From contig DAIDLI010000080.1 in assembly GCA_027449545.1 (NCBI GenBank), positions 37,818-101,817 of the forward strand: a DNA stretch of 64,000 nucleotides. The letters are read 5' to 3'. Positions 1 through 64,000 of this stretch are shown here, piece by piece. Every line of letters starts with the position of its first letter. The first letter of the stretch is position 1. The translations under genes were made by a program, and so were the position numbers. Source of the DNA: Acidobacteriaceae bacterium. Its GTDB lineage: Bacteria; Acidobacteriota; Terriglobia; Terriglobales; Acidobacteriaceae. The notes beneath the pieces were generated by a model that saw only the letters and a list, made by a program, of their open reading frames with translations, did no database searches and had not been told where the DNA came from.

Positions 1-392
1 TCGAAGCGCACCTGTGGCGGCTCCGGCTGCGGGAGCTGGCGCACGTATTGCCAGGCCAGCCGCCGCAGCGTGGCCCGCTTGTGCTGGTCCACGGCGGCCT
101 CGGCGGGCGTGGCGTCGCGCGCGGTCCGGGTCTTCACTTCAAAGAAGCACAGCAGCGAGCCTTGCCAGGCAATCAGATCGAGGTCGCCGGGCAGGTTCCC
201 CGCGGACCAGCGCCGCGCCACCACGGTGTAGCCCTTGCGCAGCAGGTGGAAGTAGGCGGCATCCTCGCCTTCGAGGCCGACGGCGAGATGTGCGGGCAGC
301 TCTTCGGCCCGTCCGCGCCAGCGGGCAAGCCGGTCCAGGCCGACGGCAGTCCGCTCCAGCCAGTTCACGCGCATCTCGGCAAGCCATGCCAT
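1..392 (-). CDS. yraN: YraN/UPF0102 family putative endonuclease-like protein (partial, runs off left edge)
   Basis: Reverse-strand translation MAWLAEMRVNWLERTAVGLDRLARWRGRAEELPAHLAVGLEGEDAAYFHLLRKGYTVVARRWSAGNLPGDLDLIAWQGSLLCFFEVKTRTARDATPAEAAVDQHKRATLRRLAWQYVRQ; G-E-x-x-A, GDLDLIA and F(V)EVKTR motifs of UPF0102. Confidence 0.85.
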   Translation of the reverse strand, partial: MAWLAEMRVNWLERTAVGLDRLARWRGRAEELPAHLAVGLEGEDAAYFHLLRKGYTVVARRWSAGNLPGDLDLIAWQGSLLCFFEVKTRTARDATPAEAAVDQHKRATLRRLAWQYVRQLPQPEPPQVRF

Positions 393-510
393 GGGTTTTG
401 CATCATTCTGCGCTTTCGCGGCGCAAGCGTGCAAATTGTTGCCGCGGCTGCTCGGGTACGGCACAGCTATAGCTGCGCCGTACCCAAGCAGGTTCACGCT
501 AAGGAACGAA

Positions 511-1245
511 CTACTCGATCGCGAAGACGGCGTAGACGGTGGCTTCTTCGCGCACGGTCTGCGGGTTGATCGCGAGCAGCGGCGGAGCGGGGCCGGCCGC
601 CTTCACGGCCGCGCTGAAGATCAGAGGGCGGGGGAGCCGTGGACTCTCGGGTGCCTGATTGCTGGCATAGAGCAGATCGCCCAGCTTCACGTGCAGCCCC
701 TCGGCCATCTGTGCTGCAATCGCGCGCGCTTTCACCAGCGCCGCCGCTGCCGCCCGAGCCTGGAGCGCCTTGCGATCCGCCACGCGCCAGTCGATGGCGC
801 CGCTCTGGTTGGCACCTGCCGCCACCGCGGCGCGAATCACCTCGGCAGCCTTCTGCGGTGGCACGGTCACGGTCCATGATTGCCGCATCACAAACTGCTT
901 GCGCGCGCGCTCGGCGGGCGTGTCCTTCTGGTTGAAGTCGTTGTAGCGTTCCAGGCCCTGGTTTGCGCTCTCGATGCTTTTGTTCGCAATGCCCTGCTGG
1001 TGGAGCGCGGCCAGCACTGCCTGCGAGATATGCCCGCCGTCCGCGTAGGTCGAGTCGGAATCGGGTCCGAAGATCTCGAATCCGATGGTTACGGCCGCGA
1101 GATCCGCCGTCTCCGTGGCCTCATCGGTCGCGGTAATGGCGATGGTCTTGTTGGCGTTGCTGATCTGGATGGTCTGGGCCGAGACGATCCCAGTGAAGAA
1201 AATTGTGACTGCCAATCTCGCGACGGCGGATGAATAGCGAATCAT
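511..1245 (-). CDS. SIMPL domain-containing (DUF541) secreted protein
   Basis: Signal peptide MIRYSSAVARLAVTIFFTGIVSAQ followed by a SIMPL-like domain (AAALVKARAIAAQMAEGLHVKLGDLLYASN); start placed at the Met after an AAGGAGGA RBS, not at 1587. Confidence 0.75.
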   Translation of the reverse strand: MIRYSSAVARLAVTIFFTGIVSAQTIQISNANKTIAITATDEATETADLAAVTIGFEIFGPDSDSTYADGGHISQAVLAALHQQGIANKSIESANQGLERYNDFNQKDTPAERARKQFVMRQSWTVTVPPQKAAEVIRAAVAAGANQSGAIDWRVADRKALQARAAAAALVKARAIAAQMAEGLHVKLGDLLYASNQAPESPRLPRPLIFSAAVKAAGPAPPLLAINPQTVREEATVYAVFAIE

Positions 1246-1515
1246 CCCGCAATCCTCCTTGGTTTCCGCTCGGAAGGTTATCACAGATTGCACGTTAAGG
1301 AGCCTCTGAACAAGCCCTGAAGGCGCGGCAGCTCCTACTAATGAAGTAGGTGGACCGAGAACGCAAGGCTCCACATAACTTCTGCCTGTCAGCCGAGTTT
1401 TGAGAAATACCGTTATGCACGCTGGAAGCTCGATCGAGCCCCCGGCGGACACACTACGCCTCTTGTGGGGCCATCTGGAAGTTAACCTTCGCCAGCCTGC
1501 GGCGGTGCTGATAGA

Positions 1516-1532
1516 GCCAACGACCTCTTCCG
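1516..1532. repeat. 17-bp exact direct repeat of an internal part of tRNA-Val (52367-52383); candidate attachment-site remnant
   Basis: ccaacgacctcttccgt at both positions in the same orientation. Confidence 0.5.
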
Positions 1533-1662
1533 TTTTAAGGCGTTTGGGCGCTGATAAATAAAGGCTTACGCGAACAAGCGAGCACATTGAAGTACAACTA
1601 ACGTCTTTGAAGACGGGGTCCCGCCAGCGATCGCTGGTTGGATAGCGGGTTGAGCGGAACGG

Positions 1663-2002
1663 TCAGTCCGAGCGTTGGGCGCCGCCATCCAGAGGGGGAT
1701 CGGTCGCAATGCTTCCGTTGTGAACGATGACATTCTCATCGCCGACGAAGTCCTTCCGCGCGCCGAGGGGCAGCCTGCCTTCCATGACATGGACCCAGAG
1801 CTTCAGCCCTTCCGGGAGATTGGTCGTGCCCTGGAGCACCACTTTGCCGCCGCCGATCCGCGCGAAGAAACATCTCCCGCCTTGGTGAGAAGGCCTGAAG
1901 AGAGGCCGCACCGGGATATGCTGCGGAGCCTGAATCCGACGAGTGACAACCGGCGACGGCAAGACCCGTCGGCACGACCGCTGCCGCCAACAACAGCGTC
2001 AC
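1663..2002 (-). pseudogene. Frameshifted/truncated lipoprotein-like remnant
   Basis: Signal-like MTLLLAAAVVPTGLAVAG in one frame; LQGTTNLPEGLKLWVHVMEGRLPLGARKDFVGDENVIVHNG in the adjacent overlapping frame. Confidence 0.3.
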
Positions 2003-2079
2003 AAACTTGTGCGTAGATACCTTCCTATTGCCCGGATCCTTAATCTATTGCGTAGCAGCCTCTGTGGGACTCATGATAT

Positions 2080-2096
2080 TTGTAGTCTGTCTACAA
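2080..2096. promoter_or_regulatory. Perfect palindrome TTGTAG-tctgt-CTACAA upstream of TonB receptor; candidate operator
   Basis: 6-bp inverted repeat with 5-nt spacer, ~140 bp upstream of the receptor start. Confidence 0.35.
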
Positions 2097-2232
2097 TCAT
2101 CATCTTCCGGATGGAATTTGCGAGATCGGAATGCATGACGTGAGCCGTGATCACGGGCGGAATGGCCGCCTCCGGCGTGAGAAGCATGCCGTCTCTCCTC
2201 GCCATACCATCGCTCCCTGCTCGAAACTCAGA

Positions 2233-5200
2233 ATGAACGTGCTTGAGCTATCGGTCGCGATGGTGCTGACGTTTGCATACTGCTCAGGTTTCGGGCAAAC
2301 CGTTACTGGGGCGATCCGTGGCGAAGTAGAGGATCCGAGCGGAGCCGCTATAGCGAATTCCGCCGTGACTGCCACCAATGTTGCCACAGGGGTGCGAACG
2401 CGCGCGGAATCCGATTCCAGTGGCGCCTATAGTTTCCAGTTCCTTCCCATCGGCTACTACATAATTACTGCAGCGGAACCAGGATTCGAGGAGGAATCAG
2501 TGGGGCCCATTCATCTGGAGATTGACGAGATTGTTCACATCAATCTGAAAGTCCGCTTGGGCTCTGTCGTCGGCACTGTGAAGGTCTCTGGTGAAGCCGT
2601 AGCGTTACTGCAAACCCAGAACGCTACCTTGGGAACAACACTTACCTTCAATATGATTCAGGGGCTTCCATTGAACGGTCTCAATCTCCAGAGCGGCAGT
2701 ATATTCGTCCCGGGTGCGGTGAATCCCACCGTAGGCCTCATGGGCGGGCCAGCGGGATACGAACGGGATACCAGCTCAGTAGCAGAGCCGTCCTTCAATG
2801 GCAATCGACAGCAAGGCAATAGCTATGTCTTGGATGGTGTAGAGATCAACGAGACCATGAATAATCTGATCGGCTACAGCCCGGCGCCGGAAGCGGTGCA
2901 AGAGGTCCGCATCATCACTGGGAACGCCGACGCCGAATATGGCAATGTAAATGGCGGTGAGGTGATCATGGTGACCAAAGGAGGTACAAACCTAGTTCAC
3001 GGCAGCGTCTACGACTATTTTGAAAACCAGAACTTTGCAGCGAACACGTGGGGAAATAACTACGCCGGCCTCGGGAAGAGCATATTCCATCGAGACCAGT
3101 TCGGGATCGCCGCTGGCGGGCCGATTTTCAAGAGCAAACTCTTCCTCTTTGGCGACTACCTGGGAACCAGGAATGTTTCGGTGGGCAAAAGCTCAGCAAG
3201 CGTAGCTACGGCGAAGATGCGTACTTGCATTTCAAACAACGGGATGACGACCTGCGATTTCTCTGAGCTTCTGACGGTCAACGGCATTCAGCTTTATAAT
3301 CCAGCGGTTTCATCAACGAACCCGACTGGCGGCTATGCGAATGCCAAGCCGTATCTGCATAACCAGATCCCGCTTAATAACCCTGTTGCGTCGTTTCTCT
3401 TCCTGCATCCCGAATTCTATCCGTTGCCCAATCATGCTCCATCGCCCGGTACGGTTGATTCAAATAATTATGAAGGTGTCACCGAAACCGTCCGTCAGAA
3501 CAATCAAGGCGACATGCGTGCGGACTACAGCATCGGGTCGCAAGATTCGATCATGTTCAGATCCTCCGACGGCGATCCCTTTGATCGCACACCGCAGGCT
3601 GTGCTCCCGGTAATTTTCCCGGCGGCCAACGAGTATCCGTTTCACAGTGGCGTAGTGAGCTGGGTGCACACATTCTCTCGCGCGCTCATTAATCAATGGC
3701 GGGCGGGCATGTCTCGAATTGAGTGGTACACCGGAGCTCCGACTGATCTGTTGGGAAACGTGGGAATGTCGGGAGACCGGAGTCTGGGCATTCCCTTTAC
3801 ACAGCCCTATCCCGGCTTCAGCCTGATCAACGTCTCCAGCCCAGAAAATAACGTTGGCACAGCCGCCATCGTCACGAACTTTGTGGATAATGACTTCAAC
3901 TATGCCGACGATCTGATCTGGGAGCACGGAAGGCACATCACGAAGATCGGCCTGCAGATAACGCGTTACCAGCAGAATACCTATTATCCGGGGAATGCCG
4001 GTGCGATGGGGCAATTTCTCTATGGCGGGTATTACACGCAAAATCCAAATTTATCAGGCGCGCCTGGCTATGGTTTCGCAGATTTTGTTCTTGACCAAGC
4101 GTACGAGTCGGAAGTCGGCGGAGTCGCCGGGCCCACCGGACAGCGCCAATATCGGGACGCGTATTATGTTCAAGACGATTGGAATGTGCTCCATGATCTG
4201 ACGATCAACCTGGGACTGCGCTATGGATATGACCAGCCGATCTATGAAGTGAACAACAAAGAACTCAACGTCAAAATAAATGCAGCGGCGTCCTGCACGA
4301 GTGCCGATACTCCGTCCAATCCTTGTCTCGAATTTGCCGGCCAAGAGGGAAATAGCCGGGCTCTTTACTCTCCGTATTACGACGAATGGATGCCGCGCCT
4401 CGGCTTTGCATGGCAGCTTGCACCCCGGATGGTGATGCGGGGCGGATATGGCATCACCGATTGGCTGGAGGGAACCGGCGCCAATTTGAGAATGACGCAA
4501 AATGCTCCTTTCCTGAATCAGTTTATCGATGCGCCAGGCACTCCGAGCGATTCCAGCGCCGGTAATCCAGTGAGCGTGACCCATGGTTTCACCGGGGACG
4601 GCGTTGGAGCTCAAACGCAGTACAACGCATGGGCCAGGAATTTACGACCGACCGCAGTCCAGCAATTCAACCTGACCGCGCAATACCTTATCAATGACTC
4701 AACCACAGCACAGCTTGGTTATGTAGGAGAGATCGGGCAACGCCTTGTCGTTCCCGCATCGCCCAATCAGTGGATGACGGCTGGGGTACCGACGTCGGCG
4801 CCGTTTTACAACCTGGTGGGATCCAGCGGATATGTGCTCTTAACAGAGTCCGAGGGCGTAGAGAATTACAACGCCATGCAGGCAGTCCTCCATCATCGGC
4901 AGCGCGGAGGACTGTATTACACGCTGAACTACACCTGGTCAAAATCCATGACCAACAGCCCTGGGTTCTACGGTGTGGCTGGCGTGGACGACAACAGCGT
5001 GTATTGGCAGAACTACCATGATCCGCAAGCGGACTACGGGCCATCCGGCTTCGATACTCGCCAAGCCCTCAATAGCACTGCGGTTTGGAAGCTGCCGTTC
5101 GGGCGCGGAAGGAAGCTTGGCAGCCAGTGGGGACGGAGCTTGGATGAATTTTTCGGTGGCTGGCAGCTCGCCGGGGACGCCATCCTCTATTCCGGGTTTC

Positions 5201-5664
5201 CGATTACGATGACCGGGCCAAACAATGCCAATTTCCACTCGCGCTCGGCACGAGCGAACCAATACAGGCCGCTGCGCATCGTGCACCGCTCCATTCGACA
5301 CTGGTTCGGTACCGACCCCTCCGCCAACCCTTGCACAGGAGCCGACAATGGCATTTGCGCCTATGGGGCAGAACAGGTGGGGCAGTTCGGGACCGCGCAC
5401 GTCAATACAGAACGAGCGCCGGGTTACCGCGTAATCGATCTCTCGCTGTTCAAGTCCTTACTCACCACTGAGTCACAGACTTTCACATTCCGCGCCGATG
5501 CTTTCAACGTGGGGAACATAGCGAGCTATGCAGCACCAGCATACGTCTCTACAGCCTCTGGAGTATCGCCAACTAATTGGCCCAACAACTCCTTGGAGGG
5601 TCGGATAACGAGCACGCTCTCTCCTGCGCGCCAGCTGCAGCTTTCCGTGATCTACCGCTTTTGA
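2233..5664 (+). CDS. TonB-dependent receptor with N-terminal carboxypeptidase regulatory-like domain (Oar-like)
   Basis: VTGAIRGEVEDPSGAAIANSAVTATNVATGVRTRAESDSSGAYSFQFLPIGYY (CarboxypepD_reg), plug, beta-barrel, terminal LQLSVIYRF; signal peptide at Met 2233. Confidence 0.93.
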   Translation: MNVLELSVAMVLTFAYCSGFGQTVTGAIRGEVEDPSGAAIANSAVTATNVATGVRTRAESDSSGAYSFQFLPIGYYIITAAEPGFEEESVGPIHLEIDEIVHINLKVRLGSVVGTVKVSGEAVALLQTQNATLGTTLTFNMIQGLPLNGLNLQSGSIFVPGAVNPTVGLMGGPAGYERDTSSVAEPSFNGNRQQGNSYVLDGVEINETMNNLIGYSPAPEAVQEVRIITGNADAEYGNVNGGEVIMVTKGGTNLVHGSVYDYFENQNFAANTWGNNYAGLGKSIFHRDQFGIAAGGPIFKSKLFLFGDYLGTRNVSVGKSSASVATAKMRTCISNNGMTTCDFSELLTVNGIQLYNPAVSSTNPTGGYANAKPYLHNQIPLNNPVASFLFLHPEFYPLPNHAPSPGTVDSNNYEGVTETVRQNNQGDMRADYSIGSQDSIMFRSSDGDPFDRTPQAVLPVIFPAANEYPFHSGVVSWVHTFSRALINQWRAGMSRIEWYTGAPTDLLGNVGMSGDRSLGIPFTQPYPGFSLINVSSPENNVGTAAIVTNFVDNDFNYADDLIWEHGRHITKIGLQITRYQQNTYYPGNAGAMGQFLYGGYYTQNPNLSGAPGYGFADFVLDQAYESEVGGVAGPTGQRQYRDAYYVQDDWNVLHDLTINLGLRYGYDQPIYEVNNKELNVKINAAASCTSADTPSNPCLEFAGQEGNSRALYSPYYDEWMPRLGFAWQLAPRMVMRGGYGITDWLEGTGANLRMTQNAPFLNQFIDAPGTPSDSSAGNPVSVTHGFTGDGVGAQTQYNAWARNLRPTAVQQFNLTAQYLINDSTTAQLGYVGEIGQRLVVPASPNQWMTAGVPTSAPFYNLVGSSGYVLLTESEGVENYNAMQAVLHHRQRGGLYYTLNYTWSKSMTNSPGFYGVAGVDDNSVYWQNYHDPQADYGPSGFDTRQALNSTAVWKLPFGRGRKLGSQWGRSLDEFFGGWQLAGDAILYSGFPITMTGPNNANFHSRSARANQYRPLRIVHRSIRHWFGTDPSANPCTGADNGICAYGAEQVGQFGTAHVNTERAPGYRVIDLSLFKSLLTTESQTFTFRADAFNVGNIASYAAPAYVSTASGVSPTNWPNNSLEGRITSTLSPARQLQLSVIYRF

Positions 5665-5751
5665 GGGAGCCGCTGAATAATTGGACCAGAAAGGCGCTTG
5701 GGCAGAGCGGAGACTTGAGGCAGGTCACGGTATCCTGCACAACCAGGCTCT

Positions 5752-7863
5752 TCACTTCACGCTCAGATCCCATGCATAAACATCGTCTGTCGTCATATTC
5801 TCTACCGCGAGCGGCATATCGTCTGGAGCAAGTCCCATCCAATCGCCCAGAATGGTGGGGCTTGGCACAATGCTATCCAGGCTGGCGATCTTCTCTACTC
5901 TTCGATTGGCAACGCTTACACGAAAAACCGTCCGAACTCGGTCCACGTCCGACAGGAAGTATATCGCCTTATTGTCGCGAGACCAGTTTGGATATCCCGC
6001 CCGCATCTTCACCAGCGGCTCCCATACGGCAGTTGCGAAATCGTACAGATATAAATACTGATCACCGGCATGGAGCGCGGTCAAAAATCGCCCATCAGGC
6101 GACCAGCGAGCCAGATAAAAACCGTGCGATCCAGGGAGGGTCGTCACGCTGTTGGTGCGCAGATCGAATATGTGGACGCCTTCAGGCTGCGCAACCGGTA
6201 CGACCTCGGAAAAGACCAGACGCTCTCCATCGGGAGCCCAGTCAGGATATCCTTCCGCCTGGCGCGACTGGTAGACCCGATGCAATCCCCCGCCGTTCGC
6301 GGGAATAACAAAAATCTCCCACATGCCGGGGAAGCTCACTCCCATAAAAGCGATCATTCGGCCGTTGGGAGACCATTGCGGCACCAGCGTTCTCCTTAGA
6401 TTCTGGGTAAGAGGAATGCATTGAGTGCCATCCGCGCGGCACCTCCATAGGTTGTTATCCGTGGCGCTGCTGTAGGCGATCGAATTTCCGTCCCGGGTGA
6501 ACGCCGCAGTACTGATAGAGAGGCTAGGCAGTACAGGAACAGGCTCGCTCGAGTGAGCATCATACCGAACGAGTTCGCCTTTGGGATTCTCGGCACGCAG
6601 AAACAGCTTTTTACCATTCCTGCTCACCAGCGGGCCGCGGTAGCTCTCTGCGCCGGCAACCAGAGGATAGGGCTGGTCGTGGTCGAGAAATGAGAGGGTG
6701 TGTCGTTCGTTACGTGCCCAGATCTGAAATCTATCTCCTACGCGAACCTGAAAGAGAAAGAACTTGTCATCAGGAGTCCAGGTGCCGCAGCAGACGTAAT
6801 GATCGAATCGTTGCAGCAGCCGGTGAGGCCTCTTGTCGCCCCGATCTATCTCCCATAGGGATGTTCCTTCATTCCTTTTGTCGATTACGGTGAAGCGCAG
6901 CCTTCTGCCATCGGGCGACCAGCGAAACCAGTAGGCATTGCCCGGAACGCTGAAGAGGCGTTGCCGTTGCGTGGCTGCGGTGTCGCTCGAGTAAACAACG
7001 CCATTCGCAGAGTAAAGAAGGCCTTCGCGGTTAGGATTCCAGGCTGCATCATAGGCCAGAACGTTGCCGACTCTCAGGGCCTTGCCGCCTTTCCTGAAAA
7101 TGTAAAGCGGTTCTTCGTCGTCGCGCGAGTGCCCCAGATTGCGGAGCAGCATTGCCGAGTGATCCGGAGCTAAATCGCAAAGTTCTGGGTCAGCCAATCC
7201 GGTGGCGATATTGACGCGCTTCCCTCCATCTGTCGGAGTGGCTGCTACCGCATAACGACCGCCTACAAACTGCGGATAGTAGATTCGTCCTTCGCCGCGG
7301 AGAAGGGGCGACAAGACCAGTGTTTGCGATTCCGTAATCCGGACGGGATTTGTCGCCGCCAGCCGAGCCCGGCTCTGGGACTGGACGATCAGGGCGAGAA
7401 GCACACCGGCCACAAAGACTGCGGCGAGGCCTGCTCCCCACAGCATCCGCGAAGGCGCGGTTTCAGCGGGAGCGCAATTGACTGCTCCGTTGCTGCTGGA
7501 CGCGGGTTCCGGCTCTCCCGCCGCTTCCTCCGACTCTCCGGCTTTCCCAATAAAGCAATAGCCGACCCCGGGAAGGGTCTGGATAAAGCGGGGGTGATCC
7601 TTATCATCGCCGAGCGCACGCCGAATCTGCCGGATCGCCTGCTCGACGGTATTCTCGTCCCGCTGACCTCCCCAGACTGCCTTGAGAAGCTCCTCTTTGG
7701 AGACAACGGACCCGCGCTGTGAGGCAAGAAACCCCAGAACCTTGAAAGGAGTAGGCGGCAGGTGGATGCGTTCGGCGCCGCGATAGAGCCCGCGGCGCTG
7801 CGTATCAATGATGAACTCTTCGAACCTGAGTGAGGTCTTGTCAATCGAGTCTGCGGATGGCAT
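5752..7863 (-). CDS. CadC/ToxR-like membrane regulator: N-terminal winged helix (Trans_reg_C), one TM segment, C-terminal WD40/TolB-type propeller
   Basis: PFKVLGFLASQRGSVVSKEELLKAVWGGQRDENTVEQAIRQIRRALGDDKDHPRFIQTLPGVGYCFIG; TM MLWGAGLAAVFVAGVLLALIVQ; repeated WSPDGRR/WAPDGER/WSRDNKA motifs. Confidence 0.9.
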   Translation of the reverse strand: MPSADSIDKTSLRFEEFIIDTQRRGLYRGAERIHLPPTPFKVLGFLASQRGSVVSKEELLKAVWGGQRDENTVEQAIRQIRRALGDDKDHPRFIQTLPGVGYCFIGKAGESEEAAGEPEPASSSNGAVNCAPAETAPSRMLWGAGLAAVFVAGVLLALIVQSQSRARLAATNPVRITESQTLVLSPLLRGEGRIYYPQFVGGRYAVAATPTDGGKRVNIATGLADPELCDLAPDHSAMLLRNLGHSRDDEEPLYIFRKGGKALRVGNVLAYDAAWNPNREGLLYSANGVVYSSDTAATQRQRLFSVPGNAYWFRWSPDGRRLRFTVIDKRNEGTSLWEIDRGDKRPHRLLQRFDHYVCCGTWTPDDKFFLFQVRVGDRFQIWARNERHTLSFLDHDQPYPLVAGAESYRGPLVSRNGKKLFLRAENPKGELVRYDAHSSEPVPVLPSLSISTAAFTRDGNSIAYSSATDNNLWRCRADGTQCIPLTQNLRRTLVPQWSPNGRMIAFMGVSFPGMWEIFVIPANGGGLHRVYQSRQAEGYPDWAPDGERLVFSEVVPVAQPEGVHIFDLRTNSVTTLPGSHGFYLARWSPDGRFLTALHAGDQYLYLYDFATAVWEPLVKMRAGYPNWSRDNKAIYFLSDVDRVRTVFRVSVANRRVEKIASLDSIVPSPTILGDWMGLAPDDMPLAVENMTTDDVYAWDLSVK

Positions 7864-8111
7864 GACGGAATCTCACCAGCCCGTCTTCAGAACTTTTTCA
7901 GTGCCTTTTCAGGAAGGCGTCAGCGGAATACGCGGTCCCCAGTTGTACGCTTTTGCGGTCAGCTTAGCACATCCAGGGGAGGTTCTGCGTTCAGATGCCT
8001 TGCCTGCTCGGGGAAGGGGCGAAACTAGGCGTGTGGTTCCATCGACCCTTCGTGCCTCTCCGAGAAATCGTAACAATTCAGTCAACTTATCTGTGAGATG
8101 GAGGGTTAGTT

Positions 8112-11100
8112 GTGAAGCGGAAGATACTCTTTTCGTCGGTTATCGGCATCTTTGTCATGGCTTTGTATGCCTGCGCGCCCAATGCACGGGCTGCGGCTCC
8201 CGCCACTCCCAATCCACAGACCATCTCTTCCGGAGTAGCCACAGCATTACCGACCAAAGAGATCCGTTTAGAGGCGCTGCACAGACTCGCCTCCCGCTCC
8301 TTGCGCCGGCAGGCTCTGGCACGCCCCATGTCCACGGCCTCAGGCTACGGAACGGGCATTCTTTCCACGATCGCGGGGGGCGCGTTCAACCAGGATGGCG
8401 GTCTGGCGCTCAATGTCGGGGTAGGCTCTCCGGAAGGAATTGCGCAGGACTCCTCAGGCAACACCTATGTCGCGGCTCCGGGTTTCAATGAGGTGCTGAA
8501 GATCGATAGCTCCGGCAAGATCACGGTGGTCGCCGGCAATGGAACCGGCGGGTACTCCGGCGACGGTGGTCCGGGGAACAAGGCCGCCCTGAATTCCCCC
8601 TCGGCACTTGCCCTGGACAACGCCGGCAACCTCTATATCTCCGATACAAGCAACTCGGTCATCCGCAAGCTCAATCTTTCCAGCGGCATCATTACAACCA
8701 TCGCAGGCGAGGGCCCCACGAACACGATCACAACCTGCCAGAACTCCGCAGATATTGTCGGGGATGGCTGCCCCGCCACGCAGGCCGCGCTCGGCCAAGT
8801 GTACGGCTTGGCGTTCAACGCCACGACCGGAATCCTTTACTTGGCGGACGGTGGATTTGGTCTGGTGCGGCAGATTGACGCCACTGGCACCATGACGGCG
8901 GTGGCCGGGGCTTTTCAAGGCGGCCCTGGGTGCGCAAATCAGGTGGACGCATACGCAGATGGCTGCCCCGCCACTTCGGCGACGCTTCTCTTCCCAATCG
9001 GCCTCGCCTTCGACAGGTCGGGGAGGCTCTATATCTCCGATGCCGGCACCAATCTGATTCGGATGGTGCAGGTCGGCAGTTCCAACCCGATCATTAGCGT
9101 GGTCGCGGGTCAGGCCAATCAAACCGGTACTCCGGAATCCGGCTATTCCGGAGACGGTGGGCCGGCAACCTCGGCTCTTCTTTACGAGCCGGGCTCCGTG
9201 GTCATCGATAGCTACGACAATCTCTATTTTGTCGATTCCGGTAACTCCGTCCTTCGCAGGATCTCCAACGGTGTGATCAGCACCATTGCTGGAACAGGAG
9301 AAGTTTTTGGATTTGCAGGCGATGGCGGGCCAGCAACTTCAGCGCGGCTCAGTGTGAACTATATCTCCGGGTTGGCCATCGACCCGCTGACGGGTACCCT
9401 GTCTTTTGCAGACACGGGCAACGAAAGAATCCGGCAGGTTCTGCCGAACGGCAATGTTCAGACAGTGGCCGGGAACGGATACCAGAATTACTTTGGGAGC
9501 GGAGGACCAGCCAACCTTGCCGGAATCGGGAACCCGTATGGAATTGCCGAAGATAAGGCCGGAAATCTCTACATTGCGGACGACAACAACATCGTCTGGA
9601 GAGTCAATGCGGGCGCCGGTGTAATCACAACCTTTGCCGGTACCGGTGCAATTGGATACACCGGAGATGGCGGTCCGGCGGCCAGCGCCGCTTTGAGTTT
9701 TCCAGAAGGCCTGGCAGTGGACAGCGCCGGCAATGTCTTGATCGCCGATACGGGCAACTCCGCCATTCGCGAAGTAAACGCCGCGACCGGCATCATTACG
9801 ACCGTGGCCGGGGGGCTTGGCCCCAAGCCTACCGTTTGCGCTGCCGCAACAGATTCGATTGGCGACGGCTGTCCCGCCGCGCAAGCCTCCCTCAGCGTTC
9901 CCTATGCGGTTGCCATCGACGGAGCCGGAGATCTCTACATTGCCGATTCCGGACATGAGGTGATTCGCGAGATCTCGGCGGCGAGCGGGCTTATCTCGAC
10001 CGTGGCCGGAACGCCGGGAACTGCCGGCTATTCAGGCGACGGCGGAGCGGCGACAAGCGCAACATTGAGGTTTCCGGGTGCCGTTGTGCTGGATAGCAGC
10101 GGCAACCTGTATATCGCGGATACCAATAACAACGTGATTCGGCAAGTCTCACCATCGACCGGTGCCATCCAGACGATTGCTGGAAACGGAATCTATGGGT
10201 ATGGCGGCGATGGCGGCCCAGCAACTTCTGCAATGCTGGCCGATCCTCACGGCGTTGCGATTGACAGCGCCGGCAATCTCTATTTCGCGGATTCCTACAA
10301 TAACGTTCTGCGGGAAGTGGATTCCACGGGTACCATCACGACCATCGCTGGCAACGGCACCGCCGGCTTTTCGGGCGATGGTGGGCCGGCGGCGCAAGGA
10401 GAAATCAGCATCCCCTGGGGGCTGCTGATCGACAACGGCGGCAATCTCATTTTTGCGGACAACAATAACTCCCGCGTGCGCAGAATCTCCATGTCTGCTG
10501 CGCCGGTGGCGCCTGCGGTAACGGTCACGGCCTCGGCATCAACCATTACCTCGGCGCAGGGGCTCTCGGTCTCAGTAGCGGTAAGCGGAAGCGGCACGGC
10601 CACGCCGACCGGCTCGGTCATTCTGAGCAGCGGAAGTTATACTTCGACAGCCGCTGTGCTGAGCAGCGGCAGTGCGACTATCGACATTCCCGCCGGCGTG
10701 CTGGCGGCAGGAACGGATACGCTGACAGCCACCTACACGCCGGATCTGAGCAGTTCTTCCGCCTACACGAGCGCCACGGGGACCGCGAGCGTTACCGTGA
10801 CTGCGGCATACAAGACTATGCTCACGCCGACGGTTGCCGTTTCGCCCTCCGCAACCAGCATCTCGGCAACGCAGGAACTTTCCGTAGCCGCGACAGTCAG
10901 CGGCGGGTCGGGTAACCCCACTCCAACCGGAACCGTAACCGTCAGCAGCGGCTCCTACAACTCGGGGCCGGTGGCGTTGACCAATGGATCGGCGTCCATC
11001 GACATTCAACCGGGAATGCTGAGCGGCGGGAACGACACGTTGACCGCCAGCTATAACGGCGATGTGAACTACAACACTGCAACCGGCACGGCATCCGTGA

Positions 11101-14100
11101 CGGTGACCTCGACGACTCAGATTACCGCAACCTCGGGCGGAGCAGCGATTCTGAACACCGGGAGCGTGACCTTGAAGTCCGCCCTCGGGGTGGCAACCGA
11201 CAGCGCCGGAAATCTGTACGTTGTAGACAACGACAACAGTGACGTAGTGAAGATAACCACGGCTGGCGTCGCCAGTGTCCTGAATATCGGGGCGCCGGGA
11301 GGCGTAAGCCTGAAGTATCCGCAGGGGATAGCGATCGACGGGACGGGCAATCTCTACATCGTGGATACGGGCAACAACCGCATTGTCGAGTTTTCCGCCG
11401 GAGGTACGGCGAGTGTAGTGAATATCGGCTCTCCCGGCGGCATGAGCCTGAATTATCCAGAAAACATCGCCGCAGATAGCAAAGGGAACATCTATGTCAC
11501 GGATAATGCGAACAACCGGGTCGTAGAGGTGCCGGCGGGAGGTGCTGCGACGGTAGTCAATATCGGGACTGTGGCCGGCACAGGCATCAGTGATCCTACC
11601 GGAATCGCGGTGGACAGCGCAGGCAATCTCTATATAGCGGACGAGGGCAATTACCGCATCGTCAAAGTGGATAGCGCCGGAACACCGACCGTGGTGAGCA
11701 CAGGAACTCTGAGCATTGAGCCACAAGGAATCGCTACCGACAGTGCCGGAAACATCTATATCGCGGACAGCGGCAGCAGCCGCGTGGTCGAAGTGACAGC
11801 GGCTGGTGCCGCCGAAGTGCTGACCATCGTCCTCCCACCAAATTCACTTGGCTGTCCAGGCACTGGCTTGTGTGAACCTTTTGGCGTGGCTACGGATCAG
11901 ATGGGCGACATCTTTGTTTCGGATAACGGCTATGGCAATGTGGTCAAGGTGACGACGGCAGGTTCGCAGGCTCTTGGCCAGGCCGCAGTAGGTTCGGCGG
12001 GGACTCCGGTTGTCGTGAGCTTCACCATCGATGGCTACGGCGGCGACAGCTACACTCCGGCCTTTCAAATGAATCTTGGCAAGGAGGCGACCGTGGGTTC
12101 GGTCACCTGTACGGGCGGGCCTGCTCCCGAGATATGCAGCGCGCCCGTGACGTTCAAGCCGGCCTATCCGGGGCTGCGTGAAGACGCAGTGAATGTGCTT
12201 GATCCGACAAGCGGCAATACCCTGTTGGGGGAAACCCTGGTATACGGTACTGGCACGGGTCCCCAGGCTGCGTTTGCCCCGGGGACAGTCTCCGCAGTGA
12301 ATCTGGGCAGTTTGACGGTCATGCCCCAAGGTACAGCCGTGGATCCCGCCGGCAATCTGTATATCGCGGATACGGGCAATAGCCGCGTGGTCCGTGTATC
12401 GGCTACGGGAACGGCAAGCGTTGTGGATACTGGCACTCTGACCCTGGGCTCCCCTCAGGGAGTCGCGGTAGACGGTGCTGGAACCCTATACGTTGCCGAT
12501 ACGGGGAACAACCGCGTGGTCAAGGTGACTGCTGCCGGCGTGGTCAGCACCGTCAGCACAGGCACCCTGAGCGTCGATCCACAGGGGATTGCTGTCGATG
12601 GGGCTGGAACTATTTACTTCACCGACGGTGCCAACCGAATCGTGAAGGTCACCGCTTCCGGGGCTGTAAGTACGCTCACCGCGGGGAGCCTCAATCTCGC
12701 CTACGCCTACGGGATCGCAGTCGATGCCCAAGGCAATGTGTATGTTGCCAACCAGGGCCAGAACAACATCGTCGAAATCCCGGCATCTGGCGCCGCGAGC
12801 GTTGTCAACACCGGGAATCTGACGCTCAGCCCCGCCAATGGCGTGGCCGTAGACAGCGCAGGGGACGTGTACATCGCGGACTCCGGAAACAATCGCATCG
12901 TCGAGGTGACGCCATCCGGCAACGCAAGCGTATTGGACATCGGAACTCCCGGAGGCAATGGCTTTGGCGATCCATACGGCATCACCGTAGATGGCGCGGG
13001 GAACCTCTACATTGCGGACTACGGAAACAATCGCGTTGTCCAACTCGCTCAGGCACAGGCGTTACCACTCGGCTTTGCTTCGACCAATGTAGGCAGCACC
13101 AGCAGTGACAGCCCGAAGGCTGTAACCCTGCAGAACATTGGCAATCAGGCGTTGAACATCTCGGGAGTGACAACTGCCACAACCGGACAGACGACCAGCA
13201 GCTTTAACCTGAGTGGTTCGGGAACCACTTGCACAACGACGACGGCGCTCGCTCCAGGGGCAACCTGCGCGGTAAGCGTCGCATTCCAGCCGCTCATCGG
13301 AGGCGCATTGAGCGGAACCGTGAACCTGACGGACAACAGCTTGAATGCCGTCGCGCCCAACAATGTGCAGCAAATCTCCCTGAGCGGCACGGGCGTCATG
13401 CTGGTGCCGGCGGTGAAGGTAAACCCGTCAGCATCCAGCATCACGACGGCGCAGGCGCTGAACATCACCGTCTCTGTAAGCGGCGCCAATGGCAGTCCGG
13501 TGCCCACCGGATCGGTAACTGTAAGTGGCGGAGGTTACACTTCGGCGTCTGTCACCCTAACCAGCGGTGCAGCTACGGTCAGCGTTCCTGCGGATTCGTT
13601 GAGCGTGGGGACCGATGTGCTCACTGCCACCTATACTCCCGACGCCGGCAGCTCATCCATCTATAGCAGTGCCAGCGGAACTGCCTCGGTAACCGTTACC
13701 GCGGCGCTCGCCGCCGCAACCGTTACGGTGACACCGTCGGCTGCCACCATAACTGACGAGCAGACCGATAGTGTGACAGTCTCTGTCGCCGGTGCCTCCG
13801 GGCAGCCGATGCCGACCGGAACCGTCACGCTGGCAAGCGGGTCCTACAACGCGCAGCAGTCGCTCAGCGGCGGTTCGGCCAAGTTCACGATACCTGCGGG
13901 TGCGCTGAGCGGCGGGGCGGATACGCTGACTGCGGCCTATTCGGGCGACACGGCCTATGCCCCTGGAAGCGGCACCGCGACAGTGACGGTATCTGCGGTT
14001 GCGATTTCAGCGCCGGCTCCGCCGGCTGTTAACCCGGGCAGCAGCGCTACTGCAACGGCAACCCTCTCCGCTGGGAGCACTTACTCAGGAAGCATGACTC

Positions 14101-14543
14101 TCAGTTGTAGTCTGACTAGTTCTCCGACTGGTGCGCAAAGCCTTCCGACGTGTAATCTCAATCCCACGAGTGTTACGCTTACCGCTGGCGGAAGCGCCAC
14201 TACAGTTCTAACCGTGGCGACAAAAGCAGCCTCCAACACTGCCTCACTGGATCCCTTCGCCACGGATATATGGAAACTTGGCGGCGGCGGCACCGTGGTG
14301 GCGTTCGTGCTGCTGTTTGGGATTCCATCGCGCCGGCGCCGCTGGATTGCAATGATCGTGCTCTGTGGTACGGTCTTCACAGCGGGAGTCGTTGCCTGCG
14401 GCGGGGGTGGCAGTTCGCAATCTTCTTCCCCTCCAACTGTCCCCGCAACCACAGCAGGCAATTACACCTTTACCATCACCGGGACAGACTCGAGCAACGC
14501 GAAGATTACGACCTCGGTCAATGTAATCATTGCGGTGCAGTAG
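8112..14543 (+). CDS. Giant (2143 aa) secreted NHL-repeat / Ig-like / choice-of-anchor-D mosaic protein with C-terminal membrane anchor
   Basis: Many SAGNLYIADTGNNRI / AGNGTAGYSGDGGPA NHL repeats, TVTPSAATITDEQ..PTGTVTL Ig-like repeats, TM plus basic cluster FVLLFGIPSRRRRW near C-terminus; GTG start. Confidence 0.9.
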   Translation: MKRKILFSSVIGIFVMALYACAPNARAAAPATPNPQTISSGVATALPTKEIRLEALHRLASRSLRRQALARPMSTASGYGTGILSTIAGGAFNQDGGLALNVGVGSPEGIAQDSSGNTYVAAPGFNEVLKIDSSGKITVVAGNGTGGYSGDGGPGNKAALNSPSALALDNAGNLYISDTSNSVIRKLNLSSGIITTIAGEGPTNTITTCQNSADIVGDGCPATQAALGQVYGLAFNATTGILYLADGGFGLVRQIDATGTMTAVAGAFQGGPGCANQVDAYADGCPATSATLLFPIGLAFDRSGRLYISDAGTNLIRMVQVGSSNPIISVVAGQANQTGTPESGYSGDGGPATSALLYEPGSVVIDSYDNLYFVDSGNSVLRRISNGVISTIAGTGEVFGFAGDGGPATSARLSVNYISGLAIDPLTGTLSFADTGNERIRQVLPNGNVQTVAGNGYQNYFGSGGPANLAGIGNPYGIAEDKAGNLYIADDNNIVWRVNAGAGVITTFAGTGAIGYTGDGGPAASAALSFPEGLAVDSAGNVLIADTGNSAIREVNAATGIITTVAGGLGPKPTVCAAATDSIGDGCPAAQASLSVPYAVAIDGAGDLYIADSGHEVIREISAASGLISTVAGTPGTAGYSGDGGAATSATLRFPGAVVLDSSGNLYIADTNNNVIRQVSPSTGAIQTIAGNGIYGYGGDGGPATSAMLADPHGVAIDSAGNLYFADSYNNVLREVDSTGTITTIAGNGTAGFSGDGGPAAQGEISIPWGLLIDNGGNLIFADNNNSRVRRISMSAAPVAPAVTVTASASTITSAQGLSVSVAVSGSGTATPTGSVILSSGSYTSTAAVLSSGSATIDIPAGVLAAGTDTLTATYTPDLSSSSAYTSATGTASVTVTAAYKTMLTPTVAVSPSATSISATQELSVAATVSGGSGNPTPTGTVTVSSGSYNSGPVALTNGSASIDIQPGMLSGGNDTLTASYNGDVNYNTATGTASVTVTSTTQITATSGGAAILNTGSVTLKSALGVATDSAGNLYVVDNDNSDVVKITTAGVASVLNIGAPGGVSLKYPQGIAIDGTGNLYIVDTGNNRIVEFSAGGTASVVNIGSPGGMSLNYPENIAADSKGNIYVTDNANNRVVEVPAGGAATVVNIGTVAGTGISDPTGIAVDSAGNLYIADEGNYRIVKVDSAGTPTVVSTGTLSIEPQGIATDSAGNIYIADSGSSRVVEVTAAGAAEVLTIVLPPNSLGCPGTGLCEPFGVATDQMGDIFVSDNGYGNVVKVTTAGSQALGQAAVGSAGTPVVVSFTIDGYGGDSYTPAFQMNLGKEATVGSVTCTGGPAPEICSAPVTFKPAYPGLREDAVNVLDPTSGNTLLGETLVYGTGTGPQAAFAPGTVSAVNLGSLTVMPQGTAVDPAGNLYIADTGNSRVVRVSATGTASVVDTGTLTLGSPQGVAVDGAGTLYVADTGNNRVVKVTAAGVVSTVSTGTLSVDPQGIAVDGAGTIYFTDGANRIVKVTASGAVSTLTAGSLNLAYAYGIAVDAQGNVYVANQGQNNIVEIPASGAASVVNTGNLTLSPANGVAVDSAGDVYIADSGNNRIVEVTPSGNASVLDIGTPGGNGFGDPYGITVDGAGNLYIADYGNNRVVQLAQAQALPLGFASTNVGSTSSDSPKAVTLQNIGNQALNISGVTTATTGQTTSSFNLSGSGTTCTTTTALAPGATCAVSVAFQPLIGGALSGTVNLTDNSLNAVAPNNVQQISLSGTGVMLVPAVKVNPSASSITTAQALNITVSVSGANGSPVPTGSVTVSGGGYTSASVTLTSGAATVSVPADSLSVGTDVLTATYTPDAGSSSIYSSASGTASVTVTAALAAATVTVTPSAATITDEQTDSVTVSVAGASGQPMPTGTVTLASGSYNAQQSLSGGSAKFTIPAGALSGGADTLTAAYSGDTAYAPGSGTATVTVSAVAISAPAPPAVNPGSSATATATLSAGSTYSGSMTLSCSLTSSPTGAQSLPTCNLNPTSVTLTAGGSATTVLTVATKAASNTASLDPFATDIWKLGGGGTVVAFVLLFGIPSRRRRWIAMIVLCGTVFTAGVVACGGGGSSQSSSPPTVPATTAGNYTFTITGTDSSNAKITTSVNVIIAVQ

Positions 14544-15265
14544 CCATGCGCTCAAGTTCGGGCTACGCGGTGCTGGACGCTCCACATGGGAGCGCCAGCA
14601 CCGGAATTCCTCGACCTATTATCCGGGTTTCACGCAAGGGGCGCTTTTTGCAGGAAATTTCGGTCAACGGCTGCCTCGCACCGACGTTCATCGAAGTCTG
14701 AACGGCGCTTGCTCGTTCACCTCGAGCAACACGGCCGTCGGTTCGGTCGACGCGACGAGCCGTATGGATCGATGGACGGAATCCGCCAAGATCGGGATTT
14801 ATATTGTCTTGACGACAGCCACCCATTCGGCTGCGTAGCTGCCACCGACATCGATGAGATTAGTGCGACTGCCGGGCAGCCAGTACGCACTCTCCTGTCA
14901 ATCCTCGCAGTACCTCGAAGACGGCTGCGAGACCTGCGTCGTCACGGAAATTAAGGATGACGTTGTTACCTGAATTATGCACGGTCCGCTCATGGAGTGC
15001 GACGAAGCTTCCGGCGTTTATGTCTTGGAGCAGTCCCCCGACTGCAACGCCTGAGCGAGGCCGAAGAACCCTCTGTCTTTGAGCCGTGAGGCATTGCTGC
15101 TCCATCCCGCCGGCGCTTGGGGTGCGAGAGCAGGATAGGGCGGTGCAAGGAGAGCAACGGCAAAGAGCCGAGGGGGTCCTGCGGAGAGGGCCATGCCGGC
15201 AATCTACCGCGTTCAACCGCCCTCCCCCCATCTATTCTTTTTCTCCGGCGGATTCGCCGGGATGC

Positions 15266-16726
15266 TTATGCTTCCCCGGTTTCGCGCAGCAGGTCCTCCA
15301 TCCGTTTCTGAAGCTGCTCGACGATGGGACGGTAGCCAGGATCGCCATACAGGTTGTGGAGTTCGTGCGGATCGTTGCGGAGATCAAACAACTCCCATTC
15401 CGGCGGATTTTCTTCGTAATACTCGATCAATTTATAGCGTTCGGTTCGGACTCCATGATTCTTGGGCACCATATTGACCGACGGATAATCGTAGAAGGAA
15501 TACAGCCAGTCCGTGCGCCACTTCGCGGCGCCGCCCTGCAGCAGGGGAACGATGCTTTGGCCCTGCATGTGAGCGGGAATAGGACAGCCGGCAAGATCGA
15601 GAATGGTCGGCGCCAGGTCGATGTTGAGTACCATGCGGTCGAGGATCGTGCCTGCAGGGATGCGCTTCGGGTAGCGAATATTCAGCGGGATGCGAATGGA
15701 GGGCTCATACATCAGACGCTTATCGATACAGTGCCATTCCCCGAGAAAGTATCCGTGATCTGAGGTGGTGACAACCGCGGTATCGTCCAGGCAGCCGGAG
15801 TTTTCAAGCGTGCGAAGCAGACGGCCGAGGTACTCGTCTCCTGCCACCGTATTCGCATTGTGACTCTTCACGATCTGCTCCAGGGTGGCGCAATACTCGA
15901 ACGTCCCAACTTTATTACTGGCATTGGCAACCGCATTGGGTCTGCCGGGATAACCCAGCAGGTCATCATTGAATGTCTCGGGCTCAGAGACAAAGACACC
16001 GTCATACAGCCCTTGAAGGCGACGCGGCCGAATGCCCTCTCCGTGAGGAACTTTGAGCCATACAAACAGACAAAATGGCTTATCGTGATCCTCCTGCAAC
16101 CACCGGACTGCAGCGTCGACAACCAAGTCATCCAGATAGCCGTGATATGGCTTATCCGGGCCGATATGGCCGTTCCGCCCCTCTGCAATTTGAGGATTCA
16201 GGTACGGCTGCTGCTGGAGATAGCCAAAATAGTAATCCCAGTAATGATCGCGAAGCGCGCCCTGGATGTGCGATTTTCCGCAGAATGCCACCTCGTAGCC
16301 GGCCTCATGAAGGAAGTCGGACAGGATCTCGATGCCGGGGTTGAGCGGACGGTCGTTGTTGTCAATCACACCGTTCCTTTTTGAGTAGAGACCGGTCAGG
16401 AAGGACGCGCGGCTGGGCGCGCACAGCGCATTGGTGGCAAATGCGTTGTGGAACTGGGCCCCCTCTTGCGCGATGCGGTCCATGTTCGGCGTGCTCAGAA
16501 CGCTGCTGTTTCTGTTTTGATTCCAGGCCAGCGCGGACGCCGCATGTTCCGTCATGCAGCTCAACTGATCGAGCCGCTGTCCGTCGGTCATGAAGATGAC
16601 AAAGTTGGGACGACGCAGGTCTTTCTGCTGCGGAGATGGCGCCGCATCGATACGTGGCGTCGCCGAGGCTCCGATTGCAGCAGCTCCAAGCTTCATGGCG
16701 TCGCGGCGAGTCAACAGATTGGGCAT
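15266..16726 (-). CDS. Sulfatase (alkaline phosphatase-fold), Tat-like signal
   Basis: NFVIFMTDGQRLDQLSC; formylglycine motif NALCAPSRASFLTG (C-x-P-S-R); SDHGYFLGEWHCIDK; signal MPNLLTRRDAMKLGAAAIGASA. Confidence 0.93.
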   Translation of the reverse strand: MPNLLTRRDAMKLGAAAIGASATPRIDAAPSPQQKDLRRPNFVIFMTDGQRLDQLSCMTEHAASALAWNQNRNSSVLSTPNMDRIAQEGAQFHNAFATNALCAPSRASFLTGLYSKRNGVIDNNDRPLNPGIEILSDFLHEAGYEVAFCGKSHIQGALRDHYWDYYFGYLQQQPYLNPQIAEGRNGHIGPDKPYHGYLDDLVVDAAVRWLQEDHDKPFCLFVWLKVPHGEGIRPRRLQGLYDGVFVSEPETFNDDLLGYPGRPNAVANASNKVGTFEYCATLEQIVKSHNANTVAGDEYLGRLLRTLENSGCLDDTAVVTTSDHGYFLGEWHCIDKRLMYEPSIRIPLNIRYPKRIPAGTILDRMVLNIDLAPTILDLAGCPIPAHMQGQSIVPLLQGGAAKWRTDWLYSFYDYPSVNMVPKNHGVRTERYKLIEYYEENPPEWELFDLRNDPHELHNLYGDPGYRPIVEQLQKRMEDLLRETGEA

Positions 16727-16970
16727 GGGAATCCTCCGTGATGCTTCGATGGATTAGTTGCGAACGATCTTTCCGGCTTGTCCCGGGGAGCGGGAACATG
16801 CCGCGCCCCGTACGGGCGATGCAGAAGTTGTCGCGCCTCCCATTGCAGCCACGCAAGGCCCCTTGGCCTTTCCGCGCGGCGGCAGCGGCTGGTCCCGCCG
16901 GTCCAAGGACCCGTCTTTCAACGCCCCAGTTTCTCTACGCAGACTACTCTTAATAACTCTATTCGTCTAC

Positions 16971-16998
16971 TTGACATGCTGTATATACATGTTACTAT
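16971..16998 (+). promoter_or_regulatory. Sigma70-like promoter (TTGACA-16-TACTAT) with palindrome TGTATATACA in the spacer
   Basis: TTGACAtgcTGTATATACAtgtTACTAT upstream of first DUF4855 gene. Confidence 0.6.
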
Positions 16999-17075
16999 GA
17001 CTCAACCCTTAGAGAGGGCCGCGGCTCGGCCCCTATCTTTTGAACGATTCGAGATTCTTCTCGGCGGAGGAAGTG

Positions 17076-18863
17076 ATGCGACAGGTTAACGCAATGTGTG
17101 GAATGTGCGTCCTAGCGGTAAGCGTGCTCTTTGGGATGAGCGCGCCATTGTTTGGGAGTTCGATATCAGCCTTGAACGGCGGAGACGCGGACTTGTCTGG
17201 AGCGCAAACCCAGGCTGACGTGAATCTCGCGCTTGGAAAACCGTATACAGTCGAGGACCCGTGGCTTGACCCGCAGTGGGTGCAAACGGAAAAGTCTCAC
17301 CCCGACCCCAACGGAACCAAACTGACCGACGGAGTCTACGGCGCCACGGCACTGGCGAACTTTGTCGGCTACCTGAGGGATGACTATCGCAATATCGACG
17401 TCGATCTCGGCGACATCCAGACCGTTCACACTATCTCGGCAGGATTTTTGCAGTGGGTGGGAGCAGGAATCTACTTCCCGGAAGAGGTCACTTTCTATCT
17501 TTCGTCGGATGGAACACACTGGGCTCGGATCGGCACGGCGCGAACCAAGATTCCGCTGGATACGACCACCAGCGCCAGCGGCAGCAGCACAATCTATCAG
17601 ACCTTCGCGCTTTCCGGTTTCCAATATGCGGCTCGCTACATTCGGGTCCACTTCCAGACCCACGTTTGGGTCTTCTGCGATGAAGTTCAGGCCTGGGGAT
17701 TGACGACGATCTCCGGCTCGGTGCCGTTCCCGCGGGTGACGAGGCCGGAGGTTACGCAGCCGCTTGGTTTCCCGCAACCCGGACCGCGCACCGGCGGCGC
17801 CTCCCAGCAGACGCTTATCTACAACGGCTACACCGCCAATAACACCAGCACCTGGACCGTCGCCGACTTTAAGCCATACGTCACCTACGTGGATGCAAGC
17901 GGAAACAGCAAGAGCATGCTCTTCGATAGTTTCCTCTTTCTTCCCGAGGGGACTGCGCCCTCCGGCAACAGCTTTGGGGCCGCTGGAAAGCCATCTGACC
18001 AGGCTGACTGGCAATATTACATCGACAATACCTTTGATCCGGTGAACCAGCTTACGGCGTTGAATGCGGCCGTGGCCAACGCGCACACGGACCTGCATAA
18101 CAACCTGACCCCACGCGTCGTCATCGCGATTCCTTATCCATCGCCGGCTCAGACACAATTTTCCAGCGGTGTGAACTTCAATCAGAGCCAGGTTGGAGAC
18201 CGCGTTGCGCTGCGCAATCGCTTCAATGCGATCAAATGGTATGTGGATTCGGTGATCCAGAACTGGAACTCGGCAGGTTATGAAAACCTCAGGTTCCTTG
18301 GTTTCTATTGGTATGACGAAAACATCGAGTATGGCAAGAGCACAATCGAGGTTCCACTGATCCAGCGCGTCGCGGAATATGTCCATTCGCGGGGATACAG
18401 GTTCTATTGGATTCCCGACTACCAGGGCCAAGGTTTCCAGATCTGGCAGAAGCTGGGATTCGATGTTACAAATATGCAGCCGAACTATTACACCGCGCCG
18501 GCGACTGTTCCCGCGCAGCGTCTCGCCGTGGCAGCTGCGATTGCCAAGCAGTACGGAATGGGAATTGAAATCGAGATGGACAACAATGTCTTAAACATGA
18601 CCCCGAGCGGCGCAACCTACCGCGGGAAAGTACAAAGCTACTTCAGCTATGGAAGCACCGAGGGATATAAGGGTATGTTCTGCAATTGGTATCAGGGCAT
18701 TCGGACGCTTGAAGATGCATCCCAAAGCACGAATGCGGCACCGCATGCGATCTATGACTCGGCGGAACAGTGGATGATGCCGACCTACCAATGGACGCAA
18801 CGCCGAGACGGCCGCTGGAACGCCGGCGAGCCGGATGGAATGGGGGATCAGCAGGAACGGTGA
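17076..18863 (+). CDS. DUF4855-type protein with N-terminal discoidin-like module (putative glycan-active enzyme), copy 1
   Basis: YLRDDYRNIDVDLGDIQTVHTIS...EEVTFYLSSDGTHWARIG module; TIM-barrel-like LGFYWYDENIEYGKSTIEVPLIQRVAEYVHSRGYRFYWIPDYQGQGF; ATG after GGCGGAGGAAG RBS. Confidence 0.8.
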   Translation: MRQVNAMCGMCVLAVSVLFGMSAPLFGSSISALNGGDADLSGAQTQADVNLALGKPYTVEDPWLDPQWVQTEKSHPDPNGTKLTDGVYGATALANFVGYLRDDYRNIDVDLGDIQTVHTISAGFLQWVGAGIYFPEEVTFYLSSDGTHWARIGTARTKIPLDTTTSASGSSTIYQTFALSGFQYAARYIRVHFQTHVWVFCDEVQAWGLTTISGSVPFPRVTRPEVTQPLGFPQPGPRTGGASQQTLIYNGYTANNTSTWTVADFKPYVTYVDASGNSKSMLFDSFLFLPEGTAPSGNSFGAAGKPSDQADWQYYIDNTFDPVNQLTALNAAVANAHTDLHNNLTPRVVIAIPYPSPAQTQFSSGVNFNQSQVGDRVALRNRFNAIKWYVDSVIQNWNSAGYENLRFLGFYWYDENIEYGKSTIEVPLIQRVAEYVHSRGYRFYWIPDYQGQGFQIWQKLGFDVTNMQPNYYTAPATVPAQRLAVAAAIAKQYGMGIEIEMDNNVLNMTPSGATYRGKVQSYFSYGSTEGYKGMFCNWYQGIRTLEDASQSTNAAPHAIYDSAEQWMMPTYQWTQRRDGRWNAGEPDGMGDQQER

Positions 18864-19089
18864 TACCACCTGCCGGCCTCCGGACGATCCCGGTCCCATG
18901 AAAAGTGCCGGGTGCTCCACGTTCTCACAAGCAGGAACCTGAAGCATCTGGCACTCACTTTTTTGCGGAGCCAAATCTCGCCCGCAGTTCGCTTGGCGCG
19001 GATGTCACGGCTGTAGTTGAAAGTAAAGCGGCGGTTCGACCCGGCTCTGCAAGAATCGGGTTGCTCAACCTTTTACAAGGAGAACCGCC

Positions 19090-19675
19090 GTGCAGAAAGC
19101 CTATCGCACCATCCGCGAGCAAGGGAAAACCAACGAACAAGAACTGGCCAGCTTGGTGATCAAGAACGGGCAGGGACTGTTGCCCATGGTGGCTCTGATC
19201 GAGCAGTGCCAGGTGGCCTGTGACCAGCTGATCGACATGACCGGCCGCGCCGCCATCCAGGCGGTGTTGCAACTGTCGGCCATGGAAGCCGCGGGCGGCC
19301 CGCAGCAGCAGAGAAAACGGCGCCCCATCGACGTGATTTTCTACGGTCGCCAGGCGGCCCAGGTGCTTCTGAGCGACCGCAACTGGGAAATCCAGCGGCC
19401 GCGCTTGCGGACTAAGAGAGCACGCAGCCAGGAAGTGGAAGTTCCGGTCTACACCGCCATGCAAAATCCAGTTCCGATGAGCAAGCGTATGCTGGACATC
19501 CTGATGTACGGGATTTCCACGCGCAACTACAAGCAGGTCAATCCCACAGATGGCGGAGACCTCCGGCGTGTCGCATTCGGCGGTGAGCCAATGTTTTCCA
19601 CGTGCGAATCGAAACTTGCCCGCTTCCGCGCAGGTGGACAAATTGACTCAACCTGCAGGTCAGCATGCCTTTGAG
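19090..19675 (+). pseudogene. Frameshifted remnant of IS256/Mutator-type transposase
   Basis: MQKAYRTIREQGKTNEQELASLVIKNGQGLLP...MSKRMLDILMYGISTRNYKQV, then continuation MAETSGVSHSAVSQ only in another frame (from 19550); C-terminal catalytic part absent. Confidence 0.65.
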
Positions 19676-19886
19676 TTAGCCCGGGGCGCGGTGGACAAAT
19701 TGTCGGTCATGCCCATGATCAGGTGCCTGGATGCGCTCTTTTCGGGCCTTTTCGAGCCGCGAGTGTTGCTCGGGCCCCAGCAACTGAGTCTACTTGATCC
19801 AACCGATTGGAAAGTCTGCAGAACTGCTGCTGGGGGCACTACACAGAACTGCCCGCTGCGGCCAAACGGGGCCGCATGAAGTCTAC

Positions 19887-19914
19887 CTGACTACCTGTCT
19901 ATACATGTTATCAT
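19887..19914 (+). promoter_or_regulatory. Promoter (CTGACT-16-TATCAT) with CTGTCTATACATG in spacer
   Basis: CTGACTacCTGTCTATACATGtTATCAT upstream of second DUF4855 gene; aligns with 16971 and 29427 elements. Confidence 0.6.
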
Positions 19915-19985
19915 AACTTCGAACTACGAATGCGGTGCGATCAGGTCTTGCGCGGGAATATCAGAGGACTTGATTGGCAGGGAAC

Positions 19986-21692
19986 ATGACGCGAGAGGTT
20001 GAAGCAATGGGCAGGGCATGGATCGTGTCAGTCACTATGCTGTTTTGGATGAGCGCGCTTGTGTGCGGGTGTTCTGGTGGTAAAGCGGCCAGCTCATCTG
20101 GCGCGCCGGCCCAGAGCGACGTTGACCTCGCGCTAGGGAAGCCGTATATCGTCCAGGATCCTTGGCTCGACCCGCAATGGGTACAGAGTGAAACATCGCA
20201 CCCGGACACGAACGGCACTAAACTTACCGACGGAGTGTACGGAACGGCAACGGTGGCAAACTTTGTCGGCTATCTGCGGGATGACTACCGGAACATCGAC
20301 GTGGATCTCGGCGACATTCAAACCATCCACAGTGCCTCCGCAGGATTCCTCCAGGATGTTCACGCTGGAATCTACTTTCCAGAAACAGTTACGTTCTATC
20401 TTTCCTCTGACGGAACCAACTGGGCACAGATCCGAACCGTGCCAACCGCCATTCCACTGGATACGACCAGCAGTAATGGCAGCAGCAGTATCTACCAGAC
20501 CTTCTCGCTTTCCGGTTTAAACTATGCTGCCCGCTACATTCGCATCCACTTTCAGACGCACGTCTGGGTATTTTGCGATGAAGTTCGAGTTATGGGATTG
20601 ACCACGATTGCTGCGACGGTTCCCTTTCCTACGGTGACTCCGCCGGTTGCAACTCCGTCGCTGGGCTTTCCAAAGGCTGGGCCTCTTACCGGCGGCGCAT
20701 CCCAGCAGGCGCTCATCTACAACGGCTACACCGCGAATGATACCAGCACGTGGACAGTTGCTGACTTTAAGCCATACGTTACCTATGTGGACACGAGCGG
20801 AAACAGCCAAAGTATGCTCTTCGACAGTTTCCTTTTCCTCCCCGAAGGCACTGCGCCCTCGGGCGATAGCTTTGGTGCTTCTGGAACGCCGTCGAACCAG
20901 GCGGACTGGCAATATTACATCGACAATACTTTTGACCCGGCCAATCAGCTAACTGCGCTGAATGCAGCGGTGGCGAATGCGCATACTGCACTGCACAACG
21001 ATCTGAACCCTGCGGTGGTCATTGCGATTCCCTATCCATCGCCTTCCCAGACGCAATTCTCAGCGGGCCTCAACTTCAATCAGAACCAGGTTGGCAACAG
21101 CACCGCGCAACAGAATCGCTTCAATGCCATCAAATGGTATATCGATACGGTGATCCAGAACTGGAACACTGCGGGCTACACAAACCTGAACCTCATGGGC
21201 TTCTACTGGTACGATGAAAACATCGAATATGGGTTGAGCACGATCGAGATTCCTCTAATCCAGCAAGTTGCTGCCTATATCCATTCCCGAGGGTATAAGT
21301 TTTATTGGATTCCGGACTACCAGGGTCAGGGATTCCAGGTCTGGCAGCAACTCGGATTTGACATCGCGAACATGCAGCCCAACTATTACACTGCCCCATC
21401 GAGTGTTCCCGCACAGCGTCTTGCCGTAGCAGCTGCCATCTCAAAGCAATATGGTATGGGCATTGAAATCGAGATGGACGACAATATACTAAACATGACC
21501 CCGAGCGGTTCCACCTACCGCACAAAAGTGCAGAGTTACTTCAGCTATGGAGGTACCGAGGGATATAAGGGCACTTTTTGCAACTGGTATCAAGGCATCA
21601 AGACGCTCGAAAATGCATCCCAAAGCACCAACGCCCCGGTTCGTGCAGTCTACGATTCGTCGGAGCAGTGGATGATGCCGACGTCCCAATAG
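19986..21692 (+). CDS. DUF4855-type protein with N-terminal discoidin-like module, copy 2
   Basis: Near-collinear paralogue of 17076-18863; lipoprotein-like signal SALVCGCSGG. Confidence 0.8.
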   Translation: MTREVEAMGRAWIVSVTMLFWMSALVCGCSGGKAASSSGAPAQSDVDLALGKPYIVQDPWLDPQWVQSETSHPDTNGTKLTDGVYGTATVANFVGYLRDDYRNIDVDLGDIQTIHSASAGFLQDVHAGIYFPETVTFYLSSDGTNWAQIRTVPTAIPLDTTSSNGSSSIYQTFSLSGLNYAARYIRIHFQTHVWVFCDEVRVMGLTTIAATVPFPTVTPPVATPSLGFPKAGPLTGGASQQALIYNGYTANDTSTWTVADFKPYVTYVDTSGNSQSMLFDSFLFLPEGTAPSGDSFGASGTPSNQADWQYYIDNTFDPANQLTALNAAVANAHTALHNDLNPAVVIAIPYPSPSQTQFSAGLNFNQNQVGNSTAQQNRFNAIKWYIDTVIQNWNTAGYTNLNLMGFYWYDENIEYGLSTIEIPLIQQVAAYIHSRGYKFYWIPDYQGQGFQVWQQLGFDIANMQPNYYTAPSSVPAQRLAVAAAISKQYGMGIEIEMDDNILNMTPSGSTYRTKVQSYFSYGGTEGYKGTFCNWYQGIKTLENASQSTNAPVRAVYDSSEQWMMPTSQ

Positions 21693-21871
21693 GGCGAATG
21701 GCTGTAGTACGAGCAAGCGCAGAACACAACATCGATGAACAAATCGTCGCAGTCGAAGGAAAATGCCTGCCTGAAAAATAAGAAGTGGGTCGCGGATGCT
21801 ACGACGCGCTCTGGGGGATCAAGTGTGCTTTCCTGGACATTGCAAACGCTATAGCTTGATACCGCCTACGA

Positions 21872-23746
21872 TTATCCTTGGGGGCCGAGGAAGTGAGCCA
21901 GCCATTCCATCGCCCGCCAAACGGCTTCCGGCGTGGGGAAATGCCCTGCATGATGGTCAAAATAGCCGATATTCATGGGCTTTCCATAAAGTTGATAGAC
22001 CTGTCGTGCTGCATTGATGTAATGCCAACTTTTCGCGGTATCGTAGGTATCGCCGCCGATCAAGAGAAAGGGCCTGGGCGAGATGAGTCCAAGAAGTTCG
22101 TGCTGATCGGTCCCATTGTTCAATTTATGGATGAAGTCACCGAAATACCAAAAGTCATCATAGTTAGAGAACGAGAGTCCGATCCCCAACTCATTGGCGA
22201 CTACGGCAGTTATGCGGGAATCGAAGGCGGCTGCATAGAGCGCCATCTTGCCGCCAAGCGAATGGCCGATGATGCCGATTCGCTCGTGGTCAATCTCCGG
22301 CAGAGTAGATAGATAATCCACCAGTCGGTGCGCGTCCCAAACCCATTTGCCGAGGCCGGTACAGTGGGGATGGCGAAGCTTCAGGTTGGCTACCGCTTCA
22401 GCATACGATTCGCCGTAGCTCTCACCAAACCAACGAATGGCCACGGCAATGTAGCCCTTCTGTACGGCGGCATATGCGTACGAGTCAACGCCCATGCCCA
22501 GGAACTTACGTCCTGATAAGTCGCGCCCTGCCGGGGTATCCACGTCGTAGAAGGGCACAATCACAGCAGGGCGCGGGGTGCGGAGGTCGCTTGCCGGCAT
22601 CATGACAAGGATCTTCTCCCACCAGTCCGGCTCCACCTGAAGGTACATGAGCCGCGCGGTGTAATTCTGATCCCGCAGGATTTCGACCGTCCGGGTCTGA
22701 GGCGGCGGAGGACCAATCTCCATGGATCCGAGCAGCTTGAGCCACTTTGCCATGATCTTGTCACGGCGATATTGCCATGCTTGGATAGAGTTAGACCCGC
22801 CAACCAGAGACGTTAGATTGCCAATCGACGATTGATAGCCAGCGGGAGCATTGTTATAGGGATTGAACCAATCCGGTGAGAGCTGGGATGCGGGGAGAAC
22901 AGGTTTAGGCGCCGCAGTGCGGCAGATCCGAAAACCTGTGAAGCGGCTCTTATATTCTGGCTCCATTGACGACCGGTAATCACGCACCCACTCCGCCGAA
23001 GTGGTGCTGACGTACGAACCGCCCCGGACAATTCGGGCGAGGCCCCGCAAAGGTCCGGCTGGGTTATAAGAAGCCTGCGGCGTGCTTTCGGGGTTAGCGT
23101 AATCAGAAGTCCACTCCCATACGTTCCCGTACATATCATAGAGGCCGAATGCATTGGCAGGGTAACTGCCCGGCGGTTTGGTGCCTGAGTCCTTCAGTTC
23201 TTCGAGAAAGCGCCCGACGTGCTTGGTATCGGAGCTGCCAAGATTGGCTTGCAGCATCTCCCCGTTGGTGCCAGATAGGGGCCCCGCTGCATGCGCCCAT
23301 TCAGCGTCGGTGGGAAGACGGTACCCATTCCTGCTCACATCGCAAAACCCGGTTTCCAGGTTGTAGCAAGGCTCCAGGCCCTCTTCCTGGCTGCGTCGGT
23401 TGCAGTAACGGATAGCTTCCCACCAGCTTACCGTCTCCACGGGCAGATCAGAGCCTTGATGAAAGGACGGGTTATAACCCATCACCAACTCAAACTCGCT
23501 TTGAGTCAGCTCCTGCGGAGACATGAGGAACTTGCCGACGGTAACTGTTACCGGAACTGTGCTGAGCGTATCGATAACCTCATAACTCGTGCCGGGGATC
23601 TCGACCAAACGGCTGCGTGACGAGACATCTTGATCAGAACGCTCGAGGTTGGCTGCTGCCTCCAGATGGCTTTCTGCAGCGGCCATACCGGAAACCATGG
23701 TCGCCACTCCAAGAATTGAACCCTTCAGGAAATTTCGCCGCTCCAT
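21872..23746 (-). CDS. Fusion: Tat-like signal, FGE/SUMF1-like domain, C-terminal alpha/beta-hydrolase (acetyl-esterase-like)
   Basis: MERRNFLKGSILGVATMVSG; FGE-fold motifs NRRSQEEGLEPCYN, YRLPTDAEWAHAA, GLYDMYGNVWEWTSDY, RIVRGGSY, FTGFRICR; then GIIGHSLGGKMALYAAAFDSRI nucleophile elbow and GHFPTPEAVWRAMEWLAHFL; RBS AGGAAG. Confidence 0.85.
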   Translation of the reverse strand: MERRNFLKGSILGVATMVSGMAAAESHLEAAANLERSDQDVSSRSRLVEIPGTSYEVIDTLSTVPVTVTVGKFLMSPQELTQSEFELVMGYNPSFHQGSDLPVETVSWWEAIRYCNRRSQEEGLEPCYNLETGFCDVSRNGYRLPTDAEWAHAAGPLSGTNGEMLQANLGSSDTKHVGRFLEELKDSGTKPPGSYPANAFGLYDMYGNVWEWTSDYANPESTPQASYNPAGPLRGLARIVRGGSYVSTTSAEWVRDYRSSMEPEYKSRFTGFRICRTAAPKPVLPASQLSPDWFNPYNNAPAGYQSSIGNLTSLVGGSNSIQAWQYRRDKIMAKWLKLLGSMEIGPPPPQTRTVEILRDQNYTARLMYLQVEPDWWEKILVMMPASDLRTPRPAVIVPFYDVDTPAGRDLSGRKFLGMGVDSYAYAAVQKGYIAVAIRWFGESYGESYAEAVANLKLRHPHCTGLGKWVWDAHRLVDYLSTLPEIDHERIGIIGHSLGGKMALYAAAFDSRITAVVANELGIGLSFSNYDDFWYFGDFIHKLNNGTDQHELLGLISPRPFLLIGGDTYDTAKSWHYINAARQVYQLYGKPMNIGYFDHHAGHFPTPEAVWRAMEWLAHFLGPQG

Positions 23747-23790
23747 CGCATTTGCTTCCTTTCGCGTTATGTCCAGAAACTTCATTCGAC

Positions 23791-25887
23791 TTATGGCTGC
23801 GCGTGGGGGGGCTGATCTCCGCTGGCGGCATCGACCAAGTGTTGAATTGCAGGCAACACCGCGAAGTCGACTAGCTCTTCGTGTTGCGTGGCCTGGTTGA
23901 GCAATTGTTTTTGCGCCGCCAGCCAATCAGCGGGAGGCGGAGTGTTCCGGGCCAGATAGTCAAGCGACTCCAGACCAGCCGTGCCGAGTTTGGGCCATTG
24001 GCCAATTCGGTCGGAAGCCTGCTGCAACCGCGGCGAGTGCATGGCATATCGCGCAACTGCAGGCGCAGCCGCTATCCATGCTTTGAAGATAGAGCGAAGT
24101 TGACTGGCTGCGGCCGCATCGCCATGCAGCGCGCGGTCCACGAGTTGATCCATCTCTTGGCGAAGCGGCGGGTCGGGACGGACCGCATCGACCAGAAGGT
24201 CAAACGACGTGAGCTGCGTGGGATGCTCTTGCTTGTAGCGAATGGAAGTATCAACCGGCTGCAGCGTGCTGGCGAAGAGCATCAGGGGTTCGTCGTCGGC
24301 GGTGCCGGCAAGCTGACGCAGGCCGCGGTTGGGGTCGGCGATGTGGTCGAGTCCGTCAGCATCCAGACGTAGCGACTCAACGTCCAGACGGCGATACATG
24401 TCATTTGTATCGCGATCGGAGGCGGGTGACCACAAGCGCTCGGCAACCGCAGCAGCGCGCGGCCAGATACGCGAGTCCACACTGTCAGGAGAGATCTGTT
24501 CGCTCCACATGCAAGCCTCTCCACCGAGGATCAGCTTAGCCTGGGCGGGCGTCAGGTTTGCTTCGGCAGGCACAGGGTCGGCTAGGAATACCTGGGCCGC
24601 GGTATACATGTGGTCAAGATAGTAAGGATGGGCATAGAGTTCGCGATGGCCCTCTTTGGCGCCCTCGATTAGGAATTGATCGCGGTGCCACACCTCGATG
24701 ACGGCGTTCTTGGGCAGAGCGGGGTTCAGGATCTCGTCCCAGCCCACTGTGCGTTTGTGATAACGGCCCAGGATCTTTTGCACGCGGGTGCTGAAGTAGG
24801 TTTGGAGCTGCGCAGTGGTGGTGTAACCGTGGGCCTTCATAAAAGCGCGGATATGGGGGTTGGCGCGCCATTCCTTGCCGTTACTTTCATCGCCGCCGAT
24901 GTGCATATAGGGGTCAGGAAAGAGCCGGGCCATCTCGCCTAGGAATGCATCGAGGAACTGGTAGGTCGAATTCCGGGTGGGGTCGAATGCGGAATCAAAG
25001 ATGCCAAAACTCGTTTGTACGGAATAGGGGCCAGGCGCGCTGCCAAGGTTGGGATAGCCAACCATCCAAGAGGTGGAGTGGCCGGGCATATCGAACTCCG
25101 GTACCACGCGGATGCCACGCGCCGAAGCGTAAGTAATCACATCGCGTACCTGCTGCTGCGTGTAGTAAAGACCGTTGGAGCCCATCTCTTGCAGCCGGGG
25201 AAAGACGTGGCTTTCGATTCGGAAGCCCTGGTCCTCGGTGAGGTGCCAGTGGAAGACGTTGAGCTTGACCGCAGCCATTCCGTCGAGCGTTCGATAGATT
25301 ACGTTGAGGGGCATGAAGTGACGTCCGCAGTCGAGCATCAGGCCGCGCCAGGGAAAGCGTGGAGCATCCTGAATGTGGACAGCAGGGAAGACGAAGCCGC
25401 TGCCTGCGGGCTGCGCAAGCTGAAGAAGTGTCTGCAGGCCGCGTAGCGCGCCGATGTCGGTGTTGGCGCGGAGCGTGATGTGTTGGGGCCCCGCATCGAG
25501 CGTGTAACTCTCATCCTCGTCCGGCGTGGGAAAAGCGTCGCTGGCGGCAGAGCGCACATCGATGGTGAAGGTAGCACTGGCGGCGTTGGCGGTGGGCGTG
25601 AGCGCCATCTGCACACCGGTGTACATCTCCAAGTGGTGGATGAAGCGTACGGCGCCCTGGCGGAGGCGGTTGCCGTTGTTGCCGTGGAGTGCGTAAATGA
25701 AGGTGGTTCTGATGGGCATGTCGCCTGCCTCTTCCGTAAGCGAGGCCGGCTGCGGCATGAGAGTGTTGATGAAGGTGGCGGGCGCAGGGGATTGAGCCAT
25801 CAGGGGCACAACGGCTAGCGATAGAACCAGGCCAGCAACCGTGCTACGGCGAGCAGCGGCAGATACAAAGCGAATTGCTCCGGTCAT
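23791..25887 (-). CDS. Glycoside hydrolase family 20 beta-N-acetylhexosaminidase
   Basis: WRGLMLDCGRHFMPLNVIYRTLDGMAAVKLNVFHWHLTEDQGFRIES, VVPEFDMPGHSTSW, HIGGDES (catalytic D-E), GGEACMWSE. Confidence 0.95.
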   Translation of the reverse strand: MTGAIRFVSAAARRSTVAGLVLSLAVVPLMAQSPAPATFINTLMPQPASLTEEAGDMPIRTTFIYALHGNNGNRLRQGAVRFIHHLEMYTGVQMALTPTANAASATFTIDVRSAASDAFPTPDEDESYTLDAGPQHITLRANTDIGALRGLQTLLQLAQPAGSGFVFPAVHIQDAPRFPWRGLMLDCGRHFMPLNVIYRTLDGMAAVKLNVFHWHLTEDQGFRIESHVFPRLQEMGSNGLYYTQQQVRDVITYASARGIRVVPEFDMPGHSTSWMVGYPNLGSAPGPYSVQTSFGIFDSAFDPTRNSTYQFLDAFLGEMARLFPDPYMHIGGDESNGKEWRANPHIRAFMKAHGYTTTAQLQTYFSTRVQKILGRYHKRTVGWDEILNPALPKNAVIEVWHRDQFLIEGAKEGHRELYAHPYYLDHMYTAAQVFLADPVPAEANLTPAQAKLILGGEACMWSEQISPDSVDSRIWPRAAAVAERLWSPASDRDTNDMYRRLDVESLRLDADGLDHIADPNRGLRQLAGTADDEPLMLFASTLQPVDTSIRYKQEHPTQLTSFDLLVDAVRPDPPLRQEMDQLVDRALHGDAAAASQLRSIFKAWIAAAPAVARYAMHSPRLQQASDRIGQWPKLGTAGLESLDYLARNTPPPADWLAAQKQLLNQATQHEELVDFAVLPAIQHLVDAASGDQPPHAQP

Positions 25888-25913
25888 GAATTAACTCCTG
25901 TAGATACCTGGAT

Positions 25914-26984
25914 TCATTCTGTACCCAGATAGAGAAGCTTCAGGGCATTGTCGCGGTAGAGTTTGCGCAGCACGTCATCCGGCAGAAAGACGCCATGAAT
26001 GCTCCAGCGCCCCTGGCGCGAAGCGTGCGAGGGGTAATCGAAGTACTCATCTGCAGTTTCAAGAAAGCGGTAGTAGAGGCGGTACATCTCCACCTCCGGC
26101 AGCAGATCGGTGCCAAAGATAATGCGGTCCGCGTATTTCGTCAAAAAGGTGCGCGCGGTGTAGGGTTGCCGGCCCAGTTCCGCCACGCGCGCGCTTATAT
26201 CGATGTAGAGATTGGGATGCTGGTCGAGGAGCTTGCCCACGGAAGCCAGGTCTTCACTGCCTTCGGCAAGGTGTGCGCCGACGAAGGTAGTTTTTGGATG
26301 GCGGGCAAAGACGCGATTGCGCTGCTCAAGCAACTCGGCCTTGGAGACCGGCGAGCCGTGGAAGCTCCAGTCCGGATGCGCCGCCAACTCTTCGTAGCGC
26401 TCGTTGAAGCGGTCGATGGGCCGGAAGAACGCATCGGGGTCGGCGGTGTGAAACATGACGGGGATGCCAAGCTCTGCAGCCTTGTCGAAAAGAGGCGCCC
26501 ATCGCTCATCGTCGATGCGCAGCAGAGCGCCGGAGCCGTCACGGACGCTTAACCCCAGGTCTTTCCAGAACTTGATGCCGCGGGCGCCGTGCTCCACGAG
26601 TCGCTCCAGCCGGTCGAGCGAGAGCGGAAGGAAATCGGCGCGCTCCACTCCCGACCAGTCCATCCAGCCATACGAGTGAAATCGGTCTGGTGCCGTGTGA
26701 TGAAAGCGGTCCAGGATGTCCAGAGCCGCCTGCCCGGTGTGCATGGTAATGTTGATGAGCTTTTCCACGCCGCACGTGTCCATGATGCGGAGAACATGCT
26801 CCGGCGTGAGCGAGTCGAGATGGTTGTGGTAGTCGATAACGGGGAACCGGGGATGCGTGATGGTGTGCTCGCCCACCTTGAGTTCAGTGCGCGGGGCAAA
26901 ATCACTCAGGCGTAGATCGACCTCGGCCCGGGCATTGACCATCGTGACAAACTTATCGTCTTGATTCGGAATCGAACTCGACAT
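25914..26984 (-). CDS. Amidohydrolase-family (Amidohydro_2-like) TIM-barrel hydrolase
   Basis: FPVIDYHNHLDSLTPEHVLRIMDTCGVEKLINI, GIPVMFHTADP, FVGAHLAE, RIIFGTDLLPE metal-site-like motifs. Confidence 0.85.
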   Translation of the reverse strand: MSSSIPNQDDKFVTMVNARAEVDLRLSDFAPRTELKVGEHTITHPRFPVIDYHNHLDSLTPEHVLRIMDTCGVEKLINITMHTGQAALDILDRFHHTAPDRFHSYGWMDWSGVERADFLPLSLDRLERLVEHGARGIKFWKDLGLSVRDGSGALLRIDDERWAPLFDKAAELGIPVMFHTADPDAFFRPIDRFNERYEELAAHPDWSFHGSPVSKAELLEQRNRVFARHPKTTFVGAHLAEGSEDLASVGKLLDQHPNLYIDISARVAELGRQPYTARTFLTKYADRIIFGTDLLPEVEMYRLYYRFLETADEYFDYPSHASRQGRWSIHGVFLPDDVLRKLYRDNALKLLYLGTE

Positions 26985-27082
26985 GATGGCTCCATATGAA
27001 AATACAGAGGAGATTTAGGTAACGCCTGCGCGCATTGAGTATGCCTTGCTCGGACCCAAAACGGGTCTGCTTCTCTCGTGAC

Positions 27083-27095
27083 TTGTAGTGTACAA
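27083..27095. promoter_or_regulatory. Palindrome TTGTA-gtg-TACAA in the divergent 26984/27219 intergenic region; candidate operator
   Basis: Overlaps a plausible minus-strand -10 (TTGTTT-17-TACACT). Confidence 0.45.
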
Positions 27096-27116
27096 TGCGA
27101 AAGAAAAAGAAACAAA

Positions 27117-27156
27117 AGATAATGCGCGAAATAGTTGTACACGATGCGCATTATCT
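27117..27156. repeat. 11-bp perfect inverted repeat AGATAATGCGC...GCGCATTATCT (18-nt spacer) in MFS gene 5' region
   Basis: Arms 27117-27127 and 27146-27156. Confidence 0.6.
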
Positions 27157-27218
27157 GGGTTCTGCAGCGTGTATGCCTTCCTTGGATTACCCCGAGGCAG
27201 CGAAAGGAAATCGGCCGT

Positions 27219-29015
27219 ATGCCACCACCCAGTTCCCCGCCCGCTTCCGTTCAGGCTGTGCCCGGAACATTGCGCCGCTACAACGCGATCCTTCTGCTCG
27301 TGGCCGGGCTAGGTGGCCTGCTCTATGGCATCGACGTGGGAATCATCGGTGGAGCATTGCCCTATCTCGAAGCCACCTCAGGCCTGACCGCCGCCGAGTT
27401 ATCGGTCATTGTGGCCGCGGTGCTGCTGGGCAGTGTCTTCTCCACACTCTTCGCCGGCATTCTGGCCGACTGGATGGGACGCAAGCGGTTGATGATCCTC
27501 AGCGGTCTTACCTTTGCTTTCAGCATCCCGATCATTGCGCTCTCGCAAGGGTATGGGCCGCTGTTCTTTGGGCGGCTGCTGCAAGGCATGAGCGGTGGCC
27601 TGGTCGGTGTAGTGGTTCCGCTCTATCTTGCTGAATGCCTGTCGGCCAACAGTCGCGGTAAGGGCACGGCGATCTTTCAGTGGATGCTCACCGTTGGTAT
27701 CGTGGGTGCTGCGCTGGTGGGCATCTACTTCAGCTACCGTGTGGCCGCGGTGGCGCGGATGGACGATGCCGTATTACTCTTCCACTTCAAGGACAGCGCC
27801 TGGCGCAGCATCTTCTGGGTTTCGTTGCCGCCGGGAATTTTGTTCGTGTTGGGCAGCCTGCTGGTCAGCGAATCACCCCGTTGGCTGTTTCGCCGGGGCG
27901 CAAGGGAAAAGGCATATGCCGCTCTGCTCAAGTCGCGCACCCCTCAGCAGGCTGCGCTCGAAATCGAAGAGATGGCTGCTACGGCGCAGGCTGCGCGCAT
28001 CCAATCCGCTGGTGCACGGGGTAGCGACTCGCTGCTGCAGCGCAAATATGTGATCCCCTTCCTGCTGGCCTGCGCAATTCTATTTTGCAATACCGCCACC
28101 GGCGTCAACTCCATCATTGGCTATAACGCCGGCATCCTGCTCCAGGGCGGGTTGAATGACCTGCACGCGCACTGGGGCTATGTCATCTTCACCTCTGTTA
28201 ATTTCCTCGCTACCAGCATCGGCATGGTCCTGGTGGACCGCAAGGGGCGCCGCTTCCTCCTGGTGCTGGGCACGGCAGGTGTTGTCGTCTCGCTGCTGAG
28301 CGTAGGCCTGCTTTTCAGAACCTCCGAGAGGCATACCGTTGACTGCCGCGCCGCGGTACAAGCGATGGTGGGGCCCGGTCAGCAACTGACGATACACTTC
28401 GACCCCGCTCTGGCCAGCAAATTGCTGGCTGCGCAGAGCGTGACCAACGGCATCGAGAGCCGGCGTGCTTCACTGGCCATCATTTATTCCTATGGCGGGT
28501 TTACCGCAGCCACCGACTTCATGCGCTCCGACGATCCGGCCGCTGCCCCCATCGAGATTAACCGCGCCAGTTGTGTCCCCGCCAACAGAATCGAAGCATT
28601 TTTCAAGAATCCCTTCGCGCACCTGCGGACTGCCCGGACGGCGCCACTGAGGATAGACAAAGCGCTGGTGGGAAGCATCCCCGCACCGCGGCATGGCTGG
28701 CTGGTAGCGCTGGGCCTGTACTGCTTCATTGCCTTTTTTGCGCTGGGGCCGGGCGTGGTGGTCTGGGTGGCGCTCAGCGAATTGATGCCCACGCGTATCC
28801 GCTCGAATGGGATGAGCGTCGCATTGGTCATCAATCAAATCGTCTCTACCACGCTGGCCGGCATCTTTCTGCCCTTCGTCAGCAAGCATGGGTATTCATC
28901 GATGTTCTTCCTCTTTGCCGGATTTGCAACGGCTTACTTCCTGGTCGCTACCCTCTTTCTGCCAGAGACAAAGGGCAAAACACTCGAGGAGATCGAAGCC
29001 TATTTCGCTTCGTAG
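27219..29015 (+). CDS. MFS sugar-porter family transporter with a large extra loop
   Basis: GGLLYGIDVGIIGGALPYL, GILADWMGRKRLM, GRLLQGMSGGLVGVVVPLYLAE, DRKGRRFLL, LPETKGKTLEEIE signatures. Confidence 0.93.
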   Translation: MPPPSSPPASVQAVPGTLRRYNAILLLVAGLGGLLYGIDVGIIGGALPYLEATSGLTAAELSVIVAAVLLGSVFSTLFAGILADWMGRKRLMILSGLTFAFSIPIIALSQGYGPLFFGRLLQGMSGGLVGVVVPLYLAECLSANSRGKGTAIFQWMLTVGIVGAALVGIYFSYRVAAVARMDDAVLLFHFKDSAWRSIFWVSLPPGILFVLGSLLVSESPRWLFRRGAREKAYAALLKSRTPQQAALEIEEMAATAQAARIQSAGARGSDSLLQRKYVIPFLLACAILFCNTATGVNSIIGYNAGILLQGGLNDLHAHWGYVIFTSVNFLATSIGMVLVDRKGRRFLLVLGTAGVVVSLLSVGLLFRTSERHTVDCRAAVQAMVGPGQQLTIHFDPALASKLLAAQSVTNGIESRRASLAIIYSYGGFTAATDFMRSDDPAAAPIEINRASCVPANRIEAFFKNPFAHLRTARTAPLRIDKALVGSIPAPRHGWLVALGLYCFIAFFALGPGVVVWVALSELMPTRIRSNGMSVALVINQIVSTTLAGIFLPFVSKHGYSSMFFLFAGFATAYFLVATLFLPETKGKTLEEIEAYFAS

Positions 29016-29426
29016 ACGCCATGGCGATGTGTCCGGCAAACCCATACTGCATGGCGTCGGTTTTGAACTGCCGCTCTCGAACAGCATTGAATGCGGGCCT
29101 TTACTCGGGGTTGGCAAAGCGTGGGTGCGCTCTTCTCCAGACGCGGTGAGGATGCGGAAACGCTGCCCATCTATCGGGCAAGAAGCGAAGGGAAGACGCG
29201 AGCCGGGATGTCCTTGCTTTGTTCTTCTGATGACATAGCTCGGCGCTGACGGGATAGCATCAGGTTAATATCACTGGGTCCAGACGCGGAGAGCAAATCA
29301 TAGCGCCGAGCTGCTCGATCAGAGATGTTGAATTTGTACAGATCGAAACGCGCGGGCCGCAACCGACAGAATTGATGTGGGTTAAAAACGACCGGAAAAA
29401 TATATCCGGGCCCCCAAATAGTATGC

Positions 29427-29454
29427 TTGACAGCCTGTCTATACGTGCTATCAT
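29427..29454 (+). promoter_or_regulatory. Promoter (TTGACA-16-TATCAT) with CTGTCTATACGTG in spacer
   Basis: TTGACAgcCTGTCTATACGTGcTATCAT upstream of TonB receptor 2. Confidence 0.65.
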
Positions 29455-29539
29455 TTCCGGTGAACCTCAAATAGAGCTGTGGATTGGCTTCTATTTCTCT
29501 CCCTGGGCCTTCGAGACCTTCAATTAACCGGAGGATGTG

Positions 29540-32500
29540 ATGCGACAGATCAAAATGATAAGTACGGCATGCGCGATAGTCCTATGCATGCTGCTGTGGA
29601 TGAGCGTACCTCTGCGTGGGCAGTCCACCGTGGGATCAATTCACGGTACCGTGATGGATCCTACGGGCGCAGTTCTGCGTGGTGCGCAGATCACGCTGAC
29701 CAACACCGGCACGGGATTTACCTGGAAGACCGTGGCCAACGCGAATGGAGTTTTTAATTTCCTCGACCTGCAGCCGGGTGCCTATAGCCTTCAGGTCCAG
29801 TCGTCCGGTTTTGCCACACAAACGCATAATGGCATCGTCCTCTTTGCCAATCAGGCTGTAACGGTTGACTCGCATATGGTCACATCGAAGGCTTCCACCA
29901 CTGTGGTGGTCAGCGCCGCTGCCTCCATGATCGACACGCAGAATCCAGATCTTTCCGACGCCCTGACCGGAAAGAGCCTCTTGCAGGTTCCTCTCTTGAG
30001 CCGGCAGGCCGGCGCAACCGGCATCTGGAACGACTTCTTCTTTGCGCCGGGGGCGGCGGGCCCACCGAACGGCAATACGCCGGCTATCAATGGTGCACGC
30101 CAGGAAGATACGATGGTAACCATGGATGGCATGACCGTCATGTCGACCCTTGGCGAAGAGGGCGGCACTCCGGTGCAACCCAGTGAGGAATCCATTCAGG
30201 AGATCCATACGGTCCTCGCGGACGCCCCGGCTGAGTTTTGGCGCCCTGCGGCAATCACTGTTGTGACCCGGCCCGGTGGAAACAGAATTCACGGCAGCCT
30301 CTTTGAGATGTACAACGGCAATTCCCTGAACGCAAGAAACTATTTCTCCAATACCGTCCCGTTCGCCGTCGACAATACATTTGCGGCGAGCATAAGTGGC
30401 CCAATCCTGAAAGACAAGTTATTCTACTCCGCAGACTACGAAGGCGGCCGGGATTCAGCCCATATCATCTTATCGAGCAGTGTCCCGCTTCCCACCTGGC
30501 AGCAAGGGAACTTTCAGAGCATGACCACGCCGCTCATGAATCCCTACACAGGCCAGCCCTTCCAGAACAATCAGATCACCCCGAGCATGATCAGCTCTGT
30601 CGCGCAAGATCTTCAAAAAGCATTGTATCCGTCCCCCAACTTTGGTTCGCCGGGGCAGCTGGCGGGTAACTTCCGCGATCAGATGCCCGGCCAGAACGGA
30701 TTTACCGTATATGACAGCGGAGACGGAAGCCTCCTGTACAGAATTAATGCGAGCGATTCACTCTACTTCCGGAACAGCTATCGCGAATTGCCGGTTACGA
30801 GCTTCCTGGGGCCATTGCCGGCCACCGGCAACTATATGGAACACCGCATTGCTGCAAGCGGCGTTGTCAGCGAGACGCACATCTTCTCCCCTGGGCTGCT
30901 TAACGAGCTCCGTCTCGGTTACACCGACATGAGGTTGAACTACAATATGGCGTTCCATGGTTACAACCTCCTGACGCAAGCGGGAATGCAGGGACCTTGG
31001 AATCCAGTCGTAGGAGTCAATGCGGTTCCATCAATTGGTATTGCTGGCCTCTCGGGAACGAGCGGCTTGCTCCCGGCAAATAACTATGGAGACCGCGACT
31101 ACGAATGGAATGACAATCTGACCTGGAACATCGGCAAGCATATCGTCAAAGCCGGCGTAGATGACATTTTCGATCAGATATACTTGATCTCCAATGCGGC
31201 AACGGTATTCGGTGGTTACTCCTTTAGCGGTCTGTACACCGGCAATGCCTATGCTGACTTCCTGCTCGGACTGCCTTATCAGACATCCTTAACGACCCCG
31301 GCGACCATGGGCCACATTAGAGGAACCATGCTGGGAATCTACGCGGAAGATCAATATCAGCTCAATCATCGACTGACCCTTAACTATGGCCTGCGCTACG
31401 AATTCGACAGTCCATATCATGGTGCGGGGGCATACAATGAGCTGTTCAGCTTCAATCCGAGCAACGGCGATGAGGTTGTTGCCGACCAGAACGCGCTTAA
31501 CCACATTAGCCCATACTTCCCGACGAGCGTGGTCTCGATTGAGACGGCCTCGGCGGCAGGGTATCCCTCCAATTCGCTATTGAAGAGCCATTACCTGAAT
31601 CTCTATCCGCGTGTCGGTTTTGCCTACCGTATTGCTACAAATCCAGGTACGGTTGTGCGCGGGGCTTACGGCCTGTATGCCGTGACTGAATATGCTGCCT
31701 ATGGTGTTGTGGGCATGTTGGAAGGCACTGGACCATTCAGAGGCACCGCAACTTTTACCAACAAGATCGCGAACGGAAGCGCTCTCTTCAGCTTCCCGAA
31801 TCCGTTCTTATCGACTGGTGCACTTGCCACGCAGAATGTTGCCGCAGCCGACCCGAATAATTCTGTTCCATATACCGAGCAGTGGAATGTATCGATGGAG
31901 CAGTCGTTGGGTGCGAACTATCTCGCCACCGTGGCGTATGTCGGTTCAGCGGTACGCAATTTGTGGCTTGGTTTCAACCTAGATCAACCGGCACCGAGCT
32001 CCACACCCTTCTCAACAAGCGAGCTGGCCTATCAGCAGTACCACGCCGCAACGCAGTATCAGAACGCGGGCACGGATAACTACGACGCACTAGAATTCTC
32101 CGTTCGGAAGAGCGGAGGACGGAATCTGAACTTTGATACCGGCCTCACATTTGCTCGGGACCTGACTGACGATACAGACACTGGCTCGTTTGCAGGCGCC
32201 GCCCCTGAGAATCGCTTTTGCCTCTCGTGTGAATACAGCAATAATCCAATCACGCGGCGATGGGAGTACTTCGCGACCGGCAATTATATTCTTCCCATCG
32301 ACAGAATCTCCTACTTCCAGGAGCACAGCAGCAGTTGGCTGAAGTATTTGGTCGGCGGCTGGAACGTATCTGCTGACAGCAATATCACGAGCGGCCAGTT
32401 CTTCTCGCCAACAGTATCCGGGCCGGATACGGCTAACACTGACACGTCCTTCAGCCAGCGTCCTGACCTGGTGGGAAATCCCCACGTTGCCCATCAATCC

Positions 32501-32842
32501 ATTAATAATTGGTTCAATGTCGGCGCATATGCCATTCCGGGATGCCCGGTTGCAGATCCGCTCTGCAAACATACTCCCCGCACTGATGTTGGCCGCTTTG
32601 GAAATCTGAGACCCGCAACCCTCGAAGGGCCAAAGTATGTCAACGTCGACCTCACCCTGGCAAAGAGCTTCAAGACTGAACTGGGAACGCTTTCGCTTTC
32701 GCTGGATTCGAATGATATCTTGAATCATCCGAACTTCGCATTGCCGCAAGCCAACATTGCCGCTCCCACTGCCGGATTTATCACGGGAACCGCCTTTATC
32801 GCGCAACGGCAAACAGATATCGTCGCACGCTTCGACTTTTAG
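29540..32842 (+). CDS. TonB-dependent receptor with carboxypeptidase regulatory-like domain (Oar-like), second
   Basis: VGSIHGTVMDPTGAVLRGAQITLTNTGTGFTWKTVANANGVFNFLDLQPGAYSLQ; plug and barrel; terminal DIVARFDF; RBS GGAGG. Confidence 0.93.
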   Translation: MRQIKMISTACAIVLCMLLWMSVPLRGQSTVGSIHGTVMDPTGAVLRGAQITLTNTGTGFTWKTVANANGVFNFLDLQPGAYSLQVQSSGFATQTHNGIVLFANQAVTVDSHMVTSKASTTVVVSAAASMIDTQNPDLSDALTGKSLLQVPLLSRQAGATGIWNDFFFAPGAAGPPNGNTPAINGARQEDTMVTMDGMTVMSTLGEEGGTPVQPSEESIQEIHTVLADAPAEFWRPAAITVVTRPGGNRIHGSLFEMYNGNSLNARNYFSNTVPFAVDNTFAASISGPILKDKLFYSADYEGGRDSAHIILSSSVPLPTWQQGNFQSMTTPLMNPYTGQPFQNNQITPSMISSVAQDLQKALYPSPNFGSPGQLAGNFRDQMPGQNGFTVYDSGDGSLLYRINASDSLYFRNSYRELPVTSFLGPLPATGNYMEHRIAASGVVSETHIFSPGLLNELRLGYTDMRLNYNMAFHGYNLLTQAGMQGPWNPVVGVNAVPSIGIAGLSGTSGLLPANNYGDRDYEWNDNLTWNIGKHIVKAGVDDIFDQIYLISNAATVFGGYSFSGLYTGNAYADFLLGLPYQTSLTTPATMGHIRGTMLGIYAEDQYQLNHRLTLNYGLRYEFDSPYHGAGAYNELFSFNPSNGDEVVADQNALNHISPYFPTSVVSIETASAAGYPSNSLLKSHYLNLYPRVGFAYRIATNPGTVVRGAYGLYAVTEYAAYGVVGMLEGTGPFRGTATFTNKIANGSALFSFPNPFLSTGALATQNVAAADPNNSVPYTEQWNVSMEQSLGANYLATVAYVGSAVRNLWLGFNLDQPAPSSTPFSTSELAYQQYHAATQYQNAGTDNYDALEFSVRKSGGRNLNFDTGLTFARDLTDDTDTGSFAGAAPENRFCLSCEYSNNPITRRWEYFATGNYILPIDRISYFQEHSSSWLKYLVGGWNVSADSNITSGQFFSPTVSGPDTANTDTSFSQRPDLVGNPHVAHQSINNWFNVGAYAIPGCPVADPLCKHTPRTDVGRFGNLRPATLEGPKYVNVDLTLAKSFKTELGTLSLSLDSNDILNHPNFALPQANIAAPTAGFITGTAFIAQRQTDIVARFDF

Positions 32843-32880
32843 CTGACGCCGAGCATCCTAAACGCGATTTAACCCTAGCG

Positions 32881-32915
32881 ATGATCGGCAACATTCCTGG
32901 AATGTTGCCGATCAT
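32881..32915 (+). terminator. Perfect 16-bp-stem hairpin 38 bp after TonB receptor stop; no U-tract
   Basis: ATGATCGGCAACATTC-ctg-GAATGTTGCCGATCAT. Confidence 0.6.
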
Positions 32916-33090
32916 TGTCGTCTGCAGAGCCAAGCGCGAGCACGCCCTGTGCCGTTATCCTTGCCTGCGATGCCTCATCTGGCTGACGGCGTCAATTTCA
33001 GCTCGGCGGGCAGTCGTCTGTAACTCTGCCTCATGCATGCGTTGTTGAGAGAAGCCAGACTTCTCTCTGTGCGCTCTTGGATCAAGGTGA

Positions 33091-36000
33091 ATGGACTCCC
33101 AAATGATGAATAACCACGATCATTCACGCCGCGACCTGTTGTCATTCTTGGGACTGAGCGCCGTATCCGCATTTCTCCCCGTTGCGGCGCACGGAACCGG
33201 GGCGGATCCTCTCGATGGCTATCCGGATGATATTCCCCACACAATTGCACAGCTTCCATGGCCGATCGAGTTAGGCAACCACCGGATTCGCATCCACGTC
33301 GAGAGTCGTGCAGAGGCCGTTGGTGTCTATATTCCCTGGCGGAGAATTGACGCGAATCCACAAGAAAAGGCAATTCTCATCACCGATACAGAGGGGAATC
33401 TGATCGAGAACGCGTCCGCACTTCAGGTGCGGCCGGACGCTGGAGTGATTCTGTTTGAGGCAAACCATGCGGGGGACTACTTCGTCTATTACCTTCCTCA
33501 CGCCGCCCCCAAGAATGAAACTCAACTCAGGAAACAGATGGGAACCTATCGGGCGCCGGAGCAGACAGGGGACGCCTCCTGGAGGCGCCGCTTTGCGGCC
33601 ACCAGGTTTGGGTACCCAGGCAAGCAATGGGAGAGCCTTCCCAAGGCGAGCGTCATCGAATTTCAGGCGCGAACCGCTCATGACTCCTTTTGGCCCATGG
33701 AAGTCGCCGCGACCGATGACGAAGTAAAGATGCTTTGCGCAAAATCCTCAGACCCGGTGCTGGTGTTTACGGAGAATCGCGAGCATCCCATCAAGATGCT
33801 CGACAAGTTGCCCTACCGATGGATTCAGCGAGGCCCGCAGCATAAATTCAGTGCCCAAGCATTTCGTGGCGAATTCTATGTTTTTCAGTTGGCATTCTAT
33901 GGCAATGCACAAGTGCTCAAGTCGTCCGTCCGAATATCCCTGGCCTTTGATGGATTAAACGGCGAAGGAGGACAAGTTCCCCCCTCCGCGTGGTGGAGCA
34001 GCCGGAGTGCCGGGACATCGCATGAGGAGCCAGTCAAGGTGACCGCCGGCCAGTTGCAGGTTCTTTGGTGCGGTGTGCAGGTTCCGCTAGAAGCCGCCCC
34101 GGGGAAATACGTTGGCGAGATTAATGTGAAATTCGGCAAGATTGGCGCGGCGGCCATAGCATTTGAAATGGAGGTCAACGAGCAGTTTCTACGTGCTGGT
34201 GGTGACGACCAGCCGTGGCGTCTCTCACGCTTAAAATGGCTGGACTCCACCATTGGCACAGAGGACACTGTCACTCCGCCCTACACGCCAGTTCAGGTGC
34301 AGGGGCACAATGTAACTGTTTTGGGTCGCGCGTTAGAGATAGGGCAGACCGGGCTACCTGTCAGCGTCAAATCCAATGGGCAGGAGATCCTGGACGCGCC
34401 GGTTTCGCTCAACATTTATAAGCGCTCAAAAGCCGTTCAGTGGAAGGGCACTTGTAAGCGGGACGCCGCTGAACCTGCGAAGGCGAGCTTTCGTTCTGAA
34501 GGGCAAGGAGATGGTTATGATGTGCGAGTGCAAAGCACGATCGAATTTGATGGTGCTTTCCTGTGCGAGGTGACGCTGACCAGTAAGCGACATCAGACGA
34601 TCTCCGACATCGCGCTGGAGATTCCGTATATCAAGGCTCGGGTGCCCTACTCTGTTGGTATGGGTCTGCCTGGTGGAGAACGTCCCCAGAAGTGGCGATG
34701 GAACTGGTCGGAACAACCAGAATTCTGGAAGGAGCAGGGTATCGATCTCGGCTTCTTTTGCTGGCTTGGGAGCGTGCAGGGTGGTCTCTATTGCCGTCTG
34801 AAATCGCCGCTCGGCGACTGGCAGAACAATAATCGCGGCAACGTAAGCATTCAAGAGACGCAGAGCCAAGTCTTGCTGCGGATCAGTTGTGGGCCGCGGA
34901 CGCTAAAAGCCCGTGAAGTGGTGCATCTGAAATTCCACCTCCTTCCGACACCCGTGAAGCCGCTCAACAAAGATCACTGGCAATATCGCTATGCGCATGT
35001 CTATGAACCTGCCACCGAGGCGCAGAGCCAGGGAGCCACTGTGATTAATGTGCACCACGGCATGCTGCCCAACTGTTACATTAACTATCCATTTTTGAAT
35101 ATGGATTTGTTGGTCCCATATGTGGAGTCCGCTCATGCGCTGGAGATAAAGCTCAAGCTGTACTACACCATGCGGGAACTTACCACGCGGCTTCCTGAGT
35201 TATGGGCTTTCCGCAGCTTGGGCAATGAGATCTATGTGGGTCCGGGGGTTCGAGGCATGGGGGATCAGGCAGCGAACTTCTGGGTGCAGGAGCATATTAG
35301 AGTCAACTATTCGTCTGGTTGGGTTCAGCCTCTTCCCTTCGGAGAGATCGATACATCTCTGCGCATAGATTCCAAGTCTCGGCTGGCAAATTTTTATCTC
35401 GAAGGCCTGCGCTGGCTGGTGGAAGTGCCAAAGATCGACGGGCTCTATCTGGACGAAATCGGATACGGACGCGGCACGCTGCAGCGTGTGCGACGGGTGC
35501 TCGACCAGCGAGCAGGAACCATGATTGATATGCATGCCAATCATCAGGTGTGGTCATGTAATTGCCCGATTGGTTACTACATGGAGCATCTTCCCTACAT
35601 CAACCGTTTGTGGCTGGGAGAAGCCTTCAATCCGGACTCCCCACCGGATTTCTGGCTTATCGAGATGTCCGGCTTGCCATTTGGTCTGAGTTCGGACATG
35701 CTGGAGCGGCCTAATCCATGGCGAGGCATGCTCTTTGGCATGACAGGCCGAGCGCATTATGCCGGCTCGAAAGGCGCCAATCCGACGCCGATCTGGAAGC
35801 TATGGGAGAGCTTTGGGATTCAGGACGCCACGATGATTGGCTGGTGGGATCAGGAAAAGCTTGTCGATACAAATCGGAAGGATGTTCTGGCGACCGCCTA
35901 CCAGAAAGACGGCAAATGCCTGATTGCCATGGCAAGTTGGGCGAAAGGCACAGTCGCTGTGCGTCTGGAGATCAACTGGAAGCTGCTGGGCTTCGAGAAA

Positions 36001-36123
36001 GAGGGAGCTACGATTACAGCTCCTAGGCTGGAAGGGCTCCAGGAAGCTCGAACTTTTGCGCCGGATGCGATGATTTCCGTGCGTCCCGGGCAGGGATGGA
36101 TGCTTCTGGTTGAGCGCGGCTGA
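33091..36123 (+). CDS. DUF6067-like putative glycoside hydrolase (1010 aa), Tat-like signal
   Basis: SRRDLLSFLGLSAVSAFLPVAAHG signal; RLSRLKWLDSTIGTEDTVTPPYTPVQVQGHNVTVLGRALEIGQTGLPVSVKS; YLDEIGYGRGTLQRVRRVLDQ region. Confidence 0.7.
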   Translation: MDSQMMNNHDHSRRDLLSFLGLSAVSAFLPVAAHGTGADPLDGYPDDIPHTIAQLPWPIELGNHRIRIHVESRAEAVGVYIPWRRIDANPQEKAILITDTEGNLIENASALQVRPDAGVILFEANHAGDYFVYYLPHAAPKNETQLRKQMGTYRAPEQTGDASWRRRFAATRFGYPGKQWESLPKASVIEFQARTAHDSFWPMEVAATDDEVKMLCAKSSDPVLVFTENREHPIKMLDKLPYRWIQRGPQHKFSAQAFRGEFYVFQLAFYGNAQVLKSSVRISLAFDGLNGEGGQVPPSAWWSSRSAGTSHEEPVKVTAGQLQVLWCGVQVPLEAAPGKYVGEINVKFGKIGAAAIAFEMEVNEQFLRAGGDDQPWRLSRLKWLDSTIGTEDTVTPPYTPVQVQGHNVTVLGRALEIGQTGLPVSVKSNGQEILDAPVSLNIYKRSKAVQWKGTCKRDAAEPAKASFRSEGQGDGYDVRVQSTIEFDGAFLCEVTLTSKRHQTISDIALEIPYIKARVPYSVGMGLPGGERPQKWRWNWSEQPEFWKEQGIDLGFFCWLGSVQGGLYCRLKSPLGDWQNNNRGNVSIQETQSQVLLRISCGPRTLKAREVVHLKFHLLPTPVKPLNKDHWQYRYAHVYEPATEAQSQGATVINVHHGMLPNCYINYPFLNMDLLVPYVESAHALEIKLKLYYTMRELTTRLPELWAFRSLGNEIYVGPGVRGMGDQAANFWVQEHIRVNYSSGWVQPLPFGEIDTSLRIDSKSRLANFYLEGLRWLVEVPKIDGLYLDEIGYGRGTLQRVRRVLDQRAGTMIDMHANHQVWSCNCPIGYYMEHLPYINRLWLGEAFNPDSPPDFWLIEMSGLPFGLSSDMLERPNPWRGMLFGMTGRAHYAGSKGANPTPIWKLWESFGIQDATMIGWWDQEKLVDTNRKDVLATAYQKDGKCLIAMASWAKGTVAVRLEINWKLLGFEKEGATITAPRLEGLQEARTFAPDAMISVRPGQGWMLLVERG

Positions 36124-36194
36124 TAGACGTCAGATCTGAAACGGCGGCGAGCGGAACGTATGTCCGCAGGAATGCAGCATGGGGAGAAAAGAAA

Positions 36195-39100
36195 ATGCGA
36201 TCAGGATCTATCTGGCGGCTTAAGCTGGCCGGAAGCATACGGTACGGCATCGCGGCGTGCGGGATAGTTTGCTTAAGTTTTCTCAGCCAACAGGCCGAAG
36301 CGCAGGCCGTGCGAGTGTGGCAGAGCTCACTTACTATTCCTACCTATGAATTAGGCCGGGCCGATCCGAATCCCGCGTTTCCGCTGACGAATCCACATGA
36401 CGTTTATCCGTACACGATGCAGGATGACCTAACTGGTCGACGGGCCCCGAAAACCTATCAGGCACTCTACCTGGAAAACCGCTATCTCCGCGTGATCGTT
36501 CTTCCACAATTGGGTGGTCATGTCTATTCGATCTACGACAAGATTGACCATCGCGAGGTTCTTTACCGCAACCACGTGATCAAGTACGGGCTCGTCGGCC
36601 CGCGTGGAGCGTGGGCGGCGGGCGGAATGGAATTTAGCTTTCCGTTTGCGCACACAGTGATCACGGTATCTCCTATTGAATCGCTGATTCAGCGGAACCC
36701 GGACGGGAGTGCATCGGTTGATATTGGCGCAATCGATTGGGTGTCAGGTATGTACTGGGAGATCGCGCTCACACTGCGCCCAGATTCGGCGAGACTTCAG
36801 GAGGATGTGACGCTCTTCAATGCGACGCCGCAGCAGCACCTTTACCTGTTTTGGACCAATGCTGCCGTGAAAGCAACGGACGATCTTCAATATATCTATC
36901 CGATGAGAGAAGTTATCAAGGACGACCCATTTGCTCCAGTGCAAAGCTGGCCAACGTGGGACGGGATCGATCATAGCTGGTACAAGGATGTGCCGTCCGC
37001 CATGGCGATATTCGGCAGGGACGTGCATCGAAATTTTTTCGGTATCTACTATCATCAATCGGATTGTGGGGTGGCACACGTTGCCAATTTCAGGCAGGAT
37101 CCTGGAAAGAAGATCTGGACATGGGGAACGGCCCGTAGCGGTCGCATCTGGGACAAACTTCTAAGCGACAGCGATGGACCCTACAATGAGATCCAAAGCG
37201 GCCGGTTTTATACGCAAGGGCATCGTGAATTTATGCCGCCACGCCGGGTGCAGCAGTGGACGGAATATTGGTATCCGGTCAGCGGCCTGAAGGATGGATT
37301 TGTCGATGCCACACGCCAGGTTGCTCTCAATGTGGACTTTCCGTCTGCGCGTGCTTCTGGCGGAAATGTGACACTTCGGCTGAGCCCGGTTGCTGTGATT
37401 CATGGCGCCGTTCTGCGTGTGAATCAAGGTGACAAGCTCCTGATGGACGAGCGAGGCGTTGACCTGCAACCCCTGCATCCTGCTGTCTATGTTGTTGCAG
37501 TGCGAGACGTAGAGGTTGCGAAGCGGAGCTTGGAGGTCGATGTTGTGTCCTCCACGGGGAAGCAGATTCTCCATTGGTCAGCCGCAGAGCCGCTGGATGG
37601 GAATCCAGATTTTGTGCCTCGTGCAGGGACGGCTATGCAGACGCCAATTCCAGATTCTCCCCAGACGCCTACGGAGGCTCTCTACCTGCGAGGGGTCTTT
37701 CTGGAAGAGAGCGGAGAGATGCCTGGCGCATTGAAAATGTATCGCAAAGTGCTGCAACGTGATCCGCATTATATTCCCGCCTTACTGCAGCTCGCATGGT
37801 ACTGGTACCGTGGCGCGGACTTCTCCCAGGCGGAAGAACTGATTACGCGTGCGAAGCAGCGCGCGCAAACCGATCCGCGGGTACAGTATGCGGCCGGAGT
37901 GATTGCTCGGGCGGAAGGCCGTCTGAATGCGGCCAAGGACGCATTCTGGACGGTGAATCATTATGGGGGCCCGGAAGCACCGTCACTCGTCGAGCGGGGC
38001 GAGATTGAAATCCGTCAGGGAAATCTGCGAAAGGCGGAGGAGTTGCTCCAGCGAGCGATACATTTCAATCCGGATGACGCGCTCGCGCTTGCCGATCTTT
38101 CGCTTGCGGAGCGCCTGGGCGGAAAAGTCCAAGAGGCAGCCGCGACCGCCGGCAGGGCAATCAGCAAAATGTCTTTGCTGCCCTATGCAGTTGCCGAGCA
38201 GGCTGAAAGCGAACGAAGTGCTGCGGCGAACGCCATTGGCAACCAGGCTGCTGCGGCAAAGTGGAAGGCAATTGTCGATCGGGATCCGGAGAATGTGCTG
38301 GCAGTTGCAGCCTGGTATCACAGCCTCGGTGCATGGCGATCGGCCGACGGGATACTCACTGCGGCAAAATCCGATCCTGCCACTACGCCGCTTATGCCCA
38401 TGATTGATTACTATCTGGCATCGGATGCACGGCACGAGGGAAACACGCAGAGAGCGAAACAGGATGCGCAGCAAGCAGCTCAGATGAGGACGGTTGCGGT
38501 CTTCCCCAGCCGGCTCGAAGACGTAGCGGTATTGTCTGAGGAGCTACATGCGAATCCTGCTGATGCACAGGCTGAGTATGAGCTTGGTAACTTCCTTTTC
38601 GCCCATCAACGTTATGACCAGGCTGCGAACTTGTGGAGCCAGGCACTACGCGCGAATTTTGACAATCCAGTTATCGTGCGGAATGTGGGCCTGTATGAGT
38701 GGCGCGTGAAGCACCGGCTGGCAGACGCCGCCGAGGATTATGTGCGCGCCATCAAGCTAAGCCCAGACCAGTACAGATACTACTATGATCTCGATGAAAT
38801 CTATGAGGAAGAAGGAAACAGTGACGCGCGCACGGACCTCTTTCACAATGCTCCGGCGCAGGTTCTGAGTCACGATATTGTGCAGGCCCGATACGCCCTG
38901 TTTCTGATCGAGGAGAAGCGTTATCAAGATGCCTTGACGGTTCTTGCAACTCACTCCTTCGTACCTTGGGAAGGAGGAGTCGCCATTCACAACCTGTTCG
39001 TTGCCGCAAATATGCAGCTAGGAGAGCAGGACCTGGCGGAGCGCGCGCCCGCTGAGGCCGAGAATTACTTCCGCGCTGCGATGCAATACCCCGAGAACCT

Positions 39101-39497
39101 GGGTACCGGCAAGCCTGCGCAGCCTGAGACCGCGGAGCAGCTTTATTGGCTTGGGAATGCATACCGGGCGGAAGGCACGCTTGCGCAGGCTCAGACGGCG
39201 TGGCGGAACGCGGCAAAACAGGGGGAGGGCAGCGCAGAGGCCTGTGAAGTCTTCCCAGCGCTATCCCTCCAGAAACTGGGTGAGCAAGAGGCGGCCAAGT
39301 CGTTGCTGCAGGAATGTATCAATCGTGCGGCACGGCCCGATGCAACTGCGGCGGAGCTCGTGGCTGCGGGGATAGCGGAGGAAAATGCGCAGAACGGGGT
39401 GCGGGCCCGCACAGACTTTCACCGGGCATCGGCTGTCGATCCGCTTTACTGGGAGGCGCGTATCGCACTGAATGCTATGCGGCAGGGCAAGCAATGA
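36195..39497 (+). CDS. DUF5107 domain plus C-terminal TPR repeats, secreted (1100 aa)
   Basis: LYLENRYLRVIVLPQLGGHVYSIYDKIDHREVLYRNHVIKYGLVGPRGAWAAGGMEFSFP; many TPR-like units after ~residue 430. Confidence 0.8.
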   Translation: MRSGSIWRLKLAGSIRYGIAACGIVCLSFLSQQAEAQAVRVWQSSLTIPTYELGRADPNPAFPLTNPHDVYPYTMQDDLTGRRAPKTYQALYLENRYLRVIVLPQLGGHVYSIYDKIDHREVLYRNHVIKYGLVGPRGAWAAGGMEFSFPFAHTVITVSPIESLIQRNPDGSASVDIGAIDWVSGMYWEIALTLRPDSARLQEDVTLFNATPQQHLYLFWTNAAVKATDDLQYIYPMREVIKDDPFAPVQSWPTWDGIDHSWYKDVPSAMAIFGRDVHRNFFGIYYHQSDCGVAHVANFRQDPGKKIWTWGTARSGRIWDKLLSDSDGPYNEIQSGRFYTQGHREFMPPRRVQQWTEYWYPVSGLKDGFVDATRQVALNVDFPSARASGGNVTLRLSPVAVIHGAVLRVNQGDKLLMDERGVDLQPLHPAVYVVAVRDVEVAKRSLEVDVVSSTGKQILHWSAAEPLDGNPDFVPRAGTAMQTPIPDSPQTPTEALYLRGVFLEESGEMPGALKMYRKVLQRDPHYIPALLQLAWYWYRGADFSQAEELITRAKQRAQTDPRVQYAAGVIARAEGRLNAAKDAFWTVNHYGGPEAPSLVERGEIEIRQGNLRKAEELLQRAIHFNPDDALALADLSLAERLGGKVQEAAATAGRAISKMSLLPYAVAEQAESERSAAANAIGNQAAAAKWKAIVDRDPENVLAVAAWYHSLGAWRSADGILTAAKSDPATTPLMPMIDYYLASDARHEGNTQRAKQDAQQAAQMRTVAVFPSRLEDVAVLSEELHANPADAQAEYELGNFLFAHQRYDQAANLWSQALRANFDNPVIVRNVGLYEWRVKHRLADAAEDYVRAIKLSPDQYRYYYDLDEIYEEEGNSDARTDLFHNAPAQVLSHDIVQARYALFLIEEKRYQDALTVLATHSFVPWEGGVAIHNLFVAANMQLGEQDLAERAPAEAENYFRAAMQYPENLGTGKPAQPETAEQLYWLGNAYRAEGTLAQAQTAWRNAAKQGEGSAEACEVFPALSLQKLGEQEAAKSLLQECINRAARPDATAAELVAAGIAEENAQNGVRARTDFHRASAVDPLYWEARIALNAMRQGKQ

Positions 39498-39573
39498 TGT
39501 CGAAGCTCTAGGTAATTCGCGGAGAGGCCTTCCCGCTGGCTGCTGCGCTTACTCGGATTGAGGGGAGCCCGCC

Positions 39574-40338
39574 ATGAAGAAGCTGACACGCCGGTACTTT
39601 TTGTGGAGCGCGATGGGAGCTGTAGTGGGAAAAGCAATGGCTGTGAACGATTTCTCTAAATCGGAAACCGCCCGCGAGGTCATAGTCTCGGTCCCGGTCA
39701 AGGATGACTGGCGCCCGGACGGTGATCTTAGCAAGGTGCTGTGGACTCGCGCCCTGCCCGTGCAATTCGACCAGGATGCTCGTTCAGATACCCGGTATCC
39801 TGAATTTACAACTAAAGTCGCGAGCTGCTGGACGGCAAAGTATCTGTATTTAGCGTTCTGGTGCCCGTACCAAACGCTCAACGTTTACGAAGGAGAAGAT
39901 GCGGCGATTGAACGCTGGCGGCTGTGGGAGCGTGATGTAGTCGAGGCTTTTATTCAGCCTGCGCCGCAGGTGCCCTCGCACTATTATGAGTTCGAAGTAG
40001 CGCCGAATAACCAATGGCTGGATCTGGAGATTCATCTTGGGCCGAAGCCCGCGCACAATGCCGGGTGGAATTCAGGTTTTGAGCATGCCGCCCGAATCGA
40101 TCATGCAACTCACATTTGGACAGTGGAGATGCGCATTCCCGCAGCATCGATGAATGCAGAAATTCGCTCAGGCAGGGATTGGAGAGTGAATTTCTACCGC
40201 TGCGACGGTAGGGGAGATGATCGCACCAGGCGATTGATGTGTTGGGGACGCCTGCCGCTTCGCGGTCCAGGAGCATCTTTTCACCAGCCGGCCTCGTTTG
40301 GAATCCTTCGATTTTCTGAAGCGTTGCACACGCACTGA
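39574..40338 (+). CDS. CBM9-like carbohydrate-binding protein, Tat-like signal
   Basis: TRRYFLWSAMGAVVGKAMA; LYLAFWCPYQTLNVYE...RDVVEAFIQP...YYEFEVAPNNQWLDLEI...WTVEMRIP. Confidence 0.75.
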   Translation: MKKLTRRYFLWSAMGAVVGKAMAVNDFSKSETAREVIVSVPVKDDWRPDGDLSKVLWTRALPVQFDQDARSDTRYPEFTTKVASCWTAKYLYLAFWCPYQTLNVYEGEDAAIERWRLWERDVVEAFIQPAPQVPSHYYEFEVAPNNQWLDLEIHLGPKPAHNAGWNSGFEHAARIDHATHIWTVEMRIPAASMNAEIRSGRDWRVNFYRCDGRGDDRTRRLMCWGRLPLRGPGASFHQPASFGILRFSEALHTH

Positions 40339-40363
40339 TTCAGACGACAGAAAAGAATGAGCG

Positions 40364-41581
40364 ATGGAGCAAGGCCTGAAAAAAACATTCGGTATCGAAA
40401 GCGAGCAGCGTCGCGGGCTGCAAGGCAAGTTCCGTGACCTGTTGCTCAAGGATGTTGTCCCTTTCTGGCAGAGGCACGGAATCGACTGGAAAGACGGGGG
40501 TGTGCTGACCTGCATCGGTGACGATGGTTCGCTGTTAGGCACCGACAAGTTCATCTGGTCCCAGGCACGCTCGGTGTGGACGTTCTCAGCTCTCTACAAT
40601 CGCGTTGAGCAGCGCGGTGATTTCCTGCGTGCGGCTGAAAATTCGGTGAGATTTCTGCTCGCGCATGGACGCGATAGCTTGGGCCGCTGGGTGTATCGCA
40701 CCGATCGTGCGGGCAATGTACTGGAGGGCGCAACCAGCATATATTCCGATTGCTTTGCTGTATATGGGCTGAGCGAATACTTCCGCGCGCGCCCAGATCC
40801 GCAGGTGCTCGCCGTTGCACGAGAGGCGTTCGAGCGAACTCGTCGCCGCATCGAGGAGCCGGATTTTCAGGAGACGGCGCCTTATCTGCTTCCGCGGGGC
40901 TGGCGGAATCACGGTGTTCCGATGATTTTGGCGGAGGTCAGCAGCGAATTTGCGCAGACCACCGGCGATCCCGCTCTGGAGGCGGCCGCCGACGAATATG
41001 TGGGACGCGTCATGGACCATTTCGTGCGGCCGGATCGCAAGGTGGTGCTGGAGTTTCTGACGCGTGATTACCAGGAGCTGCCCGCGCCGGCAGGAACGTT
41101 TGTCATGCCGGGACACGCCATCGAATGCATGTGGTTTGTTCTGCACATTGCAGCGCGTCGCGGCGATTGCGAACGGATTCAACGCGCTGCCGAGGTCATG
41201 TTGTGGCATCTCGAACTGGGTTGGGATACGGAATATGGCGGTATCTATCTTTCGCGCGATGTCGAGGGACACAGGCCCTATCTTCCGCACTCAGAGATGA
41301 AGGTGTGGTGGCCGCACACGGAGGCGATGTACGGCACGCTGCTGGCGTTTCATCTTACCGGGCGAACGGAGTTCCTGGATTGGTTTGAGAAGGTATCGCA
41401 GTGGGCGTGGGAGCATTTTCCTGTACCCACCGGAGAATGGCGTCAGCGACTGACGCGGGACGGAAAGCCGAGCACTGAGATCGTTGCCTTGCCGGTAAAG
41501 GATCCATTTCATTTGCCGCGCGCAGCCATCCTGATCCTGCAATTGCTGGAAAAAATGGAAAAGGGAACAACCGCCGGGTGA
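40364..41581 (+). CDS. AGE-family epimerase/isomerase (N-acylglucosamine 2-epimerase-like)
   Basis: HGIDWKDGGVLTCIGDDGSLLGTDKFIWSQARSVWTFSALYN, MPGHAIECMWFVLHIA, WWPHTEAMYGTLLAF. Confidence 0.9.
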   Translation: MEQGLKKTFGIESEQRRGLQGKFRDLLLKDVVPFWQRHGIDWKDGGVLTCIGDDGSLLGTDKFIWSQARSVWTFSALYNRVEQRGDFLRAAENSVRFLLAHGRDSLGRWVYRTDRAGNVLEGATSIYSDCFAVYGLSEYFRARPDPQVLAVAREAFERTRRRIEEPDFQETAPYLLPRGWRNHGVPMILAEVSSEFAQTTGDPALEAAADEYVGRVMDHFVRPDRKVVLEFLTRDYQELPAPAGTFVMPGHAIECMWFVLHIAARRGDCERIQRAAEVMLWHLELGWDTEYGGIYLSRDVEGHRPYLPHSEMKVWWPHTEAMYGTLLAFHLTGRTEFLDWFEKVSQWAWEHFPVPTGEWRQRLTRDGKPSTEIVALPVKDPFHLPRAAILILQLLEKMEKGTTAG

Positions 41582-41591
41582 GGGGCGTCCG

Positions 41592-42734
41592 ATGAGAGCT
41601 CGTGAGATCGCCGGGCGGGATCCGGTAAGCGGCCGCTCGCTCCGGATCCGCATTGAAGATGGGTATATTGTCTCCGTTGCTCCCTGTTCGCGCGCGGAGC
41701 GGGCATGGCTATCCCCTGGGTTTGTCGATATTCAGGTGAACGGCTACGGCGGCTGCGATGTCAATGCGGATTGCATCGATCCGGATGTGATCTTCATGCT
41801 CGCGCGCAAGCTGCGCGAAGGGGGCGTGACGACCTTTGTCCCCACCATTATCACCGCCTCTGAAGAGAAGATCGTCAAAGCGCTTCGTGTCATCGCGGAA
41901 ACGCGACGCCGCGATATGCTTGCAGCGCACGCGATTCCGTTCGTGCATGTCGAAGGGCCGCATCTCTCGCAGGAAGATGGCTCGCGCGGAGCGCACCCGC
42001 GGGAGCATATCCGGCCTCCAGACCTCGAAGAGTTGCGCCGCTGGCAATCGGCCTGTGATCATCTCGTCGGCATGGTGACGATCTCCCCGCATTGGGAAGG
42101 AGCCGCAGAGTACATCGCCGCGGCAGCGGCAATGGGCGTGCGCGTAGGCATCGGACATACGCATGCGACACCGGAACAGGTGCATCTGGCGGCCGATGCG
42201 GGAGCTACGATTTCAACCCATCTGGGGAACGGGCTCGCCGATCCGTTGCCGAGACACCCGAATCTGCTGTGGGCGCAGCTTGCGGATGACCGTCTGACGG
42301 CAAGCTTCATTGCAGACGGGCACCATCTTCCCGACGATACTCTGAAGACGATGATTCGCGCCAAGGGCGTGGAGCGTAGTCTTCTAATTTCCGACGCGGT
42401 GGCATTGGCGGGAATGAACCCCGGCTTCTATACCGCGCCGGTTGGCGGGCGGGTGGAGCTTCATGCAAACGGAAGACTCAACATTGAAGGGACGAATTTC
42501 CTGGCAGGCGCAGCGTGTCCGCTCAAGGACGGCATCGCGCATCTTGTGGCTTCCATCGGCATAAGTCTGGGCGACGCGGTACGGATGGCATCCGGAAATC
42601 CGGGGCGGCTGGTGGGAAAGCGGAGCACGCTTTTGCCTGGATCAACAGCGGATCTGGTGCAATTCACCTTCGATCCGGCCACGCAGGACTTTCACGTGGA
42701 ATCCATCCTCGTGCGCGGAGTCGATGTCGAATGA
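41592..42734 (+). CDS. nagA: N-acetylglucosamine-6-phosphate deacetylase (copy 1)
   Basis: WLSPGFVDIQVNGYGGCDVN, HVEGPHLS, VGIGHTHATPEQVHLAADAGATISTHLGNGL, ISDAVALAGM. Confidence 0.92.
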   Translation: MRAREIAGRDPVSGRSLRIRIEDGYIVSVAPCSRAERAWLSPGFVDIQVNGYGGCDVNADCIDPDVIFMLARKLREGGVTTFVPTIITASEEKIVKALRVIAETRRRDMLAAHAIPFVHVEGPHLSQEDGSRGAHPREHIRPPDLEELRRWQSACDHLVGMVTISPHWEGAAEYIAAAAAMGVRVGIGHTHATPEQVHLAADAGATISTHLGNGLADPLPRHPNLLWAQLADDRLTASFIADGHHLPDDTLKTMIRAKGVERSLLISDAVALAGMNPGFYTAPVGGRVELHANGRLNIEGTNFLAGAACPLKDGIAHLVASIGISLGDAVRMASGNPGRLVGKRSTLLPGSTADLVQFTFDPATQDFHVESILVRGVDVE

Positions 42735-42880
42735 GCGGCAGCATGGTCCGTGCCGCCTTCCGCACGGATGGCGCGGGACGAATGGGAGATGAGTTGTCGC
42801 TGGATGGGCACGGCATCAGAGGGCGAGAAGCACCGCCCCGGGTGAGAATAATCCAATACAAGGAACAGAGGCGAATCACG

Positions 42881-43819
42881 ATGAATCCTTCTTCTGCGGG
42901 AACCGGCTGGTACCACCGCGCGTGGATCTTCGGACTTTTTCTCATGGCTGCGCTCATGGTCCGTACTCCGCTCTTAGCCCAGCTCAAGGTGTTGCGCGTT
43001 GACCCGCACGCAACCAACCCCGCTATCGAAGCGGTCCATGGTCCGCACCTGGTTCTTTACGATCCGCGGACGCCATCGCAGCATCGGCTCTTCGTCTTTT
43101 TGCCCGGCACGGGCGGCAAGGCAGATGGGGCAATGCCGATTGCCAGCGCATTTGCGGGCTGGGGATACCACTCCATCGCGCTCGACTATGAAGATAATGT
43201 GGTGGCCATGACCTGTGCGCGCAGCACAGACGCCGCGTGCTTCGATCGTTATCGGAAGGCTATCGTGACGGGTGCGCCGGTGAGTAACAAGATCCATGTC
43301 AATCGTGCGAACTCGATCTTGAGCCGTCTCCAGAATCTGTTGCTCTATCTGGCCCAGCACGATCCCACTGGCGGATGGCAGGAATTTCTGGATCATGGTC
43401 AGCCAGCATGGAAGCGCATTGTGATCGCCGGCCATTCTCAAGGCTCCGGCCACGCGGCGTACATCGGGAAACTATTCGCGGTCGATCGCGTGCTGATGTT
43501 CTCAGGCCCGCAGGACTACCTGGTAGCACTCAACCAGCCAGCTCCCTGGTTGTTGCAGCATAGCGCCACACCACCGTCCCGATATTTCGCCTTTCTGAAT
43601 TGGAAAGATCCGTTTAACGTCCACCATCAGATTGCCAACTGCATGGCGCTGATGGATCTCGCGACGGTGGAGACCCAGGTCGTCGAACCAGGTAAGCCGA
43701 TAAAGGGAAGACACCAAATCCTTATCACCAAGTTACCCACCCCAAATCCTCATGGATCCACGATCCGACCGCGTTTTGCCAATGTTTGGCAATATATGGG
43801 GGGAGCTGTAACGCAATAA
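42881..43819 (+). CDS. Secreted alpha/beta-hydrolase (BPSS1187-like)
   Basis: LFVFLPGTGGKADGAMPIASAFAGWGYHSIALDYED, IVIAGHSQGSGHAAYIGKL. Confidence 0.75.
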   Translation: MNPSSAGTGWYHRAWIFGLFLMAALMVRTPLLAQLKVLRVDPHATNPAIEAVHGPHLVLYDPRTPSQHRLFVFLPGTGGKADGAMPIASAFAGWGYHSIALDYEDNVVAMTCARSTDAACFDRYRKAIVTGAPVSNKIHVNRANSILSRLQNLLLYLAQHDPTGGWQEFLDHGQPAWKRIVIAGHSQGSGHAAYIGKLFAVDRVLMFSGPQDYLVALNQPAPWLLQHSATPPSRYFAFLNWKDPFNVHHQIANCMALMDLATVETQVVEPGKPIKGRHQILITKLPTPNPHGSTIRPRFANVWQYMGGAVTQ

Positions 43820-43870
43820 AGGACCGTCGAGACGGTACTTTTACTGTGCGCGGCTTTTCCTGTAGGCCGG

Positions 43871-45028
43871 CTATATCTTTGCAAGTCGTCCCTCAATCAT
43901 CGATGCTAGCAGCCTGCCGTCGGCATCGATGGCCACGAGGTCCGCAGGGCTGCCCTCGGCGAGGGCAGCGGTCATGCCGATCATCTCAACCGGATTGGTC
44001 GTCAGCAGGCGCAGCGCCTTCTCCAGCGGCGCACCCGTGAACTCAAGAAAATTGGTGAGCGCGCGGTCCTGCGTGAGCACGCTGCCGGCCAGTACGCCCC
44101 GGGCCATCGCGCGGCCATTGGCCACCTGCACGGCAAAACCGCCCAGTTGGTACTCGCCGTCGGGCATTCCGGTGGCGCTCATGGCGTCGGTCACCAGAAT
44201 GCCGCGCTGCTCGCCCTTCGCCTTCCACCACAGCCGCACCATGTCCGGAGCGACGTGAATGCCGTCGCAGATCAGCTCTGCGTAAAGCTGATCCTGCGTG
44301 AGCACGAGGCCCAGGATGCCCGGCTCGCGGTGGTCCAGGGGGCGCATGGCGTTGAAGGTATGGGTTGCGCTGGCGGCACCGGCGTTGAGAACCGCCTGTG
44401 TCTCCACGGCCGTCGCATTGGAGTGTCCCATTGATACCCGCACGCCGCGCGCCGTGGCGTGTGCGGCCAGCTCGGCGGCACCGGGAAGTTCGGGCGCCAG
44501 CGTAATGAGGTGCAGATGCCCTTCGGCGGCCTCGTACAGACGGTCGAAGACGGCAATATCCGGTGTGCGCAGGTGCTCGGCTGGTTGTACTCCCTTCTTT
44601 TCATGGGAGAGAAACGGGCCTTCGAGATGAATCCCCACCGGGCGCGCGATCGGCTGCTTTCCGCTCTGCAAAGATGCAGGATTTGCAATCAGTCTGGCAA
44701 GGCCTGAGACCGCGCGCAAAGTCGCGTCGAGCGGTGCGGTGACGGTGGTCGCCAGGTAGCGAGCGGTGCCGTGCCGTGCCAGCAGAGCGCCGATCGGCTG
44801 GAGCGCCTCTGGCTTGGCTTCCATCACGTCGTGCCCTGCGGCACCGTGAAAGTGCACATCGAAGAAAGCGGGGCAGAGGGTGGCGCCGGGAAAGTTATGT
44901 GCCGGCGTTGCCCAGGACTCCTTGGTCCGGGTGATCGCGGCGATGCGGTTGTCTTCGATCTCAATAACGGGGTTCTCTACGATTCCTTCAGCAGACCAGA
45001 GGCGAGCGGCAGTCACGAGCGTGCGCAT
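43871..45028 (-). CDS. nagA: N-acetylglucosamine-6-phosphate deacetylase (copy 2)
   Basis: LCPAFFDVHFHGAAGHDVME, HLEGPFLSHEKKGVQPAEHLR, VSMGHSNATAVETQAVLNAGAASATHTFNAMRPL, VTDAMSATGMPDGEYQLGG. Confidence 0.93.
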   Translation of the reverse strand: MRTLVTAARLWSAEGIVENPVIEIEDNRIAAITRTKESWATPAHNFPGATLCPAFFDVHFHGAAGHDVMEAKPEALQPIGALLARHGTARYLATTVTAPLDATLRAVSGLARLIANPASLQSGKQPIARPVGIHLEGPFLSHEKKGVQPAEHLRTPDIAVFDRLYEAAEGHLHLITLAPELPGAAELAAHATARGVRVSMGHSNATAVETQAVLNAGAASATHTFNAMRPLDHREPGILGLVLTQDQLYAELICDGIHVAPDMVRLWWKAKGEQRGILVTDAMSATGMPDGEYQLGGFAVQVANGRAMARGVLAGSVLTQDRALTNFLEFTGAPLEKALRLLTTNPVEMIGMTAALAEGSPADLVAIDADGRLLASMIEGRLAKI

Positions 45029-45122
45029 GATCCATTATTGCCATCGGTGACCGGGAAGGGGCCAGAGTTCTTTGCTCTGCGCACAGGCAAACAGTGTCTG
45101 GCTTTACGTCACGCTAGTATTC

Positions 45123-45137
45123 TTGTATAGTCTGCTA
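45123..45137 (+). promoter_or_regulatory. Operator-like element TTGTATAGTCTGCTA over likely -10 of gntR
   Basis: 14/15 identical to reverse complement of 47223-47237; TTTACG-17-TATAGT promoter. Confidence 0.5.
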
Positions 45138-45202
45138 GGTGATAGGATGTCACGGTGCGCCAAGCTAATGGTGGATGGACCAACGGGTGGCTGTGATAGG
45201 GT

Positions 45203-46099
45203 TTGCGGCGTGCATTGTTCTCGCGCCCGATGGTTGGGCAGATCAGAGAAGCGCGCGCGATGTTTTCAGGGGAGGGCTCTAGATTCATGGCGAAAAGCCA
45301 GGATAAGTCAGGTTTAGCGGCTGCGCCAGTTAGCGAGGGCGCCTCACATCTGCAGTTCGCGTCCCTTGATAAGAATAGCTATACGCCGATGTATGCCCAG
45401 ATCCAGGCGCAACTGCTGGATATGATCCGTTCGGGCAAGCTTCAGCCGGGCGACTTGCTGCCCAGCGAAGAGGAGTTGGGGCGGATTCACAACATCAGCC
45501 GGATGACAGCGCGGCAGGCGCTGCAGTCGCTGAAAGCGCAGGGCTTCGCGATTCGTCAGAAGGGCAAGGGAACATTTGTTGCCCGCCCCAAGATGGAAAA
45601 GGACATCACGCATCTTTCCGGCTTTTCCGCGGAGATGCGTTCGCTGGGAATGAAGCCCAGCTCGCAGGTATTGGCTGCGGAAATCATCGCCGCCACCGAC
45701 GAGGTGGCTTCGCGCCTCGCGCTGGACCGGGGAGCGAGGGTATTCAGGCTCTGCCGCCTCCGTATGGCCGATAACCTTCCTCTTGCTCTCGAAGAGAGCC
45801 GTCTGCCCCTGGACAAGTTTCCTGGCATCGAGAAGATCGACTTCTCGCGGCTTTCGCTGTATCAGACTCTGCATGAGCGATACGGCATCCGCTTTGCTGT
45901 GACCGATGAAATTCTCGAAGCGCGGACCGCCAGCCGTCACGAGGCGCAGTTGCTTGAGATCCCCCTGCGGTCGTGCCTGCTCGTCATTTCACGCACTTTG
46001 TGGAGCGTCGATGGGGAACCGCTGGAAACGGCGAGCTCTTCGTACCGGGGCGATCGCTACCGTGCTGTGCTGCGCATCCCGTCCACGATTGAGAAGTAA
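45203..46099 (+). CDS. GntR-family (HutC/NagR-type) transcriptional regulator with UTRA domain; start may be 45287
   Basis: PMYAQIQAQLLDMIRSGKLQPGDLLPSEEELGRIHNISRMTARQALQSLKAQGFAIRQKGKGTFVA; UTRA-like domain HLSGFSAEMRSLGMKPSSQVL...LPLALEESRLP. Confidence 0.93.
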   Translation: MRRALFSRPMVGQIREARAMFSGEGSRFMAKSQDKSGLAAAPVSEGASHLQFASLDKNSYTPMYAQIQAQLLDMIRSGKLQPGDLLPSEEELGRIHNISRMTARQALQSLKAQGFAIRQKGKGTFVARPKMEKDITHLSGFSAEMRSLGMKPSSQVLAAEIIAATDEVASRLALDRGARVFRLCRLRMADNLPLALEESRLPLDKFPGIEKIDFSRLSLYQTLHERYGIRFAVTDEILEARTASRHEAQLLEIPLRSCLLVISRTLWSVDGEPLETASSSYRGDRYRAVLRIPSTIEK

Positions 46100-46121
46100 G
46101 CAGGTCCGGCGTCGGCGACGT

Positions 46122-47153
46122 TTACAGGCTCGCGTGACCGAGCAAAACTACGGCCACCAGCAGAACGGCTATCCCTATGTACATCCAGAGGCGTGCGCGC
46201 GGGGGCGCGAGCTTCCATTCGCCCAGGCCCATGCCGATCGCGTTTGCGAACAGCAGGCCCACGGCCAAGCTGAGCGGCCATCCAATCGAGGTGCCCAGCG
46301 AGCCGAGCCGGGGCGCCGAAGCTCCGTAGACGAAGATGCTGCCTCCCCACAGCAGCGCCATGAGCAGCGAGAGGCTGAAGAGGCGCGCTGCGCCGGGCTG
46401 GCTGAATTTCCTCATACTGCTGTGCCGGTAGATCAGATAGAGGCAGAACCCGAGGTTAGAAACAGCACCTGCCCCCAGCATGATCCACCAGATCAGGTTT
46501 GTGGCGGCAAACTTGCTGAGGCCATTCGCGCGGCCGCACGCCGCAATGGGCTGAGCGAGCGCAAATCCGATGTTGAACACGGCCGAAAGAATGCCCGCCC
46601 CACACGCCATGAGCAGGGCCACTTTGAGGGGGCGCGCCTGACCGACCATCTCGCCCCGCTCCGTTTCGGCGCCAGCCGCCCGCTCGCGCAATCTTCCCGC
46701 CCAGCCGCAGAGAGCGATGCCTGCAACTTCAACCAGTACGCTGGCCAGAATCTTCTCTCCCGCGGGCTCCAACAACTTGTTGGGTGACAGCAACACCATG
46801 GGCAGCAGAGAGCCCAGCGCCGAACTGATTGCCAGCACCAGGGTATTCGCGAGCGAAATGCCGATAGCGCTCACGCTCTGCCCAAACAGAAGGGCGCCGA
46901 AACCCCAGGCAAAACCCGTCAGCGCCGCGCTCAGCAGTGCCTGCGCGGGCGCCTGCGCGATGATCATCCAACTGCGCGGCGCCACCAGCGTTATCATCGC
47001 CGCCGGCAAGAGCACGCAGGAAAACAGGATGAACAGGCTCCAGACGTTCTCCCATTCCCAGCGTCCCAGGAAGCGCATGGGCAACGTAAAGCTTCCATTC
47101 ATAAGGCCGGAGAGAACGGCCAGAAGCATACCGGCAAGAATCATGCTGTTCAT
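46122..47153 (-). CDS. RhaT (L-rhamnose/H+ symporter)-family permease, copy 1
   Basis: GLMNGSFTLPMRFLGRWEWENVWSLFILFSCVLLPAAM, FAWGFGALLFGQSVSAIGISLANTLVLAISSALGSLLPM. Confidence 0.88.
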   Translation of the reverse strand: MNSMILAGMLLAVLSGLMNGSFTLPMRFLGRWEWENVWSLFILFSCVLLPAAMITLVAPRSWMIIAQAPAQALLSAALTGFAWGFGALLFGQSVSAIGISLANTLVLAISSALGSLLPMVLLSPNKLLEPAGEKILASVLVEVAGIALCGWAGRLRERAAGAETERGEMVGQARPLKVALLMACGAGILSAVFNIGFALAQPIAACGRANGLSKFAATNLIWWIMLGAGAVSNLGFCLYLIYRHSSMRKFSQPGAARLFSLSLLMALLWGGSIFVYGASAPRLGSLGTSIGWPLSLAVGLLFANAIGMGLGEWKLAPPRARLWMYIGIAVLLVAVVLLGHASL

Positions 47154-47222
47154 GGAGGTTCCCGATCTCCCTGCAGTGTGGGAATCTTTGTACGCTTGCA
47201 GCTTGTCTTCATGCAATAAGCA

Positions 47223-47237
47223 TAGTAGACTATACAA
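47223..47237 (-). promoter_or_regulatory. Operator-like element (reverse strand TTGTATAGTCTACTA) between divergent rhaT-like and nanE-ROK genes
   Basis: 14/15 match to 45123-45137. Confidence 0.5.
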
Positions 47238-47297
47238 TAGTACAACAATGGATAACCGACGCGGAGAGCAACAGCAAGGCGGGAAGCGGGAGACTCG

Positions 47298-48917
47298 ATG
47301 AGTTCAATTTTTGCGCAATTGAAAGCTCGATTGGTAGTTTCCTGTCAGGCATCTCCGGGCGACCCTCTAGAAGATACGGACGCACTTCGCCGCATGGCCC
47401 TGGCCGCTATCGGCGGAGGGGCCGCGGGGCTGCGGGTGAACAGCGCCGAGCATATTGCCGCATTGCGCCGCGACACCAGCGTGCCCATCATTGGCATTCA
47501 GAAACAGTATGGCCCGGCGGGACTGCGCATCACTCCTGATTTCACCGCGGCCGCCAGCCTGGCTGCGGCCGGAGCCTCTATCATTGCCCTCGACTGCACG
47601 GACCGCACCTGGCCTGGCGGCGATCCCTGGCGGGAGTTGATTGCGCGCATTCACCAGGAGCTCAAACTGCCGGTGATGGCGGATGTGGCCACCCTTGACG
47701 ATGCGGTAAGAGCGGCTGCGGCCGGCGCCGATTGTATAGGCCCCACATTGCACGGGTACACCGAAGGAACCCGCGGCATTCAGAGCTTCAACTGGGAACT
47801 GCTGGCGGCGATGAACAAGCAGCTTGCGGTGCCGATTATGGCCGAAGGCCATATCATTACGCCTGCCGAAGCGCGTCGTGCCCTGGCAGGCGGCGCGTGG
47901 TGCGTGATCGTGGGTTCGGCGATTACGCGGCCTGGTGTGATTGCCGCTCGCTTTGCGCGTGCCATCGAGCGCTGGCGTACTCCCGGACCCATTATCGGTG
48001 TCGATATTGGCGGTACGTCGATTAAGGCGGGAATAGTGGCGTCCAGCGGAGAGATCTCCTGCCCCGTGCAGGTCGCTACAGCAGCCGGCGCTGGGCGCGA
48101 GGCTATTACCGCAGGATTTGCGGCGGCTGTCGAGCAGGTATTGGAAGCAGCGCGGGCCGCGCGGCTGGAGCCGGCAGGCATAGGCATTGCCACTGCGGGC
48201 GCAGTCGACTCGCACAATGGCAGCATCTTTGCCGCCACCGAAAATCTGCCTGGGTGGACGGGCTTTCCATTAGCCGCCTTTGCCCGGGAGCGCTTTCATC
48301 TGCCGACTGCAGTGGTGAACGACGCACAGGCTGCTGCTTTATCTGAACTGTACTTCGGGGTAGGCCGAGGGCTTGAGAATTTCGTTGCCATCACGATCGG
48401 TACCGGCGTTGGCGCGGGCATCGTGTGCGACGGGAAGCTGCTCAAAGGCGAACACGGTTTTGCGGGTACCGTCGGGCACCATGTTCTTGTGGCTGGAGGG
48501 CGGCCCTGCAACTGCGGCAGGCGCGGATGCCTGGAGGCGTATGTTTCCACGGCGGCCCTGATTCGCGAATACCGCGATAATGGCGGGGTTCTGGACGGCG
48601 AAGTCGACGATGCCGCTCAGGTTCTGCTGATCAACCAGCTTGCAAAGCAGGGTGACGCTGCGGCGCGGAAGGCGTATGCAGCTTTGTCCGGCTATCTGGC
48701 CGAGGGAATTGCCAACGTATTCAACGTGCTCGATCCGCAGGCGGTCTTGCTGGGCGGCGGGCTCATCGAGGGGCAGCCGAATTTTGTAGGGGAAGTTGAG
48801 TCGCGTGTGCGGGCGCTGCTGCCCTTCGGGGCGCGCCGTCATCCCCGCGTGCAATCGGCCACCGCTGGCCGTTTCGCCGGGCTCCAGGGCGCTGCCACAT
48901 TGGTATTTGAGGCGTAA
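47298..48917 (+). CDS. Bifunctional N-acetylmannosamine-6-phosphate 2-epimerase (NanE-like) / ROK-family sugar kinase fusion
   Basis: N-term LVVSCQASPGDPLEDTDALRRMALAAIGGGAAGLRVN...GADCIGPTLHGYTEGT...AEGHIITPAEARRAL; C-term IIGVDIGGTSIKAGIV...ITIGTGVGAGIVCDGKLLKGEHGFAGTVGHH...CNCGRRGCLEAYVS. Confidence 0.93.
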   Translation: MSSIFAQLKARLVVSCQASPGDPLEDTDALRRMALAAIGGGAAGLRVNSAEHIAALRRDTSVPIIGIQKQYGPAGLRITPDFTAAASLAAAGASIIALDCTDRTWPGGDPWRELIARIHQELKLPVMADVATLDDAVRAAAAGADCIGPTLHGYTEGTRGIQSFNWELLAAMNKQLAVPIMAEGHIITPAEARRALAGGAWCVIVGSAITRPGVIAARFARAIERWRTPGPIIGVDIGGTSIKAGIVASSGEISCPVQVATAAGAGREAITAGFAAAVEQVLEAARAARLEPAGIGIATAGAVDSHNGSIFAATENLPGWTGFPLAAFARERFHLPTAVVNDAQAAALSELYFGVGRGLENFVAITIGTGVGAGIVCDGKLLKGEHGFAGTVGHHVLVAGGRPCNCGRRGCLEAYVSTAALIREYRDNGGVLDGEVDDAAQVLLINQLAKQGDAAARKAYAALSGYLAEGIANVFNVLDPQAVLLGGGLIEGQPNFVGEVESRVRALLPFGARRHPRVQSATAGRFAGLQGAATLVFEA

Positions 48918-49028
48918 ACGAAGGCGGATTGGGCGTACCAGAAAGATCGGCCCACATCAAACGCGCTCCACCACGCCGTAAGCATCTGCGCGACTGTGAT
49001 CCAAAATCAAGGAGATCGGTTCGTCTTT

Positions 49029-49847
49029 ATGGATAGGATTCAGTGCCAAGTCAACAAGCTTAAAGTGGAAATCTACCCCGATCGCGAGGCCTGCGGGCAC
49101 GCCGCCGCACAGGCTGCCGCGGATGCGATGCGCGAATTGGCCAACACACGCAAGACCCTTGCCGTAGTGTTTGCCACAGGCGCCTCGCAGTTGAACACTT
49201 TGCATACGCTCGTCAGCCAGGACGATCTGCCCTGGAGTCGGATTACTGGCTTTCACCTCGATGAATATGTGGGCATCGATGTGAATCATCGTGCCTCGTT
49301 CCGCAGATATCTTCGCGAACATCTCACTTCGCGTGTTCCGATGGACGCGTTTTTCGAGATCGATGGGAATGCACACGATCTCGAAGGATTCTGCCGGGAA
49401 TACGCTGAGCAGCTTCGGCAATTCGCCCCTCAACTGTGTTTGCTGGGCATCGGAGAAAACGGACACTTGGCCTTTAACGATCCGGGAGAAGCCGATTTCG
49501 CCGATCCAAAGGCAATGAAGGTCGTGCAGCTCGACGCCGTATGCCGCCAGCAACAGGCGTCAGAAGGTTGGTTCCCCTCGCTCCACGATGTGCCGGAACG
49601 CGCGCTCACGCTGACGATTCCCACCGTGATGCGGATTCCCAAACTCATCGCTTCGGCGCCCGGCAAACGCAAGGCGGAGATCGTGAAGCGGACGCTGCAG
49701 GACTGCATCTCGGAAGAATGTCCGGCGACGATTCTTCGCAACCATCCTGACGCCACCCTCTTTTTAGACACTGCATCCGCCGCGCTCTTGTACGGGAATG
49801 GTGGAGTGCTGCCGGGGAACCCGACCGGCAGGGAAGAGCGCGCGTGA
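49029..49847 (+). CDS. nagB: Glucosamine-6-phosphate deaminase
   Basis: AVVFATGASQLNTLHTLV, GFHLDEYVGI, LCLLGIGENGHLAFNDPGEADF, ALTLTIPTVMRIPKLIASAPGKRKAEIV. Confidence 0.93.
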   Translation: MDRIQCQVNKLKVEIYPDREACGHAAAQAAADAMRELANTRKTLAVVFATGASQLNTLHTLVSQDDLPWSRITGFHLDEYVGIDVNHRASFRRYLREHLTSRVPMDAFFEIDGNAHDLEGFCREYAEQLRQFAPQLCLLGIGENGHLAFNDPGEADFADPKAMKVVQLDAVCRQQQASEGWFPSLHDVPERALTLTIPTVMRIPKLIASAPGKRKAEIVKRTLQDCISEECPATILRNHPDATLFLDTASAALLYGNGGVLPGNPTGREERA

Positions 49848-50896
49848 TCCTTGCCGACCCCGCGCTGACTCTGGGCGTTTCGTTCGCCATTGTCGCGGGG
49901 ATTATGGGTGGATCCTTTGCTTTGCCCATGAAATACCTGGGCCGCTGGTCGTGGGAGAACGTCTGGGCGATTTTCATCCTGGTCTCATGCGTTCTCATGC
50001 CCGCGCTGGTTGCATGGGCAACGGTGCCCACCTGGCGGCAGGTACTCTTGAGTGCGCCACTCTCCGCGGTGGCTGCGGCAGCCCTGAGCGGATTTGCGTG
50101 GGGCTTTGGCGCCATTATGTTTGGCCAGAGCGTGAGCGCGGTCGGAGTGTCGATGGCGAACACGTTGGTCCTGGCCATAAGCGCCTCGCTCGGCTCCTTC
50201 TTGCCGATCGGCCTGCTCGCCCCGGAAAGACTCCGCCAACCACAGGGCCACGCGATTATCCTCGGCGCTGCGGTGGGCATCGCCGGCATTGCATGTTGCG
50301 GATACGCGGGCCTGTTGCGCGAAAAGAGCCAGGGAAGCGACAAGGAAAAACTGCGCGGCAATATGGTCGGCGCGTCCCGGCCCATCACGATTGGTCTTGC
50401 GCTTTGTTTCGGCGCAGGACTGCTTTCGGCCGTGCTGAATATTGGCTACACCGCTGCCCAACCTGTACTCGCCGCCGCCACGCGCGCCGGGTATAGCCCA
50501 TTTTCAGGTTCCAACCTGATCTGGTTGCTTCTGCTCACCAGCGGCGCTGTGCCTAATCTGTGCTTCTGCGGGTATCTGCTCAAGAAGAATGCATCGTGGA
50601 AGAAGTTTGCAATGCCTCAGGTGACCATCTTGTACGCCCTCGCCATTCTGATGGGGATCTTCTGGGGTGGCGACATCTTTCTTTACGGCTTTGCCTCACC
50701 GCAGATAGGCAAGCTCGGCCCGGCAATTGCCTGGCCGCTCAAGCTGATTGCGGGACTGATTACCGCCAATGTGATCGGCTATTTCATTGGCGAGTGGAAA
50801 CAAACACGCGCCCGGGACAGGCGCCTGATGATGGTGGGGCTCGCCGTGCTGGTCATGGCAATCCTGATTCTGGCCCGGGCCAGCACCCTCGGCTGA
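49844..50896 (+). CDS. RhaT-family permease, copy 2
   Basis: Paralogous to 46122-47153: GGSFALPMKYLGRWSWENVWAIFILVSCVLMPALV, FAWGFGAIMFGQSVSAVGVSMANTLVLAISASLGSFLP; overlaps nagB stop by 4 nt. Confidence 0.88.
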   Translation: MILADPALTLGVSFAIVAGIMGGSFALPMKYLGRWSWENVWAIFILVSCVLMPALVAWATVPTWRQVLLSAPLSAVAAAALSGFAWGFGAIMFGQSVSAVGVSMANTLVLAISASLGSFLPIGLLAPERLRQPQGHAIILGAAVGIAGIACCGYAGLLREKSQGSDKEKLRGNMVGASRPITIGLALCFGAGLLSAVLNIGYTAAQPVLAAATRAGYSPFSGSNLIWLLLLTSGAVPNLCFCGYLLKKNASWKKFAMPQVTILYALAILMGIFWGGDIFLYGFASPQIGKLGPAIAWPLKLIAGLITANVIGYFIGEWKQTRARDRRLMMVGLAVLVMAILILARASTLG

Positions 50897-50962
50897 TCAA
50901 ATCATTTTTCCGAGGATGCCTCAATGGAATCAACATTTGTGGACTCTGGAAGGAGCGCTTAC

Positions 50963-52018
50963 ATGACCGAAGTGAATCGACGGGAACTTCTGGCTGCACT
51001 GGCGATGGGGGCGTCTGCTCTGCTTCTCGATCCGGCGAGGACACAGGCTGAAATCGCAGCCAGCACGGCGAAGCCAATCGTCGGTAGTTGGTTTGAGTTC
51101 CAGCACGCGAGCACCGCGGAAGGGGTCGACTGGAACCCAGCGTGCGTCCGGTTTACCACAGCGCAATGGGAAGCGAAAATCAGGGAAATCGCCGAAGCGG
51201 GAATGGAATACCTGGTTCTGATGTCGACCGCGCTCTACGATCGCAGCTTCTACGACAGCAAAATCTTTGCCAAGTGGGACCTGGCCTGCACCGATCCTCT
51301 CGAAGCTGTGCTTTCTTCCGCGGACAAACACGGAATCAGATTCTTCATCAGCAATGGCTTTTATAGTAACTGGAGGAGCAGCATTGCCCTTGCCGATCCC
51401 GCGACCAGTAAGAGGCGCATGCAGGCGATGGAAGAAGTTACTAATCTCTACGGGCATCATCGCAGTTTCTATGGCTGGTACTGGCCGCACGAGGCCTACA
51501 TTAACGGCCATTACTCCGACGAATTCATTCGCTACGTGAATGCTTCGTCGAAGCTGGCGCGGCAACTTAAGCCCCGTGCGCAAATCCTGATAGCCCCCTA
51601 CGGAACACGCAAAGCCATTCCGGACGACGCATACGTTCGCCAACTGGAAGCAATGGACGTGGATATCGTCGCGTACCAGGATGAAGTGGGCGTGCGCAAA
51701 TCGAAGGTGACTGAAACTTCGGCATTTTATGAGGGCCTGCGCAGGGCGCATGATCGCGCGCAGCGGGCGAAGATATGGGCGGATATCGAGCTATTCCAAT
51801 TTGAAGGCGAAGTGTATAACAGCGCTCTCCTGCCGGCTCCCTTTAGCCGCGTGCAGAAACAGATTGAAGCGGTCTCGCCCTGGGTTGATAAGATTCTCGG
51901 CTATCAATATCAGGGCATGATGAACAAGCCAGGCTCGGAGGCATTCGCTGGCTCGCCAACTTCTACCAAGCTCTACACTGACTACATGAGCTGGCGGAAA
52001 GCTCAGAAGTTCGTATGA
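50963..52018 (+). CDS. DUF4434-like TIM-barrel protein (putative glycosidase), Tat-like signal
   Basis: NRRELLAALAMGASALLL signal; VGSWFEFQHASTAEGVDWNP, YGHHRSFYGWYWPHEAYINGHYSDEFIRYVNASS, VDIVAYQDEVGV; RBS GGAAGGAG. Confidence 0.72.
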   Translation: MTEVNRRELLAALAMGASALLLDPARTQAEIAASTAKPIVGSWFEFQHASTAEGVDWNPACVRFTTAQWEAKIREIAEAGMEYLVLMSTALYDRSFYDSKIFAKWDLACTDPLEAVLSSADKHGIRFFISNGFYSNWRSSIALADPATSKRRMQAMEEVTNLYGHHRSFYGWYWPHEAYINGHYSDEFIRYVNASSKLARQLKPRAQILIAPYGTRKAIPDDAYVRQLEAMDVDIVAYQDEVGVRKSKVTETSAFYEGLRRAHDRAQRAKIWADIELFQFEGEVYNSALLPAPFSRVQKQIEAVSPWVDKILGYQYQGMMNKPGSEAFAGSPTSTKLYTDYMSWRKAQKFV

Positions 52019-52343
52019 TCCACAGTGTCGTGAGGGAGGCCCGAGGCAGTCCCCCGGCCGAGATCCGCTATATTCCTGGTGATTCAGATCACATAGGATG
52101 ATAGTGAGCCAATACTTCTTTGAGCAGCGGCCACCTTGATTCATAGCCCTGTGCCTGAGATGGCCTCCCATCTCCCGATTTCACGGCAACTATGGAGGTT
52201 CACGGAGCGGCCCTGGACCTCAGCGCCGTGCGGCGTTGTGGCTCTATATTAATAACGAGATCTCTTCGCGGTGGAAAATGACAACGGGTTGGGCAACGGG
52301 TTGGGGATGACCGTCGAACTGACTGTAAGTTATTGAAAATAAT

Positions 52344-52420
52344 GGTAGGCACGATTGGATTCGAACCAACGACCTCTTCCGTGTCAAGGAAGCGCTCTAA
52401 CCAACTGAGCTACGCGCCTG
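52344..52420 (-). tRNA. tRNA-Val(GAC), CCA encoded
   Basis: Cloverleaf: AGGCGCG/CGTGCCT acceptor, GCTC..GAGC D-stem, CTTCC-TTGACAC-GGAAG anticodon arm, GTTGG-TTCGAAT-CCAAT T-arm, ACCA 3' end. Confidence 0.96.
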
Positions 52421-52662
52421 CGCAAACTATAGACGTAGTTTAGCAGGATCGGCAGGGAGCGCAAAGACGCCCCCCAGGGCCGCCCGCTGAGCCCAAATCT
52501 CCCACCTGCTGCAGCGGCCCATCCGAGCCAATGCTGTACTATCGTTGACGAGCCGCTAACTCCCGCCTCTGTGGCTGCGCGCCTCCCTCGCTCGCGCAGA
52601 CCGCGGCCCGGTCGCGCGCTGTGCGGCAAAGGCCTCGCCCAGGGAGGCGGCCCCGATCTACG

Positions 52663-53277
52663 ATGAGCGATCCAAATCACCGGCCCAATCCTCTCCGCAC
52701 CGCCCCCAATCTGCTCACGCTGCTGCGCATCTGCATGGCTCCGTTTCTGGTTGCGGCTATTCTCGGCGGGCACTACGCGGTGGGCTTCTGGCTCTTCATC
52801 GGTGCCGGACTGACAGATGCGCTCGATGGTCTGCTGGCTCGCTGGCTCCACCAGCGCTCCGTGCTCGGCCATTATCTTGATCCCGTGGCCGACAAGCTGC
52901 TGCTCAGCACGCTCTTCCTGGTGCTGCTCCACAAAGGCCTCATGCCCATGACCGTCACGGTGCTGGTCTTTGGCCGCGATGTAGGCATCCTGCTGGTGGC
53001 CGCTATTCTCTACGCGGCGGTAGGGCGTCGCGAGTTCCCGCCCAGTATCGTCGGCAAGGCCAACACCCTGGTCCAGGTGGGCGCCGTCGCCGCCGTTTTG
53101 CTGCACCAACTGATTACCGACGCCTGGGTCCGTGACCTGCGCGCCTTCATGCTCACCGCGACCATGGTCCTCACCGTAGCCTCGGGCCTGCACTATGCGT
53201 GGCTGGTTTCCCGGCGCGGCGCGAGCTCGCCCACCGGCACACACACCCGCTCGAACGGTCCCGGTACGGCCGTTTAG
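52663..53277 (+). CDS. CDP-alcohol phosphatidyltransferase family protein (PgsA-like)
   Basis: Motif DALDGLLARWLHQRSVLGHYLDPVADK = D-x2-DG-x2-AR-x8-G-x3-D-x3-D. Confidence 0.88.
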   Translation: MSDPNHRPNPLRTAPNLLTLLRICMAPFLVAAILGGHYAVGFWLFIGAGLTDALDGLLARWLHQRSVLGHYLDPVADKLLLSTLFLVLLHKGLMPMTVTVLVFGRDVGILLVAAILYAAVGRREFPPSIVGKANTLVQVGAVAAVLLHQLITDAWVRDLRAFMLTATMVLTVASGLHYAWLVSRRGASSPTGTHTRSNGPGTAV

Positions 53278-53289
53278 AGCCCGCGGACG

Positions 53290-53469
53290 CTAAGAATCGT
53301 CCGAGACGCTCTCGGTCTCGGCCGTATCCTCGATCTCCATGTCACGGAACTCTTCGGAATCAAACACTTCGCCACACTCTAGGCACTCGACGAACTCAGT
53401 GTCCTCGTGGCGGGAGACGATGCGTACCCGGGGATGTCGACAGGCGGTAACCATCTTCTTCAGGGACAT
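53290..53469 (-). CDS. Small conserved-looking Cys-containing acidic protein
   Basis: MSLKKMVTACRHPRVRIVSRHEDTEFVECLECGEVFDSEEFRDMEIEDTAETESVSDDS; zinc-ribbon-like ECLECG. Confidence 0.5.
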   Translation of the reverse strand: MSLKKMVTACRHPRVRIVSRHEDTEFVECLECGEVFDSEEFRDMEIEDTAETESVSDDS

Positions 53470-53606
53470 TGGGCTAAAATTTGCCCTCTCTTTCCGCCCG
53501 ATTGTAGCCGTCTTTGGGTCAATTTGAAATTGAATTTTGCGCCGAAATTTGCCAGCGTTTCCCACCTCGTGCGGCGCCTATCGGGCATTCCCCTGACTAG
53601 CCTTGT

Positions 53607-53631
53607 AAGGGCGACCAAATTAGTCGTATAC
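53607..53631. promoter_or_regulatory. IscR type-1-like operator upstream of iscR
   Basis: AAGGGCGACCAAATTAGTCGTATAC aligns with published E. coli type-1 consensus ATASYYGACTRWWWYAGTCRRSTAT, matching 18 of 25 positions by hand; palindromic core GACCAAATTAGTC. Confidence 0.65.
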
Positions 53632-53660
53632 TGAACGAGGACCGGAAGGGTCGGATATTT

Positions 53661-54116
53661 GTGCTCAAGCTCACCAAAAAGGCGGATTACGGGTTGATGG
53701 CCCTCAAGTACCTGGCCGAACACCCCGAGACGCCGGCGCTTAGCGCCAAGGATGTGGCCGACGCTTACGGAATTCCGGCGCAGCTCTTGGCCAAGATTTT
53801 GCAGCGGCTTACCAAGACCGGGCTGCTGCGATCGCAGGCCGGCATCAACGGCGGCTATGCCCTGGCCCGTGACGCGCGCCAGATCTCGGCCTACGAGGTG
53901 ATTCTGGCCATCGACGGACCGTTCTTCATCACCTCCTGCACCAAGGGGGCGCATGGCTGCGAGCTGACCCCGAGTTGCACCATCAAGGAGCCGCTGGCGC
54001 GGGTCAATGAGACCATCGCCGGCGTGTTGAAGAGCATCAGCATTCACGACCTGGTCGAGCAGGAGCACCCGCCCCAGGGCGGCGACAAAAAGGGTTTGGT
54101 TTCACTCACGGTTTGA
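53661..54116 (+). CDS. iscR: Rrf2-family Fe-S regulator IscR
   Basis: [18 protein letters not shown]...[26 protein letters not shown]-x6-C-x5-C ([14 protein letters not shown]); GTG start. Confidence 0.92.
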
Positions 54117-54136
54117 GACGAAGCGGAGAGACGACG

Positions 54137-55390
54137 ATGGCAACAGTTACGAGCCAAGTGGAAGTTCCGGCGGGGGTCACACTGCCGATTTATATGGATA
54201 ATCACGCCACCAGCCCACTCGATCCCCGGGTGCTGGAGGCGATGATGCCGTTCTTCACCAACAAGTTCGGCAACGCCGCCAGCCGCAACCACTCCTTCGG
54301 GTGGGAGGCGGAGCAGGCGGTCGAGACTGCGCGCGAGCAGATTGCCAAACTCATCGGCGCCAGCGCCAAGGAGATCATCTTCACCTCCGGCGCCACCGAG
54401 AGCGATAACCTCGCCATCAAGGGCATCGCGGAGATGTACCGCGAGCGCGGCAATCACATCATCACCCAGGTCACCGAGCACAAGGCGGTGCTCGATACCT
54501 GCAAGCGCCTGGAGAAGTACGGCTATCGCGTCACCTATCTGCCCGTGAAGGCCGACGGCTTGATCGATCTCGAAGACCTCAAGCGGGCCATCGACGACAA
54601 GACCATCCTCGTGACCATCATGGCCGCCAACAACGAGATTGGCGTCATCCAGCCGGTCCGCGAAATCGGCAAGATCTGCCACGAGAAGGGCGTCATCTTC
54701 CATACCGACGCGGTCCAGATCATCGGCAAGGCGCCGTTCAACGTGATCCAGGACAACGTCGATGTGGCTTCGCTCTCCGGCCACAAGATCTACGGCCCCA
54801 AGGGCGTGGGCGCTCTTTACGTGCGCCGGCGTAACCCGCGCGTGCAGATCGCAGCCCAGATTGACGGCGGCGGCCACGAGCGCGGCATGCGTTCCGGCAC
54901 GCTCAACGTGCCCGGCATCGTGGGTATGGGCAAGGCCTGCGAGATCGCCATGCAGGAGATGGACACCGAAGCAGCCTATCTGCGCGGCCTGCGCGACCGC
55001 CTGAAAGAGAAGCTGGAGTCGGCGCTCGACTACGTGCACGTGAACGGCTCGTGGGAACATCGCCTGCCCGGCAATCTGAACATGAGCTTTGTGTACGTGG
55101 AAGGCGAGTCGCTGCTCATGGGCATCAACGACGTCGCCGTTTCCAGCGGTTCGGCCTGCACCTCGGCCACACTGGAACCCTCGTATGTGCTGAAGGCGCT
55201 CGGGCTCGGCGACGATGTCGCGCACAGCTCCATCCGCTTCGGCTTGGGCCGCTTCAACACCCAGGCAGAGGTGGACTACGTGGCGGCCAAGGTGATCGAT
55301 ATCGTGAAAAAGCTGCGCGAGCTGTCGCCGCTTTACGAGATGGTGAAAGAAGGCATTGACCTGACCAAGATCGAGTGGCAGGCCCATTAA
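54137..55390 (+). CDS. iscS: Cysteine desulfurase IscS
   Basis: [27 protein letters not shown] Lys region [12 protein letters not shown]; catalytic loop [10 protein letters not shown]. Confidence 0.96.
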
Positions 55391-55519
55391 AGACCAGGGA
55401 TAGGGGCAGGGATCCGCAAATGCGTCCTTGCGAGTGGTCTGAGGCATCGAACTACCGAAGACCAAACCCTGAACCCCGAAACGTGATGACGCGGCTTCCC
55501 CGCGAAGGAGAGACGGAAC

Positions 55520-55942
55520 ATGGCATATAGCGACAAGGTTGTGGATCACTACAACAACCCGCGCAACGTGGGCACCCTCGACAAGAGTTCGCAGGAGGTC
55601 GGCACTGGCCTGGTCGGCGCCCCCGAGTGCGGCGACGTGATGCGCCTGCAGATCAAGGTCAACCCCGAGACCCAGGTCATCGAGGAGGCCAAGTTCAAGA
55701 CCTTTGGCTGCGGTTCGGCCATCGCCAGCTCCTCGCTGGCCACCGAGTGGATCAAGGGGCGCACCGTTGAAGATGCGCTGGCCATCAAGAACACCGACAT
55801 CGTCAAGGAACTCGCGCTGCCTCCGGTGAAGATCCACTGCTCGGTGCTGGCCGAGGATGCCATTCGCGCCGCCATCGGCGACTGGAAGAAAAAGAATGGC
55901 GTGGCCGAGAATGCCCCGGCTGCAGTCGAGAGCGCGAAGTAA
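55520..55942 (+). CDS. iscU: Fe-S scaffold IscU
   Basis: DHYNNPRNVG, ECGDVM, FGCGSAIASSS, LPPVKIHCSVLAEDAI (HscA-recognition LPPVK present). Confidence 0.97.
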   Translation: MAYSDKVVDHYNNPRNVGTLDKSSQEVGTGLVGAPECGDVMRLQIKVNPETQVIEEAKFKTFGCGSAIASSSLATEWIKGRTVEDALAIKNTDIVKELALPPVKIHCSVLAEDAIRAAIGDWKKKNGVAENAPAAVESAK

Positions 55943-56026
55943 GCCATCGAACGCAGCCCGTTAGGGCGCTTGCACATCGGGGGCGGGCTTGAGCCCGTGC
56001 CCCCGCAGGAACACGGAAGAACGATT

Positions 56027-56446
56027 ATGACCAACATCGTCACAATTGGAGCCAAGCCGGCGGAAGGCGCCATTGCAGGGCAGCCCGGCATCGCGCCTCC
56101 CGGGCCGCCCAAGCAGGGTCTGCAGGTGACGGACCGCGCCATCGCCAAGATTCGCTCCGCCATGGTCAAGGAAGGCATCTCCCCTGAAGAGGGCGGGCTG
56201 CGCCTGGGCGTGAAGGGCGGCGGTTGCTCGGGCCTGTCCTACTCCATCACCTTCGATACCCATCCCCGCGAGCGCGACCGCATTTACAACTTCGACGGAG
56301 TGCGCGTGTTTGTCGATCCCAAGTCGTTCGTCTATCTGCACGGCATGACCCTCGACTACGAGGAGACCCTCATGCGCCAGGGCTTCAACTTCGTCAATCC
56401 GAACTCCTCGCGCTCCTGCGGCTGCGGTTCATCCTTCACGGTGTAG
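56027..56446 (+). CDS. iscA: A-type Fe-S carrier IscA
   Basis: LRLGVKGGGCSGLSYSITFD ... NFVNPNSSRSCGCGSSFTV. Confidence 0.95.
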   Translation: MTNIVTIGAKPAEGAIAGQPGIAPPGPPKQGLQVTDRAIAKIRSAMVKEGISPEEGGLRLGVKGGGCSGLSYSITFDTHPRERDRIYNFDGVRVFVDPKSFVYLHGMTLDYEETLMRQGFNFVNPNSSRSCGCGSSFTV

Positions 56447-56474
56447 GAACCACGAGAGCTCAAGGGACGCAATC

Positions 56475-57164
56475 ATGCTGAAGATCGTCGATTCCGCTGT
56501 TCCCGTCGCCTGCTGGTCCTGCTCCGTTGCCCGCAACGCCTCCACCCTCTTCTGTCCCAACTGCAGCAAGATCCAGCCGCCGGCGACGGGCGACTACTTC
56601 GCTGTCTTTGGGCTCCAGCCGCGCCTCAACCTCGACCTCGACGCTCTGGAGCGCGAGTTTCACCGCCTCAGCCGCCGTCTGCATCCGGATCGCTTTGCCC
56701 GCGCCAGCGACAGCGAGAAGGAGTGGAGCCTGGCCGATACCGCTCTGCTCAACGATGCCTATCGCACGCTCAAAGATCCGCTCAAGCGCACCGAGTACGT
56801 CCTCAAGCTGCACGGCGCTGAAATCGGCGAGGAGCACAGCGGCAACCGCCAGGATCCATCCCGCGCGCCCGCTGACCTGCTGGAAGAGGTCTTCGAGCTG
56901 AACATGCAGCTCGAAGAGATGCGCATGGCCCGCCAGATGGGCGACGACGACCCCGAAGCGGCCAAAAGCCTCAGCGAGGCAAAGCAAAAGTTTGAAGGCC
57001 TGCTCGAAGAAGTGGACCGCGACCTGCGCGTCCAGTGGACCGCGTGGGAAGAGGGCGGCGACGCCCAGCGGCAGGCCGCGCAAAAGCAGATGGTGGCCCT
57101 GCTCGACCGCCGCCGCTATCTCCGTAACCTGGTCCGCGATGTGACCGAGACGCTTGGAGCTTAA
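56475..57164 (+). CDS. hscB: Fe-S J-domain co-chaperone HscB with N-terminal CxxC/CxxC
   Basis: CWSCSVARNASTLFCPNC; J-domain LEREFHRLSRRLHPDRFARAS. Confidence 0.92.
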   Translation: MLKIVDSAVPVACWSCSVARNASTLFCPNCSKIQPPATGDYFAVFGLQPRLNLDLDALEREFHRLSRRLHPDRFARASDSEKEWSLADTALLNDAYRTLKDPLKRTEYVLKLHGAEIGEEHSGNRQDPSRAPADLLEEVFELNMQLEEMRMARQMGDDDPEAAKSLSEAKQKFEGLLEEVDRDLRVQWTAWEEGGDAQRQAAQKQMVALLDRRRYLRNLVRDVTETLGA

Positions 57165-57170
57165 CGAGAA

Positions 57171-59111
57171 ATGCCGCAAGCACCTGTAGTCGGAATCGAT
57201 CTGGGAACCACGAACTCCCTGGTCGCTTACATGGAAGGCGACAAGCCGGTGGTGATCCCCGGCGTGGATGGCTCGAACCTGGTGCCCTCCGTGGTGGCGC
57301 TCGACCCCATCCCCGCCAATGGCGGCCGCCCCACCGTAACGGTGGGCAATAGCGCCCGCAAGTCCCTCATCGAGAACCCGGGGCGTGTCATCTACTCCGT
57401 GAAGCGGCTGATGGGCCGCGGCCTCGAGGAAGTCAAGAATGAGTTGAGGTTCTTCCCCTTCCGCCTGGCCGACGATGTGGAGGCCGGCGAAGTGCCGCGC
57501 CTGCAGATCGGCGAACTCCGCTTTACCCCGCCGGAGATCTCCGCCTACGTGCTGCGCCAGCTCAAGCGCAACGCGGAGCGCTTCTTCGGCGTGCCCGTCA
57601 ACCAAGCCGTCATCACCGTGCCCGCCTACTTCAACGACGCGCAGCGTCAGGCGACTAAGGACGCGGGCCGCATGGCCGGTCTCGAGGTTCTGCGCCTGGT
57701 CAACGAGCCCACCGCCGCTTCGCTGGCCTACGGTCTCGATCGCGCCAAGGAAGGCACCATCGCCGTCTACGATCTCGGCGGCGGCACCTTCGATATCTCC
57801 ATCCTCAAGCTGCGCGACGGCATCTTCGAGGTGCAGTCCACCAATGGCGACACCCATCTCGGCGGCGACGATATCGATAATCTGCTGCTGACCATTGCCC
57901 TCGACGAGATTCATGCCGAGCACGGCGTGGATCTGCGCGCCCATCCCGGCGCCGTGCAGGCCCTGCGCAAGGCGGCCATCGATGCCAAGGTCCGCCTCTC
58001 CGGTGATCAGTCGGCCTACTTCGATATTGAGCTGCCCAACGGCGACCGCTATCAGCGCGAGATTCCGCGCAATGTCTTCGAGGTGATGATCGAGCCGATT
58101 CTCGAGCGCACCGCCGGCCCCTGCAAGCAGGCCATCGCGGATGCCGGCCTCACCCCCGAGCAGATTGACGAAGTCGTCTTGGTCGGCGGCTCCACGCGTA
58201 TCCCCGCGGTGCGCCAGCTTGTGGACCGGCTCTTCAAGCTGGGCGAGCGCGGCAAAAAACCGCACACCGACCTCAACCCCGATGAAGTGGTCGCCCTGGG
58301 CGCCGCCGTGCAGGCCGGCATTCTGGCTGACTCGTCGGAGAAGACCCGCGACCTGCTGCTGCTCGACGTCACTCCGCTCTCGCTGGGCATTGAGGCCCTG
58401 GGCGGCGTGGTGGCCAAGATCATCCAGCGCAACTCCACCATTCCCGCTTCGGCCGTGGAGTACTTCACCACCGGTGTCGACGGCCAGACCAACGTCGCCA
58501 TTCACGTGGTGCAGGGCGAGCGTGAGCTGGCAAGCGACTGCCGCTCGCTGGCTCGCTTCGACCTCAAGGGCATTCCCCCCATGTCGGCCGGCCTGCCCCG
58601 CATTGAAGTCAAGTTCCTCATCGATGCCGACGGCATTCTGCAAGTGACCGCGCGCGAGCAGCGCTCCGGCAAAGAGGCGCAGATCGAAGTAAAGCCGACC
58701 TACGGACTCACCGACGAACAGGTCGAGAACATGATCATCGACTCCTACGACCACGCCGAGGAGGATTTCGCCAACCGCCTGCTGATCGAGGCGCGCAACG
58801 AGGCCGACAACATCCTCCGCGCCGTCGAGCATGCCCCGCAGAACCCCGCGTGGATGCAGTTGACCGTCGAGGAGCGCAGCGCAATCGCCACCGCCCGCGA
58901 GCGCCTCATCGAGGCCAGGCAGGGCACCGACGTGACTGCCATCAGCCAGGCCGTGGTCGCCCTCGATCAAACCACGCGCCGTTTCGCCGAGATGATGATG
59001 GACGCGGCCGTAACCACCGCCATCCGCGGCAAGACCATGGACGCGGCCGGCAACGAGCTCGACGACAAGGTGACCGCGCCCCATCCCATGGCCGCGGCGG
59101 AGTTCAAATAG
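57171..59111 (+). CDS. hscA: Fe-S Hsp70-type chaperone HscA
   Basis: [57 protein letters not shown]; follows hscB. Confidence 0.95.
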
Positions 59112-59149
59112 GCAGCGCTCACCCGGCGAGCATCGCTAAAGGAAAGACT

Positions 59150-59563
59150 ATGACCGAGACCAACAAAAACATTCCCGCCGACAAGCTGGTGCGTGTCACC
59201 TTTGAACCCGAGGGACGCACGGTGGAGTTTGAGTTCGGCACCATGCCCTATGACCGCCACGGCAAGCCCATGTCGTTTCTCGACGTGGCCGAGAACTTCA
59301 ACATCTTTCTCGATCACGCCTGCGGCGGCTCCTGCGCCTGCACCACCTGTCACGTGTGGGTCAAGGAGGGCGCCGAAGGCGTCTCCGAAGCCGACGACGA
59401 CGAGCTCGACCGCCTGGATCAGGCCGCGGACGTGCAGCTCAACTCCCGGCTCGGATGCCAGGCCGTCATCACCAAGCCCGGCAACTACGTGGTCGAGATT
59501 CCCAAGTGGAATCGCAACTACGTCTCGGAAGGCAAGCCCCTGGCTCTCGCCGACCAAAAGTAA
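59150..59563 (+). CDS. fdx: [2Fe-2S] ferredoxin (Isc/adrenodoxin type)
   Basis: LDHACGGSCACTTCHVWV ... LNSRLGCQAVI; in isc operon. Confidence 0.92.
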   Translation: MTETNKNIPADKLVRVTFEPEGRTVEFEFGTMPYDRHGKPMSFLDVAENFNIFLDHACGGSCACTTCHVWVKEGAEGVSEADDDELDRLDQAADVQLNSRLGCQAVITKPGNYVVEIPKWNRNYVSEGKPLALADQK

Positions 59564-59599
59564 CCTTCACCTCAGCACCCGCCACAAAACCTCGGGTGC

Positions 59600-59680
59600 C
59601 CCCGGTCCCGATTCTGGGACCGGGGAAAGACTGACCCTCAACACGGCCGGGTGCCCCAGGTCCGGATTTTCGGACCTGGG
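59600..59680. repeat. Tandem pair of palindromic REP-like hairpins
   Basis: CCCCGGTCCC-gattct-GGGACCGGGG (59600-59625) and CCCAGGTCCG-gatttt-CGGACCTGGG (59655-59680). Confidence 0.85.
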
Positions 59681-59715
59681 AGAGATCGAATCTTGACCCA
59701 GCAAGGAGAGCCGCA

Positions 59716-59934
59716 ATGCCGCAGGAGATTCACTGGACCGACGCCGAAGAGATCGGCATTCGCCTGCAGGAAAAGTTCCCCGACCTCGATCCCCTGACGG
59801 TGCGCTTCACTGACCTGCACCGCTACGTCACCGAGTTGCAGGGCTTCGCGGACGATCCCTCCAAGTCGAATGAAGCCCGGCTCGAGGCCATCCAGATGGC
59901 CTGGCATGAAGAGTTCGAGGACGCCAAGGGCTAA
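59716..59934 (+). CDS. iscX: Fe-S assembly protein IscX
   Basis: IHWTDAEEIGIRLQEKFPDLDPLTVRFTDLHRYVTELQGFADDPSKSNEARLEAIQMAWHEEF. Confidence 0.93.
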   Translation: MPQEIHWTDAEEIGIRLQEKFPDLDPLTVRFTDLHRYVTELQGFADDPSKSNEARLEAIQMAWHEEFEDAKG

Positions 59935-59970
59935 TCCATAATCGCTGCACGTCGCTGGGTGCGGCGCGGC

Positions 59971-60624
59971 TCAATGCGAGTTGACGAAGATGTCGGGCGG
60001 CACCAGAGCCGGCGCCGGCATGCCGTCCAGAATCACCGAGCTCTCTTCGAAGACATGCAAGCCCGCCTCGTCGGCGGCCTGCGCCATCCAGCACACCACG
60101 CCTTTCTTCAACAGCGTGCAGGCAATTTCCACCGTATACCGCGGCGCCGTCTTCCCCTTGGGCAGCGCCCGCGCCCGCTCAATCCACATCTTGTGTCCGG
60201 CCACCGTGTAGGAGGCCTCGATCGGGCTGGAGATGTCGAAGGCCTGTTTCAGCCCCTCGGCGGCTCCGGAGCCGAAGCCCGGCAGGTCGCGGTTGGTCAG
60301 CGTCTGCCCATAGCAATCAAACGGCAATGCATCCACAACCACAACGCTGGGCGGCGTGCCATGCCGCGCTGTCAGAACCACCTGCAAACAGCCAATCCCC
60401 TTCTTCTCCTCCGCATCCGGCGTCTGCTGCGCCGCCTTTTTCTCCTCGGAAGAGGTGGACAGTCCCGGCGTGGTCACAATCTGCCAATCGTCCGGCAGCA
60501 CATACTGAAAACCAAGCCCATGGGCGTCGGTTGGAGCATGGGCAGCGGGTGGGGGTGCTGCGGCCTGCGGCGGCACCGGCGTCGCCATCAGGATCAGCAA
60601 CGCAGAAAGAGAGGGGAGATGCAT
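59971..60624 (-). CDS. Hypothetical secreted protein
   Basis: Signal-like MHLPSLSALLILMATPVPPQAAA; open 217-aa frame; family not recognised. Confidence 0.6.
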   Translation of the reverse strand: MHLPSLSALLILMATPVPPQAAAPPPAAHAPTDAHGLGFQYVLPDDWQIVTTPGLSTSSEEKKAAQQTPDAEEKKGIGCLQVVLTARHGTPPSVVVVDALPFDCYGQTLTNRDLPGFGSGAAEGLKQAFDISSPIEASYTVAGHKMWIERARALPKGKTAPRYTVEIACTLLKKGVVCWMAQAADEAGLHVFEESSVILDGMPAPALVPPDIFVNSH

Positions 60625-60661
60625 GCCAGGTTGGCTCCTCGAGTTCGCTGCTATCCGACGC

Positions 60662-60886
60662 TCAAAGATCTTCGGGTTTCAGTCCTGTGCGCTTGGCGAT
60701 CTTAGCAAGCATAACCGGCCCAATCTCTTCATGATCGTGAAAGGCCCACGTGTATTCGTATGCGTAATCAGGATTTTCCAGTTGCCTGTGCGAGCCGCTG
60801 CTGCTGATGCGCGGCTTTTCGCGCCATCCGATCCGCAACAATGCCCGGTAAACCCTCTTGGCACTCGTGGATGGGAACTTGCTCAT
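60662..60886 (-). CDS. hicA: HicA-family toxin (putative mRNA interferase)
   Basis: VYRALLRIGWREKPRISSSGSHRQLENPDYAYEYTWAFHDHEEIGPVMLAKIAKRTGLKPEDL. Confidence 0.8.
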   Translation of the reverse strand: MSKFPSTSAKRVYRALLRIGWREKPRISSSGSHRQLENPDYAYEYTWAFHDHEEIGPVMLAKIAKRTGLKPEDL

Positions 60887-60926
60887 GCCCGTAATCGATC
60901 ACGAGACAACATGGGATGCAACGCGA

Positions 60927-61127
60927 CTAGGCAACGGCAAACCGCACCTGCTCAGGCGCGGTCTTTTCAACCTCGATCTTGTCCGCCACGACACGCAAAG
61001 CCAGAGCTTCGACCTTGGACTGTGCCTCTTCCTTCGTTGCGCCGTAGGCCAGCACCCCGGGCAGGCTCTCGATCTCCGCAACCCACCTGCCATCGTCTTC
61101 ACGATCAAAATCAATCCTGAAATCCAT
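60927..61127 (-). CDS. hicB: HicB-family antitoxin
   Basis: MDFRIDFDREDDGRWVAEIESLPGVLAYGATKEEAQSKVEALALRVVADKIE; directly upstream of hicA. Confidence 0.8.
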   Translation of the reverse strand: MDFRIDFDREDDGRWVAEIESLPGVLAYGATKEEAQSKVEALALRVVADKIEVEKTAPEQVRFAVA

Positions 61128-61184
61128 ACGGCCACCTCGGGCGGTAGTTGGGAGCCCCGTACTGCCGATTCTACGCGTTTCCGC

Positions 61185-62684
61185 CTACTTCCGTTTCCAG
61201 CGTACCCCATCCTTGGAGTCTTCGAGCACCACCCCTTTGGATGCGAGCTGGTTGCGGATCTCGTCGGCACGGGCGAAGTTACGCTGCCTTTTAGCCTGCG
61301 TGCGCTCCGCCACCAGCGTCTCAATCGCCTCATCCGACAAGTGCGCAGCGGCGAGCACGCCCTCGTCGATCAGGTCCATCCGACCTGATGCCTGCGCCCA
61401 ATCCAGGGCGCGGCGGGTGCATTCGCGATCATCGTCGCGGATCACATCGAAAACGGCATCAAAATCAGCCAAAACAGCGAGGGCGGCGCGAGCGTCCGAT
61501 TCAAAAAGTCTTCCCGAATCCGCAATGGTATTTATCTTCCGGACCATTTCGAAAACTGCTGCACGAGCTTCTGCTGTATTCAGGTCGTTTGACAGAGCGT
61601 TAAAGAAATCGCTCTTCGCGGTCGCTATGATCTGCGAAATCTCTTCGTCTGCACCAACACTTCCACGCATGGCGCTCTTCGGCCATGCTGTATTCTTCAG
61701 CCGCTCGTGGAAGGTGCGCAGCCGGTTGATCGCGCTGGTGGCCTCGGTAAGGCCGTCGAAGGTGAAGTTGAGCTGGTGCCGGTAGGGAACCGAGATCAGC
61801 GCCAGGCGGATCGCCGAAGCCTTGTAGCCCTTCAGCAGCAGGTCGCGCAGCGTGAAGAAGTTGCCCTCGCTCTTCGACATCTTCTTGCCTTCCACCAGCA
61901 GAAAGCGCACGTGCATCCAGTGCCGCGCGAAGGGCTTGTGCGTGGCCGTCTCGCTCTGTGCGATCTCGTTCTCGTGGTGCGGGAACATCAGGTCTTCGCC
62001 GCCCGCATGCAGGTCGAAGCTCTCCCCCAGGTACTCCATCGACATCGCCGAGCACTCCAGGTGCCAGCCCGGCCGCCCCCGGCCGATCGCCGTATCCCAG
62101 GCCATCTCCCCGGGCTTGGCCGACTTCCACACCGCAAAATCGCGCGCCGAATCCTTCTCGTACTCGTCCACGTCCACCCGCGCGCCATCTTCCATGCCGC
62201 TCAGGTCCTTCTTGCTCAGCTTGCCGTAACTGGGAAAGGCGGAAAGCCGGAAGTACCAGCTCCCGTCCTCGGTCTTGTAGGCCGCGCCGGCGGCTTCCAG
62301 CTTCTGCACCAGCTCCACCATCTTGCCGATGTGCTCGGTGGCGTGCGGCAGCACCTCCGGCCGCTCCACCTTCAGCGCGTCCAGGTCCTCAAAGAAGGCC
62401 TGCTCGTACTTGGCCGTGTACGCGCCGATCGCCATGCCCGCCGCCGCGGCGTTGCGGATGATCTTGTCGTCCACGTCGGTGATGTTCATGACGTGGCGCA
62501 CCGGCACCCCGGTCAGCCGCAGGAAGCGGCGCAGCACATCCACTTCAAGAAACGTCCGGAAGTTGCCGATGTGGCCGTAGTCGTAGACCGTGGGCCCGCA
62601 GGCGTACATGCGCAGCACGCCACCCTCCGAAGGGGTAAGCGGCTCGACTTGTCCGGTGAGGGTGTTAAAAAGACGAAGCGTCAT
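61185..62684 (-). CDS. cysS: Cysteinyl-tRNA synthetase
   Basis: YACGPTVYDYGHIGNFRTFL (HIGH-type), WHLECSAMSMEYLGESFDLHAGGEDLMFPHHENEIAQSE, KKMSKSEGNF. Confidence 0.97.
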   Translation of the reverse strand: MTLRLFNTLTGQVEPLTPSEGGVLRMYACGPTVYDYGHIGNFRTFLEVDVLRRFLRLTGVPVRHVMNITDVDDKIIRNAAAAGMAIGAYTAKYEQAFFEDLDALKVERPEVLPHATEHIGKMVELVQKLEAAGAAYKTEDGSWYFRLSAFPSYGKLSKKDLSGMEDGARVDVDEYEKDSARDFAVWKSAKPGEMAWDTAIGRGRPGWHLECSAMSMEYLGESFDLHAGGEDLMFPHHENEIAQSETATHKPFARHWMHVRFLLVEGKKMSKSEGNFFTLRDLLLKGYKASAIRLALISVPYRHQLNFTFDGLTEATSAINRLRTFHERLKNTAWPKSAMRGSVGADEEISQIIATAKSDFFNALSNDLNTAEARAAVFEMVRKINTIADSGRLFESDARAALAVLADFDAVFDVIRDDDRECTRRALDWAQASGRMDLIDEGVLAAAHLSDEAIETLVAERTQAKRQRNFARADEIRNQLASKGVVLEDSKDGVRWKRK

Positions 62685-62882
62685 TGCTCGCAAAAAGTGC
62701 TCAACTTCCCCGAAATGTGCACCTTCTGATTCTAACAAGCGAAAGCATTACCGCCGGCTGCCCTCGCTTTTGGACACCTGGGAAAGGCACAACCCAAGAC
62801 GAAACGGAACTTCTCGTCCATTTCACTGCTCGTTTTCCAGACCATGACGACGTTGTACCTGTCGCCACGTCTCGCTCGGCAG

Positions 62883-62926
62883 TGTCAGACATGTGCCCGG
62901 TTCATTCTGTCAGGCATGTGCCCGGT
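62883..62926. repeat. Two-copy tandem repeat, 25-bp period
   Basis: TGTCAGACATGTGCCCGGT-tcattc-TGTCAGGCATGTGCCCGGT. Confidence 0.8.
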
Positions 62927-63245
62927 CCGTACCCCCCCAGAGGCCAGCACCCCCTCCCCTACGCCTGCAAAGAAGTTCGCCGGAATCAAGGGGTTGCAGT
63001 GGCCCATGCCGCGCAAGTTCGTGAATCCTGGGGGTTTGTTTACAAGTGCGTTCATTTCAGCAAGTTGCGGACCTGTCCGGCCATGCTGGGGGCACGGGAG
63101 GTTCGGCAGAGAGCAGGGACAGGGCCGGCTGAGGCTCGGAAGCACCACCCTGCAATGAGTATGCACAAAACCGGGAAATTCCTCGCGAGCGGTGGGAGAT
63201 CGCAGCGGGAGCGGTGAACCTTGGGCGGGACAGGTGTTCTTTTTC

Positions 63246-63272
63246 CCCGGTCCCCAAAAGCGAGGGACCGGG
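63246..63272. repeat. Palindromic REP-like element
   Basis: CCCGGTCCC-caaaagcga-GGGACCGGG; shares the CCCGGTCCC stem with 59600-59625. Confidence 0.7.
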
Positions 63273-63397
63273 CACGGTCACTTGTGCTTTGAAAAAGGTT
63301 GGGGAGCAGGGCCACCTGCCTGGGCATTAGCCGCGAGGAAAGTCATCTCCGGTTTGCCGGTTAACCAGGCCCTTGGCGGCTATTCGACCAAGATCTA

Positions 63398-63709
63398 TTA
63401 ATCTCGCTCATTGCGAGCTGACAAGCCCAGAGATGTGAAAGGTGCAGTTGCGTAAGGGTAGCGTCGGGAAAGCCAATGGTACGCGAAAAGCATTCCGAAG
63501 AAATTGAGCTGAAAAACGCTTTCAACCCCCCTCTGGTCCGTGATCCAACAACCCAGCCAGGCCACTAAGGCACCAAACGTGGCGTAGATAACAGGTATCC
63601 TCCACGCTCGAACATCGTGCCTGCCGAATCGGGCCGGGATATAAAGACCGAGCCACATTAGCCACGCGATTGAGCCGAGTGCAATTTGCAACCACTTGTT
63701 CGCCAGCAT
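63398..63709 (-). CDS. Small predicted membrane protein
   Basis: MLANKWLQIALGSIAWLMWLGLYIPARF...IPVIYATFGALVAWLGCWI...SVFQLNFFGMLFAYHWL; several hydrophobic segments. Confidence 0.45.
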   Translation of the reverse strand: MLANKWLQIALGSIAWLMWLGLYIPARFGRHDVRAWRIPVIYATFGALVAWLGCWITDQRGVESVFQLNFFGMLFAYHWLSRRYPYATAPFTSLGLSARNERD

Positions 63710-64000
63710 TAGCTGATTGTGACGTAGGAGTTATGACCGGTGCAAGGAAAAAACCTCGCGATGAGCGTTACAACCGGCGAGTGGTCACGATCTCAAGGGA
63801 TAATTATTCAACTGAGGATGCCCCTCGCTTTTGGGGGCCGGGGGACGGATATCTTCGGTCCCGTTCTTGATAGCCGCAACGATATAACTCCCTATGTTGG
63901 CAAGTGACCGGAAAGCCGTGCAAATATTTCGAAAGGATAAACTTAGGCGCCCATCAGCGGCGGCGCGCCCGGTTGGTCGGCAATGCTGACCTTACACAAA

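Follow-up and report, generated by a model that had tools for sequence, protein, structure and literature searches.

The fusion gene lies on the minus strand of the window (the whole 64,000-nt stretch of DNA analysed) at 21872..23746, extending from an ATG at 23746 to a stop at 21872 as an open reading frame of 624 aa, with the purine-rich AAAGGAAG before the ATG. Pfam matches and full-length orthologues divide its product into an export signal, an FGE-fold domain, a linker and a CE15-like alpha/beta-hydrolase. The export signal (aa 1-31; 23654..23746, minus strand), delimited by orthologue alignment, is twin-arginine-like (ERRNFLKG), and the N-terminal residues, MERRNFLKGSILGVATMVSGMAAA, resemble a twin-arginine export signal when read by eye. 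In the alignment, the closer orthologues (L007-L009) keep the RRxFL motif and the distant orthologues start with short hydrophobic stretches; the fusion protein is apparently exported. The linker to the hydrolase carries a WFxPYN stretch that is conserved throughout the fusion alignment.

Two genes on the same strand lie upstream. A GH20 beta-N-acetylhexosaminidase-like gene (23791..25887, minus strand; Pfam, 324 bits) is positioned 44 bp upstream of the fusion, probably in the same operon, and is itself preceded, across a gap of 26 bp, by an amidohydrolase (PF04909 by Pfam; 25914..26984, minus strand) that is the probable first gene of this operon. No terminator-like site was found between the amidohydrolase, the GH20 gene and the fusion, and L006 has the three in the same order. 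The arrangement agrees with the sequence-only reading, which had proposed co-transcription of the fusion with the GH20 and amidohydrolase genes, and such co-transcription is plausible on gene order and spacing. In other lineages the neighbours are carbohydrate-degradation genes of other kinds: a GH92 (L007), a sulfatase (L010), an apiosidase-like gene (L011) and a DUF2264 gene (L009). The neighbourhood supports a role in glycan breakdown; because neighbours differ between lineages across all loci compared, the substrate is not readable from context. Elsewhere in the window, an amino-sugar catabolic cluster spans 40364-50896, with a GlcNAc 2-epimerase family gene and a NanE-ROK kinase fusion (47298-48917) confirmed by Pfam, and with two NagA-like deacetylases, a GntR-type regulator, a NagB-like gene and two similar sugar-permease-like genes (46122-47237 and 49844-50896) recognised from their translations. 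Two near-alike neighbouring genes at 17040-18863 and 19974-21692, each carrying an F5/8 type C domain and DUF4855, are probably a tandem duplication.

A search for SUMF1-hydrolase fusions, suggested by the sequence-only reading, revealed that the full-length architecture recurs in Acidobacteriota, Glassbacteria and Sedimentisphaerales. Full-length orthologues, 48-98% identical to the fusion, are present in 10 other genomes of the GTDB collection, eight of them from Acidobacteriota and one each from Glassbacteria and Sedimentisphaerales; their number rules out an assembly chimera. Scanning 396 genomes of the phylum yielded one further carrier, G379, besides the window's own genome, and within the genus to which the window belongs the fusion is found in 2 of 80 genomes. 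The copy in G453 is 98% identical, and G453 is possibly the same assembly as L006. In the flanks examined around GH20 homologues of the genus, the fusion is absent. This patchy distribution suggests that the fusion was either acquired by horizontal transfer or often lost. Purifying selection acts on both domains, with dN/dS of about 0.04-0.15 where estimable and dS near saturation beyond L006. The two-domain protein is therefore genuine and conserved, though rare. In the Sedimentisphaerales locus (L013, 5110-7980), the fusion carries ~300 extra C-terminal residues resembling an SurA/PpiC-type foldase, and three carboxypeptidase-like paralogues lie upstream of it.

The C-terminal CE15-like alpha/beta-hydrolase (about aa 300-624; 21875..22849, minus strand) matches the Pfam family GCE_fung at 64 bits, above the cut-off of 27, and AXE1 at 28 bits. 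Every PDB match to a profile of the C half at E<1e-8 is a CE15 enzyme, and CE15 structures fill the first 23 places among the fold matches of the full-length AlphaFold model. This model, built from 11 sequences, is weak (pLDDT 66) and poor in the FGE half, which was for that reason remodelled with 66 sequences. The similarity to AXE1/CE7 acetyl xylan esterases is that of alpha/beta-hydrolases in general and lies far below the CE15 match; the scores rule out AXE1 membership, and the AXE1 label attached to this half in the sequence-only reading gives way to a CE15 relationship.

The same reading had described a complete esterase-like hydrolase with a GHSLGG motif, and this half does look intact: GHSLGG occupies residues 494-499 and the predicted triad is invariant in the family. 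It comprises the predicted nucleophile Ser496 (GHSLGGK; 22259..22261, minus strand), the predicted catalytic His602 (HxxGH; 21941..21943, minus strand) and the predicted catalytic acid Glu519 (22190..22192, minus strand) at the position of OtCE15A Glu290 (PMC6937553), all falling on CE15 positions by sequence alignment, not superposition. The CE15 Lys271 position is likewise kept in most fusion copies. The active-site surroundings differ from those of OtCE15A and other CE15 enzymes, however. The nucleophile is followed by Leu497 (Tyr in L013) where CE15 has Arg, so that the Ser-Arg signature is missing; no Trp stands at the place aligned with the sugar-contact residue Trp358; and the Glu305 segment is shortened, the aligned place of Glu305 being less certain. 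Two other CE15-type genes of the same genome, L027 and L028, have Ser-Arg. Of 27 characterised CE15 enzymes, 26 have Arg immediately following the nucleophile (PMC6937553); this residue contributes to the oxyanion hole (PMC6937553, PMC8933493), and the R268A exchange in OtCE15A strongly reduces activity (PMC8933493). By analogy, its loss in the fusion could yield a slow or a different enzyme. Because this defining feature of CE15 is missing, the C half is not to be filed as a glucuronoyl esterase; on its sequence it is a CE15 relative, not a CE15 member, with a mode of action that is probably that of a serine carbohydrate esterase.

A stand-alone hydrolase (L033, genome G104) has the GHSLG, SEGGIG and HxxGH pattern in common with the fusion and scores 220 bits against the family profile, but, unlike the fusion, has no FGE-fold domain. 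No counterpart of the hydrolase half was found in the viral contigs. In L033 the hydrolase gene adjoins a gene resembling a metal-dependent amidohydrolase (no Pfam match), the two lying at 2-1087 and 1273-2346; the fusion in the window likewise has an amidohydrolase close by, and the parallel may be chance.

The FGE-fold (FGE-type C-type-lectin-like) domain covers aa 46-282 (22901..23611, minus strand), as supported by PF03781, the best PDB match TvpA, AlphaFold modelling and fold search. The match to Pfam FGE-sulfatase (PF03781) extends over residues 88-275 with 118 bits (E 6e-34, cut-off 23.3). Within the domain, HMMER alignments and column counts place RGGSYVSTTSAEW (aa 241-253; 22988..23026, minus strand) at the site of both the FGE Cys pair and the TvpA variable region. 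The protein contains RGGSYVSTTSAEWVRDYRSS, in which the stretch following RGGS has no Cys, and its five Cys residues (115, 127, 135, 275 and 462) all lie outside this segment. In HMMER alignments to solved FGEs, Ser247 occupies the place of hFGE Cys336, and the place of Cys341 falls into a three-residue gap. The missing Cys pair noted in the sequence-only reading is confirmed and extends beyond this gene, the copper-binding pair (GGSxxCxxxxC) being absent from the fusion and from all its other copies. Of 131 PF03781-type domains of the same branch, taken from bacterial genomes and viral contigs with a readable motif, one contains GGS-x-x-C-x4-C, and this single match is a partial fragment; the sample was gathered by similarity to the fusion, contains near-duplicates, and therefore speaks for one PF03781 branch instead of the family at large. 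A pattern of this kind does pick up canonical FGE (GGSYLCHKSYCNRYR) in the genomes of L014 and L015, which serves as a positive control. By these comparisons, PF03781 domains of this branch ordinarily lack the Cys pair.

Modelling of the N domain with 66 aligned sequences gave pLDDT 86.7 and pTM 0.87. The best PDB fold match of this model is TvpA of Treponema denticola (PDB 2y3c; TM 0.77, normalised by query), an FGE-type C-type-lectin-fold retroelement target, and human FGE comes second; the AlphaFold check proposed with the sequence-only reading thus recovers the FGE fold in a well-modelled domain. Among PDB sequences, a profile of the fusion N domains scores TvpA at 148 bits versus 88 bits for the best FGE. 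FGEs (human SUMF1, S. coelicolor and T. curvata) have PF03781 and the overall fold in common with the fusion (TM 0.69), whereas the fusion has no Cys336/Cys341 pair, is apparently exported, and resides in a genome with an anaerobic sulfatase-maturating enzyme (anSME). By both sequence and fold, the closest solved relative of the N domain is TvpA, not FGE.

TvpA-type proteins adopt the FGE subtype of the C-type-lectin fold, in which exposed variable residues form the ligand-binding site (PMC6328139, PMC5006420). At the exposed positions, column counts reveal 13-17 residue types in viral relatives; Ser260, Ser267 and Thr270 do not vary at all in the fusion family, and several other face positions hardly do. 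Two of the viral relatives, L085 and L086, carry a template repeat downstream of the FGE-fold gene, with mismatches confined to adenines of the template (25/25 and 26/26), and are clear retroelement targets. These viral cases, together with the kinship to TvpA, speak for the N domain being an active target of a diversity-generating retroelement with a diversified binding face, a reading to which we give almost no credence: no reverse transcriptase (RVT_1) was found at E 1e-3 in the genome (~93% complete), no template repeat was found in the window (best candidate, 45% identity), and orthologues agree in their binding face. The missing reverse transcriptase and template repeat rule this out for the assembled part of the genome. 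TvpA is a single-domain variable protein, whereas the fusion N domain is joined to an esterase, undiversified, and unaccompanied by a reverse transcriptase. Because the face positions are conserved in the family and the genome has no detected reverse transcriptase, the N domain likely presents a fixed face that would bind a ligand. Alternatively, the N domain might bind no ligand and serve the hydrolase only in structure or folding, a proposal that we regard as rather unlikely. In its favour, matches to PorK/GldK show FGE-fold domains in a lipoprotein that is a structural ring component in type IX secretion; the conserved WFxPYN stretch in the linker is also in line with a structural role. A pure spacer, however, would not need the conservation seen at the TvpA-type ligand-binding face, and the stand-alone L033 indicates that the hydrolase fold needs no FGE-fold domain.

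Catalytic and related roles of the N domain are further alternatives. One of them is sulfatase activation, either by the N domain itself or with it as a helper of the neighbouring sulfatase, in the manner of human SUMF2, an FGE paralogue without the Cys pair whose structure (1y4j) matches the N domain weakly. About 5 kb from the fusion, at 15266-16726, lies a gene for a sulfatase with an SGSH_C domain; its product starts with a twin-arginine-like segment and has CAPSR as its Cys-type motif. In L010 a gene ahead of the fusion also encodes a sulfatase. Sulfatases adjoin the fusion inconsistently, however, and every copy of the fusion is without the Cys pair. The genome contains eight sulfatase genes, seven of them, the 15266-16726 gene included, with Cys in the activation position, and one anSME at 515 bits against a curated cut-off of 349; no canonical FGE that a helper could assist was found in the ~93% complete assembly, its other PF03781 matches being an EgtB beside an EgtD-like gene, a BNR-repeat protein and a weak pilin-like match. 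Because the anSME is strong, sulfatase maturation is accounted for without the fusion protein. Two other fusion carriers, the L014 and L015 genomes, encode a canonical FGE separate from the fusion. On the missing Cys residues and the anSME we reject a sulfatase activator, and an activating or helping role taken as a whole is very improbable. The sequence-only reading had considered this half a binding or structural domain and not a sulfatase activator: its second part stands, on the absent Cys pair, the anSME and the separate FGEs, and its binding part draws support from the ligand-binding TvpA as closest structural relative. Another chemistry, as in EgtB, PvdO or OvoA, is scarcely more probable. 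FGE-fold enzymes of other chemistry exist (PMC5006420), and the N domain matches PvdO, EgtB and SenA weakly. None of the EgtB, PvdO or SenA matches reaches its curated cut-off (for the EgtB NCBIfam model, 41 bits against 360), and OvoA/SenA likewise remain below theirs. EgtB requires a DinB metal domain, which is absent from the fusion by Pfam. An EgtB/PvdO-type enzyme is rejected on scores below every curated cut-off. With their strong PF03781 matches, proteins like the fusion may easily receive an annotation as sulfatase activators or as non-heme iron enzymes; the evidence opposes both. The G379 genome (L032) is 97% complete and encodes 27 sulfatases, and neither an anSME over the cut-off nor a canonical FGE was found in it.

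We favour, as the probable reading, an exported esterase that acts on carbohydrates and has an accessory module of the FGE-type lectin fold. The C-terminal CE15-like hydrolase would cleave an ester on a poly- or oligosaccharide through Ser496-His602-Glu519, a triad that we infer because these residues are conserved and align with those of CE15. The N-terminal domain, without FGE chemistry, would most likely serve as a fixed ligand-binding or substrate-positioning module. The fusion is probably made together with the GH20 hexosaminidase and the amidohydrolase, beside the amino-sugar catabolic cluster, and, going by this neighbourhood alone, the substrate in this organism would plausibly be a glycan containing amino sugars. 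A more far-reaching version, which we put forward tentatively and consider less probable than its opposite, is that a kind of lectin module diversified by retroelements in phages and spirochaetes has been fixed here as a built-in part for substrate recognition by an exported esterase, the hydrolase representing a sister family of CE15 with another ester specificity.

Glycan binding by the N domain, if it occurs, would make the FGE-type fold one more carbohydrate-binding module known from esterases. The hydrolase half would be related to CE15 while having an altered oxyanion site, and would probably act on another ester substrate. An incomplete search of the open-access literature found no publication on an FGE-fold domain combined with a CE15-like hydrolase; the architecture appears undescribed, and each half is already of a known kind. 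The BNR-repeat protein of the same genome (L003, 1-2151, minus strand) is a second FGE-like fusion, in which a PF03781 domain precedes sialidase-like BNR repeats; it too lacks the Cys pair, and it counts in favour of the accessory-module reading.
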